64,000 bases of DNA from Pseudovirgaria hyperparasitica (taxonomy: Eukaryota; Ascomycota; Dothideomycetes; Acrospermales; Acrospermaceae), in assembly GCF_010093815.1 (NCBI RefSeq), contig NW_022985562.1, positions 1-64,000 on the forward strand, in the 5' to 3' direction. Positions 1-64,000 of the stretch are shown here, in pieces (positions within the stretch are counted from its first letter, which is position 1; every line of letters begins with the position of its first letter). Under the pieces are notes generated by a model. The model saw nothing but the letters and a program-made list of their open reading frames with translations, was not told where the DNA came from and did no database searches. The position numbers and the translations under genes are program-made.

Positions 1-1600
1 AGATAATATTAGTAATATCGATTACTAATATTAAGCTATTCCTAATAAGGAAATACCTTATATAAACTTATTAGATATAGTAGAGGTTAAGTTTACAGTT
101 ATATCACATTCTTCATTCATAACTAAAACTTTAAACTGTATATCTACCAGAGTAATCTAGCTAATTAGATGTAAATAACATAGTTCTTATAATTTAAATA
201 AGACGTTTTAAATACGTTATCTTCTCTTTACTTTCTCCATTCTCCATATTCAAATCTTGACTTAGAAGTAAGTCCATATTAGATATTATATAACAAAACT
301 AACTTTTGACTATTCTAAATATACATATACATATATGTCCATATTTAATATTCTACCACCCAATGAAACAACTAAACTAGTCCAAACTAAGGGAAACAAG
401 TATGTCATTTCTCCCCTACACTCGCACCAAAATACCCGCCTAAGACACTTTATTTCTCTAATTGACCAAGGTAAACTACATATAACCCAAGGTATGAGAG
501 TTAGACTAGATGATAATGATGGAAAGATCTCGACAGACACATGGACAGATGAACGGACATAGAGATATATAGATAGATGGATAGACATCCGATGACAATG
601 CTTCTACATAAACCGATTCCTCTCGTTCATTGATTCGTCTATTCGTGTGTATATAGATATAAATACTCTGATATGCTTACTTAGGTCTTGCAGTGCGTGG
701 TGCGAGATGGGTACCTGCTGACTATCTAGGATAGAGTAGTATGTAGAAGGTTTAGTATATAATTAGTGTAATAGATAGCTACTATAGCATATAGGTAGTA
801 TAGTATGTAGATAGTGCAGTATGTAGTTAGTGTAGTATATATTTAGTATAGTGTATAGACGATGTAATAGACGAATGCTTAAGCACGGCATATCAGCGCG
901 TGTTTAGATAGACCAATTACCCTACGGATACGGTTCACGCACATGTGCATGTATGCATGCGTGTGCGCGATGGCGGGCAAGTTGATGCCAGGTAGTATAG
1001 TTGCCCGGTTCAATGGGCGGTAGAGATACCATGCATTTAGGAAATCGTGTGCTTTCTTCTTGACGACTGGACGACTAGATTACTGGACAGCGGTATAGAT
1101 CTATTATTACATTTTGGAGTCATACTAATACTACGACATGCCAGCCAGTATCGCAGTATACCAATCCCTATCTATCCTACGCTCCGAGGACCCTTACTAC
1201 CCTACCCTACCATCCCAGTGATGCCTTCATCAGCATAAAACCCGCCTCATCCATCTCACCCACCCCCCTGTCCAGACCCCGGCTCTACACCCCCCTGTGC
1301 GGAGCGCCTCGGACGCGCCCAGGACCCCTGACATCGATCACGACTCTCTCCCCTGGTCAAAACCGCCCCTCTAATCGGAAATTGAACAAAAGCACATAAG
1401 AAGGATAGATAAACAAAACATCCACACCTGCCCACCCATCCGAAACATACCCCACAACACCGAGTAAAGAACTTCCACCAATGATAAAAAAAGTCTTGCG
1501 GTGCAATATTCGAGGGACCTAAATCACGCCGCATACGCGCCTGCAGGGAAATAATCGGTTCTGAAACCGTTCGTTTTGCAGGATGGAGATTGGGACTGAG
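1..1600. other. AT-rich to mixed intergenic DNA, no gene seen
   Basis: The first 130 bases or so are very AT-rich and look like the edge of a RIP-affected repeat. From about 720 to 860 there is low-complexity TAGTATAGTATGTAG-like sequence. Composition becomes normal after about 900. The short open frames here (for example 335-562) have no recognisable domain and no convincing splice partners, so I see no supported gene. Confidence 0.55.
4..33. repeat. Perfect short palindrome (13-bp arms, 4-bp loop)
   Basis: The arms TAATATTAGTAAT and ATTACTAATATTA are exact reverse complements around the loop ATCG. The sequence lies in very AT-rich DNA at the window edge and could be part of a RIP-degraded repeat that continues upstream. 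No function is claimed. Confidence 0.6.
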
Positions 1601-1607
1601 GGGTTGT

Positions 1608-2673
1608 CTACTCGTGGCGCGGCTCGCGATCTGATGTCAATAGCGCAGCGATCGGCACGTTGGAGCTTCCAGACCATGAACGCGAGAGCGCGGGCGCACT
1701 GGGCTGTGATTGCGGCTGTGACTTTGTCTGTGGCTGGGGTAGGGGAAGTGTGTACTGCGGCCTGCCCTCGCTCGCAGCGACCGGGTGGGTCTGGTGGGTC
1801 TGACTGTGGTATTGATACTGATTGACAGGGGTAAAGCCACGGTGCTGCTCAGTGGAATAAACGAAAGCAGGCTTGAGTTCCGGGCGCGTGAGGAGACTGC
1901 CGTCGGGACTGGGCTCTGGGGTCGGAGGCCGGGCTGGATTGGTGGTGGATTGCCAGATGTGTTCGAGATGCGCGGGCGAGATGTTCTGGCCGTAGTCGGC
2001 GGCAATGGAAGCCCAGAAGGAGGCACGGCGGGCGTCGTAGAGAGCGCGAAGGCGCGTGGTATCGACGGCTGAGTCTGATGGGGAGGTCTGGCGGAGCATA
2101 GAGTCGCTAGTGTTGATGCGAAGGCCTTGCGCTCCACGCTCGCGGTCGGGAGAGTGACGTGGTGTTGGCGGGCTTGGTTTGGGGAGGAGAGTTTTGTGCT
2201 GGTGGGAGGAGGTGCGTCTTGCGGGTGATGTATGAATGCTTTGTGAAGGAGTGGTGTTATAGATTATTGGGGAGCTTTGACGAGATTCGATGACCGAGTC
2301 GGTTTGTTCCGGGTAGTGGTGTTGGCCGAGATAAGGAGACTGCTCGGTGGAGCTGGAGGAAGTGTATGAGGATATCGAGGCGGCGCGTTTACGGCGATGG
2401 CTGCCATGTGAGAGTTGGTGAAAGTGGAGACGGCAGGCAAGCTCAGTCTTTTTCAGATGTATGGCAATGTGCTTATAGGGCATCTTCTGCATGCGAGTCT
2501 GCAAGAGGTAGTTTTCCTGATGTCAATGTTAGTTTGGTTTGATGGCATATTGTTTGTTGACTAACCTCTTCCTCTGACCAGGATCGATTACCGCCAGTAG
2601 AGGCAGTCTTGCGAGCCCTCAGAGTCGGGACCTCAGAGATAGGAGACACAATCGAAGGACCGTGGTGATTCAT
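1608..2673 (-). CDS. Myb/SANT-like DNA-binding protein, two exons
   Basis: Exon 1 runs from 2673 to 2566 and exon 2 from 2516 to 1608. They are separated by a 49-bp phase-0 intron with donor GTTAGT, a CTAAC branch site and a CAG acceptor. The product is 338 residues. Splicing assembles a Myb-like helix-turn-helix at about residues 29-75, with a Trp after a basic stretch (RSWSEEE), then an acidic first helix and YKHIAIHLKKTELACRLHF as recognition region. A basic tract HRRKR follows. The rest, about 260 residues, is rich in Ser, Pro, Gln and Thr, as in many fungal transcription factors. The single-repeat architecture suggests a DNA-binding regulator in the nucleus, but target genes are unknown. 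The start at 2673 is the only ATG that reads into the Myb motif through the intron. Two more Myb-like genes follow within 13 kb. Confidence 0.85.
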
Positions 2674-5600
2674 ATTGATGGATGATTATGATTGGAGCTC
2701 GATAGTATGTCGTCACGTCGTTGTAATGTCGTAAGATGATCCAAAGAATGTCCGTATTTGACAATCCAATAGGCCCAAGCGAGTGGAATTATACAGCACA
2801 GCTACTCGCAAAAGATTGCTCAGCAATGTGGATTAGTGGAAAGAATGTAAGGCAGCCCAACCAGTGGGAAGTGAACGATAGTATTAAATAGGCTGCTATG
2901 TGGTAGTGTACCTATGAGGAGTGAATGTAGAAGCAGGATGATGTGAGAAACAAGAAGCGCAACAGGCGAGTCTAGATATATGATTCCGGAGCAGTGGGCC
3001 AAGCGAATGATTATCGGAATGATTCAGTAGTAGGAGTAACTATTGACAGCGTTTTCAAACGTACCAGGTGTAAAGAGGTCGCAGCAGACCTGGCGATCCC
3101 CAAACATGCATGATCGTCACCGGGTCTAGCAATCCGGGCGTGTTGAGAATATGTTTTGGAAATGGCCCTGGGACGGAAAAGGTGGACTGTAGCGGTTAGA
3201 AATACGGGTTGAGTCCGATCTCGTCGTAGCGTGAGCCGTTATAGCGGCACGTGCACGCATGAAGTTGGCGGCCGACGTGGGCGAGATGGAGCTGGTTTCA
3301 AAACCCGGTGGTGAGATACTCGAGCTGAGAGGCGTGAGAAGTGTCAGAACGACAGGCCTAAACACAGATATCCGCTGCACGGACGCATTCTGCAGTACAT
3401 TTCTACAGGCATCAGATCGCTTAGGCGGGCGCGCTAAGTCTTCAGGTTTCGTCTTTCGTTAGGGACGGACCCACGCTACCCTTTAGACAAAGGTAGGAAT
3501 CCTTCGTCTAGGGGAAATTGTAACAGACTCAGCAACAGAAAGACTAGAAATGAATCGTGTGTTTACAGCAATTAGCGTGACATCGGAAGAGACTGCCAAA
3601 AATAAGTCGAGCCTCCGGGCTGTATCGGCTTGTGGTCGTAGTCCTGTCCGCTTACACGAGACTATTAAGTGTCTGTCCACGGACAAAGCATCAACACCAG
3701 CATCCGTCGTCCACGAGCACGCTGACAAGGCCTCACCGGAGCGAACACACTCCGCATATACACGAGCCTGGGCACCATATCACTGGGTCCAATCTGCCAG
3801 ATGGAAATCGTGCAGCGGGACGGCCAAAGCAGCGATAAGCCTCCCCAAACGACGCTCAAACAAGGGCGTGGACCATCTGGCACCGCGACCGTCTCAAGGG
3901 CCCACCGCATCGTCAAACAACACAAAGCTTGGCGACACACCCCTCTGACGCAATGAATTTCGTCTGAGCAAACCCGACCAACAGCTTCTGAGAACACTTC
4001 CGATTCCCAGGTTTTTTATCGTGGTCTCTGTGTGTTTGATGGGTTGTTCTGGCTGTCGTCTACACATGGACCCAGACCGCCGCAAATGTCGAGGCTCGAG
4101 ACACCGGCCGAAAAGTTGCGGTAGACGTAGACGCTTGGGACAGTGCTAAAGGCACGACGCTTTCGAATAGCGTAAATATAGAATAGCGCACTGGTAAACT
4201 ATAAGATTGCCTAGTGAGTCGATACCTCCCGATACGGATCGCGGTCACCAAGTACGCTCGTTCAGGCTTTCTGCACACACGTCGCGAAGCCTGGCTGCTT
4301 CATCTGGCAGAGACAGACCCAAGACAGCACCGTGATGAGATGGAGATTGCCTCGCGTAAGAAGACGTTGATAGATGAATTTGAAGAAGGAGGTTGTTGGA
4401 GTCGGCCGTGACAGAGTCGATCAAGGTGAGGTAAAAGTAAAGTTTGTTAGAGAACCAGCTCATAAGTTGACGCCTCAGGCACGCACAAGTTTCGTGCAGA
4501 GTCTCATCCACTCATCATGCCATAATCTACAGCAATGGTACTACCGAATAATCGTGCATCTTACTTTTAAGTATACATTATAATCGTTGAATTCCTTGAC
4601 ATGTTTTCCTAACCCTCCACATGTTACTTATCATCAGTCTTAGTAGCCTGTTAGTAACAACAACCGGCGTCTCTCTTCAGACACCTTCCCAAGGCCCCTT
4701 GAATAAACCCAGGAAAGGGACACATACATGCCAATAACACCACTATGCCAGGTAAAACAATGCAATGAAAGCCATAGTCGTAAGAGATGGAGGTGGAGTA
4801 GGATATCAGATACTAGGTGAACATCATATAACCAGCACTAGAAGTTTGACTAAGTTAGTTCGACATGTAGCTATGGAAACACTAGTAAATATAGCAAAGC
4901 TCATTCAAGACTCGCAAGATATCTCAGGACCTTTTGTCTGTCGTAATCATGTCACTGATGTAATATTTCTTCCGTAGCAGACACCCGAAATCTCCAGTTT
5001 TATCTCTTTGATCAGGCCAGCCCTGTTCATAATAGACCCATAGATCCGTAAGATTCTGCTCGAAGTTATGATCATACGACCCGAAATTTTTCGTGTTGAC
5101 AGTATTCATGGGCAGCGTAGTATGATATGTTGAGGAAACATGCTGAGTCCTGCGACTTCCGTTTGCCCTTTTCGGTGGACCGTCCAAAGGCCATGCTATA
5201 TTGCTACAAGAGGCTTATATTGATTGATTATACTACGTTGTCCAGTTCGGAATACACATACGCCTGCCAGGTTAGAGGACTCCGGGCTACCGTGTTTGGT
5301 AAACGCTTCAATGTCTTGTAAGCATTCCACGGATAAGGAGCCAAAGAATTCAACAAGGCTCTCGGTTGGATGCTAGTTGCTCTTATGCTTCTTCCAGCTG
5401 GAGGACTATACTCCGTGTCGCTCGCGGGCAAGGACGGGAAACTAGTGGAGGGTGTGCTGTCTGATTATCTCTTTGATCTAGGTCAGTCAACGCATTTTTG
5501 GTCAACACGAGTCTCGAAAGCTCGTTCCAATATTCTATCGTGAAGTATCTGGTCTTTTGCCTCTGTCGCGGCTGGGAGAAGTTTTCTCTACATTGTGCAG

Positions 5601-7685
5601 CTTATCTTCAACCGCCGGCGCTCCAGATAGACGAATACGTGTATATCAGGCATATGCATTATGTGGTGAGAGTGTTAGCGAAGAGAGAGGGCCAGTGATG
5701 AACACCTCATGCAGCCGTCTCTATTAGTCAGCAGCTGTTCAGAACCTTGAATGGCGGCAGATCGTGCTGGTAAAGTCTAATTGGATGAAATCAAGTAGCA
5801 ATGGAATGGCTTGCAGGGGCCCCTTGGCAAGCAGACTATGAAGCTTCACGAATTGAACACGATCGGCACGTATTAATGCCTGCTTGCCTGCTTGCTTTCT
5901 TGCATGCATGCATATTTTCCATTCGATATTTACACTTCTTCAAGCCATTATATTGACCGTGTCTAGCGCTGCGCTGCTGCTGGTGTCGGTGCTACTCGCC
6001 AGGATATAATATGCACAGACGAACAAACCGAGCAGAGAACAGCAGTGCTGTAATTATGTACAAGTCGATGTGCATGTATTATGTATATGCTTCTTCCAAG
6101 GCTGTTGACTGTGTGCCTACGCCGCTGCGCTGCCTCGCAAGCTTTTCATCAAGGCGCCTCGTCTCCACCGGCCCGGATACTACCTAGGTACTGCCCGTAA
6201 CATGTATGTGTGTCACGGTGTCACGGGTGTATTCTGCTGATTAGTCAACAAAGACTTCTCACCACTCCCACCCACCAGCCATGATGGAATTTCAACACCA
6301 ACATCATCTGCGTACCTGGCACATCCATATTAGAAAGAAGGTGCCCGTGTGTCATGGCTGCACACCAGCCACCGGCGATACCCATCGCTATCGAAGCCTA
6401 AAGAAAAGTCACATTCTCACTCAGAGACATTCATTTCACAGTGCCAATAATATTAGTACCGCACGCCAGCCAGCTATCCAGTCAGGCCCTGCCACTGCCA
6501 CCTAGGGGCGAGTGAGTGGTTTAGCATGAAGAAAGAAATCGTCACGCGCGTGGGCTCGCTCTTGGCCATTCGATACACCCCATCCCATCCCATCCTCTGC
6601 ATGCATAATTGGATGCGACGCGACAGGCTGGTCAATGGTGGTATAGGGGAGCCACTAGCACTACACGCTTTACCGCCACGGCGAAGTCCGCCACCCCTTT
6701 CTTGGAGAGGATAGAGGAGGTGCGTGTGTGTATTCCTATGCACGGCATATATATAAACCCATTGGGCGGTCAAGGGCAGATGGTGATGTTGAGGATTGCT
6801 GGGATGTGTGCAATGGCACCATTGAGGGGACAATTAGAGACGTGCGGGACGTACTGACCATGAGTTCACCGGCTGTGAATGGTGTGTGATGTGTGCCATT
6901 GGTGAGTGTATGAGTGTGTGAGTGTGTCGGTGGTCAGTGGTCAGTGGTCAGTGGTCAGTGGTCAGTGGTCAGTGGTCAGTGGTCAGTATCCATCAGAGCG
7001 AGGGCTCTCCCGCGCCGGGAATTACCCCGCTTTCGTCCCGCCCGTCGCGCGCTCCTTTTAGCTTTAACTGGGGAGTGTGGGAGTGATTGCGTGCGTGCCG
7101 GGCGGAGGCTGTTATTCTGGTAACTATTAGGTACTCTATGTAGCTGGCCTGGGGTACGGCACAGGCTACCACGGCATATGTCAAGGTCTCAGTGACCCCT
7201 CGGCAGCCAGATCATCACACTCAACACCATGTACCAAGTACCTCCATTCCGATTCCCTTTTATGAAAAGCCCATCGACTTCCATCTCCCGAGGCCAATGC
7301 ACCCACAGCAGCCCCCGGAGATGTCCCCTAAGCAGCTTCATACTCCCCAGCCGAACCTCATTCGCCCGCTCGTCATGCGGGCCTGTCCTGTTTGGTAGGT
7401 CACTGTGTATTTGATCACTTTCGCATCTCTCAATCCATCAGCTACCTGACTTGCTGGACCTCACCATGATCCGCCATCCTCGCCATCAACATCTCTCTTG
7501 CTCTCTGCTGTCTCTCTGCACCCGCTACAGTCACTTCGGCATGACCGTCGCAAGCATTTGTGGCTCGCTGATCTAGAGCGTCTTGCTTTCGCCCTCCTCG
7601 CCCACCTCTCGAGCCCTGTGTTCGGACAATAATCCACTGCTTCTTCCCTGACTCTTCTCTGCTTCTCTACTCGCGCCAGGCCATC
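2674..7685. other. 5-kb interval with no recognisable gene
   Basis: Composition is normal and not RIP-like. Short open frames occur on both strands, the longest about 130 codons (3550-3948, +), but none shows a known domain, a signal peptide followed by a Cys pattern, or a clear exon chain. Between 5,880 and 5,935 there is low-complexity TGCCTGCTTGC/TGCATGCATGCA sequence. The interval may hold promoter or UTR sequence of the flanking Myb genes, or poorly conserved small genes that I cannot support. Confidence 0.5.
6931..6986. repeat. Minisatellite, 8 perfect copies of a 7-bp unit
   Basis: The unit TGGTCAG repeats eight times in tandem without a mismatch, directly after a GTGTGAGTGTG-rich stretch. 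A perfect array of this kind points to recent slippage and probable length polymorphism between strains. Confidence 0.9.
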
Positions 7686-8733
7686 ATGTCGTGAGTTCCT
7701 TCCTGCCAGTGCTCGCCTTACATGTCGAGCTTTGCGAGTGACGTCGCCATCATGTCGCGCCCAAGATAGACATATCGCTTCCATGCCTGCTCTGTGCAAT
7801 GCTGACCCTTCATGTCCGTGTCCCACAGGTCTCAATCACCCACCTCAAAACGAGGTGCGAAGACAACTCCTATGACACCGGCAGCCCAAAATCTGACCAG
7901 TGCATCCGCCACTGAGCCGCAAGGTGTGCGTCCGCTGGCTCCAGCATCAGCAGCAGGCTCGCACGAGGCCTTAGATTTAGCGTCGCCGACTAATCGCAAG
8001 CGACGTGCTTCAGGGGAATACCCGTCATCGACAGTGCCGGGTCCATCGTCAATGGCACCATCGCAAGCATCGTCGTCCGCGCCACCGGGTCCAGCATCTG
8101 GCGGCACTGAGTTAGAGCGACCAATACAACCGTCGCCAGCAAAGAAAGGGAGGACAAACACTCCGTGGACAGCAGCAGAAGAGCAACGGTTGAAACAGAT
8201 GCGCGACCAGGGACTCAGCTGGAACGAAATTGCAAAGGTACGAAGGCCATCCAGCCCTCTATTCTAAAGGATCGAAACCCTTCTAGAGGCTGTCGTCCTC
8301 CTTCATTGCACCGACTAATCACTCTGCGTAGTCGTTTCCTGCACGGACCGAAGGAAGTGTGAAGAAACACTGGTACAAGGTAGGTTTCGCGTCGTACTAA
8401 GCGTGCAAGCCATCCATGGGTGCTGTGTCGCTGACGCCTCCGAAAAGGACATGCACTACGCCGAGTTCGCGGAGAACGAGGTAAGGATTTATAGTCCACA
8501 CTCAAGGTCAACATTGCCTCTGACATCGAGATATAGAGCGCGGCCCTTCTTGCTGCTATCAAGGAGTACGAGGCTAATAAGTGGAAGTCGATTGGGGCAA
8601 AGGTTGGCAAGCCCGCAAAGGTATGACGCGAACTTTTACATGTAGACACCTCATATGCTTGCAACGATTTCTGACCACGTCTTGTTAGGCGTGTGAACAG
8701 TACGCGAAGGAGCATTTCGGTGGAAAGTTTTGA
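7686..8733 (+). CDS. Two-repeat Myb/SANT-like protein, six exons
   Basis: Proposed exons are 7686-7690, 7829-8237, 8332-8379, 8448-8480, 8537-8620 and 8689-8733, all joined at GT-AG sites in frame, giving 207 residues. Residues 1-110 are Ser/Pro/Ala-rich with a basic patch (NRKRR). The first Myb-like repeat covers about 113-154 (PWTAAEEQRLKQMRDQGLSW..., then FPARTEGSVKKHWYK). The second covers about 166-206 (LLAAIKEYEANKWKSIGAKV..., CEQYAKEHF). Conserved Trp residues sit at the expected helix positions. The first exon supplies only ATGTC, the donor is a strong GTGAGT, and the product would begin MSSQSPTSKRG. An alternative start is the in-frame ATG at 7812, which needs no first intron. The internal 48-bp and 33-bp exons are unusually small but each is needed to complete the domain. 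It probably acts as a nuclear DNA-binding protein, and its layout resembles that of the gene at 13.5-15.1 kb. Confidence 0.85.
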
Positions 8734-11700
8734 ACGCAATGGGGCGATAAGAGCGTATGTGGGTTTTTTTTTTCGAGATACCCTCTGTGGTCAGATCACG
8801 GCCATGCGCTCGTGGGACGTCTGTGGGATCGACAGCATCTCTAAATTCTTCTTGTCTGCTGCTTTGAGAGTTATGATGCATTTAGCGATCATGGAAGTTT
8901 CTTGTGAGGGGTTGGCACCTTGAAAGTGGTGTCAGGCATTTTCCTTTTTCTTTTCTCTTCCTTACCCTTCTGTCCCTTTCGATTATTCCATACAAGTGAG
9001 GAGTTCGTCGTCCGAAGGAGGATTGAAGAAGGGCAACAAGCATGGCAACAACAAGCGAACAAACTTAATAATGGCATCTCTGATATAGGACGTCTCGGAC
9101 ACGAAGGATACCCAGCGGAAAGGCGGTCGGACTGGCAACAGGCTATTGGACAATCCTAACATATAGATCTTCTTGTGTTCAATTTCGCGAAAGACGCCCC
9201 GGCGCTCTTGTTCATCGTTGCACGAAGCGCTTGCATCGTGTTTCTGGGTGCATGGCAATAAGATTCGGGTCTCGACGGGTCATGGAGCATGTGCAGGCTT
9301 TCCGGAGTCCAGTATAACCGGTGTGGACAACGGCAGCGTGGAAGCTGCATGCATTTCACGTTTGCATGACCTGCCTCATTAATGAGCTTGGTAGCAGATA
9401 GACCCTGACTGCAGCATGGCTGCGCGTGGGCCTGGCTCACATCCGAACCAGGATGGCGGTGACAAGTGGCGTTCCATGTACGACTAGGGAACAACAGATC
9501 AATGGCGGTGGCGCGTGGAACATGGGTGGTGATGTGTCTACGTCTGCTTAGCCAGGGTACGAGACAATGATGATTCGTGGCAGCGTAAGGCTGGTGTCGC
9601 ATCGCACATGTCCGTCAGGGTTTGAGAAGACGGTCAACGGTCACGCAATGCGGTGAGAGATTATGGTTGGCATCGAAGTATCGGTACGTGCGGCTTGCAT
9701 GGTCCAGAGCAAGAGCAGGGACCCAAGCTGCTGTGAGGAGCAGATTAGGCAGTGCAAAGCTGGTGATGGACGGCCTGCTTCGAGTAGCATTCCTGAGTTG
9801 CTTGAGAATGTATTGTAGGTTGAGTGGATGGAGGACAGAGGTGGGTCGAGAGTGAAATCAGAAGAGTGAGATTAATTAGGCTAAATGGTAAAATCGCTAT
9901 GACAGTGTCAGAATGGGGATGTATGTTCAGACTCCAAAGTGGCAGCTTACATGAGAGGGTGTGTAAATGGCGAATAGCTCTGGGACCTTCACGAAAAGCA
10001 TGGCGATCGAGGTGCGGTGCGACGACAAGGCTGACTGAAGATCGGAAGGATTGATAGCAAGTTATTGCGAAGACGCAGGATGTGGCAGACAGGATGTAGA
10101 TGTCAACATTGGAAAGCCACAATTGTGTAGCGACCGAATTGACACCTCATAAGGCACCACGAAAGGTTCCAAGGCTGAAAGTGTGGTGCCTTACGAGGGA
10201 GATCGGGAGGCATGATGCCGGAACCCTGTCGACAGGTCCTCAGTTCCACTATTGCGCAAGTCAGACCTCTTTTGGAATAAAGTGGATCTGATTAGCGACG
10301 TTCCGGTCGCCATTCGTCACAAAATGTGTTCAAGTGATTAGAGCAGCAGCTTGCACGCACAACACGAGGTCTACTTCAGCTGCCATGGCCACGCTTGGAA
10401 CGGCATATCCGGAAATGAATGCAACCGGGAATTCCGGATCGACAGAAGCTGGAAATAATACATTAGGTCCTGCGGAACGGAAGATGGGAGATCTGGGCGA
10501 AGGATTGTGTTCCAGTGCAAGTAGCCCCACATCAACACAGAAGGACTACGTAGCTGATGGACTACATTGGGTGTCAGGACGGAATAGAGTTCTGCAACGA
10601 TTTGTCACAGGACTCAAGAAGGAGAATGCTCAATAGGTGAAAGAGACGGCATGAGAAAGGGCAATTGGAATTGGCAAGTGATTGGCTGGTGATAGGGGGT
10701 AGGTAGAGGACTACTACAGACTACCAGTCACTACTAGAACTACTCTACTTAATACTTATTGCTGCTACCGCTGACTACTAAGACTACTACAGACTACTAC
10801 TAGATACTACTACTACTGACAAGCGACAAGCGACAAGCGATGTGTTCGATGTTGACAGCGGCTGGGGGCCGCTGCCAGTGAAGTGGAAAACGGGGCCGTC
10901 GGGTGTACTTAGTTAGGTAGTGCGGCTAGTCCGGTTCGGGCGCAGCTGCAGGTTGCTGATGGAGATATGAATAGTAATACAGCAATTAACTAATAATTAA
11001 CACTCATAACGCCGACGCCGACGCCGACACCGACACCAACATCACAACGATTCACTCATACTCCTACTGTGCAATATGTGCATACTCCTCATGAATGGTG
11101 CAGCAGTAAAATCTGCTGCACGACCAGCTTGCTCGCCTCACTCTTGAGTATTTGCAAGAAGAGACGAAAGCAGAAATCCTAAAGGGGCCAATCCGAACAT
11201 CGGGACATAGCCGCATGTCGATCGTCTTGACGTTAATAGACTTGACGTTAGACTGCTCGCATGCAGACGTCAAACTCGCCTACCCGCCGCCCTATTCTGA
11301 CCTCCCTCGCACACGTTCATTTCATCCAGCACTCTGGGACCCTCAACGCACTGTGAATACACACAATGTAGTTTCGTCATAGAGGCTCGACAACACACTG
11401 TTGTGTCTGCTATTGTCTTGTTGACATTGTATACGTTGTGGACTGCTAGCAACATGGTTATTAGATAGATGTGACAAGCAAGCGTCATTGCTATGCCGTT
11501 AGACGCAAAAGATGCGAGCACCAGCTACACGCCAAACTTCCACTTGCCTCCACACGGAGCAGTCTCCACTCGACTCCACTTGGTGACTTGACTCCACTCA
11601 ACTCCACTGGAACCCATCAGCGAATTGTAGACAGACTGGTACGGTGGACCGCCCATCAGCACCAATCCTTTCCCGGCATGTATCGGCAGAAGGGCACTAA

Positions 11701-13542
11701 AATTGCAGACCCTAGAGAGACGAATAACTCTAGACCAGAATCCAGGCTTCAGAGACGGATGATGTGGTTGTGGGTAGAGTGACGAACTATACTCAACAAA
11801 GACACTCCAAACCTTCACTCTCGATCCCTTCCCGCTCGCCCACAACAGCATCAACGGCAACGAGACATGAAGACCCACTTTTATCTCCCCACGCGTTGGA
11901 TGAAGCTTAACCTACTCCTGTGACTCGTCTAGTGTCTACGGTCTACCTGTTCCTGTCCCTGTTCCTATCTCCTCACCTTTACTATCACCATCGCCAGCAC
12001 CGTCATCGTCACCTACTGTCATCCACTACTCTCCCCCTCTGTGACTCTAATGAATGCACCTACTATCTCCTATGCTCTCACCCCACGCGCCCAAGAAACT
12101 ATTTCTTTCCTCTAGCACTGTTATATACTCTCTTGGGTCTGTCTACTCGTATACTAACTCCTCAAGCCATCGAACTCTCGTCTCCCGTCTGCCGCCTTCC
12201 GTCCTCCGTCCCTGTGCTTGGACATCTATTGACAACATCCATGTGTCAATGCTTTACCTCCCGCTGTCGTCAGCTTTCGTGGATGCTGATCGCCCCAGCC
12301 ATCGTAACCCCCCCCGCGCCCTAGCTTGCAGTGCTGTCTCCGTGCCTCTGGAATTTTAGCCTCACCGACTATCAAAAGCAATCCGTTCCATGTGCTGCCT
12401 AACCGTTGCATATCTAAGCTGCACACTAGCTTTGCCCTCGGAATCTTTCCATCGTGCCCGCTACATCTCCGCAAAGCAAAGCATGCTAGGTAGCAGAGCG
12501 CCCTTCTAAGCGAATATCGACAAGGGCCTGGTACTATACCTCCAACACACACTGCAACTCAGCACTTGCATACTAAACCTTAGGAACTCAACGCCAAACA
12601 GCCATGATTAAGCTCCACGGTTGCCTCAGATCTACTCGCTGACCCACTGCGGCTCGTCAACTCGCCGTCTTTCGGCACTCATTCTCATACACGGCATCAT
12701 TCGGGTTTGCCGTAGAGTTTCTTCGCTCCCGGAATGCTCCCAAACGTACTACTATACTCGTCCCCAATTTACGGTTAGATGCTTCATTTTGCCCCAAATG
12801 GCGGGCCCATCACCCCTTGCACGCTCTTCAATATGCATTGGAGTGGGATTCGTCTCCGTCACCTTACCGTACGCTTGGTCCTGCCAATCATCTGCTTTGG
12901 CGTGATATCTTGGCCTATCACAGTGCAGCGCGTCTACAAATTGTCTGAGAAGCAATAAAATCCTGATGTTCAATTACAATCATTCCTTGTTTTCTTTCGC
13001 CCCTTGGCCCTAACTGGTCTTCCACCGGGCGCCGCAGCCACTGCCGAACTAACCTGGTCCTGTAGTGACCTGCTTTTGTCTTTGCCACGCTAGGAGATCA
13101 ATGCTTAGCTTGGAATTTGTTACCATGTGCTCCGCCGAAGCCGTTTTTTGACAGCCATATTTCCAAGGGACTTCTGGAAAAGATGGGGCCGGTCTATGGG
13201 TTTCCGGGAAGGATTACCACTGAAGCCAGTGCTGTCTTCCTCCCCTGGCCTGCCCGGGAGATATCCACTCGAGCCGCCAGCCACTGAGACCACCAAGCTC
13301 CTGCATAACAACAAAGCTAGCATTTGACGCTCAGGTTGTTCACGCAGCTTTGTGGCTTCCACTTAACCCTGCCCACAAGCACCGCATGATGCTTGAAGCA
13401 GAATCCGTCCTGATCTTGCCCTACCAGCTCATTCGCTTTGATATCAATTTTCTCGCCGTTTCGTAGAGCTGCCTTGCCTCCTTCTTGGTGCTTGGGCCTC
13501 ACTCTCTTTGTCTGGAGTGTGAACGAGTGATTACACAGGACC
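8734..13542. other. 4.8-kb interval with no recognisable gene
   Basis: Composition is normal. Short open frames on both strands (for example 9156-9602 on - and 10334-10636 on +) have no recognisable domain. From 10,700 to 10,815 there is ACTACTACAG-type low-complexity sequence, followed by three GACAAGC copies. At 11,012-11,043 there is a short GCCGAC-type repeat. The last kilobase may contain 5' UTR or upstream exons of the next Myb gene. Confidence 0.5.
10818..10838. repeat. Three tandem copies of GACAAGC
   Basis: Three perfect copies of a 7-bp unit end a low-complexity stretch of ACTACT-type sequence that starts near 10,700. Confidence 0.8.
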
Positions 13543-15080
13543 GTGATCTCTGCTGTGGAAAGATCCTCTTCCGGGCTCCATCCAATGCTCTTTGGGACTT
13601 GCGCAACTGAGAGTTATAATGGGCACTGGTCCCGGCCCATGGACTCCAAATCCTGCTTCTTCGAGCCTATAGCAGACCCTATACCCACGCTTAGTACTTC
13701 CGATAAGAGTCTTTCAGCTCATGGCGCATCCTCCCCGACTGTCCTTGATGCAAAATTCGTCGATATAGACACACCGGCTCAGACAAGAACACGTGCGATA
13801 CAACACTTGTTTGGCACGGCAGCGTGCCTCAAACCCCTCTCCCTTCTGGCTGCTCAGGTCTCACTGCGGCGACCTGCCAGAGCTAACTCGCTCGGGCAGT
13901 CTCCATGCATAGTCGCAAAGCTGGCAGCATACGGCTCAGGAAACTTCCTCGGCGACAACGGCGAGCAGCAGAACCCTCCCGACGAATTCCAAACCCAAAA
14001 CATTTACGTCCCGCATGGCCTCCACGCTTTGCCGGAGCAGGGCTCTTACATGCAGCCTCAGCCTCAACATCATGCAATGCCTCACATGGGCCGCGACTAC
14101 TCCATCGCCCACCAAGCCACAAGTATCGAGGCCAGCCCCGTTCAGTATCATCATCCTCAGTATCACCACATGGCGCAACATCACCCACCACCGCAAACCC
14201 AAACTCATTACGGGCCCGTTCCGCAACATCAAGACTACTCTACACAGCAGCAGCGAGCCAAACGCCCACGCTCACAAGATTCCCTCGCGCTACAGGTCGA
14301 AGGCATGCAAGGATACACATCGAACGTCTCCGGGCAAGACGCTGTAGAGCTAACACCAGGGGGTCAACTGCAAACGCAAGGATTACACTATGGGCAACAA
14401 CAGACTCATCACCATCACCGCATGCCTGGGCCACCACCAGCCAAGATCTCTCGAGGGGACTACAGTGGTGAGCCTTCGTCGCCCTCTCAAATAGCTGGAC
14501 CCCCCAGTGTCGTAGGACTAGAGGGCATGCCGGATCCTGCGCCACGTCCACGCGGTCCGAAACTGAAGTTCACGCCTGAGGACGACCAGTTGCTCGTGGA
14601 TCTTAAGGAGAAGAAGAGCTTAACATGGAAGCAAATTGCAGACTTCTTTCCAGGGCGCAGTAGCGGCACGTTACAAGTACGGTACTGCACGAAGCTGAAG
14701 GCGAAGACCACAGTTTGGAACGACGAATTGGTGAGTCCATTCCTTTCTCTCGCATTCAACGTTGGACGGTCGCGATCCTGGCTCAGGGGTATATAGCCAT
14801 GCACCAAGACTGTTTATGTGCCACACAGTGCCAGTACTGACCTGGGTGGAACAAGCAGGTGCAGAAACTTCGGACGGCAATGACGGAGTACGAAAACGAC
14901 AGGTGGAGAATAATCGCGACCAAGGTTGGGAACGGTTTCTCCCCAGCCTCATGCAAAGACAAGGCCTCGGAGCTCTTGGAGCTAGAAGGCTTGGATGAGC
15001 CGCAAGCAGACGACGAGGAGGACCAAGCAGAAGAGCAGGACGAACCGGAAGAATACGGAGTCATCGAAACACGAACATGA
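13543..15080 (+). CDS. Two-repeat Myb/SANT-like protein, His/Gln-rich
   Basis: The open frame from 13543 joins across an intron (donor GTGAGT at 14731, acceptor CAG ending at 14858) to an exon ending at 15080, for up to 469 residues. Residues about 150-300 are rich in His, Gln and Pro. The first Myb-like repeat lies at about 340-396 (KFTPEDDQLLVDLKEKK, LTWKQIADFFPGR, then LQVRYCTKL). The second lies at about 397-435 (LRTAMTEYENDRWRIIATKV, ASCKDKASEL). The C-terminus is strongly acidic. The start is uncertain: a CTAAC branch site at 13883-13887 followed by TAG at 13910-13912 suggests that an upstream intron may end there, so the N-terminal 120 or so residues read from 13543 may not be translated. 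The two-repeat layout matches the gene at 7.7-8.7 kb, which suggests an old duplication. A role as nuclear DNA-binding factor is inferred. Confidence 0.8.
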
Positions 15081-18000
15081 ATGCAGAAACGTTATGCACA
15101 GACAAATCGCACCAGGAGCCCAGATCAATGTGTTTCATGTCTACGAGAAGCACCTATTGCGCCCGACCCTGGTTACTGCTGGCCAGAACCCCTCACACGC
15201 ACTCATATCCCCAACGTCAAACTACCTAAACTGTCATTTTCCTTTGACGTCAACTTGTGATTATTTGCTCTTCCTTGTCGCTGAACCCGCGGAAAGTACT
15301 TGAACGTTCTCGTCACGCATAAGGAACAGGGATAGGCCGGTCCGTTACAAGATGCACTCTTCTACTTTTCCTAGAAGGCTCTGACTCTTGTACAGCAGGC
15401 ATGTAGACTGCTTTTGTCGGTGCAGATACAGCGTGGCCTCATTACCACGCCATGCCAACCCATCCCAACAGTTCAGCCGACCGCGGGTCCATCAATGCGC
15501 ACTCACAGGTGATGCAGCATGCACTGATACCCGGATTGGGAATTTTATATGTGGAGAAAGGGAGTATTGGAAGGCTTGGACCGGGCGGGCACATGGCATA
15601 ACAATCGATGGAACGTACTACCGAACATGGCCAAGCCAGGACTTAATTGGGAATCAACCGGTAGACATAGCACACGGTGGACGGTGCTCTCTCTTTCCAA
15701 TTCCTATTATCGATTCTGTCTATTCTGGAACTCGGTTGTCATCATGAGCATGCTAGGCAGAGCGACACGTGGACTGGGCTCTACTGACACTATCAATTCC
15801 AATAACACTTGACACACATAAACACAAACCCAGCGGAGCCTTGGGCCCTGAAGATACAGACAGCATCAACGTCTCAGCTCACATTGAACATCGCACACTG
15901 TCGATACCTCTCTACATCCACCCAGCGCCTCCGTACCTCCAAAACAGTGCCCAGGACGAAAATGCACAATGCACGCCCGCACGCATCCAGCCACGCCACG
16001 CGTCATTCATGCAGCACAACACATCCACGGTCCAACCCCTGTGTATACTGTGGCTTTACACTTCACACCCCAGTCCGTCACACAAACCGAGCTGCACCTT
16101 CCACTTGCCACAGACCGGGTTTCGCGGACGGCGGTCTCCACCCTTTTCTGCGTTTCCTGCATGCATCCTTTGTGGCCTGCTCGCCATGCGTGCACCGTCC
16201 TCGCGGTCGGGTCTATGCGTACGTGCATATTCCCGAAGTAGATATCTTTCGCCATGTGCGCAGTGATCAGTCCGGGTGTTCGGGGAGATTGGGAGTTTAC
16301 CTAATTGAATTAGGTATACGTGAACTTTCATAGATTTCAGGGAAGAGGTGAGGCATGTATCTATACCCAGCGTCTTGGGTGAGGAAGGTTATAGTCGACA
16401 TATACCTTATCAAACACCAACAAGCAGAGTTATTAGCGATCGAATGCAACGCGATGTGTTGTATAGTAAATGCGATTGAGAAGGGAAGTTGTACACATGG
16501 TTTCTCTCTGATATTCATAGCCTTGTCTTGTTGCGCTTCGTGCTGTGTGTTTGTGTTTTGTGTGTACATGGTCTGTCCTGAAACACGTTGCGCTGCGAAA
16601 TTCCCCCTATTCATCTTTATTCTCGTTTCGGCAAGTTACCCGAAAATACTGGTAGTTCGTCAGTGAATTAGTCAGTCAGTCAAGCATGCACACAAACAGA
16701 TTCCGCCACCCTAATTACCTGGAGCTCGACGTCATGTGCCACACACACAGCCACACCCCAATTCCCCCTCATCAAGTCATACTATATAGAAAGAATGAAA
16801 CAATTTCCGATTTCAGATTTCCGTATTCCTGATCCTGTCTTATCCTGTCTTGTTCTCGTCGTCTTACGCGAAAATAATGGAACTAGGGTTACAGGGGTTA
16901 AATTTTCAATAGCCTAGATATCATACCGAGGCACATCTGCATCCTCCTTTCTTGTCTTGGGCGAGGTATTAAGCCCGGGGCTTTTATATTATTTATTTGA
17001 TTGGTTTTTGTTTCGCTTGTTTACTCCCTAGGCTAGTCGATGATAAACATAAGCTATGAAAAGGTAATTGAAACAAAATATAGGAAGCCAGGGAAACATG
17101 ACCTTGGCTATGCTGGGATAAAAGATGGCGGGTTATATTTGGCAGGTAGCTGAGGGCTATAGACGGTAATTCCATCATACTACGTATATGGGTTCGAGGA
17201 GGAGGAGATTAATTAGCGAGAGAATAGATACAGGGGGAAAGAGATGGGTTATAGTTCAGTAAGATGAGTTCAATTAGGAATAGTATGTTGGAAAAGGATT
17301 GTATATGGATTTGCGTAGATATGTGTCTACCTAACGATATATGTGTATAGCGGATGATATCGTCCCATTCGTGGTTGTTCCTGCCCATGATGGGGACTAA
17401 AGACAGCATGAGGTGGACGTAGAATCGAGTATAATGGTCCATGTATATAAGTATGCGACTTAGTACGGTGATAATGTAGTTAGAATCGAAGTCGGAATCG
17501 AACATCCAGTCGAAACGAGAACTAGTGACCATCCCTTCACAATAGAAACTTTTAACTCCTTTCGTCCTATTTCCCATTGCTAAAACTATATGTATGTGTA
17601 CGTACACGTACGCGAAGGTAGGCATAGTAAGCGCCTAATAAGTGAATAGGTAGCTAAATAGTCAAACAGCCATCATAACATGTGCGTGGTACGACACAAT
17701 GTGATATAATAGACATGACACATATATTTTATGCAGCGTAACTATGCTTCGGAGAGAATGTAATCAATAGATATAGTCGTTAAGTAGATATTGAGAGACT
17801 AGAAAGATTGGGTGATTCAGGTACGGTTTGAGTAGAGAATAGAGGCAGTGGGTCATGGGAGATAGTGGGATCAAATTGAATAGAGACAAACCCTAAGATG
17901 TTCTTAACAATATACAATACCATATTTTACTGTACGATACTATAGACATACATAGATATTAAAGTGTATGAAAGCCACCCATCTTTTATTATCCTCTACT

Positions 18001-18550
18001 CTCTTACGGATATTAGGATGGATCTATATTCAAAAGGTTACTTCCATTAAATACAACCATAAGACTACACGACAGTAATAGAGAGCTTAAAAAAGAGTAG
18101 AGGATAAGAACAAGTCTTAGAATCGAGACCTAACCAATGTATAGTGATTTTATATCTAATACATGGAAAAATAGGGTTTAAATAAGGAGATTAGAATACT
18201 AGAATATATGCACATGCCATATAAAGTCTGGCTATTTGTTCATGAATAAGTTTAATAGTGTTCGAAGACTTGATTTCTCAGCGTGTACGCGGAATACACG
18301 TTATCTCCGCTGTGTGATATGAATGTAAGCTTGCAGTGTCATGCAAGAGCTATCCAGTCGACGAGTAGGATGGTATTAGAGACCCATTTAGACCACGAGT
18401 CATATCCAGACGCATCTTGCAGGTCGAGGTCTGAAATTGCGACACTTGAGATGAGACGGACGTGACCGGGCTTATGGCAGGCACCCCTGGAGTCGCAAAA
18501 CACCAGGGGTTGTCTTCAGGGGTAGACACGTGACATTACATTACAAAGAC
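15081..18550. other. 3.5-kb interval next to the RIP island, no gene seen
   Basis: From 15,081 to about 16,900 the composition is normal and only short open frames without domains occur. From about 16,900 to 18,480 the DNA becomes AT-richer with many TATA and TAGAT runs, milder than the island itself. This could be an older decayed repeat or RIP that spread from the neighbouring element. No gene is supported. Confidence 0.45.
18483..18510. repeat. Short hairpin, 8-bp arms
   Basis: ACCCCTGG and CCAGGGGT are exact reverse complements separated by 12 bases. The hairpin lies 40 bp outside the left LTR, in DNA that is not RIP-like, so it belongs to the host flank or to another small element. A CACGTGAC E-box-like site lies just after it at 18527-18534. 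Confidence 0.6.
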
Positions 18551-18682
18551 TATGGGATTCCTATTAGGTAATCCCCGTTACTTAGATCTTATTCAGCGTT
18601 AGGCTAGTATATATAGTACTTAGATAGACTTAGTAGACACGTTAATTAATTTTACCACGTCTAATTTACTAAAGTTCCTATA
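18551..18682 (+). repeat. Left LTR of the Gypsy element
   Basis: This 132-bp sequence matches 49605-49736 in full length, with about ten transition differences of RIP type. Allowing for RIP, its two ends are short inverted repeats of the usual TG...CA kind. The four bases before it (AGAC) equal the four bases after the right LTR. Confidence 0.9.
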
Positions 18683-21600
18683 TCTAGTAGCTTAAATCTG
18701 GTTTTTATCCTCCTAGGGAGGCTATCGCTTTGGCGATACCTTCTAAGGGGTAGTTATCTTACCCCTTATATAAGGGAACTTATTAAAAATATTTAATACT
18801 TATAATAAACTATATAACTTACTAGACAATAATAAGAACAAACCTAGAGTCTAATATAAAAACCCTTCTCTAAAGCGATATATCCTAATTTTAGAGATAG
18901 AAATTATAGTAATAAAGCTTAACGACTAAATTTAATAGTTCTAGTAGATAGTAATATATTATAAAATAAGCTAAAAGAGTCACGTAAGAAAAATATATAT
19001 TAACTCCCCCTATGTCCGTAATAGATATTCTAGCTACTTATTAATATAAATTAACGCTATAATTCCAACTTAGAAGATAATTATTACCCTAGGAAACTCC
19101 CTCCTTACCTAAGCTATATTAAGATATCTTTCTTATAGAACTCTAATTACGACGGCGATATCTCTATAGAAGGAGCTAATACTCCCTAAAATATAGAACG
19201 CGCCTATAATAAGCCGTTAAATACTATTAACGTGCTTACCGCGCTCCTTAACGCTAACCTAGCTATAAGGAACCTTACTAGAGACGCTCGTACGTTAGTA
19301 CTAATTAATATATATACTAATTAACTCGAGTTATAAATAAGGAACGACTATATTACTCGAGAAGAACTAGTAAGAGACTTTAATAATCTCCTCCTTAATA
19401 ACCCTAACTAGGCGAGTCTAGCTATACTAGTAAAAAGAGGCTATATTCTACTCTAAGTACCTAATATATACTTAGAAGAAACTAGAGATAACGCCTATAA
19501 GGAATAGTGCTTATTAATCTAGAAGTAGATTTATACTATAGAATTAGTAGAGTACTAGAAAGCTATACCTAAGTTTAAGAAACTATAAATCTATAGAATA
19601 TATATATTAAAGTATATCTATACCCTTTAGCGTAGCCTTATAGAAGTCTATAGATATAATAACCTAGGTAGTTCTTAAATACTAGATAGCTTTCTAGATA
19701 TTATATATTAAATATATATCTCTACTAATCGCCCCGAATAGCGTAGAAAGGAATAGAAGAACCTTACTTAATATCATTTCGGATCTATCTTAAAGCTTAT
19801 TAATACTATTATTAAAAAGGCACGACTTCTATAATCTATACCTTCTAAATATAAGATATAGCGTAGAATTCTAGGCGCCCTTAAGTCTAAGGTTTAACGT
19901 AAGATTAAAAAATAGCCCTTTTCTTCTATAGAATTAGGAGAGTAGTATCTATAGATAAAGAGGCTAGAGGAAGCCTTATATATCTACTCTAGAAACGAAT
20001 ACTATAGACGGGAGGCTACTTATTATATTAATACTATATATTACTAAGATAAGGAGGAGGAACTAGAAGAATTTAAACCTTCTAAGGACTTATATATATA
20101 TAAAGATAAATTAGGCGACTACTCTAGAGACAAGGGTAAGCTCTATATATTTATAAAGCGTTAATAGAGTAACCGAGGCCGCGGTAGAGGCTAGAACTAA
20201 GGCTAAGGCCGTAGTAAATACTAAGGAGGCTTATTAAGAGCTTTTAATAAAACCTAAGAATACTTTAACTATAAGAAGTTAGGGTATATCTTAAGATTCT
20301 ATTCTAAGAACCTAACTCTAGGTAAGTTAGCCTATATTATAGTAGAAGAAGACTTAGTAAGTATCTTTAATAAGGAAGACCTAAAAGTCTATCGCCTATA
20401 GTAGACTTAGAATATACTATAAGTAACGAAGAAAGCTTCTATACTAATACTACTAATAAAAAAGAAATAAAAATATAGGACTATAAGTATATTAACGCTC
20501 TCTATAAATTATTAGAGAATACTTACTAATATTAAGAGGATTTAACGGACGCCGTTAACGACCGTCTTTATTAACTTAACTCTATTAGTAGATAGTTACT
20601 AGAACTTAAGGCTTATATAGAAGAGGTCTACCCCTAGAGAGTTTTAGTTCTTATTAACTATAGGGCTAATAGAACATATATATTAATAAAGGTTACTAGG
20701 CGCCTAAAGCTAGTACTATAACCTACTCCCGTAATACGTATTAAGCTTCCGTTAGGAGCCCTAATAATAAGTTAAGAAGTTATAAAAATCCCTCTTCGTA
20801 TAGAAAGCTTTATCTATAAAGTTTCCGTAAGGATACTCGACCTAAAAGGCTATAATTTAATCCTAGAATATAAATAGCTCTATAAATAGAATCCTAATAT
20901 ATTATAGAGATTATATTCCCTACTAATTAAAAGACTAGTAGTCTAAGGAAGGACTAAAGAGTATCTACTTAAAGGGGCCCCTACGTTAATTAATATTAAC
21001 TTATAAGAAGAGTAAGTACTAAATATCCTTACTACTAGCTAAGTACGGAAATAATATCTAAACGGCTATAAGTAAGGTATAATATAGTTTATTAGGAAAG
21101 ATAACCCTCCTATACTATAAGTACCTAACCTAATACTATAAACGGTTTTAATAGAGTACTAGAACGTCTTTAAGGAGAAGCTATCTAAAGAACTACCACC
21201 CTTAAGATAATAGAATTATAAGATAGATATAGAAGACGGCCGACCTATTAATAACGCCGCCTACTACCTTTTCCTAGAATAAATCGCTAAATAGTAGAAG
21301 TAGATATAGGAGCTTATTAAGTAAGGGCTTATCTAAGAATTAGAAAGTACCTAGGGTAGTCTAGTACTTTTCGTACCTAAACCCGGAGGTAAATAGTAAA
21401 TATATATTAATTATTAAGTACTTAATATACTTATACGTAAGGATACGACCCCTCTTCCGCGTATAGATAAATATCTATATATCTTCGGCTAGTTAATAGT
21501 ATTTAGTAAGATAGACTTAACCTTAGGGTTTTAGTAAGTACGAGTAGCTAACGAAGACATCTCTAAGACCGTCTTTAATATAATTTACGGTAAATATAAG

Positions 21601-22513
21601 TTTAAGGTAATACTATTTAGTCTATTAAACGCACCTACTATATTCTAAAAGATAATAAATTAAGTCCTTTAACCCCTACTATATAAATCCATAGTTATAT
21701 ACCTTAATAATATTATTATCTTTTCTAAAAATATAGAAGAATACGCTAGAGTACTATTAAAAGTACTTACTCTACTCCGTAAATACCGCTTACTTACTAA
21801 TCTAGAGAAATATAGCTTTAGCTAGACCGAAGTTAACTTCTATAGATACTACGTCTTATAAGGATAACTTCGCCTAATAAAGAATAAGATTAAGATAATT
21901 CGCGAATAGCTAGAGCCTATAAACGTTAGCGAAGTCTAATAGTTCCTTAGCCTAGCGAATTATTATTAGAGGTATATCTAGGGATTTATAAGTATTACCG
22001 TACCCCTAATAGACCTCCTTAAAGAAGTAGACCCTCTTATCTATAAGTAGAAGTATAGGCCTATTTAATAGATACTATTAACGGCATTTACCTTTAAGAC
22101 CCTAAAGAATACCCTATATTCTAAACTAGTTCTAGCTTAACCTAATAAAACTAAGCCCTTCTATATTAAAATGGATATAAGTAACTATATAATTAGTATA
22201 GTAATCTACTAGGAGAATCCTAGTAAGTAGTATTAGCTAATCGCGTTTAACGGACGAAAGCTAAATAGTACTAAGCTTAACTATCTAGTTCACGAAAAAG
22301 AACTCCTTACTATTAAACATACTCTATATACTTAGAGATATCTACTAGAAATAAAGAAGACGATGATTCTAACTAATTACTATAGCCTATAGTTCCTTAA
22401 GTCTATAAAGAAATAAGAAGGCTATATAGATAGATAGATTAATAAGTTCGGAAGCTTTAATCTCGATATAAAATATCGCCTAGAATCTAAGGCGGTAGTA
22501 TCTAACGCCATTA
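18683..22513 (+). mobile_element. Gypsy element, left part: gag to RNase H (fossil)
   Basis: The degraded coding sequence reads on the + strand. A gag-like region lies around 19,300-20,250 and a CCHC zinc-knuckle remnant around 20,260-20,320. A protease-like region lies near 20,600-20,900. Reverse transcriptase follows at about 21,280-21,750, where the fingers/palm motifs around VPKPGG and the YLDD-type box can still be recognised. RNase H-like sequence fills about 21,900-22,500. The region is broken throughout by RIP. It stops at the left end of the nested DNA transposon. Confidence 0.85.
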
Positions 22514-22539
22514 CATTAGGAAAGATACAGCGCTCCCAA
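22514..22539 (+). repeat. Left terminal inverted repeat of the Plavaka-type element
   Basis: It begins CATTAGGAAAGATACAGCG and continues CTCCCAA. It pairs with the reverse complement of 44596-44621 at 24 of 26 positions, and both differences are transitions. Weaker similarity continues inward for about 18 bp (CTTCTAAG-type sequence). TA precedes it. Confidence 0.9.
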
Positions 22540-22644
22540 GTACTTCTAAGTACTCCCTAAGTATTCTTTCATCCCATTATATTCATCGGGCGGACCTACT
22601 TACTATCTATCCCAACGGGACGGCTTTATATAATTTGTACTAAG

Positions 22645-22784
22645 TATTCCGTTTATACCAAACGTCCCGTTTATACCGAACGTCCCGTTTATACCGAACG
22701 TCCCGTTTATACCGAACATACTAGTTATACTAAACGTCCCGTTTATACCGAACGTACTAGTTATACCGAACGTCCCGTTTATAC
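22645..22784 (+). repeat. Subterminal 18-bp tandem repeat, about 8 copies, cut by a gap
   Basis: Units of CGTCCCGTTTATACCGAA and variants (CATACTAGTTATACTAAA, CGTACTAGTTATACCGAA) run without interruption into the run of N. The true copy number is unknown. Arrays just inside the TIR can be transposase-binding sites in related DNA transposons, which is only an inference here. Confidence 0.9.
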
Positions 22785-23224
22785 NNNNNNNNNNNNNNNN
22801 NNNNNNNNNNNNNNNNNNNNNNNNNNNNNNNNNNNNNNNNNNNNNNNNNNNNNNNNNNNNNNNNNNNNNNNNNNNNNNNNNNNNNNNNNNNNNNNNNNNN
22901 NNNNNNNNNNNNNNNNNNNNNNNNNNNNNNNNNNNNNNNNNNNNNNNNNNNNNNNNNNNNNNNNNNNNNNNNNNNNNNNNNNNNNNNNNNNNNNNNNNNN
23001 NNNNNNNNNNNNNNNNNNNNNNNNNNNNNNNNNNNNNNNNNNNNNNNNNNNNNNNNNNNNNNNNNNNNNNNNNNNNNNNNNNNNNNNNNNNNNNNNNNNN
23101 NNNNNNNNNNNNNNNNNNNNNNNNNNNNNNNNNNNNNNNNNNNNNNNNNNNNNNNNNNNNNNNNNNNNNNNNNNNNNNNNNNNNNNNNNNNNNNNNNNNN
23201 NNNNNNNNNNNNNNNNNNNNNNNN
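22785..23224. other. Assembly gap (440 N)
   Basis: The run of N begins inside the 18-bp tandem repeat, so collapse of this repeat is the likely cause. Real length may differ from 440. Confidence 0.99.
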
Positions 23225-25440
23225 GGCCTCGTGGTAGTCTATATAGTTCCCTAGCTATATACTAATATCCGACTTCTCTTAAAAGTATACACTCTTTATA
23301 TATAGGTTAAAGACCCGACTTGAACGTCCGCCACCATCTAACTTTATTTTAATTTAAGTATTGGTCGGGGTAGATAGACTACTAGTTAAGGTAGCTATAA
23401 CTAGGGATAATAAGTTAGTAATAGACTTATTTATACTACACGTATACATACTATTATTTACCGTTCCCGCGGTTACTTAGAGCGGGTCTATACTTAATAC
23501 CCGAGATGGTATAATCTTATCCGTAGCCACTACTAGTGGTATAGAACTCTCACCCATATCTAATGGCGTATAAGATGATTCGAGGCACTTATCTAACTGG
23601 TTTAGAGTATCCGACTCATCCTTTTCGTAGTAGTTAGTACCTATATAGCCTCTATAACTTTAGTATATACTTATATTACCCGATAGCTTAGACTCCTCGC
23701 TCTCGTCTAAGTCATCTATATCTACTTTAGAGAAGTTATCTAGGTTATCTTTATATGGGTTTATATATATAGTATCCGGGTCGATTAGTGTTAGTGCTAT
23801 AAATACCGATGCTATTAGTAATTTTTAAATATAGTCGATGCGGTAGGGCGCCTAGTTCGACCATATTAGGCTTAGCGCTCGCCATTCCTCTATATAATTT
23901 AGCACGCGATTAGATAAAGGTATATATATATACCTAGTATTAGTGGAGAGCGTGCGAATCTATAGCAACCGAAGGACGAGTTCGGCGCCCGCCCGCTACT
24001 ATATTCGTTAAGGGCATGCCTTATTATAATATATATAATAGTAATCGTGGATGGTAGGATCGGTCGGAATATACTACTATAGTGCTCCTTCGATCTAAGG
24101 AATCTTAGGGACTATAGTAGAACTAACTTTAGAGCCTTAATTACTACTAGCCCTACGAACATTTTCCGAGTTACGCTAGTATTATACTAATAATTAGTAA
24201 CACGTCTAACACGACGTAAGTAATATACCTTTACTTCTATATACGCGTTATTACGTATTAGGTTACTTATACTAGCTTTTCTCTTCTTAGCTATCTCCTA
24301 GTCCTAGTGTTCGGATACTATCTATCTAACTCTAGAGAGGAGTTAGTAACGGAAGTCCATTATATCTTCCTTTACTAGCGTAATAATATGGGCGGGAGGT
24401 GTGTTTTATAAATTATAATTAAGGTAGTAGCTACTAAGATTAATATCTCCGGCGGCTGTCTAGGCCGATTATACTAGTATCCTAAAACTATCTAGGCTAC
24501 TATCTAGCTATATATTAAGGCGATCGAATACCGGTAGTAACCGGCCTAAAAACGTTATGGCGATCGAAATCTCTATTATCGCGAGGTACCGGTCTCGTTC
24601 GTAAGGCTAAAGACTATCTCTATAGGACCGCCTCTTTTCACGGATAGTTGGTTCCCTCTCTACTACTATTTCTCCACCTTCTTCTATCGAGCTAGATAGC
24701 TAATATGGTAGAGGAGAGGACGTAAGGCCGTTATATCCCCGGTTACTATTATAGTAGAATGTTACCGTGACGTCTAAGCTATATAGGGCGTTACTACCAT
24801 ATTCGCTACCGGTATACCTAGACTACTAGGTTATTAGTAGATAAACGAACGCGTCGAGATAAGCTAGGTATATATATATACGTTTTTTATGTCGATGGCT
24901 GTCGTGTAAGTCCCTATTATTAATGCTAATACGTGTCTACATTATATCGTATCTTTGTTTACCTATCCTATTTAGTTTACTATAGTTACTAGATTATCTT
25001 CTATTAGTGTTACCGCTACGGTAGCTAGATAGTCCCTTAACTATCTTCCGTGTTAGAGGTCCTATAGAGAAGATATATAAGAGATTAGTAGATATTTTTA
25101 TTAGTAATAGGTCGGTAACCTACTAGGCGATAATATTAGGTAGCGGGATAATAACTAGCTAGTAGACATGATAAAGGTTTAGGCGTAGACTAATATAGTA
25201 TTTTTATAGACGCGTGATACTTACGCGTTATTATTAATAATTTTAAGCGAGCGTATATAGGAATCAAGGGGCTAAGAGCCGGGTAGAAGTTGGGGGTTAG
25301 TGGGTATATATCGGGCTTTCGACGGGCTTACACCTAACTTCTTCCGGTATACGCCTAGAATATCCGCCGTATACCGTATTATTACCATCTACTAATAATT
25401 ATACTATGGTATTTTTCCTTTATAGTAACTACACCTCGAG
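23225..25440 (-). pseudogene. Coding-like region on the minus strand, function unknown
   Basis: Read on the minus strand, about 23,450-24,150 keeps a largely open, acidic frame (for example DNFSKVDIDDLDESEESKLS). The remaining stops are of the kind RIP makes from Gln and Trp codons. The + strand of the same stretch lacks such a frame. I do not recognise a domain. It lies between the left tandem repeat and the transposase, and it is the only coding-like sequence of the element that faces left. Borders are approximate and more than one gene could be present. Confidence 0.45.
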
Positions 25441-28400
25441 ATGCCACGGGCCGTAGTCTCCTACTAATACTATAGTAGAAAGATTAGTAGTATATACTAT
25501 ATAATCCATAGGCACTATAACTCGGAACCGTATAGACGAGCACGGCTTGCCGCATCGCTATTATTATTATAACTATTAGGCCCGTAGCTACCACTATTAA
25601 CTAGGTCATAGCGCGGCTTTAGTACTCGTAGTTATATTAGTCGATAGAACTCTTTAGTTTGCTCTATTAGTGTTTAGCCGTCGAGCGTTAATTAGGAGTC
25701 CGAGCCTATAGAATTAGATACTTCTACTACTAATATTACCCTATATAAAGATACCACTATTTTCCCTAATCCTATTTCGGACCTAGAATCTATGGATAGT
25801 GTTACTAGTAGCTATAGTACCGATTTAGTATGTTAGTCTAATATATATAGTAGAAATGCTATATCTATAGCGACGAGGGCGTCTAGTACTATATATTCAA
25901 TAAAAACGTTCGAAGAGGAGAGCGGTATATATATTATAGTAGACTAGAGTAGACGTGATAATCCGTCCGACGTAAGTATATATAGTCTAGGTTTATAGTA
26001 GTAACTAATTTAGTAGGCCCGATTCGGTTAATTCGATAGTAAGTTTATAGAGCGCCTTATAATATAGACGAATCGGTTTGGTATTTCGAATGTAGTATAC
26101 GATAAATTAACTACTATCCTTAAATAGACTTCCGCTATACCCCCTAACCTTTTTATACTAAAATCTAATATCGTGCGTAAGTAGTTATTATACTACCCTA
26201 AAGGGATACCGTACGAAAGTTAGTAGCGTAGCTACGATATATTCGGCACTACCATAGTCGAATACTAGTATAGGGATCCGCTTATATTAGTGGAATTCCT
26301 CCTTAGGTACCGACCGTTCGCTAGTAAGCTCGTGTTTAAGCCGGTACGATAATTTACTAGTTTAGGCGACCGGGTATATAGTAAAGCCTACATAGTAGAT
26401 GGTTAGTAGGATATACACGCTACTATTCCGGATGGTGCCGTTATCGTCCCTATTATTTTATCTTCGGATAAGATAAACCTTACTAACCATAGTAGTAATA
26501 GAGTAGTATGGCTAGTCTACCTATCTATTTATAATCTACCACTAAACGTCCGCTTATCTAGGAGTCTACTATTATTTCTACTACTTGCTCTATTACTAGT
26601 AGTTAAGCTAGAAACGGTAGCGAATCGCTTTATGTTCCATTAGGTTATGAGTAAAGTTCTAGCCTATATATCCGCCTATAATAGAGTCGTTAACTATACT
26701 AATTATTATATAGTGTTATAGGCTATATAGAGTACTAGAGTATTAGTATTATATACCGATGGCGGCTCGCGTAAGTACTATCCGCGTTTAGCTTTATATA
26801 TTATAGATTTTCCGGAGTAGGTGCTTATCACGGGTGTATCCTATCGGTATACATATCTAACATATATAGTCCCTAGTAACAGACGACAGTATCTACGAGA
26901 AGCCATTACTAGTATATAGAAGTTCCGCACACACTCGTCGTTATAGGAATAGATTTACCGTATACATCGCCAGTTAATAACTAATAGCCATAGTAGCGAG
27001 TACACTAGTAGTAAGACAGATGATAGGATAAGTATACCCGGTGTCTTATCGTTTTCGTCGACGTCTTTCGCGCTAGTAGTATAGGGCTATTATATTCGCT
27101 AATCGGTTAAGAGTCGGTATTCTAGTAGGTGGATAGAGCCATTAGATAATTTCGCCTGGTTACTTACTAGAGTTAATATACACCGCGCGGTCGCTCCGGA
27201 CATTCTACATTAACTATATAAGGGCATATTAGAACACACGTTTAATTAGATAGTCTCGCATGTTATTAATTAAGAGCGTACGGGACATAAGTTAAAGGGT
27301 GTATTTACTAGTATACCCCCTATAGAACGAGTAAAGAAGGCGATCGATAAGCGATTCGCGTCTATTAGGGTATTTAGTCGTCATAACCTACTTATATATA
27401 TAACTTTAGTAATATAATGGACGGGGGCAATGTTTAAGCGTATACTAGTAGTGTTTATAGTCGCGTTTAAACCGCTCCTATGTCATAATCGACACTTCCT
27501 AAGCGTAGTACGGGCGGTTATTAATATATACATGTTAGCGGCGTACTATACGCATGATACGTAGACACTAGTATACTTAGAAGAGGCTATATTACGCTTA
27601 GACGACCTGAAATACTAGTTTATACTATATTGTGGAGATAAATCAGAGGATAATCATTTTAACTTTCCGAAGTTCCATGCATTATCGCACCTGGTCGATG
27701 CCATTAAATACTATGGTTCGTTACATCTAATGTCGGTAGAGCTACTAGAGTAATCTTATATTATAGTAAAGGAATTATATCGAGGTTTAAATAAGAGGGA
27801 GACGTTTCTATAGTAGATGCTAGTAGTAGATATACGCATAATAAATACTAAAATCTCTAGTAGTATAGAGGTGGCGGCTAGTACTAGTATATTAGTAGCC
27901 TCTAGCCTAGAGTAGCTCGATAATACACGTAAGCTGGTCGGCCAGCGGCGTATTCTAAAGGAGCCACGCCGGAGTAAACATATACTCTACGTCTTATAGA
28001 GCCATAGACTATCTACGTTCTACTAGACCACCGTTAGCGACCTCTACGACGTATATAGTAGTAGTTTCATGTTACTTAATATAGTTACACCCTTTATACG
28101 TAACTGTTATAATCGGCTTATTAGGGATAATATATTAAAAGGTATAAATATCGAATGTATTAAAAAGGACCCTTCGTAGGCACGGGTCCTTTCTATCTAT
28201 ATATACGAGACCATGTACGTGCCGATACGACTAGATAGAGACTATAAATAGACGAAACGTGACCGTAGCGTTAAAACACGGGCGCGTATCGTAAGTCTAT
28301 CGCTGTCTACCGCCGCCTACCGTAGTATACCGGCATATGCCGGCATATGGCGGAAGTTATAGTTTATATATAGTAGCACTCGATAGTCGTATCCTATACT

Positions 28401-28750
28401 AGGATATCTCTAAGGAATAATCGTGGTTTATTGCGATCGGTTCTATAAAAGGCTTATATTTAATAACTATCTATAATTTTAGCTAAGGAGTATCTAGGGA
28501 TACACCTCCTTATTACCTAATAATTACTAGCTAGTATAAAAACTCTACGCCTCTAAAAGGGGTATATAGAACTTAAAGGATCCTCATTCACGGATAGAAC
28601 TAGACGCGGATAGTATTAACCTAATATAGATAGATTATATATATTAATACCCTAAAATCCGAACTATGTCTCTAGGCCCACTAGACCTAGCTCATACCCG
28701 ATTCTAATGTTTTTATTATTCGCGTTTATGCCTCGTTAGATGCCGGGCAT
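25441..28750 (+). pseudogene. Plavaka-type transposase, inactivated by RIP
   Basis: One frame can be followed from the ATG at 25441 to about 28,750 (about 1,100 codons, normal for the family), interrupted by RIP-type stops from Gln and Trp codons. Several Plavaka signatures survive. A box around 26,430-26,570 resembles the family's IVPIILSSDKT...PVYLSIGN region. A DILHQLYKG-like box lies at about 27,199-27,230. A stretch at 27,655-27,715 reads HFNFPKFHALSHLVDAIKYY, as in the conserved HFNIPKLHSLQHYV block. It is followed by an E/LYRG segment like the conserved SERLHIDYAKDAYRA. Known members are cut-and-paste transposases of the KDZ group that would act on the TIRs. The protein cannot be made in its present state. 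The C-terminal end is approximate. Confidence 0.85.
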
Positions 28751-28989
28751 ATAATAAGTCTATGGTTAAGTAAGTGTTAGGTACGTGACGAGTCTATTAA
28801 TGAATGAGTGCCGGGTATGTAACGAGTCTATATGAATAAGTATGAATGAGTATATACCGGGTATATAACGCTCTTACCAGGGAAACGTCTTCCTTAAGTA
28901 TCTCCCCCTCCTAATATTTCTCCTCCTCTTTCTTTATTCTTTCCCTAGCCTTATAAGTATAGTTAGACTTATATCGCTATATTATCGAT

Positions 28990-31890
28990 ATGTGCGTTCT
29001 TATATAGACCGTTAGAAACTACGGTAACTAGATGTACGTTCTCGTGATAGATAAATATACCGCACTAATGCGTCGCATTATTCGTGTTTAATATAAGGGT
29101 TCGCTACTACGATCATTCGTCGTTACGCTCGTCTATCTCTTCTTAATAATAGTACTAATCGATAATAACCTATTATAGAGATGATAGTTAGTATTACGTA
29201 CTTCTCTTAAATATTCGCATGTTAATATCGCATGAGCATATCCTTCGCGGAGGTCCTCTATCCTTCCCTTAAGCTACCTAGACTATCCCCTAATCGCTAA
29301 AAACTCTTATATCTAACTATTTCTACTATTTATTCCTCGGTTCTACTCGTTAGGCTTCGAACGACAGCGAACCACGATAGATTAGCGGTTATCTATATTT
29401 CGCGTACGCCGAGTTAGCATGCCTGAATATAATAGATAATAGTGTGTTTATAATAGTATATACTAGATCTTATAGTATTCCTCTTTAGCGGTAGATCCAC
29501 GTGGTCGTAAAGACGGCCTACTATCCTATCGTGCCTACATACTACGCTACTCTTTTATTATATATAGACGGTATTACTAGAGTAGGGCTATCGCCCGGTA
29601 AACTTAACGTTATATATAGAGTATTATATATTTAACGTCGTTATTTCACGTGCCCTATGTTAGTGCGGGATCGGATGCCGGCCGTATATTTCCCCGCCTC
29701 TATTAAATTAACGAGTTATTACTAAAAACCATGTAGACTACTCGCGTTAATATAGCCGTAACGTACGTGTTATACCTACGCCTATTATATAGTGTACATG
29801 TCTCGTCTCTCTATTACCCTGGTAATATATACTATTCCCTATTCCGTCTATCTATAGCTACGTCCGGCCAGCCGCGAATAAATAGCCGAGTAGAAGCGAG
29901 TCTCGACCTACTTCATATATTCAGAGCGTCCGACAGGTAGAAACTTCGGGTATACATAGAAGAGTTAATTTAGGAGGAATTTACTAGCCTATTACTAAAT
30001 CTACGTAGTAAGGAAGTGAAGGACCACCATATAAAACAAGAGTATTACCTATAGACGGTCGCGGATAAATGTATATTTATTAACGGTAGTTATACTATTT
30101 CACGGGTAGATGCCATATATTAACTTAATACTATATTCTTGGTATTTACGCGTAACTAGCGGCGGTTAGCTAAATACCATCATATACGTTAAAACGATGC
30201 CCCGGGCTAGATAAGCCGTCGTAATATTATATATACCCTATAAACCCGCCTAATATATCTAGCTAACCTAGTTATTCGACCGTCGGACTACTAGTATCTA
30301 TATCTCCTAAGGTAGCCGTGCCGCCGTGTTATATACGTATGCCTATAGTCCTTATCCGCGATCGTACTCGGGTCACCCTAGTACTAATAACGGCTATATA
30401 GAATGGCATAACGCCGTTAAATGTTAAGGGTGTAAAAATACGCGATATAGTAGGTCTTAGTATAAATAAACTATTAGAATTTATTAGCTCGTCTATAGAT
30501 ATACTAGGGGACGTAGGCGGTTATAGGCATGGTCGCGTCTACCTAGAGTACCTAATCCTACTAAGCGAGTTAAGTGATATAATCCTTCGTAAGGATAGTT
30601 TAGACTAGATGTTATAGTAGGCTATTAAATAGGCACTAGGCTTAGGACTAGATCGGGTGGTTTTCCGCGTAGGCGATATAAATAGTATATTTAGAAGCCT
30701 ACTATAACGTATTAACTATAATCTAACCATATAGAAACGTCGCGCTATGAGTATAGTAGTAGGATTTATCTATCTAGCGCGCGTAGGTAAGCTCGAGATA
30801 TATATATACCGATAGATATTGGTATATATCGATATGTTGCGACTACTAAGCGGTGTATACCGATATATGCTAGCATATCCGGTATATACCGGTATAATAC
30901 CGTCGCTCTTCCGTGGACATAACACCATTTATATATCTTAGGTTTTCGGTTATCGGTTACGTATAGTGTTATATATATAGCGGATACCTTACTAGATTTA
31001 GGTCTTTCATCGATAGTATATAGGTACGCCCTAGTCTACTCGATATAGGCGTAGTCGACGCTTTACCTACTTAAACGATAGACGTTAATGACGACGCGAC
31101 TAGTATATTTACCTATTATATTATTAGCTAGCTAACGTTATATTAGGAGAGTCGAGCGCCGCCGTCCTACCTACTCTACCTATCGATGTTAATATGCTAG
31201 CGATTATAACCTAATCGCCTTACGAATCGATATATAATGCTAGTATACTCGAGAGTTCGAGCGAACGTATAAAAGTCTAATATTATATACTATTTAGGGC
31301 CGGGAAGGAAGCGCCTACCGGCGTAGTAGTCATTAAGGCGATAGTGGAAGTCTATATATAACTAGACATACTAAGTCCGCCTCCTTCTTATATGGTCCTA
31401 TTACTAGATAATATTACTAGTTTCGATATTACGGGAGAGGAGTTTATAGACACGAACCCATGAATATTAGTATAACATCGGCTCGATAGTACGTATTACA
31501 GCATAAGGCAAGTTATATTTAAGCGGTAGTTAGACATGTACGCTAGTATACTAACGGATATATAGTATCTCTACCATGAATAGAATAGGTAAGGCATGGC
31601 TAGTAATATCTTACTATCTAGAAGAGATAGTTACCGTAGAATTTAGAAGATAGGCTCGGCGTCTATGGCGTTAGTATATCGGACGGTTGAACTTTCATAT
31701 AACACTATTCACTTATACCTATATTTACCTAAGCCCCGATTCGATAGCCTTCTATAACGTACTATATACTCGGTCGGCGAGCTACTAGACTCATATAATA
31801 GTAGTATACTACCCCACTTTATATACTGCTTAAGCTACTATTACTTTAGCCTACGTTAATCTTAGCTTCCTTTAGTCGTCCCTGTGTTAT
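28990..31890 (+). pseudogene. Large degraded frame of unknown function
   Basis: From an ATG at 28990 one reading frame stays coding-like to about 31,890, some 970 codons, with stops nearly all of the Gln/Trp-to-stop kind expected from RIP. The implied protein is rich in Arg, Tyr, Leu and Gln. I do not recognise a catalytic motif: no tyrosine-recombinase RHRY set, no HxD dioxygenase box and no P-loop. It sits between the transposase and the SF1 helicase on the same strand, so it is likely part of the element's own gene set. It could also be two adjacent genes in the same frame. Confidence 0.45.
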
Positions 31891-32132
31891 AAAAGAAAAC
31901 TTCTATAAACCTTTCCTCTACTTATCTTGGTTTTTAAACCTAAATCTTACCTTCTATACTTTATTCCGTGTTAATTACGACTATATACGAACGCTACGTC
32001 GAACTCGACTCTATTAACCCTTAAGGTCCATTCTATATAATAGTTAACGAGGTTATATTTATAGTTTATAATATGGATCAAGAACTCGTTATATTTGGCG
32101 ATATTTAGGACTAGTCTACGCTCGACGTAATT

Positions 32133-32502
32133 GAGCCTTACGTTTAAGCCGAGTCTTACGTTTAAGTCGAGCCTTACGTTTAAGTCGAGCCTTATACTTA
32201 AGTCGAGCCTTACGTTTAAGCCGAGCCTTACGTTTAAGTCGAGCCTTACGTTTAAGCCGAGCCTTACGTTTAAGTCGAGCCTTACGCTTAAGCCGATCCT
32301 TACGTTTAAGCCGAGTCTTACGCTTAAGCCGATCCTTACGTTTAAGCCGAGCCTTATGTTTAAGCCGATTCTCACGTTTAAGTCGAGCCTTACGTTTAAG
32401 CCGATCCTCACGTTTAAGCCGATTCTTACGTTTAAGCCGAGCCTTACGTTTAAGCTAAGCCTTACGTTTAAGCCGAGCCTTACGCTTAAGTCGAAGCTTA
32501 CG
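32133..32502 (+). repeat. 18-bp coding minisatellite, about 20 copies
   Basis: The unit is CTTACGTTTAAGCCGAGC with T/C variants. In the frame of the downstream helicase it reads Tyr-Val-stop-Ala-Glu-Pro, and the stop is the RIP product of a Gln codon, so the original motif was PYVQAE-like. The open frames seen in the other + frame and on the minus strand over this array are by-products of the repeat. Confidence 0.9.
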
Positions 32503-35500
32503 ATACGACCACCGTCTTAACCGATAATAAACCACTTATCTTTAGTATACTTACCGGTAACTACCGTCCTAACGACGAGTATAAACTTAAGAAGGTCCAA
32601 AGTAGTAAGGCTCCCGTTCCTACTTACGCTATCTATTAGATCTCTCTTATATAGAGCGATCTATAGTTAACCTTTAGGAATGTCTATAGTATTAGTAGAG
32701 AAATAGATAGACTTAAGTAGGAATAAGCGAAAACTCAAGCCGAGCTTAAGCTAGTAGTATTTAAGGCTCGTGGTAAAGGTCACGGCTTTAAAGAGTCGAT
32801 TAGTTGTATATATAGATTCCTTGAATTCCCTGAGTACCGCTCTTAGATTAAGTTGCGTGCTCGCTTCCGATGGATTAATAAAGGGAAATCGGTATCCTTA
32901 ATAAGCTTACTCCGCTTTAATCGTACTAATATTCTTCTATTATCCGACCACCCTACGGTGTAGATCTTTAAGGTTAAGTAAGTAGGCGACTTTATTAAGT
33001 ATTTTCCTAAACTTCCTAATCTTATTATAAGCAAAGCGGATAAAGCCAATATACTATATATTAACACCGGCCTCTACGAAGACCCTCGCGACTTTTAGGT
33101 TATTAAACTTATAGCTAGCGAGCTTCTTAGTATAGGTTTTACTATCCCGTTATATATCGGACCCGATATAATACACGAACGAGTGAAGTAATTCTTCGAA
33201 GATCTAGGTACTTATACTATAGTTCGTATCTTGCTACCGCTACGTAACCCTATGGATCTTACCGGCTTTAATAATAAGCTTAAACTAGAGAGCGATCCGA
33301 TTAATTCATGGTATATAGAAGTTACTACTCCCCATATATAATACGGTATAATAAGTAGGCCGGATACTTGGCCCTAGATCTCTATTCCCTACCGCGAGTC
33401 ATTTAATAAGAAATTTAACTACCTAATATACATCGCTATAAGCACCTTATAAGATGAATAGACGGATCTCCTATTATTCTAATTCCAAGACATTACTATT
33501 AGATATATCTAGCTCTTAGGTGTTACTCGGGCGCTCTTAGCTATCGTCTATCCCATTAATGCGAAAGGATTCCATCGCATGGAACCAGGTAGTCGTGGGT
33601 ACCTTAAAGTAGATTCAAAGGATTATAATAACGACGCGTACCGCTTTAAAGTCCTTCGATTTCGCCTAGGCGTCCTCCTATTCGAATGCCTTACTCTAAA
33701 AGTCTTTAATAAGGTTAGACGTCCTCCTAAAGCACCTAAGGTACCGATTATATTAATGGATACGGTTACTAATATAACTCGAGCTCGTCCTAAATATTTT
33801 ATTCGGACTAGCGATACTAGTTTAAGTACGATCGGGTCGTCTCTTATTACGCTTATAGAATTCACGGACGTTCCGGCTTTAGTTAGCGTATAAACCTATA
33901 ATAAGCTTACTAAGTAACGCATTAATACGTGCTAGAAACTAACCTACCATACTATATAAGCTCCTAGAGACGGTGGCGTAGACGACCACGCTACTTAGGA
34001 TGCGTTTAATGTGATGGTCCTTAATGTTATCGTAGACTTAGTATCTATGTCTCTAATGCATGGGTCCTCTAACCCTAATAACGAGATTCTAGATTATAGT
34101 ACGGAGCCTTAGGATACCCTCATTACTCTTTCTAAATTATCTATATCCCTAGATAATAATAAGAACATGAATATAGAACATAGTCACGATGTTATTAGCG
34201 ACGAAGGTTCCATTACTAGCCCCGTCGCCGATATATATACACTCCTAATATTGTCTAAAGTCCACTCTAGTATCCTATCCCCTTTGCCACCCTCCGTATA
34301 GGACCTAATACTTAGTAATAACTACCTAAATCTTTAACCCGTCGACTATAACCGCTACGTTAAAGATTATGAAAGATTCTACGATCTCTAGAATATCATA
34401 CGTTCGGAGCTATCTCCCTAATAATAGTATACCTATATATAGGCGACGGACGTACTTAGGGCTTAGTTCCTACTTCACGGCTGTAGAGGAGCTAGGAAGA
34501 GCTATTTATGGCTTCGTCTACTACTAGCTACACTTCTAATTAACGAAATGAACGGTGCTCCTATTATCACTCATACTACTAAGGTAGTTATCCTATCTAG
34601 CGATGTGATAGCGTACCTCCCTACGCTAGGTTCCATCTAAATATATAGGATATATATATATGTTATTATCGGCCTAACTAACGAAACCTACGACGACGCT
34701 ATAAGAAAAGTATATAAATATATAAGTAATATATTTACTCGCTATAAGTCTCTAAAGACACCGGTCGTTCTTCGAAGATGCCCCGAAGCCGTTAATCGAG
34801 AGGTTTTCTTTACTATAGCTAGACTATCTTATCGCGGCGACCCTCTTATCGGGCTAACCTAGGATGATATAATAGGCGGTGCCATCCTTACGTAAGTCTA
34901 GGCCGACCATAGTAAATGACTATCGGAATATAGCACGGATCCCCGTGCTCGTCTATAGAAACTATATACCGGTTACGTTGCGCTTAAGGTCGTTAGACTC
35001 GTTAAATCTCGATACTAATACGAATGGATCCCTAAGAATTTCGAGAAAGAAACGGCTCGGCTATTACGCGCTATCTATAAACGTTACGCTCGTAATAAGG
35101 ACATGCCTAAGGAGGAGCATAATAGGATGAACGAGCTATACCTCGCTACCTAGGACCTAGTTACCATCCACGCCTAGATTCATGTAGGGACCCTATATAT
35201 TATGAATATCGCCAAGGTAGCCCGTAATATATATCCGATTTTGGTCGTAATAGAAGAGGCTACGTGTATCCTTAAAAGTAATACACTTAGGATTATCGTT
35301 AATTACACTACTATGGAATAGTAACCGATATTTATTTACGTCGGCGACCTACGCTAGCTCGACACCTACTAGCGTGATAGTACTAATATATAGGCCGCGA
35401 ACTAGAGGATCTCCTTTATAAAGCGCTAGATATAATATAGTTTCCCGACTACTCGCCTTACCGAGTTAGAACGCTTAGTTCCTAGAATAATAAACGTTAT

Positions 35501-36491
35501 ATCGCTAATTACTTACTTGGGCGAGCTAACGACCTCGCCCTATATAACGAATGATATCGATATACTACTCGCAGAGACCGTTCGATAAATATTTAGAATC
35601 CGCGGCTATTGATACGTTATATACGCTAACATCGACGGGGATCACGTGTACATAGTAAATAACTTAATATATAATATAGACTTATTGCGTTTCACTTAGT
35701 GGATTATCACCGAGCTCTTCTGTTATAGCGTTGCACTTAATCGCGTGCTCTATATTTCTATATACGCCGCCTAACGTAATCTGTTTAAAGGGATAGTTAG
35801 GAACTCGCTTCTAACTATACTTACCGCAGCGGATAAAGCTTAATTTAATGCCCTACCTAAGCCGGTATAGAAGCTTATCTAATAGCGTTCATAGAACGGT
35901 TCTTAGGGTTATAATAACGATATAGTCCTTATCGATCCGGTCTAAACCAATCGCTTCGGCTTCCTCTCGGAAGTAAACCATAACGTCGTTACTATTACGC
36001 GCGCTAAATAGATAATGGTTATTATCGCTAACTTCGTATCTCTTAAGAGGTAGAAAGTCCTAGACGGCGTACTTGGCGAGATATAGAATAAGTGCTCTAA
36101 GATTCATACGATATACACGTGCACGACCCCCGACCTAGATGGTCTCCCTCTACTCTCTAACATGCCTAATCCCTAATACGGTCGCCCTATACTTAGTATT
36201 AGAGAGAGGGGAGAACGAAGCGATTAATAAACTACTAATAGTACTAAGCCCCGTAAGCCGCTAGTCTACCGTAAATATAACGTTAAAGGATATAAGTCTA
36301 TTAAGTATCTAAGAGGGTCGACACTTATATATAATAACTATTAGGACATCGGCCATAAAGCTAATGTTTACCCTAAACCCAAGACGCTTACGGGTACGTT
36401 TTACCATAATTATAGAACTACCAGTTATACTCGGCGTTATTATCCTAGCCGCACTAAATTACCAGCACGCATAAATAGTAATAATCTAGTT

Positions 36492-36575
36492 AATACTACT
36501 AGAGCTAATACTACTAGAGCTAATGCTACTAGAACTAATACTACTAGAACTAATACTACTAGAGCTAATACTACT
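36492..36575 (+). repeat. 18-bp coding repeat, about 5 copies
   Basis: Units of AATACTACTAGAGCT plus ACT-type variants repeat near the 3' end of the SF1 helicase gene and keep its frame, giving an NTTRA(N)-type hexapeptide repeat in the C-terminal tail. Confidence 0.8.
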
Positions 36576-37590
36576 AACGAAGTAACTACTAGCGGCTAGG
36601 ACGATAGAGACTACGAGGATACCGGCCGAGACGGCGGTGTTATAATATATAAAGACATGGAAGTCAATTAGTAATAGTATATAATTAGACTCACGTGTTA
36701 GGGCTACTTAGTCACGGCTTCTTAGTAAGTATACCTCTGTATCTATTTTAGTTATAGTTACGATATCCTACTAGGTAGATAGTTTAGCTCTATTAAAGAC
36801 CTATTAAGGGTATTTCTATTACGTTTACTCTAGTATAGACGCGCTATTAGATAATACGGCGCTACTAGGCACGTTAACTAGTACCTACCGATTAAGAAAT
36901 AAATATAATTCTATATCTACCGTGAGCCCCGGCCTAATAACGTAGGCTTCCTTTAGTTATCCCCTTTATACTTTTAAAACTACTTCTAGCCTTTATATTA
37001 GGAGATATTACTATCTAAAGAGAAAATATAAAAAAACATACGCCCTAATTAAAGCCTCTACCTTTAGACTTTAACTATAATATATACGGGATATAGTAAA
37101 CCTAAATATCGCGTACTTTAAAAGCATGGAAGGATACGACACTCGAATACGACGAAATATAGGCTCATAATACTCGGAGAGTACCTAGGGATAAGCATAT
37201 GAATATAAAATGGAATAAGACTAACGCGGCACCTCGTATATGCGTAGCCATGTGCCGTCCTAGACGTAGTTGCCTACGATATAATATTGCGAGATAAGAA
37301 TCATGGCTATCTAATTCTATTAAGGGTATTAGACGACATAAAGTGAATAACTACACGCCCGACCACGCCACGCCAAGTTACGTGCGTGTTATAAACGCGT
37401 GTTCGAGGAATAATAAGGATATAAACGAGGTTCACCTAGTAGGTGCCTCGTTATTCCGGCTTCTACCTCTATCGTCCGACCTATACCTCCGTCTTCCTTA
37501 CGCCCACGATATACTACGCGTATACTATATAATTAGTCCGTAAATTATAAATACTATATTAACTACACACGTTAACTACACACGATTAAC

Positions 37591-38830
37591 ATGTCGAATC
37601 CGATTCTATAACAAAGTAACCGTCCGAATATAGTAATTACTATAGTACTACTTCGTATCTTAAGCCTAGATATATAAGTAAAGCGTGAAGCTATGGAGGC
37701 GCGTATAAGGCAGCTATATATAGAAGTATATACGGCTACTCTACTCGTAGACTATGGACGTCGAACTAAGAACGAGCTCGGCGTAAAAAGAGTACGTAAG
37801 ATTATTAATAAGGTAGCGGGTAAATTCCTAGTAGTATAGGAAAGAGTAGTAGAGTGTATAGAGATAAAGGCGCTATACCATATCTATAACTAGGTACGCA
37901 CTATAGTATAGAAAACCGTATATTATAGAAAAACTATCTCCGAGTATAAGAAGAGGCGCGTAATTATAGCCCTATATCCCACGATCTTATAATCCCCGCC
38001 TATTACGACCTTATAACCTCCGCCTATCGCGACCTTATAACCCCCGTCTATTACGACCTTATAGCTCTCGTATACCACGACCTCATAGCCTATACTTATA
38101 GCGGTTCTATAGCCTACTAACGTATATACTACGAGAAAAATCAAATTCACGATTAGGTTTAACGATAACGTATTCCTCGAAATACTAGTACCTACGTCTA
38201 ACTAGTAGAAAGACTATAGCGACGCTTCGTGTGTTAATTTAGTAGTATTTATATGGCGAATTAGGGTCTAATACGTAATAAAGACTAGGAGGGCACTTAA
38301 CTAGAGCCGTACTACTATATATTCTATCGTGCTAGTAGTCGAGTATATAATAAGTAAAATAGAACTAGAGGTAGATATTAGATGGCTCCTATAGTTAGCA
38401 ATCGAATATATCCTAGAATATAGTAATAGTATAATACTCCTCGGCCTTAGATAGGATATAGATGGTATACCCGAAGTAAAACGAAATATAAACCAGCGAC
38501 TAACATATAATAGCATAGATGGCTATATATAGGTTACGCTCGAATAAATCCGCCCCTCCGTCCCTAATACTATACTTACTATAATTAGTATAATAATAGT
38601 AATAGAAAGCTACCGCCTATGACGGTAGAGATACCTACGGAGATAGTATTATAGGTAGTAGATAGTATTACCTAAACGACTTAACCCTTCCTCTAGTAAT
38701 ACTATATATACTACTATCGGCACCCGGGAAGTTGCGAGACCAATCTATAAGCTCTAAAGATAGTGACTTCGAAAGCCTTAAAAGCACCTTAGATATAGAG
38801 GATATAGATATCGCTTTTAAAGACTAATAG
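37591..38830 (+). pseudogene. Small degraded gene with 8-residue repeat, function unknown
   Basis: A frame starting at the ATG at 37591 (MSNPIL...) stays coding-like for several hundred codons, with RIP-type stops. About 130 codons in, it crosses a 24-bp tandem repeat (about 37,980-38,102, ACGACCTTATAACCCCCGCC-type) that reads as a TTLxPPPI-like octapeptide. No domain is recognised. It lies between the two helicase genes on the same strand. The 3' border is uncertain. Confidence 0.4.
37980..38102 (+). repeat. 24-bp tandem repeat, about 5 copies
   Basis: Diverged 24-bp units built on ACGACCTTATARCCYCCGYC keep the reading frame of the small gene starting at 37591. The open frame seen here on the minus strand is a shadow of this array. 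Confidence 0.75.
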
Positions 38831-39676
38831 AATAATAAAAAGGGTGCTAGAGGCAGTGAGAGTAGCGTACGTACTTGGCTAAGGCGATGCGATCCGACGT
38901 AAGACGGCTTCTACCTACTATATATCGGTATATACCCGATTCTACTAGCTATATAACTATGGTGCACATGTTCGGTTAAGACGTTACGACACTAGTATAA
39001 GCCGGCGTCTATCTAGTTTACGTCGGGATACGCCCGGTCCTACTAGCTATATTATTACTACGACTATAATCGTATAAGATCCACTCTAATAATTAAACAT
39101 TTACTTATATACTTCACTTCCTCCGCACTTATCGAAATTACGTTATAATTACTAAACGCGGCGACTTAACTCCTACCGCCTAAATCTAGTTTTCATATCT
39201 TATCGCCATTAACGCCGTCTTACTACCTATGGCCTAAGTCATATATAGGAATAGATAGATATAATAAGAGTCATGACTATCCTAGTTTAACTACCGGCCA
39301 TAGAATGGCTAACTATGACACGCACATACGACGTGCAGAGGCCTTAAGCGTTAGCGCCCTCCTACCTTATATCTAGTACCTCCGAGGCCTATACCTAATA
39401 CCTAAAATAAGTTATAATATATATAGGGCTACTATTATTAAGATAGTAAGTAAAGAAGTAGTAATAGAGCTTGAAACTAGTAGTATAGATACTACTATAC
39501 TCCATAGGATAGTTAAGGAAACCATTACTAGAGAATTTAATTAGCATATCGCGGCTATAAATGGTAAGTTAGTACCGATGGTTACGACCATAGATATAAC
39601 AGAGGCTAAACTAGATATAGATACTATAGGCATAGATACGTAGACATAGTTACCGCTAGAACATAAGGAGAAAGAT

Positions 39677-41100
39677 AATGTGGAAGATACTAAAATGGAA
39701 GACGACGTAGCTAGTATGCTTAGACATATATATATATATACGGTCCTAGATACTAACATTATCGGAGTAGTATCGAATACAGGCGCGGTTATAACCACTG
39801 ACATAGATAATCCACCTATAAATATCATCGTGCCTAGCGAAGCTTATCCACGCGTAAACATACTAGCCATAGAGATATAGTTATAGTTGCCGCCGGAACA
39901 TACGGAGAAAGAAAACGTGGAAGATACTAAAATAGAAGACGACGTAGCTAGTATACTTAGATATATATATATATATATATAGTTCTAGATACTAACATTA
40001 GAGTAGTATCGAAGATAGGTACGGCTATAACTACCGATATAGATAATCTACCTACGAATATTATCGTGCCTAGCGAAGCTTATCCACGCGTAAACACACT
40101 AGCCATAGAGATATAGTTATAGTTACCGCCGGAACATGCGGAGAAAGAGAACGTGGAAGATACTAAAATGGAAGACNNNNNNNNNNNNNNNNNNNNNNNN
40201 NNNNNNNNNNNNNNNNNNNNNNNNNNNNNNNNNNNNNNNNNNNNNNNNNNNNNNNNNNNNNNNNNNNNNNNNNNNNNNNNNNNNNNNNNNNNNNNNNNNN
40301 NNNNNNNNNNNNNNNNNNNNNNNNNNNNNNNNNNNNNNNNNNNNNNNNNNNNNNNNNNNNNNNNNNNNNNNNNNNNNNNNNNNNNNNNNNNNNNNNNNNN
40401 NNNNNNNNNNNNNNNNNNNNNNNNNNNNNNNNNNNNNNNNNNNNNNCCATAGAGATATAGTTATAGTTACCGCCGGAACATGCGGAGAAAGAGAACGTGG
40501 AAGATACTAAAATGGAAGACGACGTAGCTAGTATACTTAGATACATATATATATATATAGTCCTAGATGCTAATATTAGAGTAGTGTCGAAGATAGGTAC
40601 GGCTATAACTACCGATATAGATAATCTATCTACGAATGTCGTCGTGTCTAGCGAAGCTTATCTACGCGTAAATATACTAGCTATAGAGATATAGTTATAG
40701 TTACCGCCGGAATATACGGAGAAAGAGAACGTGGAAGATACTAAAATAGAAGACGACGTAGCTAGTATACTTAGACACATATATATATATATATAGTCCT
40801 AGATACTAATATTAGAGTAGTATCGAAGATAGGTACGGCTATAACCACCGACATAGATAATCCATCTATGAATATTATCGTGCCTAGCGAAGCTCATCCA
40901 CGCGTAAACATACTAGCCATAGAGACATAGTTATAGTTACCGCCGGAACATGCGGAGAAAGAGAATGTAGAAGATACTAAAATGGAAGACGACGTAGCTA
41001 GTATACTTAGACATATATATATATATATAGTCCTAGATACTAACATTAGAGTAGTATCGAAGATAGGTGCGGCTATAATTACCGATATAGATAATTCCCC
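39677..41100 (+). repeat. Tandem repeat of about 237 bp (79 codons), 6 or more copies
   Basis: Copies begin (GTGGAAGATACTAAAA) at 39677, 39918, 40153, 40497, 40731 and 40967, and 40153 and 40497 are separated by a gap. Spacing is 234-241 bp. The variation comes from a TATATA tract inside each unit, so neighbouring copies are not always in the same frame. The array is the N-terminal part of the SNF2-like gene. Confidence 0.9.
40177..40446. other. Assembly gap (270 N)
   Basis: The gap lies inside the 237-bp tandem repeat, so the number of repeat copies in the genome is unknown. Confidence 0.99.
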
Positions 41101-44099
41101 TATAAATACCGTCGTGCCTCTAGATACCGGCGAGACTTACCTACGGCTGCTAGAAATAAAGAGGACACTCTTGGATAATATAGTAAACCTAGTCGATTCT
41201 CCGAAACGCCTAAAACTAGAATATATTATACTACTAGATGTCGACTAGTAGACATATGAAAACCAGGAACTGTTCGGGTTAGTAGATAATTTATATAGTA
41301 GATATATATCGGATAGTACATTAGTGAACGGCCTTGACTTTAAAATCCTTTCTATAGACGACGACTCTAACGGAGATGAAGTAAAGCTAGATATAGAGAA
41401 CTTAATTCCGGTAGATAACGATATTAGTACGAAACTATAGAAAGCGTAAGTTATACTAAGAAGTAAGTAGGAATATACACTACCATACTAATATACCTAT
41501 AGAATATTCGCCGTTAATAACTCCGATAAAGTAGTCTAAGCTATCTCTTATTATACGGAAGAGATACGGTCACTTACTATAAGTATATTTAGGCTTACGC
41601 TAGACGACCTAATAAAGGAGTTCAGCCATACACCTACTCTATATCCAGCCTTTAGTATAAGTAGGTTATATAGGCTATAGGCCGGCCAGTTACTCGCGGT
41701 AGTTACTATATTTAAGTAGCGGGCGGGTCCGTGGAAGTGCTAGATCTTAGTAGATAGCCTAGGGCTAGGGAAGATAATCGTGCTTATAACGTTCATCCGC
41801 CTCGCGTTTTATTAGGACTTTCTACGCGATAATATAGAACTTAATCTAGGAAATTATCTATAACCGACTTAAGACTCGGGCATAGATAGGAAGTACCCGA
41901 TATAATCTCTGCATCCGATTAAATGTCCGTGTAGCTAGACTAATGATTTCGTCTATATGCCCCGCCTTTAAGGACTATTTATACTATGCTACCTAAGGTC
42001 CCTTCTAATAGCGCATTGGCCGTAGCGCTTTAAATAGATGTATAATAATACGGATAGTATGTTCACCGATTAAATCGATAAACGGAACCTAATAAAGATG
42101 ATAGTACGGCTAGCGTACTCGAAAACCCTTACCGACGCCCCTAGTATCTAATAATTCTCATATATAGACCGATAATACTTAGCTAAGAGATGCCCACACC
42201 CCGAATGGGAATATAGCGTCGATATTAGTAATACTACTAAATTCGAGACCGACGAGGAGTGTATTATTAGGGCATGGTCGATTCCCGTTAATAGGACCGC
42301 TACCACCGAATTTCCGTCACGATACACGAAGAACCATATAATCTATAGCACCGTCTAGAGTATAGAACCCTAATATCTTAAATCTTTTAAGGGACGCGTG
42401 GTTATAAGAGTAAAGAGGGCGAAACAATTCGGTACTAAAAACACTTAAACTTGCGAAGTGGCATTCCTCGGTATATTAATGGTAGACGAGTTCCATTCTA
42501 CAAAGAACCCCGATATAAAACAGTATAAATATGCGATATATAATGCCCTTATATTTAGTATATAGGTTAGTGTAACGCCCCTCTCGAATAGTCTAGTAGA
42601 TATTCTAGCGGCTATTAAGGCAGGTGCTCTAGATAAGTTACCCGACTACGTCGACGATAATACTACTAAAAGGGTATTCGAGAGCCTATAGAATAAAACT
42701 ATAAGGAAGATTATTATAACGTGGTCGAATAAACTCCTTAGTTTAATAAAAGGCAAGCCGGTGGATACGATGGCCGCGATAGTCCGTAGGGCATTAGAAA
42801 CCATAGAAGGTAAGTGCACACTACGTATAGTAGCCGATTAGTATTTACTATTCGTCCTATAACGGGGACTACTAACTAAATGGTTTAATGGAGAGGCATG
42901 TCTATCTACGACATTAAAGCTAGTAGTAGAGTTTATATCTATCCCGGCTATAGAACTAGAGAAGATAATCGTACGGTCATACGAGAATAGAGGTAGATAG
43001 TTTAATAATCCATAGCCTAACGGAACGCCGCGGGACTTATAGATATAATCTACCGCCTAGAGTAAATCGAAAGGGGGTACCGGGTCCGGGCTCAACGCAT
43101 ACTACCATTAGGCCAGGCTAGCTACTACGTGTATACTACTTATATACCTTACCGATAAAAAGATAGAAGACGAGTAAATTAATATCACGCTCACGCGTCG
43201 GAGGGATGGTAATAATAGTATACTAAGTAAGATAATTACCAATCCCGTACGCGAAGCGCTCCTATAGCTAGATAAGGCTATACGAAAGAAGATAGTATCG
43301 CTAGCTAATAAACACGCTTCGAAGGTAAACTAGATCCGTAACTTTATTAATAATAACGTTTATAATAAAAGTACTAGACGCGCGCGATGAATATCCGCCG
43401 ACCGCCCGGAGAAAATTATACTCGCATATACCGTACCGGTAAGCTTGATGTTCCTATACTTAGTGAGTGTTTATACTGCCTACTAGTAACGTAATTTACT
43501 AATATATATAGGTACTACGTCCATATGTATAAGCGAAAATATTAGTATATTTACTAGCCGGCCTAAGTATGTCCGAATCAAATAAGGTATATAGATTATT
43601 TAGGTCGACTAAGTCGGATTCTCCGTGTATTCTACTAGTATTAGCTTCGTAGGTCTACGAAGGATAAGACCTAATAGTCGCCGGTTTTATAGTGTTAGTA
43701 GACTAATGCTTACATAAGGAGACGTGGCCGTAGGCAAGTATAAGACATTATCGCCATAGATAATATCGGCCTATAGTATATGCGTATACTTTAATTTTAG
43801 ACTATTTAGAGGTCGAGGCTAGACTCGCCGCGTTAGGTAAGGTAATTGAAAGCACGAGGACATAAGCCTTAGACCTAGGAAAAGGAGATATAGCTACGGT
43901 AGAGATAGCCACACCTAATATACTAGTAATAGGCGTACGCTTTAATCCTATAGAGATATAGTAGTATAGAAGTAAGTAAGGTAGTCGGTTAATTAGCTTC
44001 TAAGAGACTAGATAGCATGGTAGTATAAATATAAACCGCTGTTTACTCGTGATAACATGTCTATATATATCTATACATAAAGAGAAATAAGATATTTAT

Positions 44100-44590
44100 T
44101 CTATACCATTATATAGTAGGACGTTACTATATATACCGGCATACAACGGAATATTCCGACATACGCCGGTATATTATAGGATATTCCTAGATACTCGAAG
44201 TATAGTCGTAGTATAAAGTAGCATTACTATTATATGCCGGCATATAGTAGAACGTTACTACATATGCCGGTATATAACGGGATCATGTTCTAATATACTA
44301 TACGCCGCCGGTATATTATAGAATATTCCTAGATACTCGAAGTATAGTCGTAATATAAAGTAGTATCGCTATACTATGCCGGCATTTAGTAGGACGTTAC
44401 TATATATGCCGGCATATAACGGGATTAAACGTTTTCTTAACGTTCGATAGAACGATTCTAAAAGAACCAGGACGGCTCTAGGAGAACTAGAACGACTCCG
44501 GGAGGACTAGGACGACTCTAGGAGGATTGGGATAACTCTAGAAGTACCGGGACCCATTTAGGATAACTTTAGAAGTACCGGGAGACCTAG
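44100..44590 (+). repeat. Right subterminal repeats of the Plavaka-type element
   Basis: About three diverged copies of a unit near 125 bp (with GTAGGACGTTACTATATATGCCGG and TACTCGAAGTATAGTCGTA-type blocks) span about 44,110-44,430. A shorter array of 18-24 bp units around CTCTAGGAGRACTRGGACGA fills 44,450-44,590 up to the right TIR. The units differ from those of the left subterminal array. Confidence 0.75.
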
Positions 44591-44595
44591 AAGCA

Positions 44596-44621
44596 TTGGG
44601 AGCGCCGTATCTTTCCTGATG
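44596..44621 (-). repeat. Right terminal inverted repeat of the Plavaka-type element
   Basis: Its reverse complement begins CATCAGGAAAGATACGGCG and continues CTCCCAA, matching the left TIR at 24 of 26 positions. TA follows directly, mirroring the TA before the left TIR. Confidence 0.9.
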
Positions 44622-47600
44622 TAGTAGAAGGCTAGACTTCTAAGGCAAGATTTCCGTAATACCATTAAGTAAAGTTAATAAATATATTCTTATAGTCTAA
44701 ATTATTAAGTTCCTAAAAGGAGCTAACCCGATAGAGTATATACTAAAAGTCTCTCCTAAAATCCTATCTTAACTACGTCTTAACGCTAAGAGTAAACTTT
44801 AATATAAGCTATAGAATTTTAATAATAGTTAAGAAGATTTAGCGGAAAATTTAGCGCCTTATATCCCGGAATAATACTATAAGTTACTAGTAGAAACTAT
44901 ATATTAATAATTTAGTTACTTTATATAGCCCGGACTACTAGAAGCCTTAGAAAAATAAGGCTAGTAGTTTAAAATAAAGAAAGACGTAGAGGTGGTCGCT
45001 TGTAATTACTATTAATACTAATTAGTATAATAAGTACTACTAAATCCATAATACGAGAGATAGTTTTATAGGGTTATACGCTAAGTACCCTTTAAGAAAT
45101 AGAGTATTAACTTTATAGGCGTACTCTCTACTACATATAATAGTAATAGTTAGGTAATAATAGTAATTAACTATATAACGGGATAGTCTATTATATAGGT
45201 AGTCCCTAAAGCGACCGTAGAATCTATTACGAGGTTTATTTATAAACGAATCTTTATAGATTTTAGACCTCCCGCCGTACTAACCTTAGATAATAGTTAA
45301 TAGTTCCTATTAAGAGTTATTAGTATATTACTACGCATTCTTAAGACGGAATATAAGCTTATTATACTTTATTACCCTCGTATAAAGGGGAAGGTTAAAC
45401 GCCTTAATAGAATCTTAGAAGGTATTCTTACCTATATATATATAGGCGAACTAGTAACTAACTAGGATATATACTTACTAGCCGCCGTCTTTACTATAAG
45501 AATCCGATAATATAGAAGTATAGAAGTTAGTCTATATTATCTAGTATATAGATAGTACCCTAACTTACTAGGGAATATTCCTAGAGAAAAGAATAAGTTA
45601 ATATCCTTTAATAAACTTATTAAGTAAGTTAAGAAAGTATAATACGCTAGGACGCTAGCGCTAAATAAACTACTTATAGAAGCCGCTTACCGAGACCTTA
45701 TAGATCCGACTCGGCTTAAACCTAAAGACTAGGCGCGACTATCTATTAGTTAAATTATTTTACTAAAGAATAAATAGAAAACGAAGTTTAAAACGAACTA
45801 CTTAGGTCCCTATAAGGTTTATATATAATACCCCTTAGGTATATACGCGCTAGAAACACCTAACGGACGTATCCTACGATACCTTATATATAGTAATAGG
45901 CTAATTATAGTAAGAGGTATTAATAAGCTAGATAACTTCTAGATAAGATAGAAGATTAACTTATAGATATCTAAAGAAATTAGGAATTAAGTAGCACCTT
46001 ACTTACTAGATATTAAGAAGGTTTTAGAAAAAGAGAAACCTACTCTATATTAGATAACTCTATCCTCCCTTCCTAAGAAGGAGTAGAACTAGCTATAGTA
46101 GCTACGGAGTTAACGAGAGTTAATATATAAGGGCGTATATTTATTCTTAGTAGAGGAGAGCTTAATAGATGTAAATATTACGTATTAAATTAGACTTACT
46201 AATATAAGAAATCGACGTAAACGGAGAGCTACTATAACTATATTAATTATACTAGTACTAATTATTATTAACGAACTAAGAGATATACTAGAAGAATAAC
46301 ACGAGAATAGTAGAGCGATATAACTACTAATAATAAATATTAAAGAGAGCTATAATACTCTAAGGGTAGAGGAAGTCTAAATAATAACTAAGAAACTAAT
46401 AGATAACCTATTAAATAAGATTAATATAGTAGAGAAAGCTATAACGGAAGCGAGGTAGAAAGAATTACCTAAAGAAATAAGCTTAGGAGACGAGTTTAAT
46501 AATATATAAATAGACTTAGATAAGGATATCTAACTAGAATATAAGAATCCTATAAGTATAGATATAGACTTAGATATAGAAGAAGTATTAAAGGAGATTA
46601 ATAAATTAAATAAATAACCTCTAACTAACTTAGACGTCCCTATACGGGATCTTATAGAAAGTAAACCTTATACACGAAAAAGAAAGCGATTCTATATAGA
46701 TAAACGTAGTAGAGAAACCTAAGCGGCTATAGCTAGCGCGTTAAGACGAGTTAATAGATTAGAAAGAGAGAGATACTCCCTATAGAAAAAGATATTACCT
46801 TTAAAGCTATTATAGGAACGCTTAGAATATAACTAACCTTAGTCTTTCCCTAATTATCTCCTTTATATATAGTACTACTAACCCCCTATTTACTTATTTA
46901 GAATATATATAGCCGTTAAAGAAGATTAACGAGCCTTAGAAATTACTAGAAGGTTAAAGAAAGAAGACGTAGACTTATAATAATATTATATAAGTCTAAA
47001 ATCGCTATTTAAGAATTATAAGACTAAATAGAGATAAAAGAAAGCCGTTAACGCCTTTTAACGCTTAATAAGATAGGGTATTATTATAAAATAGAAGCCG
47101 TCTACTTAGTCCTAGACCTTACGAGTAGAATTTAGTAGATTCTTTATAAATTATACTAATACCTTCTCGCCCTTCTTAGGCATACTATTATTAATTAAGA
47201 ACTTATATAGTAGCTCTTAAGGCGTGCGGCTAACCTCGCTAAACGCATTTATTAGATAACTAAACTAATCTTTAATAGCTTCGTTAAGCGGAAGTCCTTT
47301 ATCTTTAAGGTTCTATATAGAATAAATAGAGATAATACTTGGGTCGGGAGATATAGTATTATTAAAGCTAGGAACAAGGACCTCCGGACCGCCGTAATAT
47401 ATCTATTCTATTATAGCTATAATCTTTTAATTAGCTAGAGATTACACGAGATATAAATCTAACTTATAAGCGAAGGACTAGCCTTAGAGTTTAACCTAGT
47501 CTCCTTAAGACCTAATAACTTCTTTTAATAAAGTTTAGTAGCCGAATACTTTCTAGTAGCCTTAGTTATCTCTATAAATAAAGACTACTCGGTATATTAG

Positions 47601-49604
47601 CGCTTTTTAATAATATTATGCTCGCTACGGTATACTATAGAAACGTATTAAACCTATTAAAAGCCTTTAATAATATAAAGGAATAACTTATAACACGATA
47701 TACTATAGAATTTCCTATTCCCTTAGTAGAAATAGTTTAAATAGGTACCTTTAAATAGTAGGAACCTATTAGAAAAAAGCTATATATACTCCCTAAAGAT
47801 ACCTTTACTAGTAGAATAAGAACTATAGATACTATCGCTAAAGTACTAGTATATACCGCGAGCTATTATACCTAGAATAGCCGGAATAGTATAGGGATAT
47901 AACCTATCTAGGCGTTTTAAAGGATCCTAAAAGATCCCTCCTTCTACTATAATATTCTAAGGATAATAGTAGTTACTAAACTTATCTATTATATAGAATA
48001 GAAGTAGATTCTTTAGAATTAAGGCGTGCTAACCGCTAGCGTACGCCTTAATAAGGCTATTAATAAATTCCTTATAGAGCGCTCCGTTAATAGGAGGGTC
48101 CGAGAATAGCCCCCCTAGAATAAGTTAGCTAACCGTTAAAGATAATTAATAAGATAAGGACTTACTCTAGTAAGCTAACTACTATATAAACTTAATAGAC
48201 TTCTCTAAAAAGAAGTAGTAATTAGATTAAACTCGGAGGCCTATATAATCTACTACTTCGATCTCGGTATTACTATAGCTATTAAGTTTATTTACCGTAG
48301 GTTACGCTATCGTACTAACCTTATAAGAAGCTATAGACCCCTTTTACTTTACGGAAGTCTTCTTAATAATCTTATTAGGACTTTTAAGGTCTATAATAGC
48401 TAGCTTAGAAGTTATAGAGCGAGTTTTAGAGCTATTAAACACCTTTAATAGAGTCCTTACGGCACTACGGATCTTTACTAGAGTCCTAGGTATCCTAGAA
48501 TAAGAGCCTAGATAAGAATTAGGAACTAGAATCTTAATATAAGACTTAGCGACTTACCTTTCTTAGTTACCTTAGAAGTAACTATATTACTAAGCTTATT
48601 AACTTTAATTAACGTATTACTATTAAGGTCTAATAACCTAGAGCTTTCTCTATCTTTATTTTTAGAATAGAAAATATTATTAGAGTCTTCTAATAGATTT
48701 ACGAACTAACTAGCTTTTATAGAGACTTTAAAGGGCTCGTTAAGGGTAATTAATATAGACTCTAGACCCGTAACTTTATCTAAAAGATCTATATAGGTTA
48801 GCGGGATTCTTATAGAAGGGTATATTAAATAAATTACCTTCTACCTTAGAAAGAGGCTTATTAATAGCTATTACTAATCCTTAAGAGGCTAGAGCCTTAA
48901 CTTTAGTCTTAGAGACCTTAGGTTTAAAGCTCTAACCGCCTTCTTTAATTAATTAAGCTAAAGCTTTATCTTCTAGGTCTAGTTCTTAAAAGAATCGCGA
49001 ACCCTAAGGCCCGTTTAGATATAGATAGCTATAGACTATCTTTAAGTAACTCTTATAAACTATATAGTTAACCTATACTTAAGGAATAAGATAACTTAAC
49101 CTACTATCTAGAGTACCTTTATTCGCTGCTAATACTTTATTAAGCGATAACTAGTTAGAATTTCTATATAGAGGATCTAAGAAAGCACGACGAAGATTCT
49201 CGTTTATAACTATATCCGCTATAGGAAGTTTAAGTTAGAAGGGAAAAAGGTAAAGTTAAAGTTTATATATATAAAATTATAGTATTAATTAGAGTAATTT
49301 CTAAGTTCGTAGGAGTTTTAGCTATATTATTAGATATTATTAAAAGGATTTAGTATTAGAAAAACTAAGGAAAAGGTTAAATTAGTTAAGAAATATAAGG
49401 TTAAAGAATAGTAGAATACGGGAATAGTAAAGGTAACTATTTAGTACTAAAATAAGCTCGGACTACCGCCCTTACGCGACGTATCGCTAATATAGCCTAG
49501 TACCGAAGAGATTTCACACGCCTACCTCCTTATATTATATATTCTAACTCTATTAATTATCTTTAACGGCCTTATAGGAGCTCGTATAATTAGAAGGGGG
49601 AAGA
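44622..49604 (+). mobile_element. Gypsy element, right part: integrase and 3' region (fossil)
   Basis: The outer retrotransposon resumes here. Integrase-like sequence lies at about 44,930-45,750, with a C-terminal domain-like stretch to about 45,900 and a charged tail to about 46,900. From about 47,000 to 49,250 the coding-like reading is on the minus strand, an accessory region of unknown nature before the right LTR. Everything is broken by RIP. Confidence 0.75.
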
Positions 49605-49736
49605 TATAGGATTTCTATTAGGTAATCCCCGTTACTTAGATCTTATTTAGCGTTAGGCTGGTATATATAGCACTTAGATAGACTTAGTAGACACGTTAAT
49701 CAATTTTGCCACGTCTAATTTACCAAAGTTCCCACA
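49605..49736 (+). repeat. Right LTR of the Gypsy element
   Basis: It is a full-length match to 18551-18682. This copy keeps more C and G at the variable sites, so it suffered slightly less RIP. It ends in TCCCACA, and AGAC follows directly, equal to the four bases before the left LTR. The switch from RIP-like to normal composition happens exactly here. Confidence 0.9.
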
Positions 49737-52575
49737 AGACATCAGACAAACCCTTGCCAGGTGGGCATGTTCTGCATGGCTTGACACATTCAAATGAATA
49801 AAGAGGTCCGAGGATCTCTCGCCACTCGCTTATACGTTTCTAGCTTCTCACTGACTCGACCTTCATAATTGCAACTTTGTCACTGAAGGAGAACAGCAAT
49901 TCTCCGTCTGCCAAGAGAATATGTAGTCGCAAGCTCTCGAACCGAGCCCGGTTAGTAGAAAGGGGATATTGCCCTTCGAAGTCCACGAGCATGCTCGCAG
50001 CTGTGTCGCTGATCCTTCGCTTGCGGAGCGTGGGGGTGGGAAGTGAGCGGCTATGGACGGTACACAGCCAATTATGAGCGTCCATGAAGACCAGCTAATC
50101 TTATGGATGGAAATATAATGGAACCTGCATATATGAGGATATACTCTTGGCATAAAGAGGCTCCTTGAGGTCCTCAGAGTGTCTGGCATCTAAATTGTCC
50201 CGATTGCTATTCCTTGCCTTTGACATTATGAATCTTGACGAACGCATGGAGGACGTCGAGAGCAATGAGCTTACAATGAACTTCGGTCTTACTTTGAATA
50301 CAGGATGCGAGATGTTACTAAGACTTGGCTCTAATGTATAACTTGGCAACACGTGGGGTCTACATGTCCCCAGGAGTCGTTTACAACCTTCAGCTCGATG
50401 GAGTAACTTGATCCAAAGATGGCTCACTTTACATCTTGCGGTCTTTCTCGGGTTTATAATGACAACTAGAAGCTCCACAGTAAGCGGAGTGTTGCCGTTC
50501 CCCTGAATGCAGGGCAAGCTCTTTCAAAGCTGCATCTTCTATCATTTCACTGTCTATATTGATGGTGTGAGCATCAATGTGGCGTACACAAGCAGTTGAT
50601 GACTGTGCAAGTGAGAAAGATACTGTCTAAGTACGACTTACCTGACAGGCAGGACTCATTCTACCACTAAGTCGGTTGGTGGCGGTTCCTGGTGCAGTTC
50701 ACAGATTCTTTACCGCTAATGTCAGCTGACGCAACCAAGGTGCCATCGTCTGATCATGCGATAGGCTCTTTGTATATGTGGCTGCTCGACTTCTCGACCT
50801 CGCTGAGATAGTATTCATTAGGCTGTCAGTACTGTACGAAACAGTCAAGCAGCTTGAGCTTTGAGCTCCGATGGCGTTTGTGCCGTCGAACTTGTGTCTG
50901 TTGTCGCCCGAGACTTCTATCAGGAGCTCTGACTCCATGATGCTCCGCACTGAGAGGTCTTAATACCTGTCTAGGACAACCTAGAACTGGTGAATCCTTC
51001 TGTGAGACTATCTTGACTCGATTCGTGTCTTTCTCGGACGCAATTTATGCGTCACATTCTATCATTTATAGTGTAGTAGCTGTGTACTGCATAGCGTTGA
51101 ATTGAATGATTGTATCCTTGCGAAGGCGTCAAAATTGCATATTGAAGCTCTACACTGTTAAATAGTCCCTCGTGAACTCGACAATAAAGTGATTCGCGCA
51201 ATGAACCATGATGCTTGCAGGATGGAGTATAACGTATCTGCGAAACTTTGGGTTACAGGCGTAGGTAGAGGAAGATAAATCATAGCAAAATTGGACTCTC
51301 TTAGGACAAGTTTCCGCCATTGTGCTCTCACATGACACCTACTCAGAACGTGATATCGTCACAAGTTGAACTCTTAGACCTTACTTACTTTGTTGGAAAT
51401 ATAGTCCCGGGTACCGTGACTCAGTGCAGGTATGCGACGTCTCGAATCTTCATGGACCATGGTGCATATTTGTCCAGGTAACTGACAGCATTTCTACAAC
51501 AATTTCTACTGCCGGTTTCATAGATATGATCTGCATGTTACTGGTATACGACCTGTCGATTTCGATGATGCAGTACGAGTTGTAACCAACCACAGTTAGA
51601 GTGGAAAGCCGAAGTCCTGCAAAGAGATGCTTTTGCTCACTTTAGCTCTGCTCGGAAAGTGGGGTGTGCCGGGCGTCCAGTGAGTCAAGTGTATGCTTTG
51701 CCACCAATATGATACATCATTATATCTCCCTTCTCAAGTCGTGTACCAGATAGGCTCGCGTCAATCTTCTTTAGGCTTGCTACTACCCTAATCTTACCCT
51801 AAGGAGTCCGAACATTAGCAATGAATAATGTCGTAGACAGAGCTGATACCCTGTTTGCTTGCTAGGTACATGTCAAGCAGAAGGACACGAATTGAAAACA
51901 AGTCGCATACACGGAGGGACTAGTATGAAGGTAACATTAGGACAAATCTGGAGACAGGAGACGTCATCAGTTACAACACTTGATCGTACTACGCCCATAA
52001 GAAATAGACAAGGATCTTGGCGCTGTGCGTCCGGCGTCGGCCTCCGTGCAAAGAGCTACATCGTCAATCATCTTCACCACTATTATGCTGCTGAGCTGGT
52101 TATAAATCTTAAGGCTTTATGGCCTCAAGTCGAGTCTTAAATTGTGTGGGGGCTATCCTGGAAGCACTACTCGTCACGGAGATTCTCGAAACAGTATATA
52201 GAGCGTATTCTTAACGATCTCCACAGTGAATATACCGAAGTATGTTATTTTAACGAGCTATTGGCTCCAGTGAAAGGTCTTGACAAGTACAGGTATGCAT
52301 GTCTCCACTCGAACAATGCCAGGCATGTAAAAAGATTGCGACTACAGCAGTTATTTGAAAACTGCGATAGCTTATCCCAATATCTCCAGGATCATACTTG
52401 ATGCAAATTTAGTATCACGAGATTATAGCGACTCATTACCATGCCGCGCCGTTCTGTTTGATTGATGTGATTATTAGGATTTAAGAATAGTCTACATATA
52501 TGTACAATGACAGACCTCAAGTATGTATATACAATTAAAATTACGATCAAGACGTCAGCAGTACCAACTTCGGGT
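49737..52575. other. 2.8-kb interval, normal composition, no recognisable gene
   Basis: Only short open frames occur on both strands, the longest about 138 codons (50101-50517, -). None shows a domain or a convincing exon chain. The stretch holds the 3' side of the GH5 gene at its right end. Whether the Gypsy insertion disrupted a gene here cannot be told from the sequence. Confidence 0.5.
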
Positions 52576-54106
52576 TCAGCTGGAGCAGATGTCTGGGTAC
52601 GCTCTGTCCCATATGGGGTTGGGAACAATGCCTTTCTCGATGCTTTCGTATAAACTCCAGGGACCAGCTGCTCCCAAATCCGCCTTGAAGTTCCACAGGA
52701 AATATCCATCTGAGGCAGTATGCCAGGTATCAAGTTGTGCTTCAACAAATTTGCGTGCTTCCTTCACAAGTGCGGTAGACCAATCTGATACCGGGGCGCT
52801 CTGGCATTGGCAGCCAACAGCAGTACACGTAGTACCAGGCGTTGTCGAGTTGTCTGGCCAGACGCAGATATCGGTAGCAACGGACCACTCACCAACATAG
52901 ATGGGAAAGTTGGCCTTCTTCGCAGCTTGTAACTTCTCGCGCCATCTGCAAGCTTTCTCTATGTGCTGTTGCTGGATGAGATTTTTGTCCTCTGGGACAA
53001 AGACCTGATAGAGATGCGTGTCCAGTCCGAAAAGAGCATTCTTGGCCTCGGTGGCATTACCATTTAGACTCCTGTGTGGTTCAAGCCATTCTTGTACATC
53101 CCTAAAGGCATCGTGCATCACGAGTTTGAGATTTGGATTTTCGATCACACGGGAAGCAAGGAGATCTTGCGTGATATTTTTGGCCCATGATCTCGTTTTC
53201 TCAAAGTCATTTGCTCCCCACGAGATAGGCTCGTTGATCAACTGGATCCCCATAACGACATTTTGGTATCGCTGTTGTCCATACTTTCTGGCCATGGTGT
53301 GTAGAATAGCACTTGTTCGTTCCAAGTTTACAGGGCGCTGCCAGTCCACAACACCTATGCATCCGGAATTGTCAAATGCATTTTGGCTATCAGAGGACAT
53401 CAGTGACATTCGAAACGCACATCAAGACGCACATAAACTCACCTCCCAGGTGCACCATGCAGATCAATCAGTACTTTCATGTTCGCGTCGGCTGCCCAAT
53501 CAAGGGCGCGCTCGAGCCATGCATCTGCGCCTGATTTGTAAGGACTATCGAAAGTGTCATAGGCCCAATATCCAATAGGTATGCGGAGTCTGAGGGCTTG
53601 TCAGCATATATTCCGCCAAAATTCGTAGCATCCTAGCTCACGCGTTGAACCCATATGACGCAAGCTTCTCAACATCCTGCTGTGTGAACCAGCTTGCCCA
53701 GTGTTTCTCTAATCTCGCAAGAGAGTTCGGTAACTGGTCAAAGGAGCATTGATCCTCTAGTAGATGTGAGATCAAATCTGGGGCGTACTCTCAACAGAGA
53801 CTTACTAGCACCAGTTCCTTCGAAAATGCTAGGAACTAGCCATTTCTCAAGCACAAGCCAGGCCCCAATGTTGACACCCCGAAGCACACCATCGTGAGGG
53901 GCGCTTTGGGCTCGAGCTTGTGATACTGCCTTGGGTCGCGCGTGAGACGGGCACACGTGCTGACTCGAAGTTGAGCTTGCCTTGATTGAACTTGATAATG
54001 TGCGGTCTCCATCTGTCCCTGAGACTGTCGGCAAGCACTGCACTACCCGGAAAGCCACACTTGCGAGCAGTATGTGATTTACTAGCATAACGAGCAGCTG
54101 CTTCAT
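52576..54106 (-). CDS. Secreted exo-beta-1,3-glucanase, glycoside hydrolase family 5
   Basis: Four exons (54106-53806, 53756-53642, 53589-53443, 53386-52576) join in frame across introns of 49, 52 and 56 bp with GTAAGT, GTGAGC and GTGAGT donors, giving 457 residues. Residues 1-24 form a signal peptide ending near VVQC. The GH5 (EXG-type) core starts with LRGVNIGAWLVLEKWLVPS and runs through LRIPIGYW and LHGAPGSQNAFDNSG. The catalytic acid/base Glu240 sits in QLINEP and the nucleophile Glu354 in YVGEWS. DTHLYQVF is also typical. The enzyme should release glucose from beta-1,3-glucan ends outside the cell and take part in wall remodelling or glucan use. Length and motifs are complete, so it is probably active. 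Two possible N-glycosylation sites (NAT, NIT) are visible. It is 2.8 kb from the RIP island. Confidence 0.93.
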
Positions 54107-56684
54107 GCCGCGAGGATACTACAAAGTGAGTATATGCAGAGATTTGTTAAAGAATGAATACTGCTGATGCCTCTGTCGGATCCGGTGTTCAGAATGGAGG
54201 TCTTAGGTAGAATATAATCACGGCGTAGTAACAGCGAGACCGCTGCTGTAATGTAGAATAACGAATGGTACAGTGGGCAGTGCCACCAAAGAAACGTATG
54301 GACAATATTAGGGGATGTACAAAACGACAGACGAGTCAACAGGTTGTCGACAATGAGATACCCAGGAAGGAAAAGAATGACTCTTCGCTACAGAAGACAA
54401 GTGATGAGAAGATTGTTCAAAGACCTGGAAGGTCTGGACTCGATATGAAAACATACCTGCCTCTTCAAAGAAGGAGGCGCGATGGCTGGAACTGGGAGTA
54501 GCGATTCTATCTATTCTCCGACCTCGAGATATAACACGGTAAGGAGTGATGAGTGATGCCATCGCCAATATCAATCAATACGAGCCGAATCAAATGAGAC
54601 AGCCACATAGTATATGGTGCACGATAGCATGATAAGTGTGAGTAAGGAGACGGGCTGCGCTCATGGTTGTGGTTACATACGCTAAGCAGGGTGTTGAGCT
54701 CTTGAGGAATATCAGCCACAGGCCAATATATGGAAGTAAATGTGGCTGGTGAGCACGCGACTATTCCTCATCTGGGTAATCACTGAGACCTTAGTCTGCT
54801 GTCCATGTGCCACTAACATGTACGATGCAGATGCAGATGCAGATGCAGTGAGAAGCAGGTGGTCTCCATAGTTCTACTGCAGCTCATCACGCCTCGGCGA
54901 TCTTTGAGCTTATCGCTATGGATCACCTGGACTTGAACCTGACAGGGAAGCCCACGTGAACGTCTCGGCTGCGGATAGTGGTGGGTAGCCAGGCCGAGTA
55001 ATTAGTTGAAGACCGACCAGACCTACCTTGACAGCAGGTCGGCATGTGTAGATAGTCGATAAGCGCATGGGCCTTGGCTGCGATCAACGGGTGAATAGAA
55101 GATACAGGGCTCGTGCGAGTGTTTCTGTTATTTCACAGAACGGTGCAGTCCTTTGAAGGAAGAGGCTGAGAGAGCATATTTCGAATGAAGAACCATTAGA
55201 AAACCAAGGAGGGGATCATGAATGACCCGAGGCAAGGAACTTTCGCGTTCGGGAAGCAGAGCAAACGCGTCTACGTGGACGTGTGCAGGTCAGAAAGAAT
55301 GTCTGCTCATTCAGACATGAAGTGTGTGTATCATAGAACGTGATCTGGATGTGTACTGAAGTGTAGTAGTTCATGCAAATAAATATCATGTCATGTTTCT
55401 GCGGGTGGTGGCTGATTGGGGACAAAATGAAATGGATGGGACGGCCTGGAGGAGGTGCCTGCCTGGAGCAGGTGCCTGCCTAGGTGGGTAGTTGGTTGGG
55501 AGCAAATACCACTAGGCCAGAAAAGGGATAGTGCCATCTACCCAGCCGGCAGCCTCCAGCTGTTCTCTCATAAGACCCCTTCGCCCTCCTCACATGACAC
55601 ACTGGTCAACTCCAATTCTCTGTCACCTGATTCCGCCATCACGTTGTCTCGCGCTGCAACCCGTCCGCAACTTCAGGCACACGCTTTGAATTGAAATAGC
55701 AATTATCTGCCGTCTTTCCGTTTACCGTCTTTCTTACTCTCTGCTCTGCGCTTTCGGCGATACACTTCTCATCTGTCTCCGGCGTGACCACGCTCCCGAC
55801 CGAACCGTTCATCAGGTGACGAGCCTCGCGGAACACCCAATCCTATTTCAGAGGTACGTTTGCCCAACTTCTTTTTACATGAGCACCTCGACCCTTCATA
55901 ACGAGCTTCGCGACGAGTTCTGTGATTGCCCTATCCCTCGGACAGACCTGTCAAGACCCATAGTATCATGTTCACCTCGCCGCTACGTCGCGTCACCTAC
56001 GATTGCGGTCGCGAATGACAGCTTCGTCTACGGCTCGTGTCAATGCTTCCAGTTGATCGCACTGGCGCTATGTTGCCGCATCTTCGTCGCGCAATAGGAC
56101 ATTCGAGTAACGAATGACAAGACGACGCTCTTGTACATCCTACGGCCCACTATCCAATATGCTGCGACAGCCTCCCGAACGTCAACGGCCTGGTCTCACA
56201 GCCGTGAAGCAATCATCTACCCCGGCTCTAGACCCGCTCTTCTTTGGGGCCGAGCATGCGTGCCATCTCGCGTATATCGTATATACTAACCGTTGCTTGA
56301 TGGATAGATATAGCTTCGACCTACCTCGACTTCCCACAATCGTCGTATCATTACCGAGCTACAACGTAGCCAACTGAGAGCACGGCAAACCTCTTTCACT
56401 CTTGGGCCATCTCCTCAACAGCCGACCGGTACTCTACATCGCCGAAGTTTGCGACTTTTATCCGCACTTGTGCTGCCATCGCTGCCACTTGTAGACCCAC
56501 CCTTCCGGCGCTGTCACTGGCATTGCGCCGCATTGGCTACAGGCGTCGTCACATAACACCTTGTTCGACCGAGTCCCTTCAAGGAGGATCTGATATCGCG
56601 TCTAAACCACTATCAACTGTTAGAGCTGTAAAGGATAGACCTTGAAAACTCTTCCGGCCAACTTGAAAATACCTTACATACATC
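54107..56684. other. 2.6-kb interval between divergent genes, no gene seen
   Basis: This is the shared upstream region of the GH5 gene (-) and the bHLH gene (+). Short open frames lack domains. It contains a CACGTG at 54953-54958 and a small GATGCA repeat. C/T-rich sequence around 55,540-55,800 and 56,390-56,600 may be promoter or 5' UTR of the bHLH gene. Confidence 0.5.
54824..54847. repeat. Hexanucleotide repeat, 4 copies of GATGCA
   Basis: Four perfect tandem copies of GATGCA lie in the interval upstream of the GH5 gene. The array is short and likely variable. Confidence 0.85.
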
Positions 56685-57625
56685 ATGACAGACTCGACAA
56701 CATATGCAGAGGTTGAGAACAAGACAGATGTGTCACTATCTGAAGCGCTTAGCAACAAGCGCAAACGTGGCTCCCTCGACCAAAACTCAAAACGGCCGGC
56801 ACCCAGTCAACGTGCGAATTCTAACGCTGTTGATCTCAGTGATCAAGCAACTGCCAATTTCCTTGCAGCACACAACGCCGGTGGCAACGACAACTCTCTA
56901 GACTTTAGCTCTCTTGGTCAAAATGGGGGAAATGTGTCCAATAGCTCCGATACCGCAGCTGCGGCACTTCACTATTCCATGACCGTACCCCAGGCTACTG
57001 AGCTCTCTTTCCAAAGCCACACGTCTGGTATAGATGGTACTCAACCCTTCAGTGCGTCGTTCCAAATGGAAGACAACGAAGCTCATAGTTTCACAGACTT
57101 CAGCGGTCTTGATTCTCTGAAGACTGGAGGACAATCAGGAAACACCGCTTCGAACGAGTCCCCAACAAGTGCCTCAAAGCCTGCAGTAGGGACAGACGAG
57201 TGGCATAAGTTAAGAAGGGACAACCACAAAGAGGGTATGTCTCGAGACTTCAGAGCATGTTGCGTACCACTAACCGCTTCGCAGTTGAACGTCGTCGTCG
57301 AGAGACTATCAATGAAGGAATCAATGAACTTGCTAAAATTGTGCCTGGCTGTGAGAAGAACAAGGGCTCCATTCTTCAGCGCGCAGTACAGTTTATAACC
57401 CAGTTGAAAGACAACGAATCATCAAACATTGAGAAGTGGACACTCGAAAAGCTTCTGACCGAACAGGCCATTACCGAGCTTAGTGCCAGTGTCGACAAAT
57501 TCAAGGCCGAGATGTCAAGGGCTTGGGAAGAGTGTGATATCTGGAAGCGTGCTTGTAATAATGCTGGCATCGTCCCAGATGAGTACAAAGACCAGGACAA
57601 CAATGTCCAAAATGGCGACAGCTGA
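56685..57625 (+). CDS. Cbf1-like bHLH transcription factor
   Basis: Exon 1 (56685-57234) and exon 2 (57285-57625) join across a 50-bp intron (donor GTATGT, branch CTAAC, acceptor CAG) to give 296 residues. The intron falls inside the basic region. The N-terminal 170 residues are low-complexity and rich in Ser, Asn and Gln, with a basic KRKRG patch at about 25-29. The bHLH lies at about 175-232. Its basic region has the H181-x3-E185-x3-R189 pattern (NHKEVERRRR) that recognises CACGTG. The loop (KIVPGCEKNKGSILQRAVQF) is of Cbf1/CPF1 type. A coiled coil with regular Leu/Ile spacing follows to about 275. Yeast Cbf1 binds centromere element CDEI and sulphur-amino-acid promoters. In filamentous fungi the centromere role is uncertain, so a regulatory role is the safer call. 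Confidence 0.9.
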
Positions 57626-58520
57626 ACGGGCTACGAGAAATGATCTAGAGAGTGCTGCATCCCAAAAAAAACATGCACGCCCCAGATTCCAAACATTCTA
57701 TGACGATGAACGCTTTAGACTACGATATACGGCAGCAATGGATTACGATCATGTTTACAAAACTGTAGGCTTCATGCGACGCGTACATTCTCTCAATATC
57801 AGGTCTCTTGGTCCTACGGCGGCAAATCATGATTCACATTTCAGTTGCCACACGAATGTTATACGTGCTATTCAATAGTCAACATACGCCTGGACATTCG
57901 TCTGAATTGTGTATTATGCCGCTAGCTAAATACATTCCGGTGTGGGAAGGACAAGGTGTTGTGCGAAAGTGTTGCGCGTGAAGATACCTCCGGCTTTCAT
58001 TGCACATATCAGCATAACAGTCTACATACTTTACTTATCTTGGGAGCATTATGTTTGCTAGTGGGAGTAGGTTTCTCAAATGGTAAACTGTATTGCAGCT
58101 GCAGCTATACGGAAAACTTGGACATGTTTGAAATGCTTCGTTTCGATGAATGACTAATATATAAAAGGCTACCCAAAGGCTCGATAGAAGCAGCCAATGG
58201 CGTTCCCGGTACCAGCCTGGACATCTGATCTATGAGAACGTCACGTGCATGCAATGCTTTGACCGAGGCAATTCAATAACCGGGGGTTATGAGAGTTCAT
58301 GTCTATCATCAGACATTGGACTGTGACGCTTTTATCTTATGTGCCCCTCTTTAAATTCTCTTGCAGACCATACCAGTCTTGTTGTGATTCTTAAGGTTTG
58401 TTCAAGCCTCCGTATATTGAAACTTAAGATCAACTCGTGTTGTTCAACTATTTACGCTACCTGCCTCCCAACCCTTGTCAAAACGTCATTCCCAGTCCTC
58501 TCCGTGTATCTATACAACCC
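57626..58520. other. Interval between bHLH and carrier genes
   Basis: About 0.9 kb holding the 3' UTR of the bHLH gene and the promoter of the carrier gene. No coding region is supported. The only notable element is the GTCACGTG site at 58240-58247. A C/T-rich stretch just before 58,521 suits a 5' UTR. Confidence 0.55.
58240..58247. promoter_or_regulatory. Perfect Cbf1-type E-box (GTCACGTG)
   Basis: The sequence matches the RTCACRTG consensus of Cbf1. It lies 274 bp upstream of the carrier start codon and 615 bp downstream of the bHLH stop codon. Its position suits a promoter element of the carrier gene, but one 8-bp match can occur by chance. Confidence 0.4.
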
Positions 58521-59680
58521 ATGGCTCAATCAACAAAGGCTGTAGCAGAGAAGCTTGACGACTCTACCAAGGGCCTTGCATCAAGCACTGCTGCGCAGCA
58601 AAGTGACAATGTTGCTCACGCGCTTGCCGGAGCTGGAGGAGGCTTGGTTTCCATGGCTTTGACGTATGCGCCCAGACGAGTACATCGTCTTGTTATCCTT
58701 GCTAACACCGACGTATATATAGATACCCTCTCATCACTCTTTCAACTCGCGCTCAAGTCGAATCCAAACGAGCGCATTCGTCTACTCTCGATGCAGTCCG
58801 GCGCATCATTCAGCGTGAGGGCATCTCGGGTTTATACGCCGGCCTTGATTCTGCACTTTTCGGTATCAGTGTGACCAACTTTGTCTACTACTATTGTTCG
58901 TAGAAATTTACGCTCCTGTCAGAGGACGCACTCACAATATATAGGGTATGAATGGACTCGTTCAGCATTCGAGAAGGCTGCGGTCAAGGCCGGCCGAGCA
59001 TCTAAGAAGCTCACCACAGTAGAGTCAATGATTGCTGGCGCCATTGCTGGCAGTGCCACCGTACTCCTCACAAACCCCATCTGGGTTGTGAACACGAGGA
59101 TGACTTCACGAAAGTCTGAATCTAACGAACAGGTTCTGCCTGGGTCAAAGCCTGTCAGAGCACCGTCTACTATCGGCACATTGATGTCTATCATCCGTAA
59201 CGAGGGCCCTACACGTTTGTTCGCAGGTGTGATGCCCGCTCTCGTGCTGGTCATCAACCCTATCCTGCAGTACACTCTTTACGAACAACTGAAGAACATC
59301 GTAGAGGCAAGAAAGGGTAGGGTTACCCCTAAAGACTCATTCTATCTGGGAGCGCTTGGAAAACTGCTTGCAACCAGTATTACCTACCCATATATTACCA
59401 TCAAGAGCAGGGCACATGTTGCAGGCAAGGATGGTCCTAAGGTTGGCATGCTAGACAGCCTACGCAACATTATTCAGAACGAGGGTTATTCTGGACTTTA
59501 CGGAGGTAAAAGAACTCTAGTACCAATGAATGAGAATGCCCAAAGCTAACGAACCATTCTACAGGCATTGGTCCCAAGGTCACCCAAAGTGTTATCACTG
59601 CAGCATTCTTGTTCGCCTTCAAAGATGCTCTTTACGAGATGACGGTGAAGGCGAGAAGGTCTCTTGTCAAGAAGGCCTAA
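58521..59680 (+). CDS. Peroxisomal adenine nucleotide carrier (PMP47/ANT1-like)
   Basis: Four exons (58521-58663, 58723-58895, 58945-59505, 59565-59680) join in frame over introns of 59, 49 and 59 bp and encode 330 residues, the usual length for mitochondrial carrier family proteins. Three carrier repeats are visible, each with its signature: YPLITLSTRAQ in repeat 1, NPIWVVNTRM in repeat 2 and YPYITIKSR in repeat 3. Each is followed by an EG.SGLYAG/NEGPTRLFAG/NEGYSGLYGG box. NPIWVV and the overall order are typical of the peroxisomal group (PMP47, yeast Ant1), which exchanges ATP for AMP to feed fatty-acid activation inside peroxisomes. The second intron has an unusual GTTCGT donor, but it is required to keep the YYYWYEW region in frame. 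The start has ATGG context and no upstream in-frame alternative. Confidence 0.92.
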
Positions 59681-60037
59681 TTTCAAAATGATACCCTAGG
59701 ACGTACCGAGACTTTGATACAACATGGTTGGAGATTGGAGATAGTGTATCGCACGACAACTGCTGATGTACAGACGAAAGCCGACGCAAAGGACAGCATG
59801 TAAACGATGTAGTTAGATTTAGTCAACAGTTTATAGGCGATGCGGCATCTGGCGCGTAAATGCTGTTGCTGTAATTATCCCGGTGGGGCTCGACAAACCC
59901 CGCATGTAACAACACGATCCTTCCACTGCGAATCGATGATAATTGACAAGCACACAAGTTTGACCATCTCCTTACACTGAAGAGCTCACAAACATCAGCG
60001 CAACATCTTTGCTAAAGTTGACCAACGATCTCTGAGC
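59681..60037. other. Short intergenic region
   Basis: This 357-bp stretch holds the 3' UTR of the carrier gene and the promoter and leader of the dehydrogenase gene. No coding sequence is seen. Confidence 0.6.
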
Positions 60038-61359
60038 ATGTCCGGTACAGTCCACACTGTTCGGTGGGGTATTCTAGGTGCGTTTGTCAAGTCACTACGC
60101 TTACAGTCCTGCGGTCATATTGATGTTGTTTAGCTACTGGAGGAATTGCCAGGAGTAAGTCCCACTACCAAGAGGCACAGCGCCTATTCGAACAGGAGAC
60201 GTTCATACGCGTGGTACAGCTTTCACCAAGGATCTTGTCATCGACCCGCAAACACGAGATGTGACCGACATCAAACATCAAGTCGTAGCCGCCGCCTCAT
60301 CGAATTCAAGCGAGCGCGCGGAAAAATTTCTGCAAGAATGCGGCGTAAGCGGCGGCAAGGCGTACGGCAGCTACAAAGAGCTTGTGGCAGACGCCAATAT
60401 TGACGTTGTGTATGTTGCCACGCCACACTCACATCACTACCAACACGCCAGGCTTTGTCTTGAGGCTGGTAAGAATGTGCTATGTGAGAAGGCGTTTACG
60501 ACGAACGCGGCACAGGCAAAGATCCTTGCACAGCTTGCGAAGAAGAAGGGTCTCTTCCTCATGGAAGCGGTATGGACTCGATATTTCCCGGCGTCTAGAG
60601 AGATTCGAGAAATCGTCAAGAGCGGTAAGCTTGGGACCGTGTATCGGGTGTTTGCAGATGTCAGCTTTGGGCAAGATGTCGAGAAAGACTTTCCTCCAGA
60701 GAACAGGATGGTCAACATGGACCTTGCCGGTGGTGTTCTACTTGACTGTAAGAAGTGGGACCTCCCATAAGCACGTCGTGCTGACTTGGGATACAGTGGG
60801 CATCTATTCTTTGACATGGGTTTTTCAAATTCTCTACCACTGTCTGGATCCTTCCATCCGCAAGCCACCAACAGTAGTATCAGTCATGACGAAGTATCCT
60901 ATCACTGGAGCAGACGAGTCGACTTCAATGGTACTCAATTTCCCGCCGCATAACGCGCATGGTATCGCGACCACCAGCATTCGTGTAGACAAAGACCCAG
61001 ACGGTAAAAGTACAGCTGGTTCGCCCATACGTATTCAAGGAACGAAAGGAGAGATCCAGATACTTGAGACTGGGGGCAATGGCTTCAGGCCTAGCACCTA
61101 TCGTATCATTCCCAAGGATCCGAATGATGCGTCTCTACAGGGTAAAGACGTTGAGCACAAGACACCACCGGGACATGGCATGTTCTGGGAGGCAGATGAA
61201 GTCGCAAGATGTCTGCGGGACGGAAAGCAAGAAAGTGAAGGCCTGCCATTAGCGGAGAGTATTGTTATTATGGAGTCAATGGACGAAGTGAGAAAGCAGA
61301 ATGGTCTCGTATACCCAGAGCAAATCGAGAGTACTGACTATCCACTTGCTGGTTTCTGA
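60038..61359 (+). CDS. Gfo/Idh/MocA-family dehydrogenase (dihydrodiol / D-xylose dehydrogenase type)
   Basis: Four exons (60038-60077, 60134-60154, 60220-60747, 60797-61359) splice in frame to 383 residues. Exon 2 is only 21 bp, yet it supplies the Rossmann glycine motif (WGILATGGIAR, residues 10-20). Further family features are DVVYVATPHSHHY (82-94), EKAFTTNAAQA (110-120) with the presumed catalytic Lys111, MEAVWTRYFP, and GGVLLDLGIYSLTWVFQ across the third intron junction. These match the dimeric dihydrodiol dehydrogenase / NADP+ D-xylose 1-dehydrogenase group, cytosolic oxidoreductases acting on sugars or trans-dihydrodiols. The exact substrate cannot be told. The usual EKP motif reads EKA here. 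The gene lies 357 bp behind the carrier gene on the same strand. Confidence 0.9.
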
Positions 61360-62309
61360 TATGCCGGAGATCGACTTGGATCAGGCTCCTAAGACCACTG
61401 GATCTCAGGCGTATGACTCTGGCTTACTAGTCATGTATGTAATAGAGTAGATTACCTTTCGATCGGCAAGACCTACAAGGGATGAATAAGTGAGTTCTTC
61501 TGTTTGGAGCCTATCATCATGGGCTTTTCAGAACAGACATCACGCGCCCGTGGATAATGGTTCAAGCTATCGACATGATGATACCATCTATGTGCAAGCG
61601 AAGGGATGGCGTCTTCTCCTTTCTTTCTATGGCGTCTTGACCCTTGTGAGTCTATTTCGAGCGACTACGGTCTTTGACAGGGCCCTTAAGGCCAATGAAA
61701 AGACCCAGTGCAAACATGGTCAGATAGGGGTCTATGAAGAGGTATGGTTCCCGCTTGAGAGAATTGTGGTTCAACCGCGCAAAGGGCTGGACTGTGGCTG
61801 TTGATTGGACGGACGAGGCTTTTGTAATAAGCGCCGTAGGCCTAAGAATAGATGACCCGTGCGAATGCAGATGTTAAGTTTGGGATTCAGTGGGTGTCAG
61901 GGCCTGGGGCACTATACCTGAAACAGAAAGAGCCTTGACACCCCTTGTCTCAGTCTCCGTTAATACCTCTATCTTTGGTGAGATTCGTGCACAAATTAAC
62001 TCCCCAAACACACCCTCTCTGCGACATAACAATACTATCTCGCCGCTACTACGCAAGTCGACAACTCACGCCCATACGATCGTTACTTAACAACCTTGCT
62101 GGGCCTTGCGCGTTACTGTGCGCACGCACCCACTCATACCGTGTCGTCGCGGTTCCCAGCCAGTCGAATTGACTCGTAAGTCAAGTCAGAGTGAATCGGG
62201 TGGCCTGATCTCGAATTACCAGCCGTTCGACTACTCGCGCATATGCGACAATGAGCTATTGACGTCCAGTAGAGGTCGTGGACGACTAAGACTCAGCTCG
62301 AGCAGCAAG
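61360..62309. other. Interval upstream of the Abp2-like gene
   Basis: No domain-bearing frame is seen. A frame of 104 codons (61490-61804, +) is unsupported. The last 250 bases are open in frame with the Abp2-like gene from an ATG at 62106, but this N-terminal extension looks like leader sequence. Confidence 0.5.
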
Positions 62310-64000
62310 ATGGACTATGCGCAAGCGGGAACAGGACCTCAGGATCAGCATTTACATCTGTCGCAGCACGCACCACAATACAACACTCGATCGCCAAATC
62401 ATCGTGGATACACGCAATTTCGACAGCCTTCTGCGCCAGCAATGAATGGAGCTATGGATGCTTCAGTAAGCAGCCAGACGCAGATGAATATCCACGCCTC
62501 GCCCTCACACATTGTTTCGGACAATTCCTCGATCGGCAACCCACACATGGCGCACACCTTCTATGGCGACATTGCGCGCAGTTCACTTACCCCATCTACA
62601 CCCTCCAACGCAGCCTCTCCCCGCTTCTCGGGCCATTCTCCGGGCCAGCAGAAACAATATATGGCGAATTATACGCCCTCCGACCGCTCCCTTCCATCCC
62701 GTAACATATCTGACGACACAATTGACGACGCCTACGCCGCATTCATACTATACTGTAATCCAAGCTTCCCGACCACAACAGATGTAACAGAATTAAAGAG
62801 GTTATTTCGGCTACCACCGAAGAGCGACAGTAAAACTTTCAGCACATACACCCTTTTTGAGCTCATACGGAAATTTCCTAAGGAAATCAAAACATGGGCG
62901 CAGTTAGCATTAGATCTGGGGGTCGAGCCACCCGATTTGGAGAAAGGACAGAGTACACAGAAGGTGCAACAGTACTCTGTTAGGTTAAAGGTATGTCTGA
63001 TAGAATTCCCTTTACACTCATACCCATATCCATGCGCTGCCTGATCACTGGCCTATCTTTGAACACCCGAAAAGAGCAAGGAAACTGAAGACCACCCCCG
63101 AGAAGCGTCACCCCATTGGAGCTTCTACAAGCTAAGTATATCTCTCAACTGTCTCCTTACATTCCCTGTTCGCTGAAGGACCAGATACCTTCAGTCCATA
63201 ATGGAAACTGGACATGTATTTGGCGGCTAAATCCGCCCAAGTTGGTTCTTTAGGGGGTTGTTTGGGTCAGAAGTCGAAAAATAGGGTCGTCTTTAGATTG
63301 GTCCCGTCAATTATAATTCTATGTCTCCACTTCCATTTTCTTCACCTGTCGACTTTTTCTACTCCATTTGCCATGGCTCTTGTTTGCTCAGCCAGCACGC
63401 AGCTGTTCAAAGCTGAGGCAGTTCGGCGTGATACAGTGATCAGAAGCAACGCACGTTGATAGTGATACCTCATGTTCTTGTTCGACTGCGAATGCGCTAG
63501 TCACGCTCAGTACCCATGGTTGTGTCATTTACTGACTTTCAGTAGCGTTGGATGCGAGCGATGCATATTGATGCCTTCTTTGAATATCTTGTGGGTAATC
63601 AGCACAGCTATTTCACATGGGTACCTACACCACACGAACCTTTTCCTGATGATGGGCGTGACGGAGTAATTTTCGATGAAGACCTTGCCATAAGAGCATT
63701 GGACCCAAAACTCAAACCAAAGAGGGGACGGCGGAAAAATGACGAAGGTGATGATGAAAATGAGGAACTACAGAGGGCACCGAAACGTCCGCAGTTAGAT
63801 ACCTCATTCTCGGCATCTAGCAATCACGCGCCTCCTCAATCTGCATATCCAAATAGCGCTCATCCGGATGACATGGATCGCTTCGTCCAGCCGCACGATC
63901 CATGGACTACTATCTCAACAATCACACCTGCATCTTCCCTGAACCCCTACTCTGCCAGAACAATGACTCCATATTCAGCTGCTTCGACTCCAGCTCAGCA
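62310..64000 (+). CDS. ARS-binding protein 2 (Abp2)-like, 3' end outside window
   Basis: Exon 1 (62310-62990) encodes 227 residues. Exon 2 starts at 63546 and is still open at the window end. The N-terminal 130 residues are low-complexity (Gln, Ser, Pro, His). The conserved domain begins at about residue 135 (DDTIDDAYAAFILYCNPSFP), runs through TYTLFELIRKFPKEIKTWAQ to the exon end (VQQYSVRLK), and continues in exon 2 with RWMRAMHIDAFFEYLVGNQH. A basic/acidic stretch (KPKRGRRKNDEGDDENEE) and Ser/Pro-rich sequence follow. Fission yeast Abp2 binds AT-rich replication origin DNA. A DNA-binding role in the nucleus is inferred here. The start at 62310 (ATGGACTATG) is preferred over the in-frame ATG at 62106. 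The 555-bp intron (donor GTATGT, acceptor TAG) is about ten times the local norm. Confidence 0.88.

Follow-up and report, generated by a model that had tools for sequence, protein, structure and literature searches.

A 22.1-kb segment of the 64,000-nucleotide stretch of DNA analysed here (the window) is, with high probability, a complete but dead cut-and-paste transposon of the PlavakaB type, with a CACTA/Transib/RAG1-like DDE transposase, that carried helicases as genes of its own and was multicopy before RIP. For a known type it is unusually large and rich in genes; it is seen as one dead element and sits at a TA between the RNase H and the integrase of an older Ty3/Gypsy element.

Insertion into a Gypsy retrotransposon

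The interrupted retrotransposon comprises:

18551–18682, plus strand: 5´ LTR (93% over 133 bp with 49601–49732 by self-BLAST)
21376–22434, plus strand: reverse transcriptase and RNase H (Pfam), left of the insertion
45085–45471, plus strand: integrase core (PDB matches), right of the insertion and in the same frame as the reverse transcriptase and RNase H
49605–49735, plus strand: 3´ LTR, then AAGAC

AAGAC stands outside both LTRs (a 4-bp AGAC if the LTR is taken one base longer). The left half contains the Pfam domains RVT_1 (E 5.7e-12), RT_RNaseH_2 (E 1.5e-18), and RT_RNaseH (E 1.8e-14). Pfam gave no match for the integrase, and all 13 of the 13 PDB matches to this stretch (E up to 10; best E 0.011) are integrases or Pol. 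On both sides of the insertion the pol frame is the one with the fewest stops (58 versus 82 and 91 on the left, 53 versus 95 and 89 on the right), and it runs on once the inserted element plus one TA is removed. That length, 22,110 bp, is divisible by three, as is likely enough by chance alone.

Borders of the element

The termini and repeats of the inserted DNA, and the interrupted Gypsy pol frame, define the following features:

22514–44621, plus strand: whole PlavakaB-type element, 22,108 bp including two N runs (TIRs, TA, RIP, interrupted pol frame)
22512–22513: left TA target-site duplication (sequence inspection)
22514–22539, plus strand: left TIR, starting CATTA, with similarity extending to about 45 bp
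22649–22784: left subterminal array of 18-bp tandem repeats, continuing into the N run at 22785–23224
39631–41119: array of 236-bp tandem repeats, containing the N run at 40177–40446 and repeating the region at the start of the SNF2-like frame
44164–44425: array of 142-bp tandem repeats at the right end (tandem-repeat scan)
44448–44541: right subterminal array of 20-bp tandem repeats (tandem-repeat scan)
44596–44621, minus strand: right TIR, reading inward as CATCA
44622–44623: right TA target-site duplication (sequence inspection)

The matching 26-bp TIRs with TA on both sides that the earlier note had described are borne out: the left TIR and the reverse-complemented right TIR are identical at 24 of 26 positions, each is immediately bordered by an outer TA, and self-BLAST extends the similarity at 87% (22512–22557 versus 44623–44580). 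With three mismatches permitted, a 21-bp TIR pattern occurs exactly twice in the window, while the maximum in 100 shuffles was zero. None of 200,000 random pairs of 26-mers drawn from 17001–50000 reached 24 of 26 (best 19); pairs less than 100 bp apart or containing N were skipped, and their number was not counted. In DNA so rich in A and T, a TA duplication may well arise by chance. The exact length is provisional because of the two N runs inside the element, both of which adjoin or sit inside tandem repeats. We regard the 22 kb as a genuine giant PlavakaB element with exactly defined ends.

RIP and the unity of the 22 kb

The RIP ratio, (CA+TG)/(AC+GT), is 1.22 and 1.21 in the host flanks, 0.325 in the element, and 0.065 and 0.059 in the two Gypsy halves. 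Copy number rather than age could be the cause of the contrast between the element and the Gypsy halves. CpA-type RIP, together with an Abp2-domain gene in the flank, plausibly fits an ascomycete. Change points fall at 22289 and 44664, 225 and 43 bp from the ends of the element. Between them RIP is homogeneous (p 0.71; 21 of 22 one-kb bins), with no gradient from end to centre (Spearman 0.02, p 0.88; 41 of 44 half-kb bins). With RIP stepping at both ends and uniform in between, the segment acts as a single unit. The earlier proposal of a complete, TIR-bounded element with several genes that underwent RIP after insertion is supported.

The alternative that survives best, and which we still consider improbable, is that a smaller Plavaka element later received other mobile elements or fragments of host genes, such that the 22 kb is a composite and the helicases are foreign. 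Other mobile elements such as Helitrons also carry helicase genes, as stated in part of the literature on such elements (PMC6431247), and the interior holds several tandem arrays as well as the two N runs. However, the RIP profile is flat across the same 21 one-kb bins, while the change-point scan does find steps at the ends, and self-BLAST at E 1e-3 detected within the element neither a second distant inverted pair (local palindromes only) nor an LTR-like direct pair (only tandem or near-by repeats). These two results also speak against borders of other elements inside the 22 kb, which the earlier note had named as grounds for giving up its reading. Exact inverted pairs of at least 14 bp lying more than 300 bp apart number 45, of which the 15 longest, those inspected, are TA-rich runs, and Pfam searches of six frames of 23299–44621 gave no other transposase, Rep, or reverse transcriptase. 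These comparisons would miss an element that was nested and underwent RIP simultaneously.

A little less probable still is that a single-copy 22-kb segment suffered RIP by leakage from the repeated Gypsy sequence around it, with no multicopy Plavaka family here. RIP is known to leak out of repeats, and the window shows a single copy. Leakage should nevertheless weaken with distance, and the RIP ratio is flat, from 0.324 at 0–2 kb from the nearer TIR to 0.331 at 8–11.1 kb. A formerly multicopy element that moved as one unit remains the preferred reading.

Transposase and classification

The transposase is encoded by a long frame near the left end:

25441–28806, plus strand: Plavaka transposase frame, 1,122 codons with 63 stops (Pfam PF18759)

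The earlier note had reported a Plavaka transposase frame of about 1,100 codons and had made its reading depend on a match to the Plavaka profile. The length and the family both hold: residues encoded by 26251–27243 match PF18759 (Plavaka) with E 6.5e-33 and 114.8 bits against a cut-off of 26.3, covering positions 42–322 of the 325 in the profile. The frame is not open, its longest run without a stop being 77 codons. By eye, and from the motifs of the family, we take the D codons at 26467 and 26806 to be candidate catalytic residues, and presumably HALSH (27676–27690) is the HxxxH motif, the E in VELLE (27736–27750) the catalytic glutamate, and YLTY (26854–26865) the place of C(2)C. Both HALSH and VELLE fall beyond the stretch matched by Pfam, and the catalytic E and HxxxH are assigned by motif reading. 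An AlphaFold model of the transposase core made without an alignment had a mean pLDDT of 36.1 and was not used.

Placement of Plavaka in the KDZ group, as assumed earlier, has been superseded: according to the parts of the 2025 revision considered here, Plavaka belongs to the CACTA/EnSpm-Mirage-Chapaev-Transib clade (Kojima, 2025; PMC12730594). The same parts give PlavakaB termini as 5´-CATCA..TGATG-3´ with a 2- or 3-bp target duplication, PlavakaA termini as TGT..ACA, and target duplications of 7 bp for Kyakuja and 8 bp for Dileera (PMC12730594). The element has CATCA at its right end and CATTA at its left, a single RIP-type difference; TA on both sides, within the Gypsy frame; and the PF18759 transposase domain. 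Its CAT..ATG ends are not the TGT..ACA of PlavakaA. Assignment to Kyakuja-Dileera-Zisupton was rejected, as PF18758 was absent from six frames of 23299–44621 and the duplication is 2 bp rather than 7 or 8.

Genes carried by the element

Besides the transposase, the following frames and stretches were recorded:

23971–24402, minus strand: DUF6532 domain (PF20149), 144 codons with 6 stops, E 7.4e-6
29700–30900, plus strand: weak coding-like stretch in two frames (codon score only)
32700–36599, plus strand: putative SF1 (UPF1/ZNFX1-like) helicase frame, 1,300 codons with 63 stops (AAA_12, PDB, codon score)
37000–38550, plus strand: weak coding-like stretch in two frames (codon score only)
40982–43587, plus strand: putative SNF2-like ATPase frame, 868 codons with 42 stops (weak PF00176; motifs I, II, and III)

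The earlier count of at least five other coding-like frames, four of them oriented with the transposase, can be reproduced with these five, DUF6532 on the minus strand and the rest on the plus strand; only three have a Pfam match. Codon score peaks also occur in tandem arrays (32.1 kb and 39.2–40.0 kb) and in a minus-strand frame at 22951–24150, and the number of frames therefore depends on what is counted. Stops break every one of the four gene spans in which they were counted.

The case for a putative SF1 helicase as cargo is a fair one. AAA_12 matches at 35445–36032 (E 1.2e-5; 25.5 bits, slightly below the curated cut-off of 27), and the frame matches PDB 9q9z, NFX1-type zinc finger-containing protein 1, with a whole-sequence E of 0.0015 to which two weak stretches contribute jointly (0.34 for the better one by itself). 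Its codon score comes from training partly on that same frame, and the SF1 motif pattern arose in 12 of 1000 shuffles. The SNF2-like ATPase is a weaker candidate: PF00176 matches at 41729–42613 with E 0.094 and 12.2 bits, far under the cut-off of 24.9, PDB gave no match to the frame, and motifs I, II, and III appear in order, as they do in none of 1000 shuffles, with a pattern picked after seeing the frame. DUF6532 scores 26.4 bits against a cut-off of 24, and the codon score of its own frame is weak. In two Ganoderma species, the seven domains described as additional include both DUF6532 and the Plavaka domain. In the two weak stretches no Pfam domain was found, at 29700–30900 or at 37000–38550, and PDB searches with one frame each of 29400–32099 and 36900–38999 gave no match. 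A Pfam match to DNAJC11 (E 0.018), presumably due to chance, indicates the noise level. ARAGORN found no tRNA in the window, and no Rfam match there reached the gathering score.

That the element carried cargo to serve the host, as Starships do, is very improbable: size and gene number would fit, yet Pfam found no DUF3435 captain in six frames of 23299–44621, where a heavily RIPed one might escape, and those accessory genes that can be recognised code for nucleic-acid ATPases rather than for metabolic or resistance functions.

Discussion

We suggest that the PlavakaB transposase, after binding to the TIRs and to the tandem arrays next to them, would have excised the element and inserted it into a TA site with a 2-bp stagger, and that the SF1 helicase and SNF2-like ATPase probably travelled as genes of the element. 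At least one other copy presumably existed, because RIP hit the whole element evenly, and RIP would afterwards have broken the element genes. More tentatively, we infer that both ATPases may have aided the element and not the fungus, the likeliest roles being strand processing and the opening or remodelling of silenced chromatin.

The element shares with PlavakaB its PF18759-type transposase, CATCA..TGATG termini, and 2-bp duplication, and differs from the families published in the parts of that study considered here in its 22-kb size, its SF1 helicase, SNF2-like ATPase, and DUF6532, and its probable ascomycete host (Kojima, 2025; PMC12730594). Those families were reconstructed from various Agaricomycotina; the TET+ elements of Ascomycota are reported there only as Helitron and IS3EU, and the main text names a helicase once, for Helitrons, and SNF2 never (PMC12730594). 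Here a Pfam search of six frames of 23299–44621 gave no TET/JBP dioxygenase, but it may miss the PE type, which is described as highly divergent.

Precedents for giant Plavaka and CACTA elements come from other eukaryotes, as far as the sources go. The Plavaka giant repeats of Amoebidium are ichthyosporean, form tandem clusters, and contain many tyrosine recombinases; the main text mentions neither helicase nor SNF2, and the passages considered do not name terminal inverted repeats (PMC11244446). Enlarged families of En/Spm (CACTA) elements, 16–20 kb long and with 4–5 ORFs, are described from the red alga Chondrus crispus, alike in broad clade, size, and gene number, but they are En/Spm instead of Plavaka and have an algal host (PMC6431247). 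En/Spm elements have CAC..GTG ends and 3-bp duplications (Kojima, 2025; PMC12730594). The Starships of Pezizomycotina are likewise large, gene-rich, and ascomycete; in the partial literature considered their classification is based on a tyrosine recombinase instead of a DDE transposase, and they are reported at up to about 700 kb. In the literature searched, whose coverage is partial, we found no description of a giant Plavaka in an ascomycete.

The captain of a Starship is a tyrosine recombinase (DUF3435). Pfam gave no match of this kind in six frames of 23299–44621, where a strongly RIPed one could escape, and assignment to Starships was rejected.

Searches of viral contigs gave six pattern stretches for the transposase protein, none confirmed, and no hits for a generic Plavaka motif or the TIR; the TIR was also absent from prokaryotic genome contigs. 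These zeros say little about relatives, because the collections are viral and prokaryotic.

It is possible, if somewhat doubtful, that giant PlavakaB elements form a lineage of their own in ascomycetes, with DUF6532 and a conserved module of two helicases, one SF1 (UPF1/ZNFX1-like) and one SNF2-like, as a counterpart of Starships with a DDE transposase. The ATPases could then have dedicated functions in aiding transposition or countering chromatin silencing, comparable to the role proposed for TET/JBP in other Plavaka elements.

The nested, RIP-stamped structure illustrates that RIP intensity can reveal the borders of an element without a second copy. If relatives share this layout, the large gene-carrying mobile elements of ascomycetes would not be confined to Starships, and Plavaka, known mainly from mushrooms in the literature considered, would extend to giant elements bearing helicases of their own.

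Ends of the element and its insertion site

The ends of the giant Plavaka-type DNA transposon are defined by terminal inverted repeats (TIRs), and a check of the TIRs and of the flanking TA dinucleotides showed that the coordinates proposed in the earlier note (22514-44621) are exact. Of the 26 positions at 22514-22539, 24 match the reverse complement of 44596-44621; the similarity extends to ~45 bp, and TA lies immediately outside both TIRs. Pairs of 26-mers were drawn at random 200,000 times from the AT-rich region, leaving out those that lay close together or contained N; none reached 24 matches, the top being 19. A 21-bp TIR-derived pattern, with 3 mismatches allowed, has only two sites in the window, the two termini, and none in 100 shuffles. 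Subterminal tandem arrays, which are usual in CACTA-type elements, lie inside both ends. Two N runs (22785-23224 and 40177-40446), each within or bordering a tandem array of the element, are probably assembly gaps.

Features of the element and its surroundings
About 18551-18682 and 49605-49735: Gypsy LTRs, ~132 bp, the 133-bp repeat pair
Inside the left end: subterminal tandem array, 18-bp unit
Inside the right end: subterminal tandem array, 20-bp unit
25441-28806, plus strand: transposase frame, 1,122 codons, 63 stops, longest open run 77

The element sits inside a Ty3/Gypsy retrotransposon, which it splits in two. A 133-bp repeat is present in two copies (18546-18678 and 49601-49732; 93% identity), and AAGAC is found outside both Gypsy LTRs; with the LTR taken to be one base longer, the duplication shortens to AGAC (4 bp rather than 5). 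In the left flank, reverse transcriptase (RVT_1, E 5.7e-12) and RNase H (RT_RNaseH_2, E 1.5e-18) share a single frame that ends at 22434. In the same genome frame, the right flank has integrase matches at 45085-45471, where a PDB search at E <= 10 gave 13 matches, every one an integrase or Pol, the best with E 0.011; the Gypsy integrase had no Pfam match. Reverse transcriptase, RNase H and integrase follow the gene order of Gypsy elements. The element plus one TA measures 22,110 bp, which is divisible by three, and of the three frames the shared one has the lowest stop counts: 58 vs 82 and 91 left of the insertion, and 53 vs 95 and 89 right of it. This continuity of the Gypsy frame across the insertion allows an empty site to be inferred and is evidence for both borders that does not depend on the TIRs. 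The Gypsy element as a whole (18546-49740) is strongly mutated by RIP and has short LTRs; its integrase side, at ~5 kb, is longer than needed for integrase alone.

RIP of the element

RIP in the window is of the CpA type. With tandem arrays masked, the element has a (CA+TG)/(AC+GT) ratio of 0.325, between the values for the host flanks (1.22 and 1.21) and those for the Gypsy halves (0.065 and 0.059). Counts of CA+TG per 250-bp bin range from 0 to 4 in the flanks (20 bins) and from 4 to 14 inside the element (22 gap-free bins examined; two mostly-N bins were excluded). A single change-point search, blind to the TIR positions and run over 19501-30000 and 38001-48500, placed one step at 22289, 225 bp from the left TIR end, and the other at 44664, 43 bp from the right one. 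Inside the element, the RIP level of a half-kb bin is unrelated to how far the bin lies from the nearer end (Spearman 0.02, p 0.88; 41 of 44 bins, the other three holding too few sites). The level is also homogeneous (chi-square 16.1, p 0.71; 21 of 22 one-kb bins, one being dropped). Steps at both ends and a homogeneous interior indicate that the 22 kb were mutated as one unit, apart from the Gypsy element. The evenness of RIP right to the middle suggests an element that was itself once repeated in the genome, rather than leakage.

Further out, the window start (1-1000) is AT-rich (GC 0.34) and shows mild signs of RIP. Ordinary host genes, identified by Pfam, occupy 50000-64000: a mitochondrial carrier, a GFO/IDH/MocA oxidoreductase, an Abp2-domain protein (PF09441, E 5.3e-46) and a weak GH5 match under the cut-off. 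The Abp2-domain gene and the CpA type of RIP are each compatible with an ascomycete of the Pezizomycotina, though they are no proof of one.

Transposase and other coding-like frames

A Pfam survey of 23299-44621, translated in all six frames and divided into 12 pieces, returned six families at E <= 1: Plavaka transposase (6.5e-33), DUF6532 (7.4e-6), AAA_12 (1.2e-5), DNAJC11 (0.018), SNF2-rel_dom (0.094) and pKID (0.16). The DNAJC11 and pKID rows were taken as chance. The frame of about 1,100 codons described in the earlier note stands as a transposase frame of RIP-mutated DNA, not as an open one, given its stops. Candidate catalytic positions come from our own reading of the motifs.

The AAA_12 match lies in the frame 32700-36599 and scores 1.5 bits below the cut-off. 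The same frame matches NFX1-type zinc finger-containing protein 1 (ZNFX1) in PDB, with a whole-sequence E of 0.0015 built from two weak stretches (best single 0.34). Together, these matches give fair support to a predicted UPF1/ZNFX1-like SF1 helicase; a simple pattern for SF1 motifs II-III was present in 12 of 1000 shuffles. Slightly upstream of the frame is an 18-bp tandem array (32133-32502, 20.6 copies), open on both strands. The identity of the putative SNF2-like ATPase is weaker. Its Pfam score is far under the cut-off and a PDB search with the frame gave no match; ATPase motifs I, II and III occur in order, an arrangement that none of 1000 Markov shuffles reproduced, the pattern having been picked after viewing the sequence. 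Several copies of the start region of this frame make up a 236-bp tandem array (39631-41119), whose unit length is not divisible by 3. A codon score was trained on the transposase, SF1 and SNF2 frames, and is hence circular for those three. It rises weakly at 29.7-30.9 and 37.0-38.5 kb; it peaks too in tandem arrays and in the minus frame 22951-24150 adjoining DUF6532.

Classification, precedents and proposed mechanism

In Kojima (2025; PMC12730594), Plavaka is split into PlavakaA (TGT..ACA, 2 bp) and PlavakaB (CATCA..TGATG, 2 or 3 bp), and is shifted from KDZ into the CACTA/EnSpm-Mirage-Chapaev-Transib clade; the KDZ placement in the earlier note is thereby superseded. The termini and target duplication of our element fit PlavakaB, as does its transposase domain. 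Giant forms are already on record for this clade: Plavaka giant repeats of up to 50 kb in Amoebidium (PMC11244446) and, in Chondrus, En/Spm elements that measure 16-20 kb and carry 4-5 ORFs (review, PMC6431247). For Ganoderma boninense and G. leucocontextum, PMC8955403 names DUF6532 and Plavaka among seven example domains called additional. The literature searched, which covers the relevant papers incompletely, yielded no giant helicase-bearing Plavaka from an ascomycete.

We suggest that the element would have moved by DDE cut-and-paste at TA, using its TIRs and subterminal arrays, and that the helicases may have served the element by processing strands or opening chromatin. The element would once have had one or more further copies, and RIP would have inactivated its genes.
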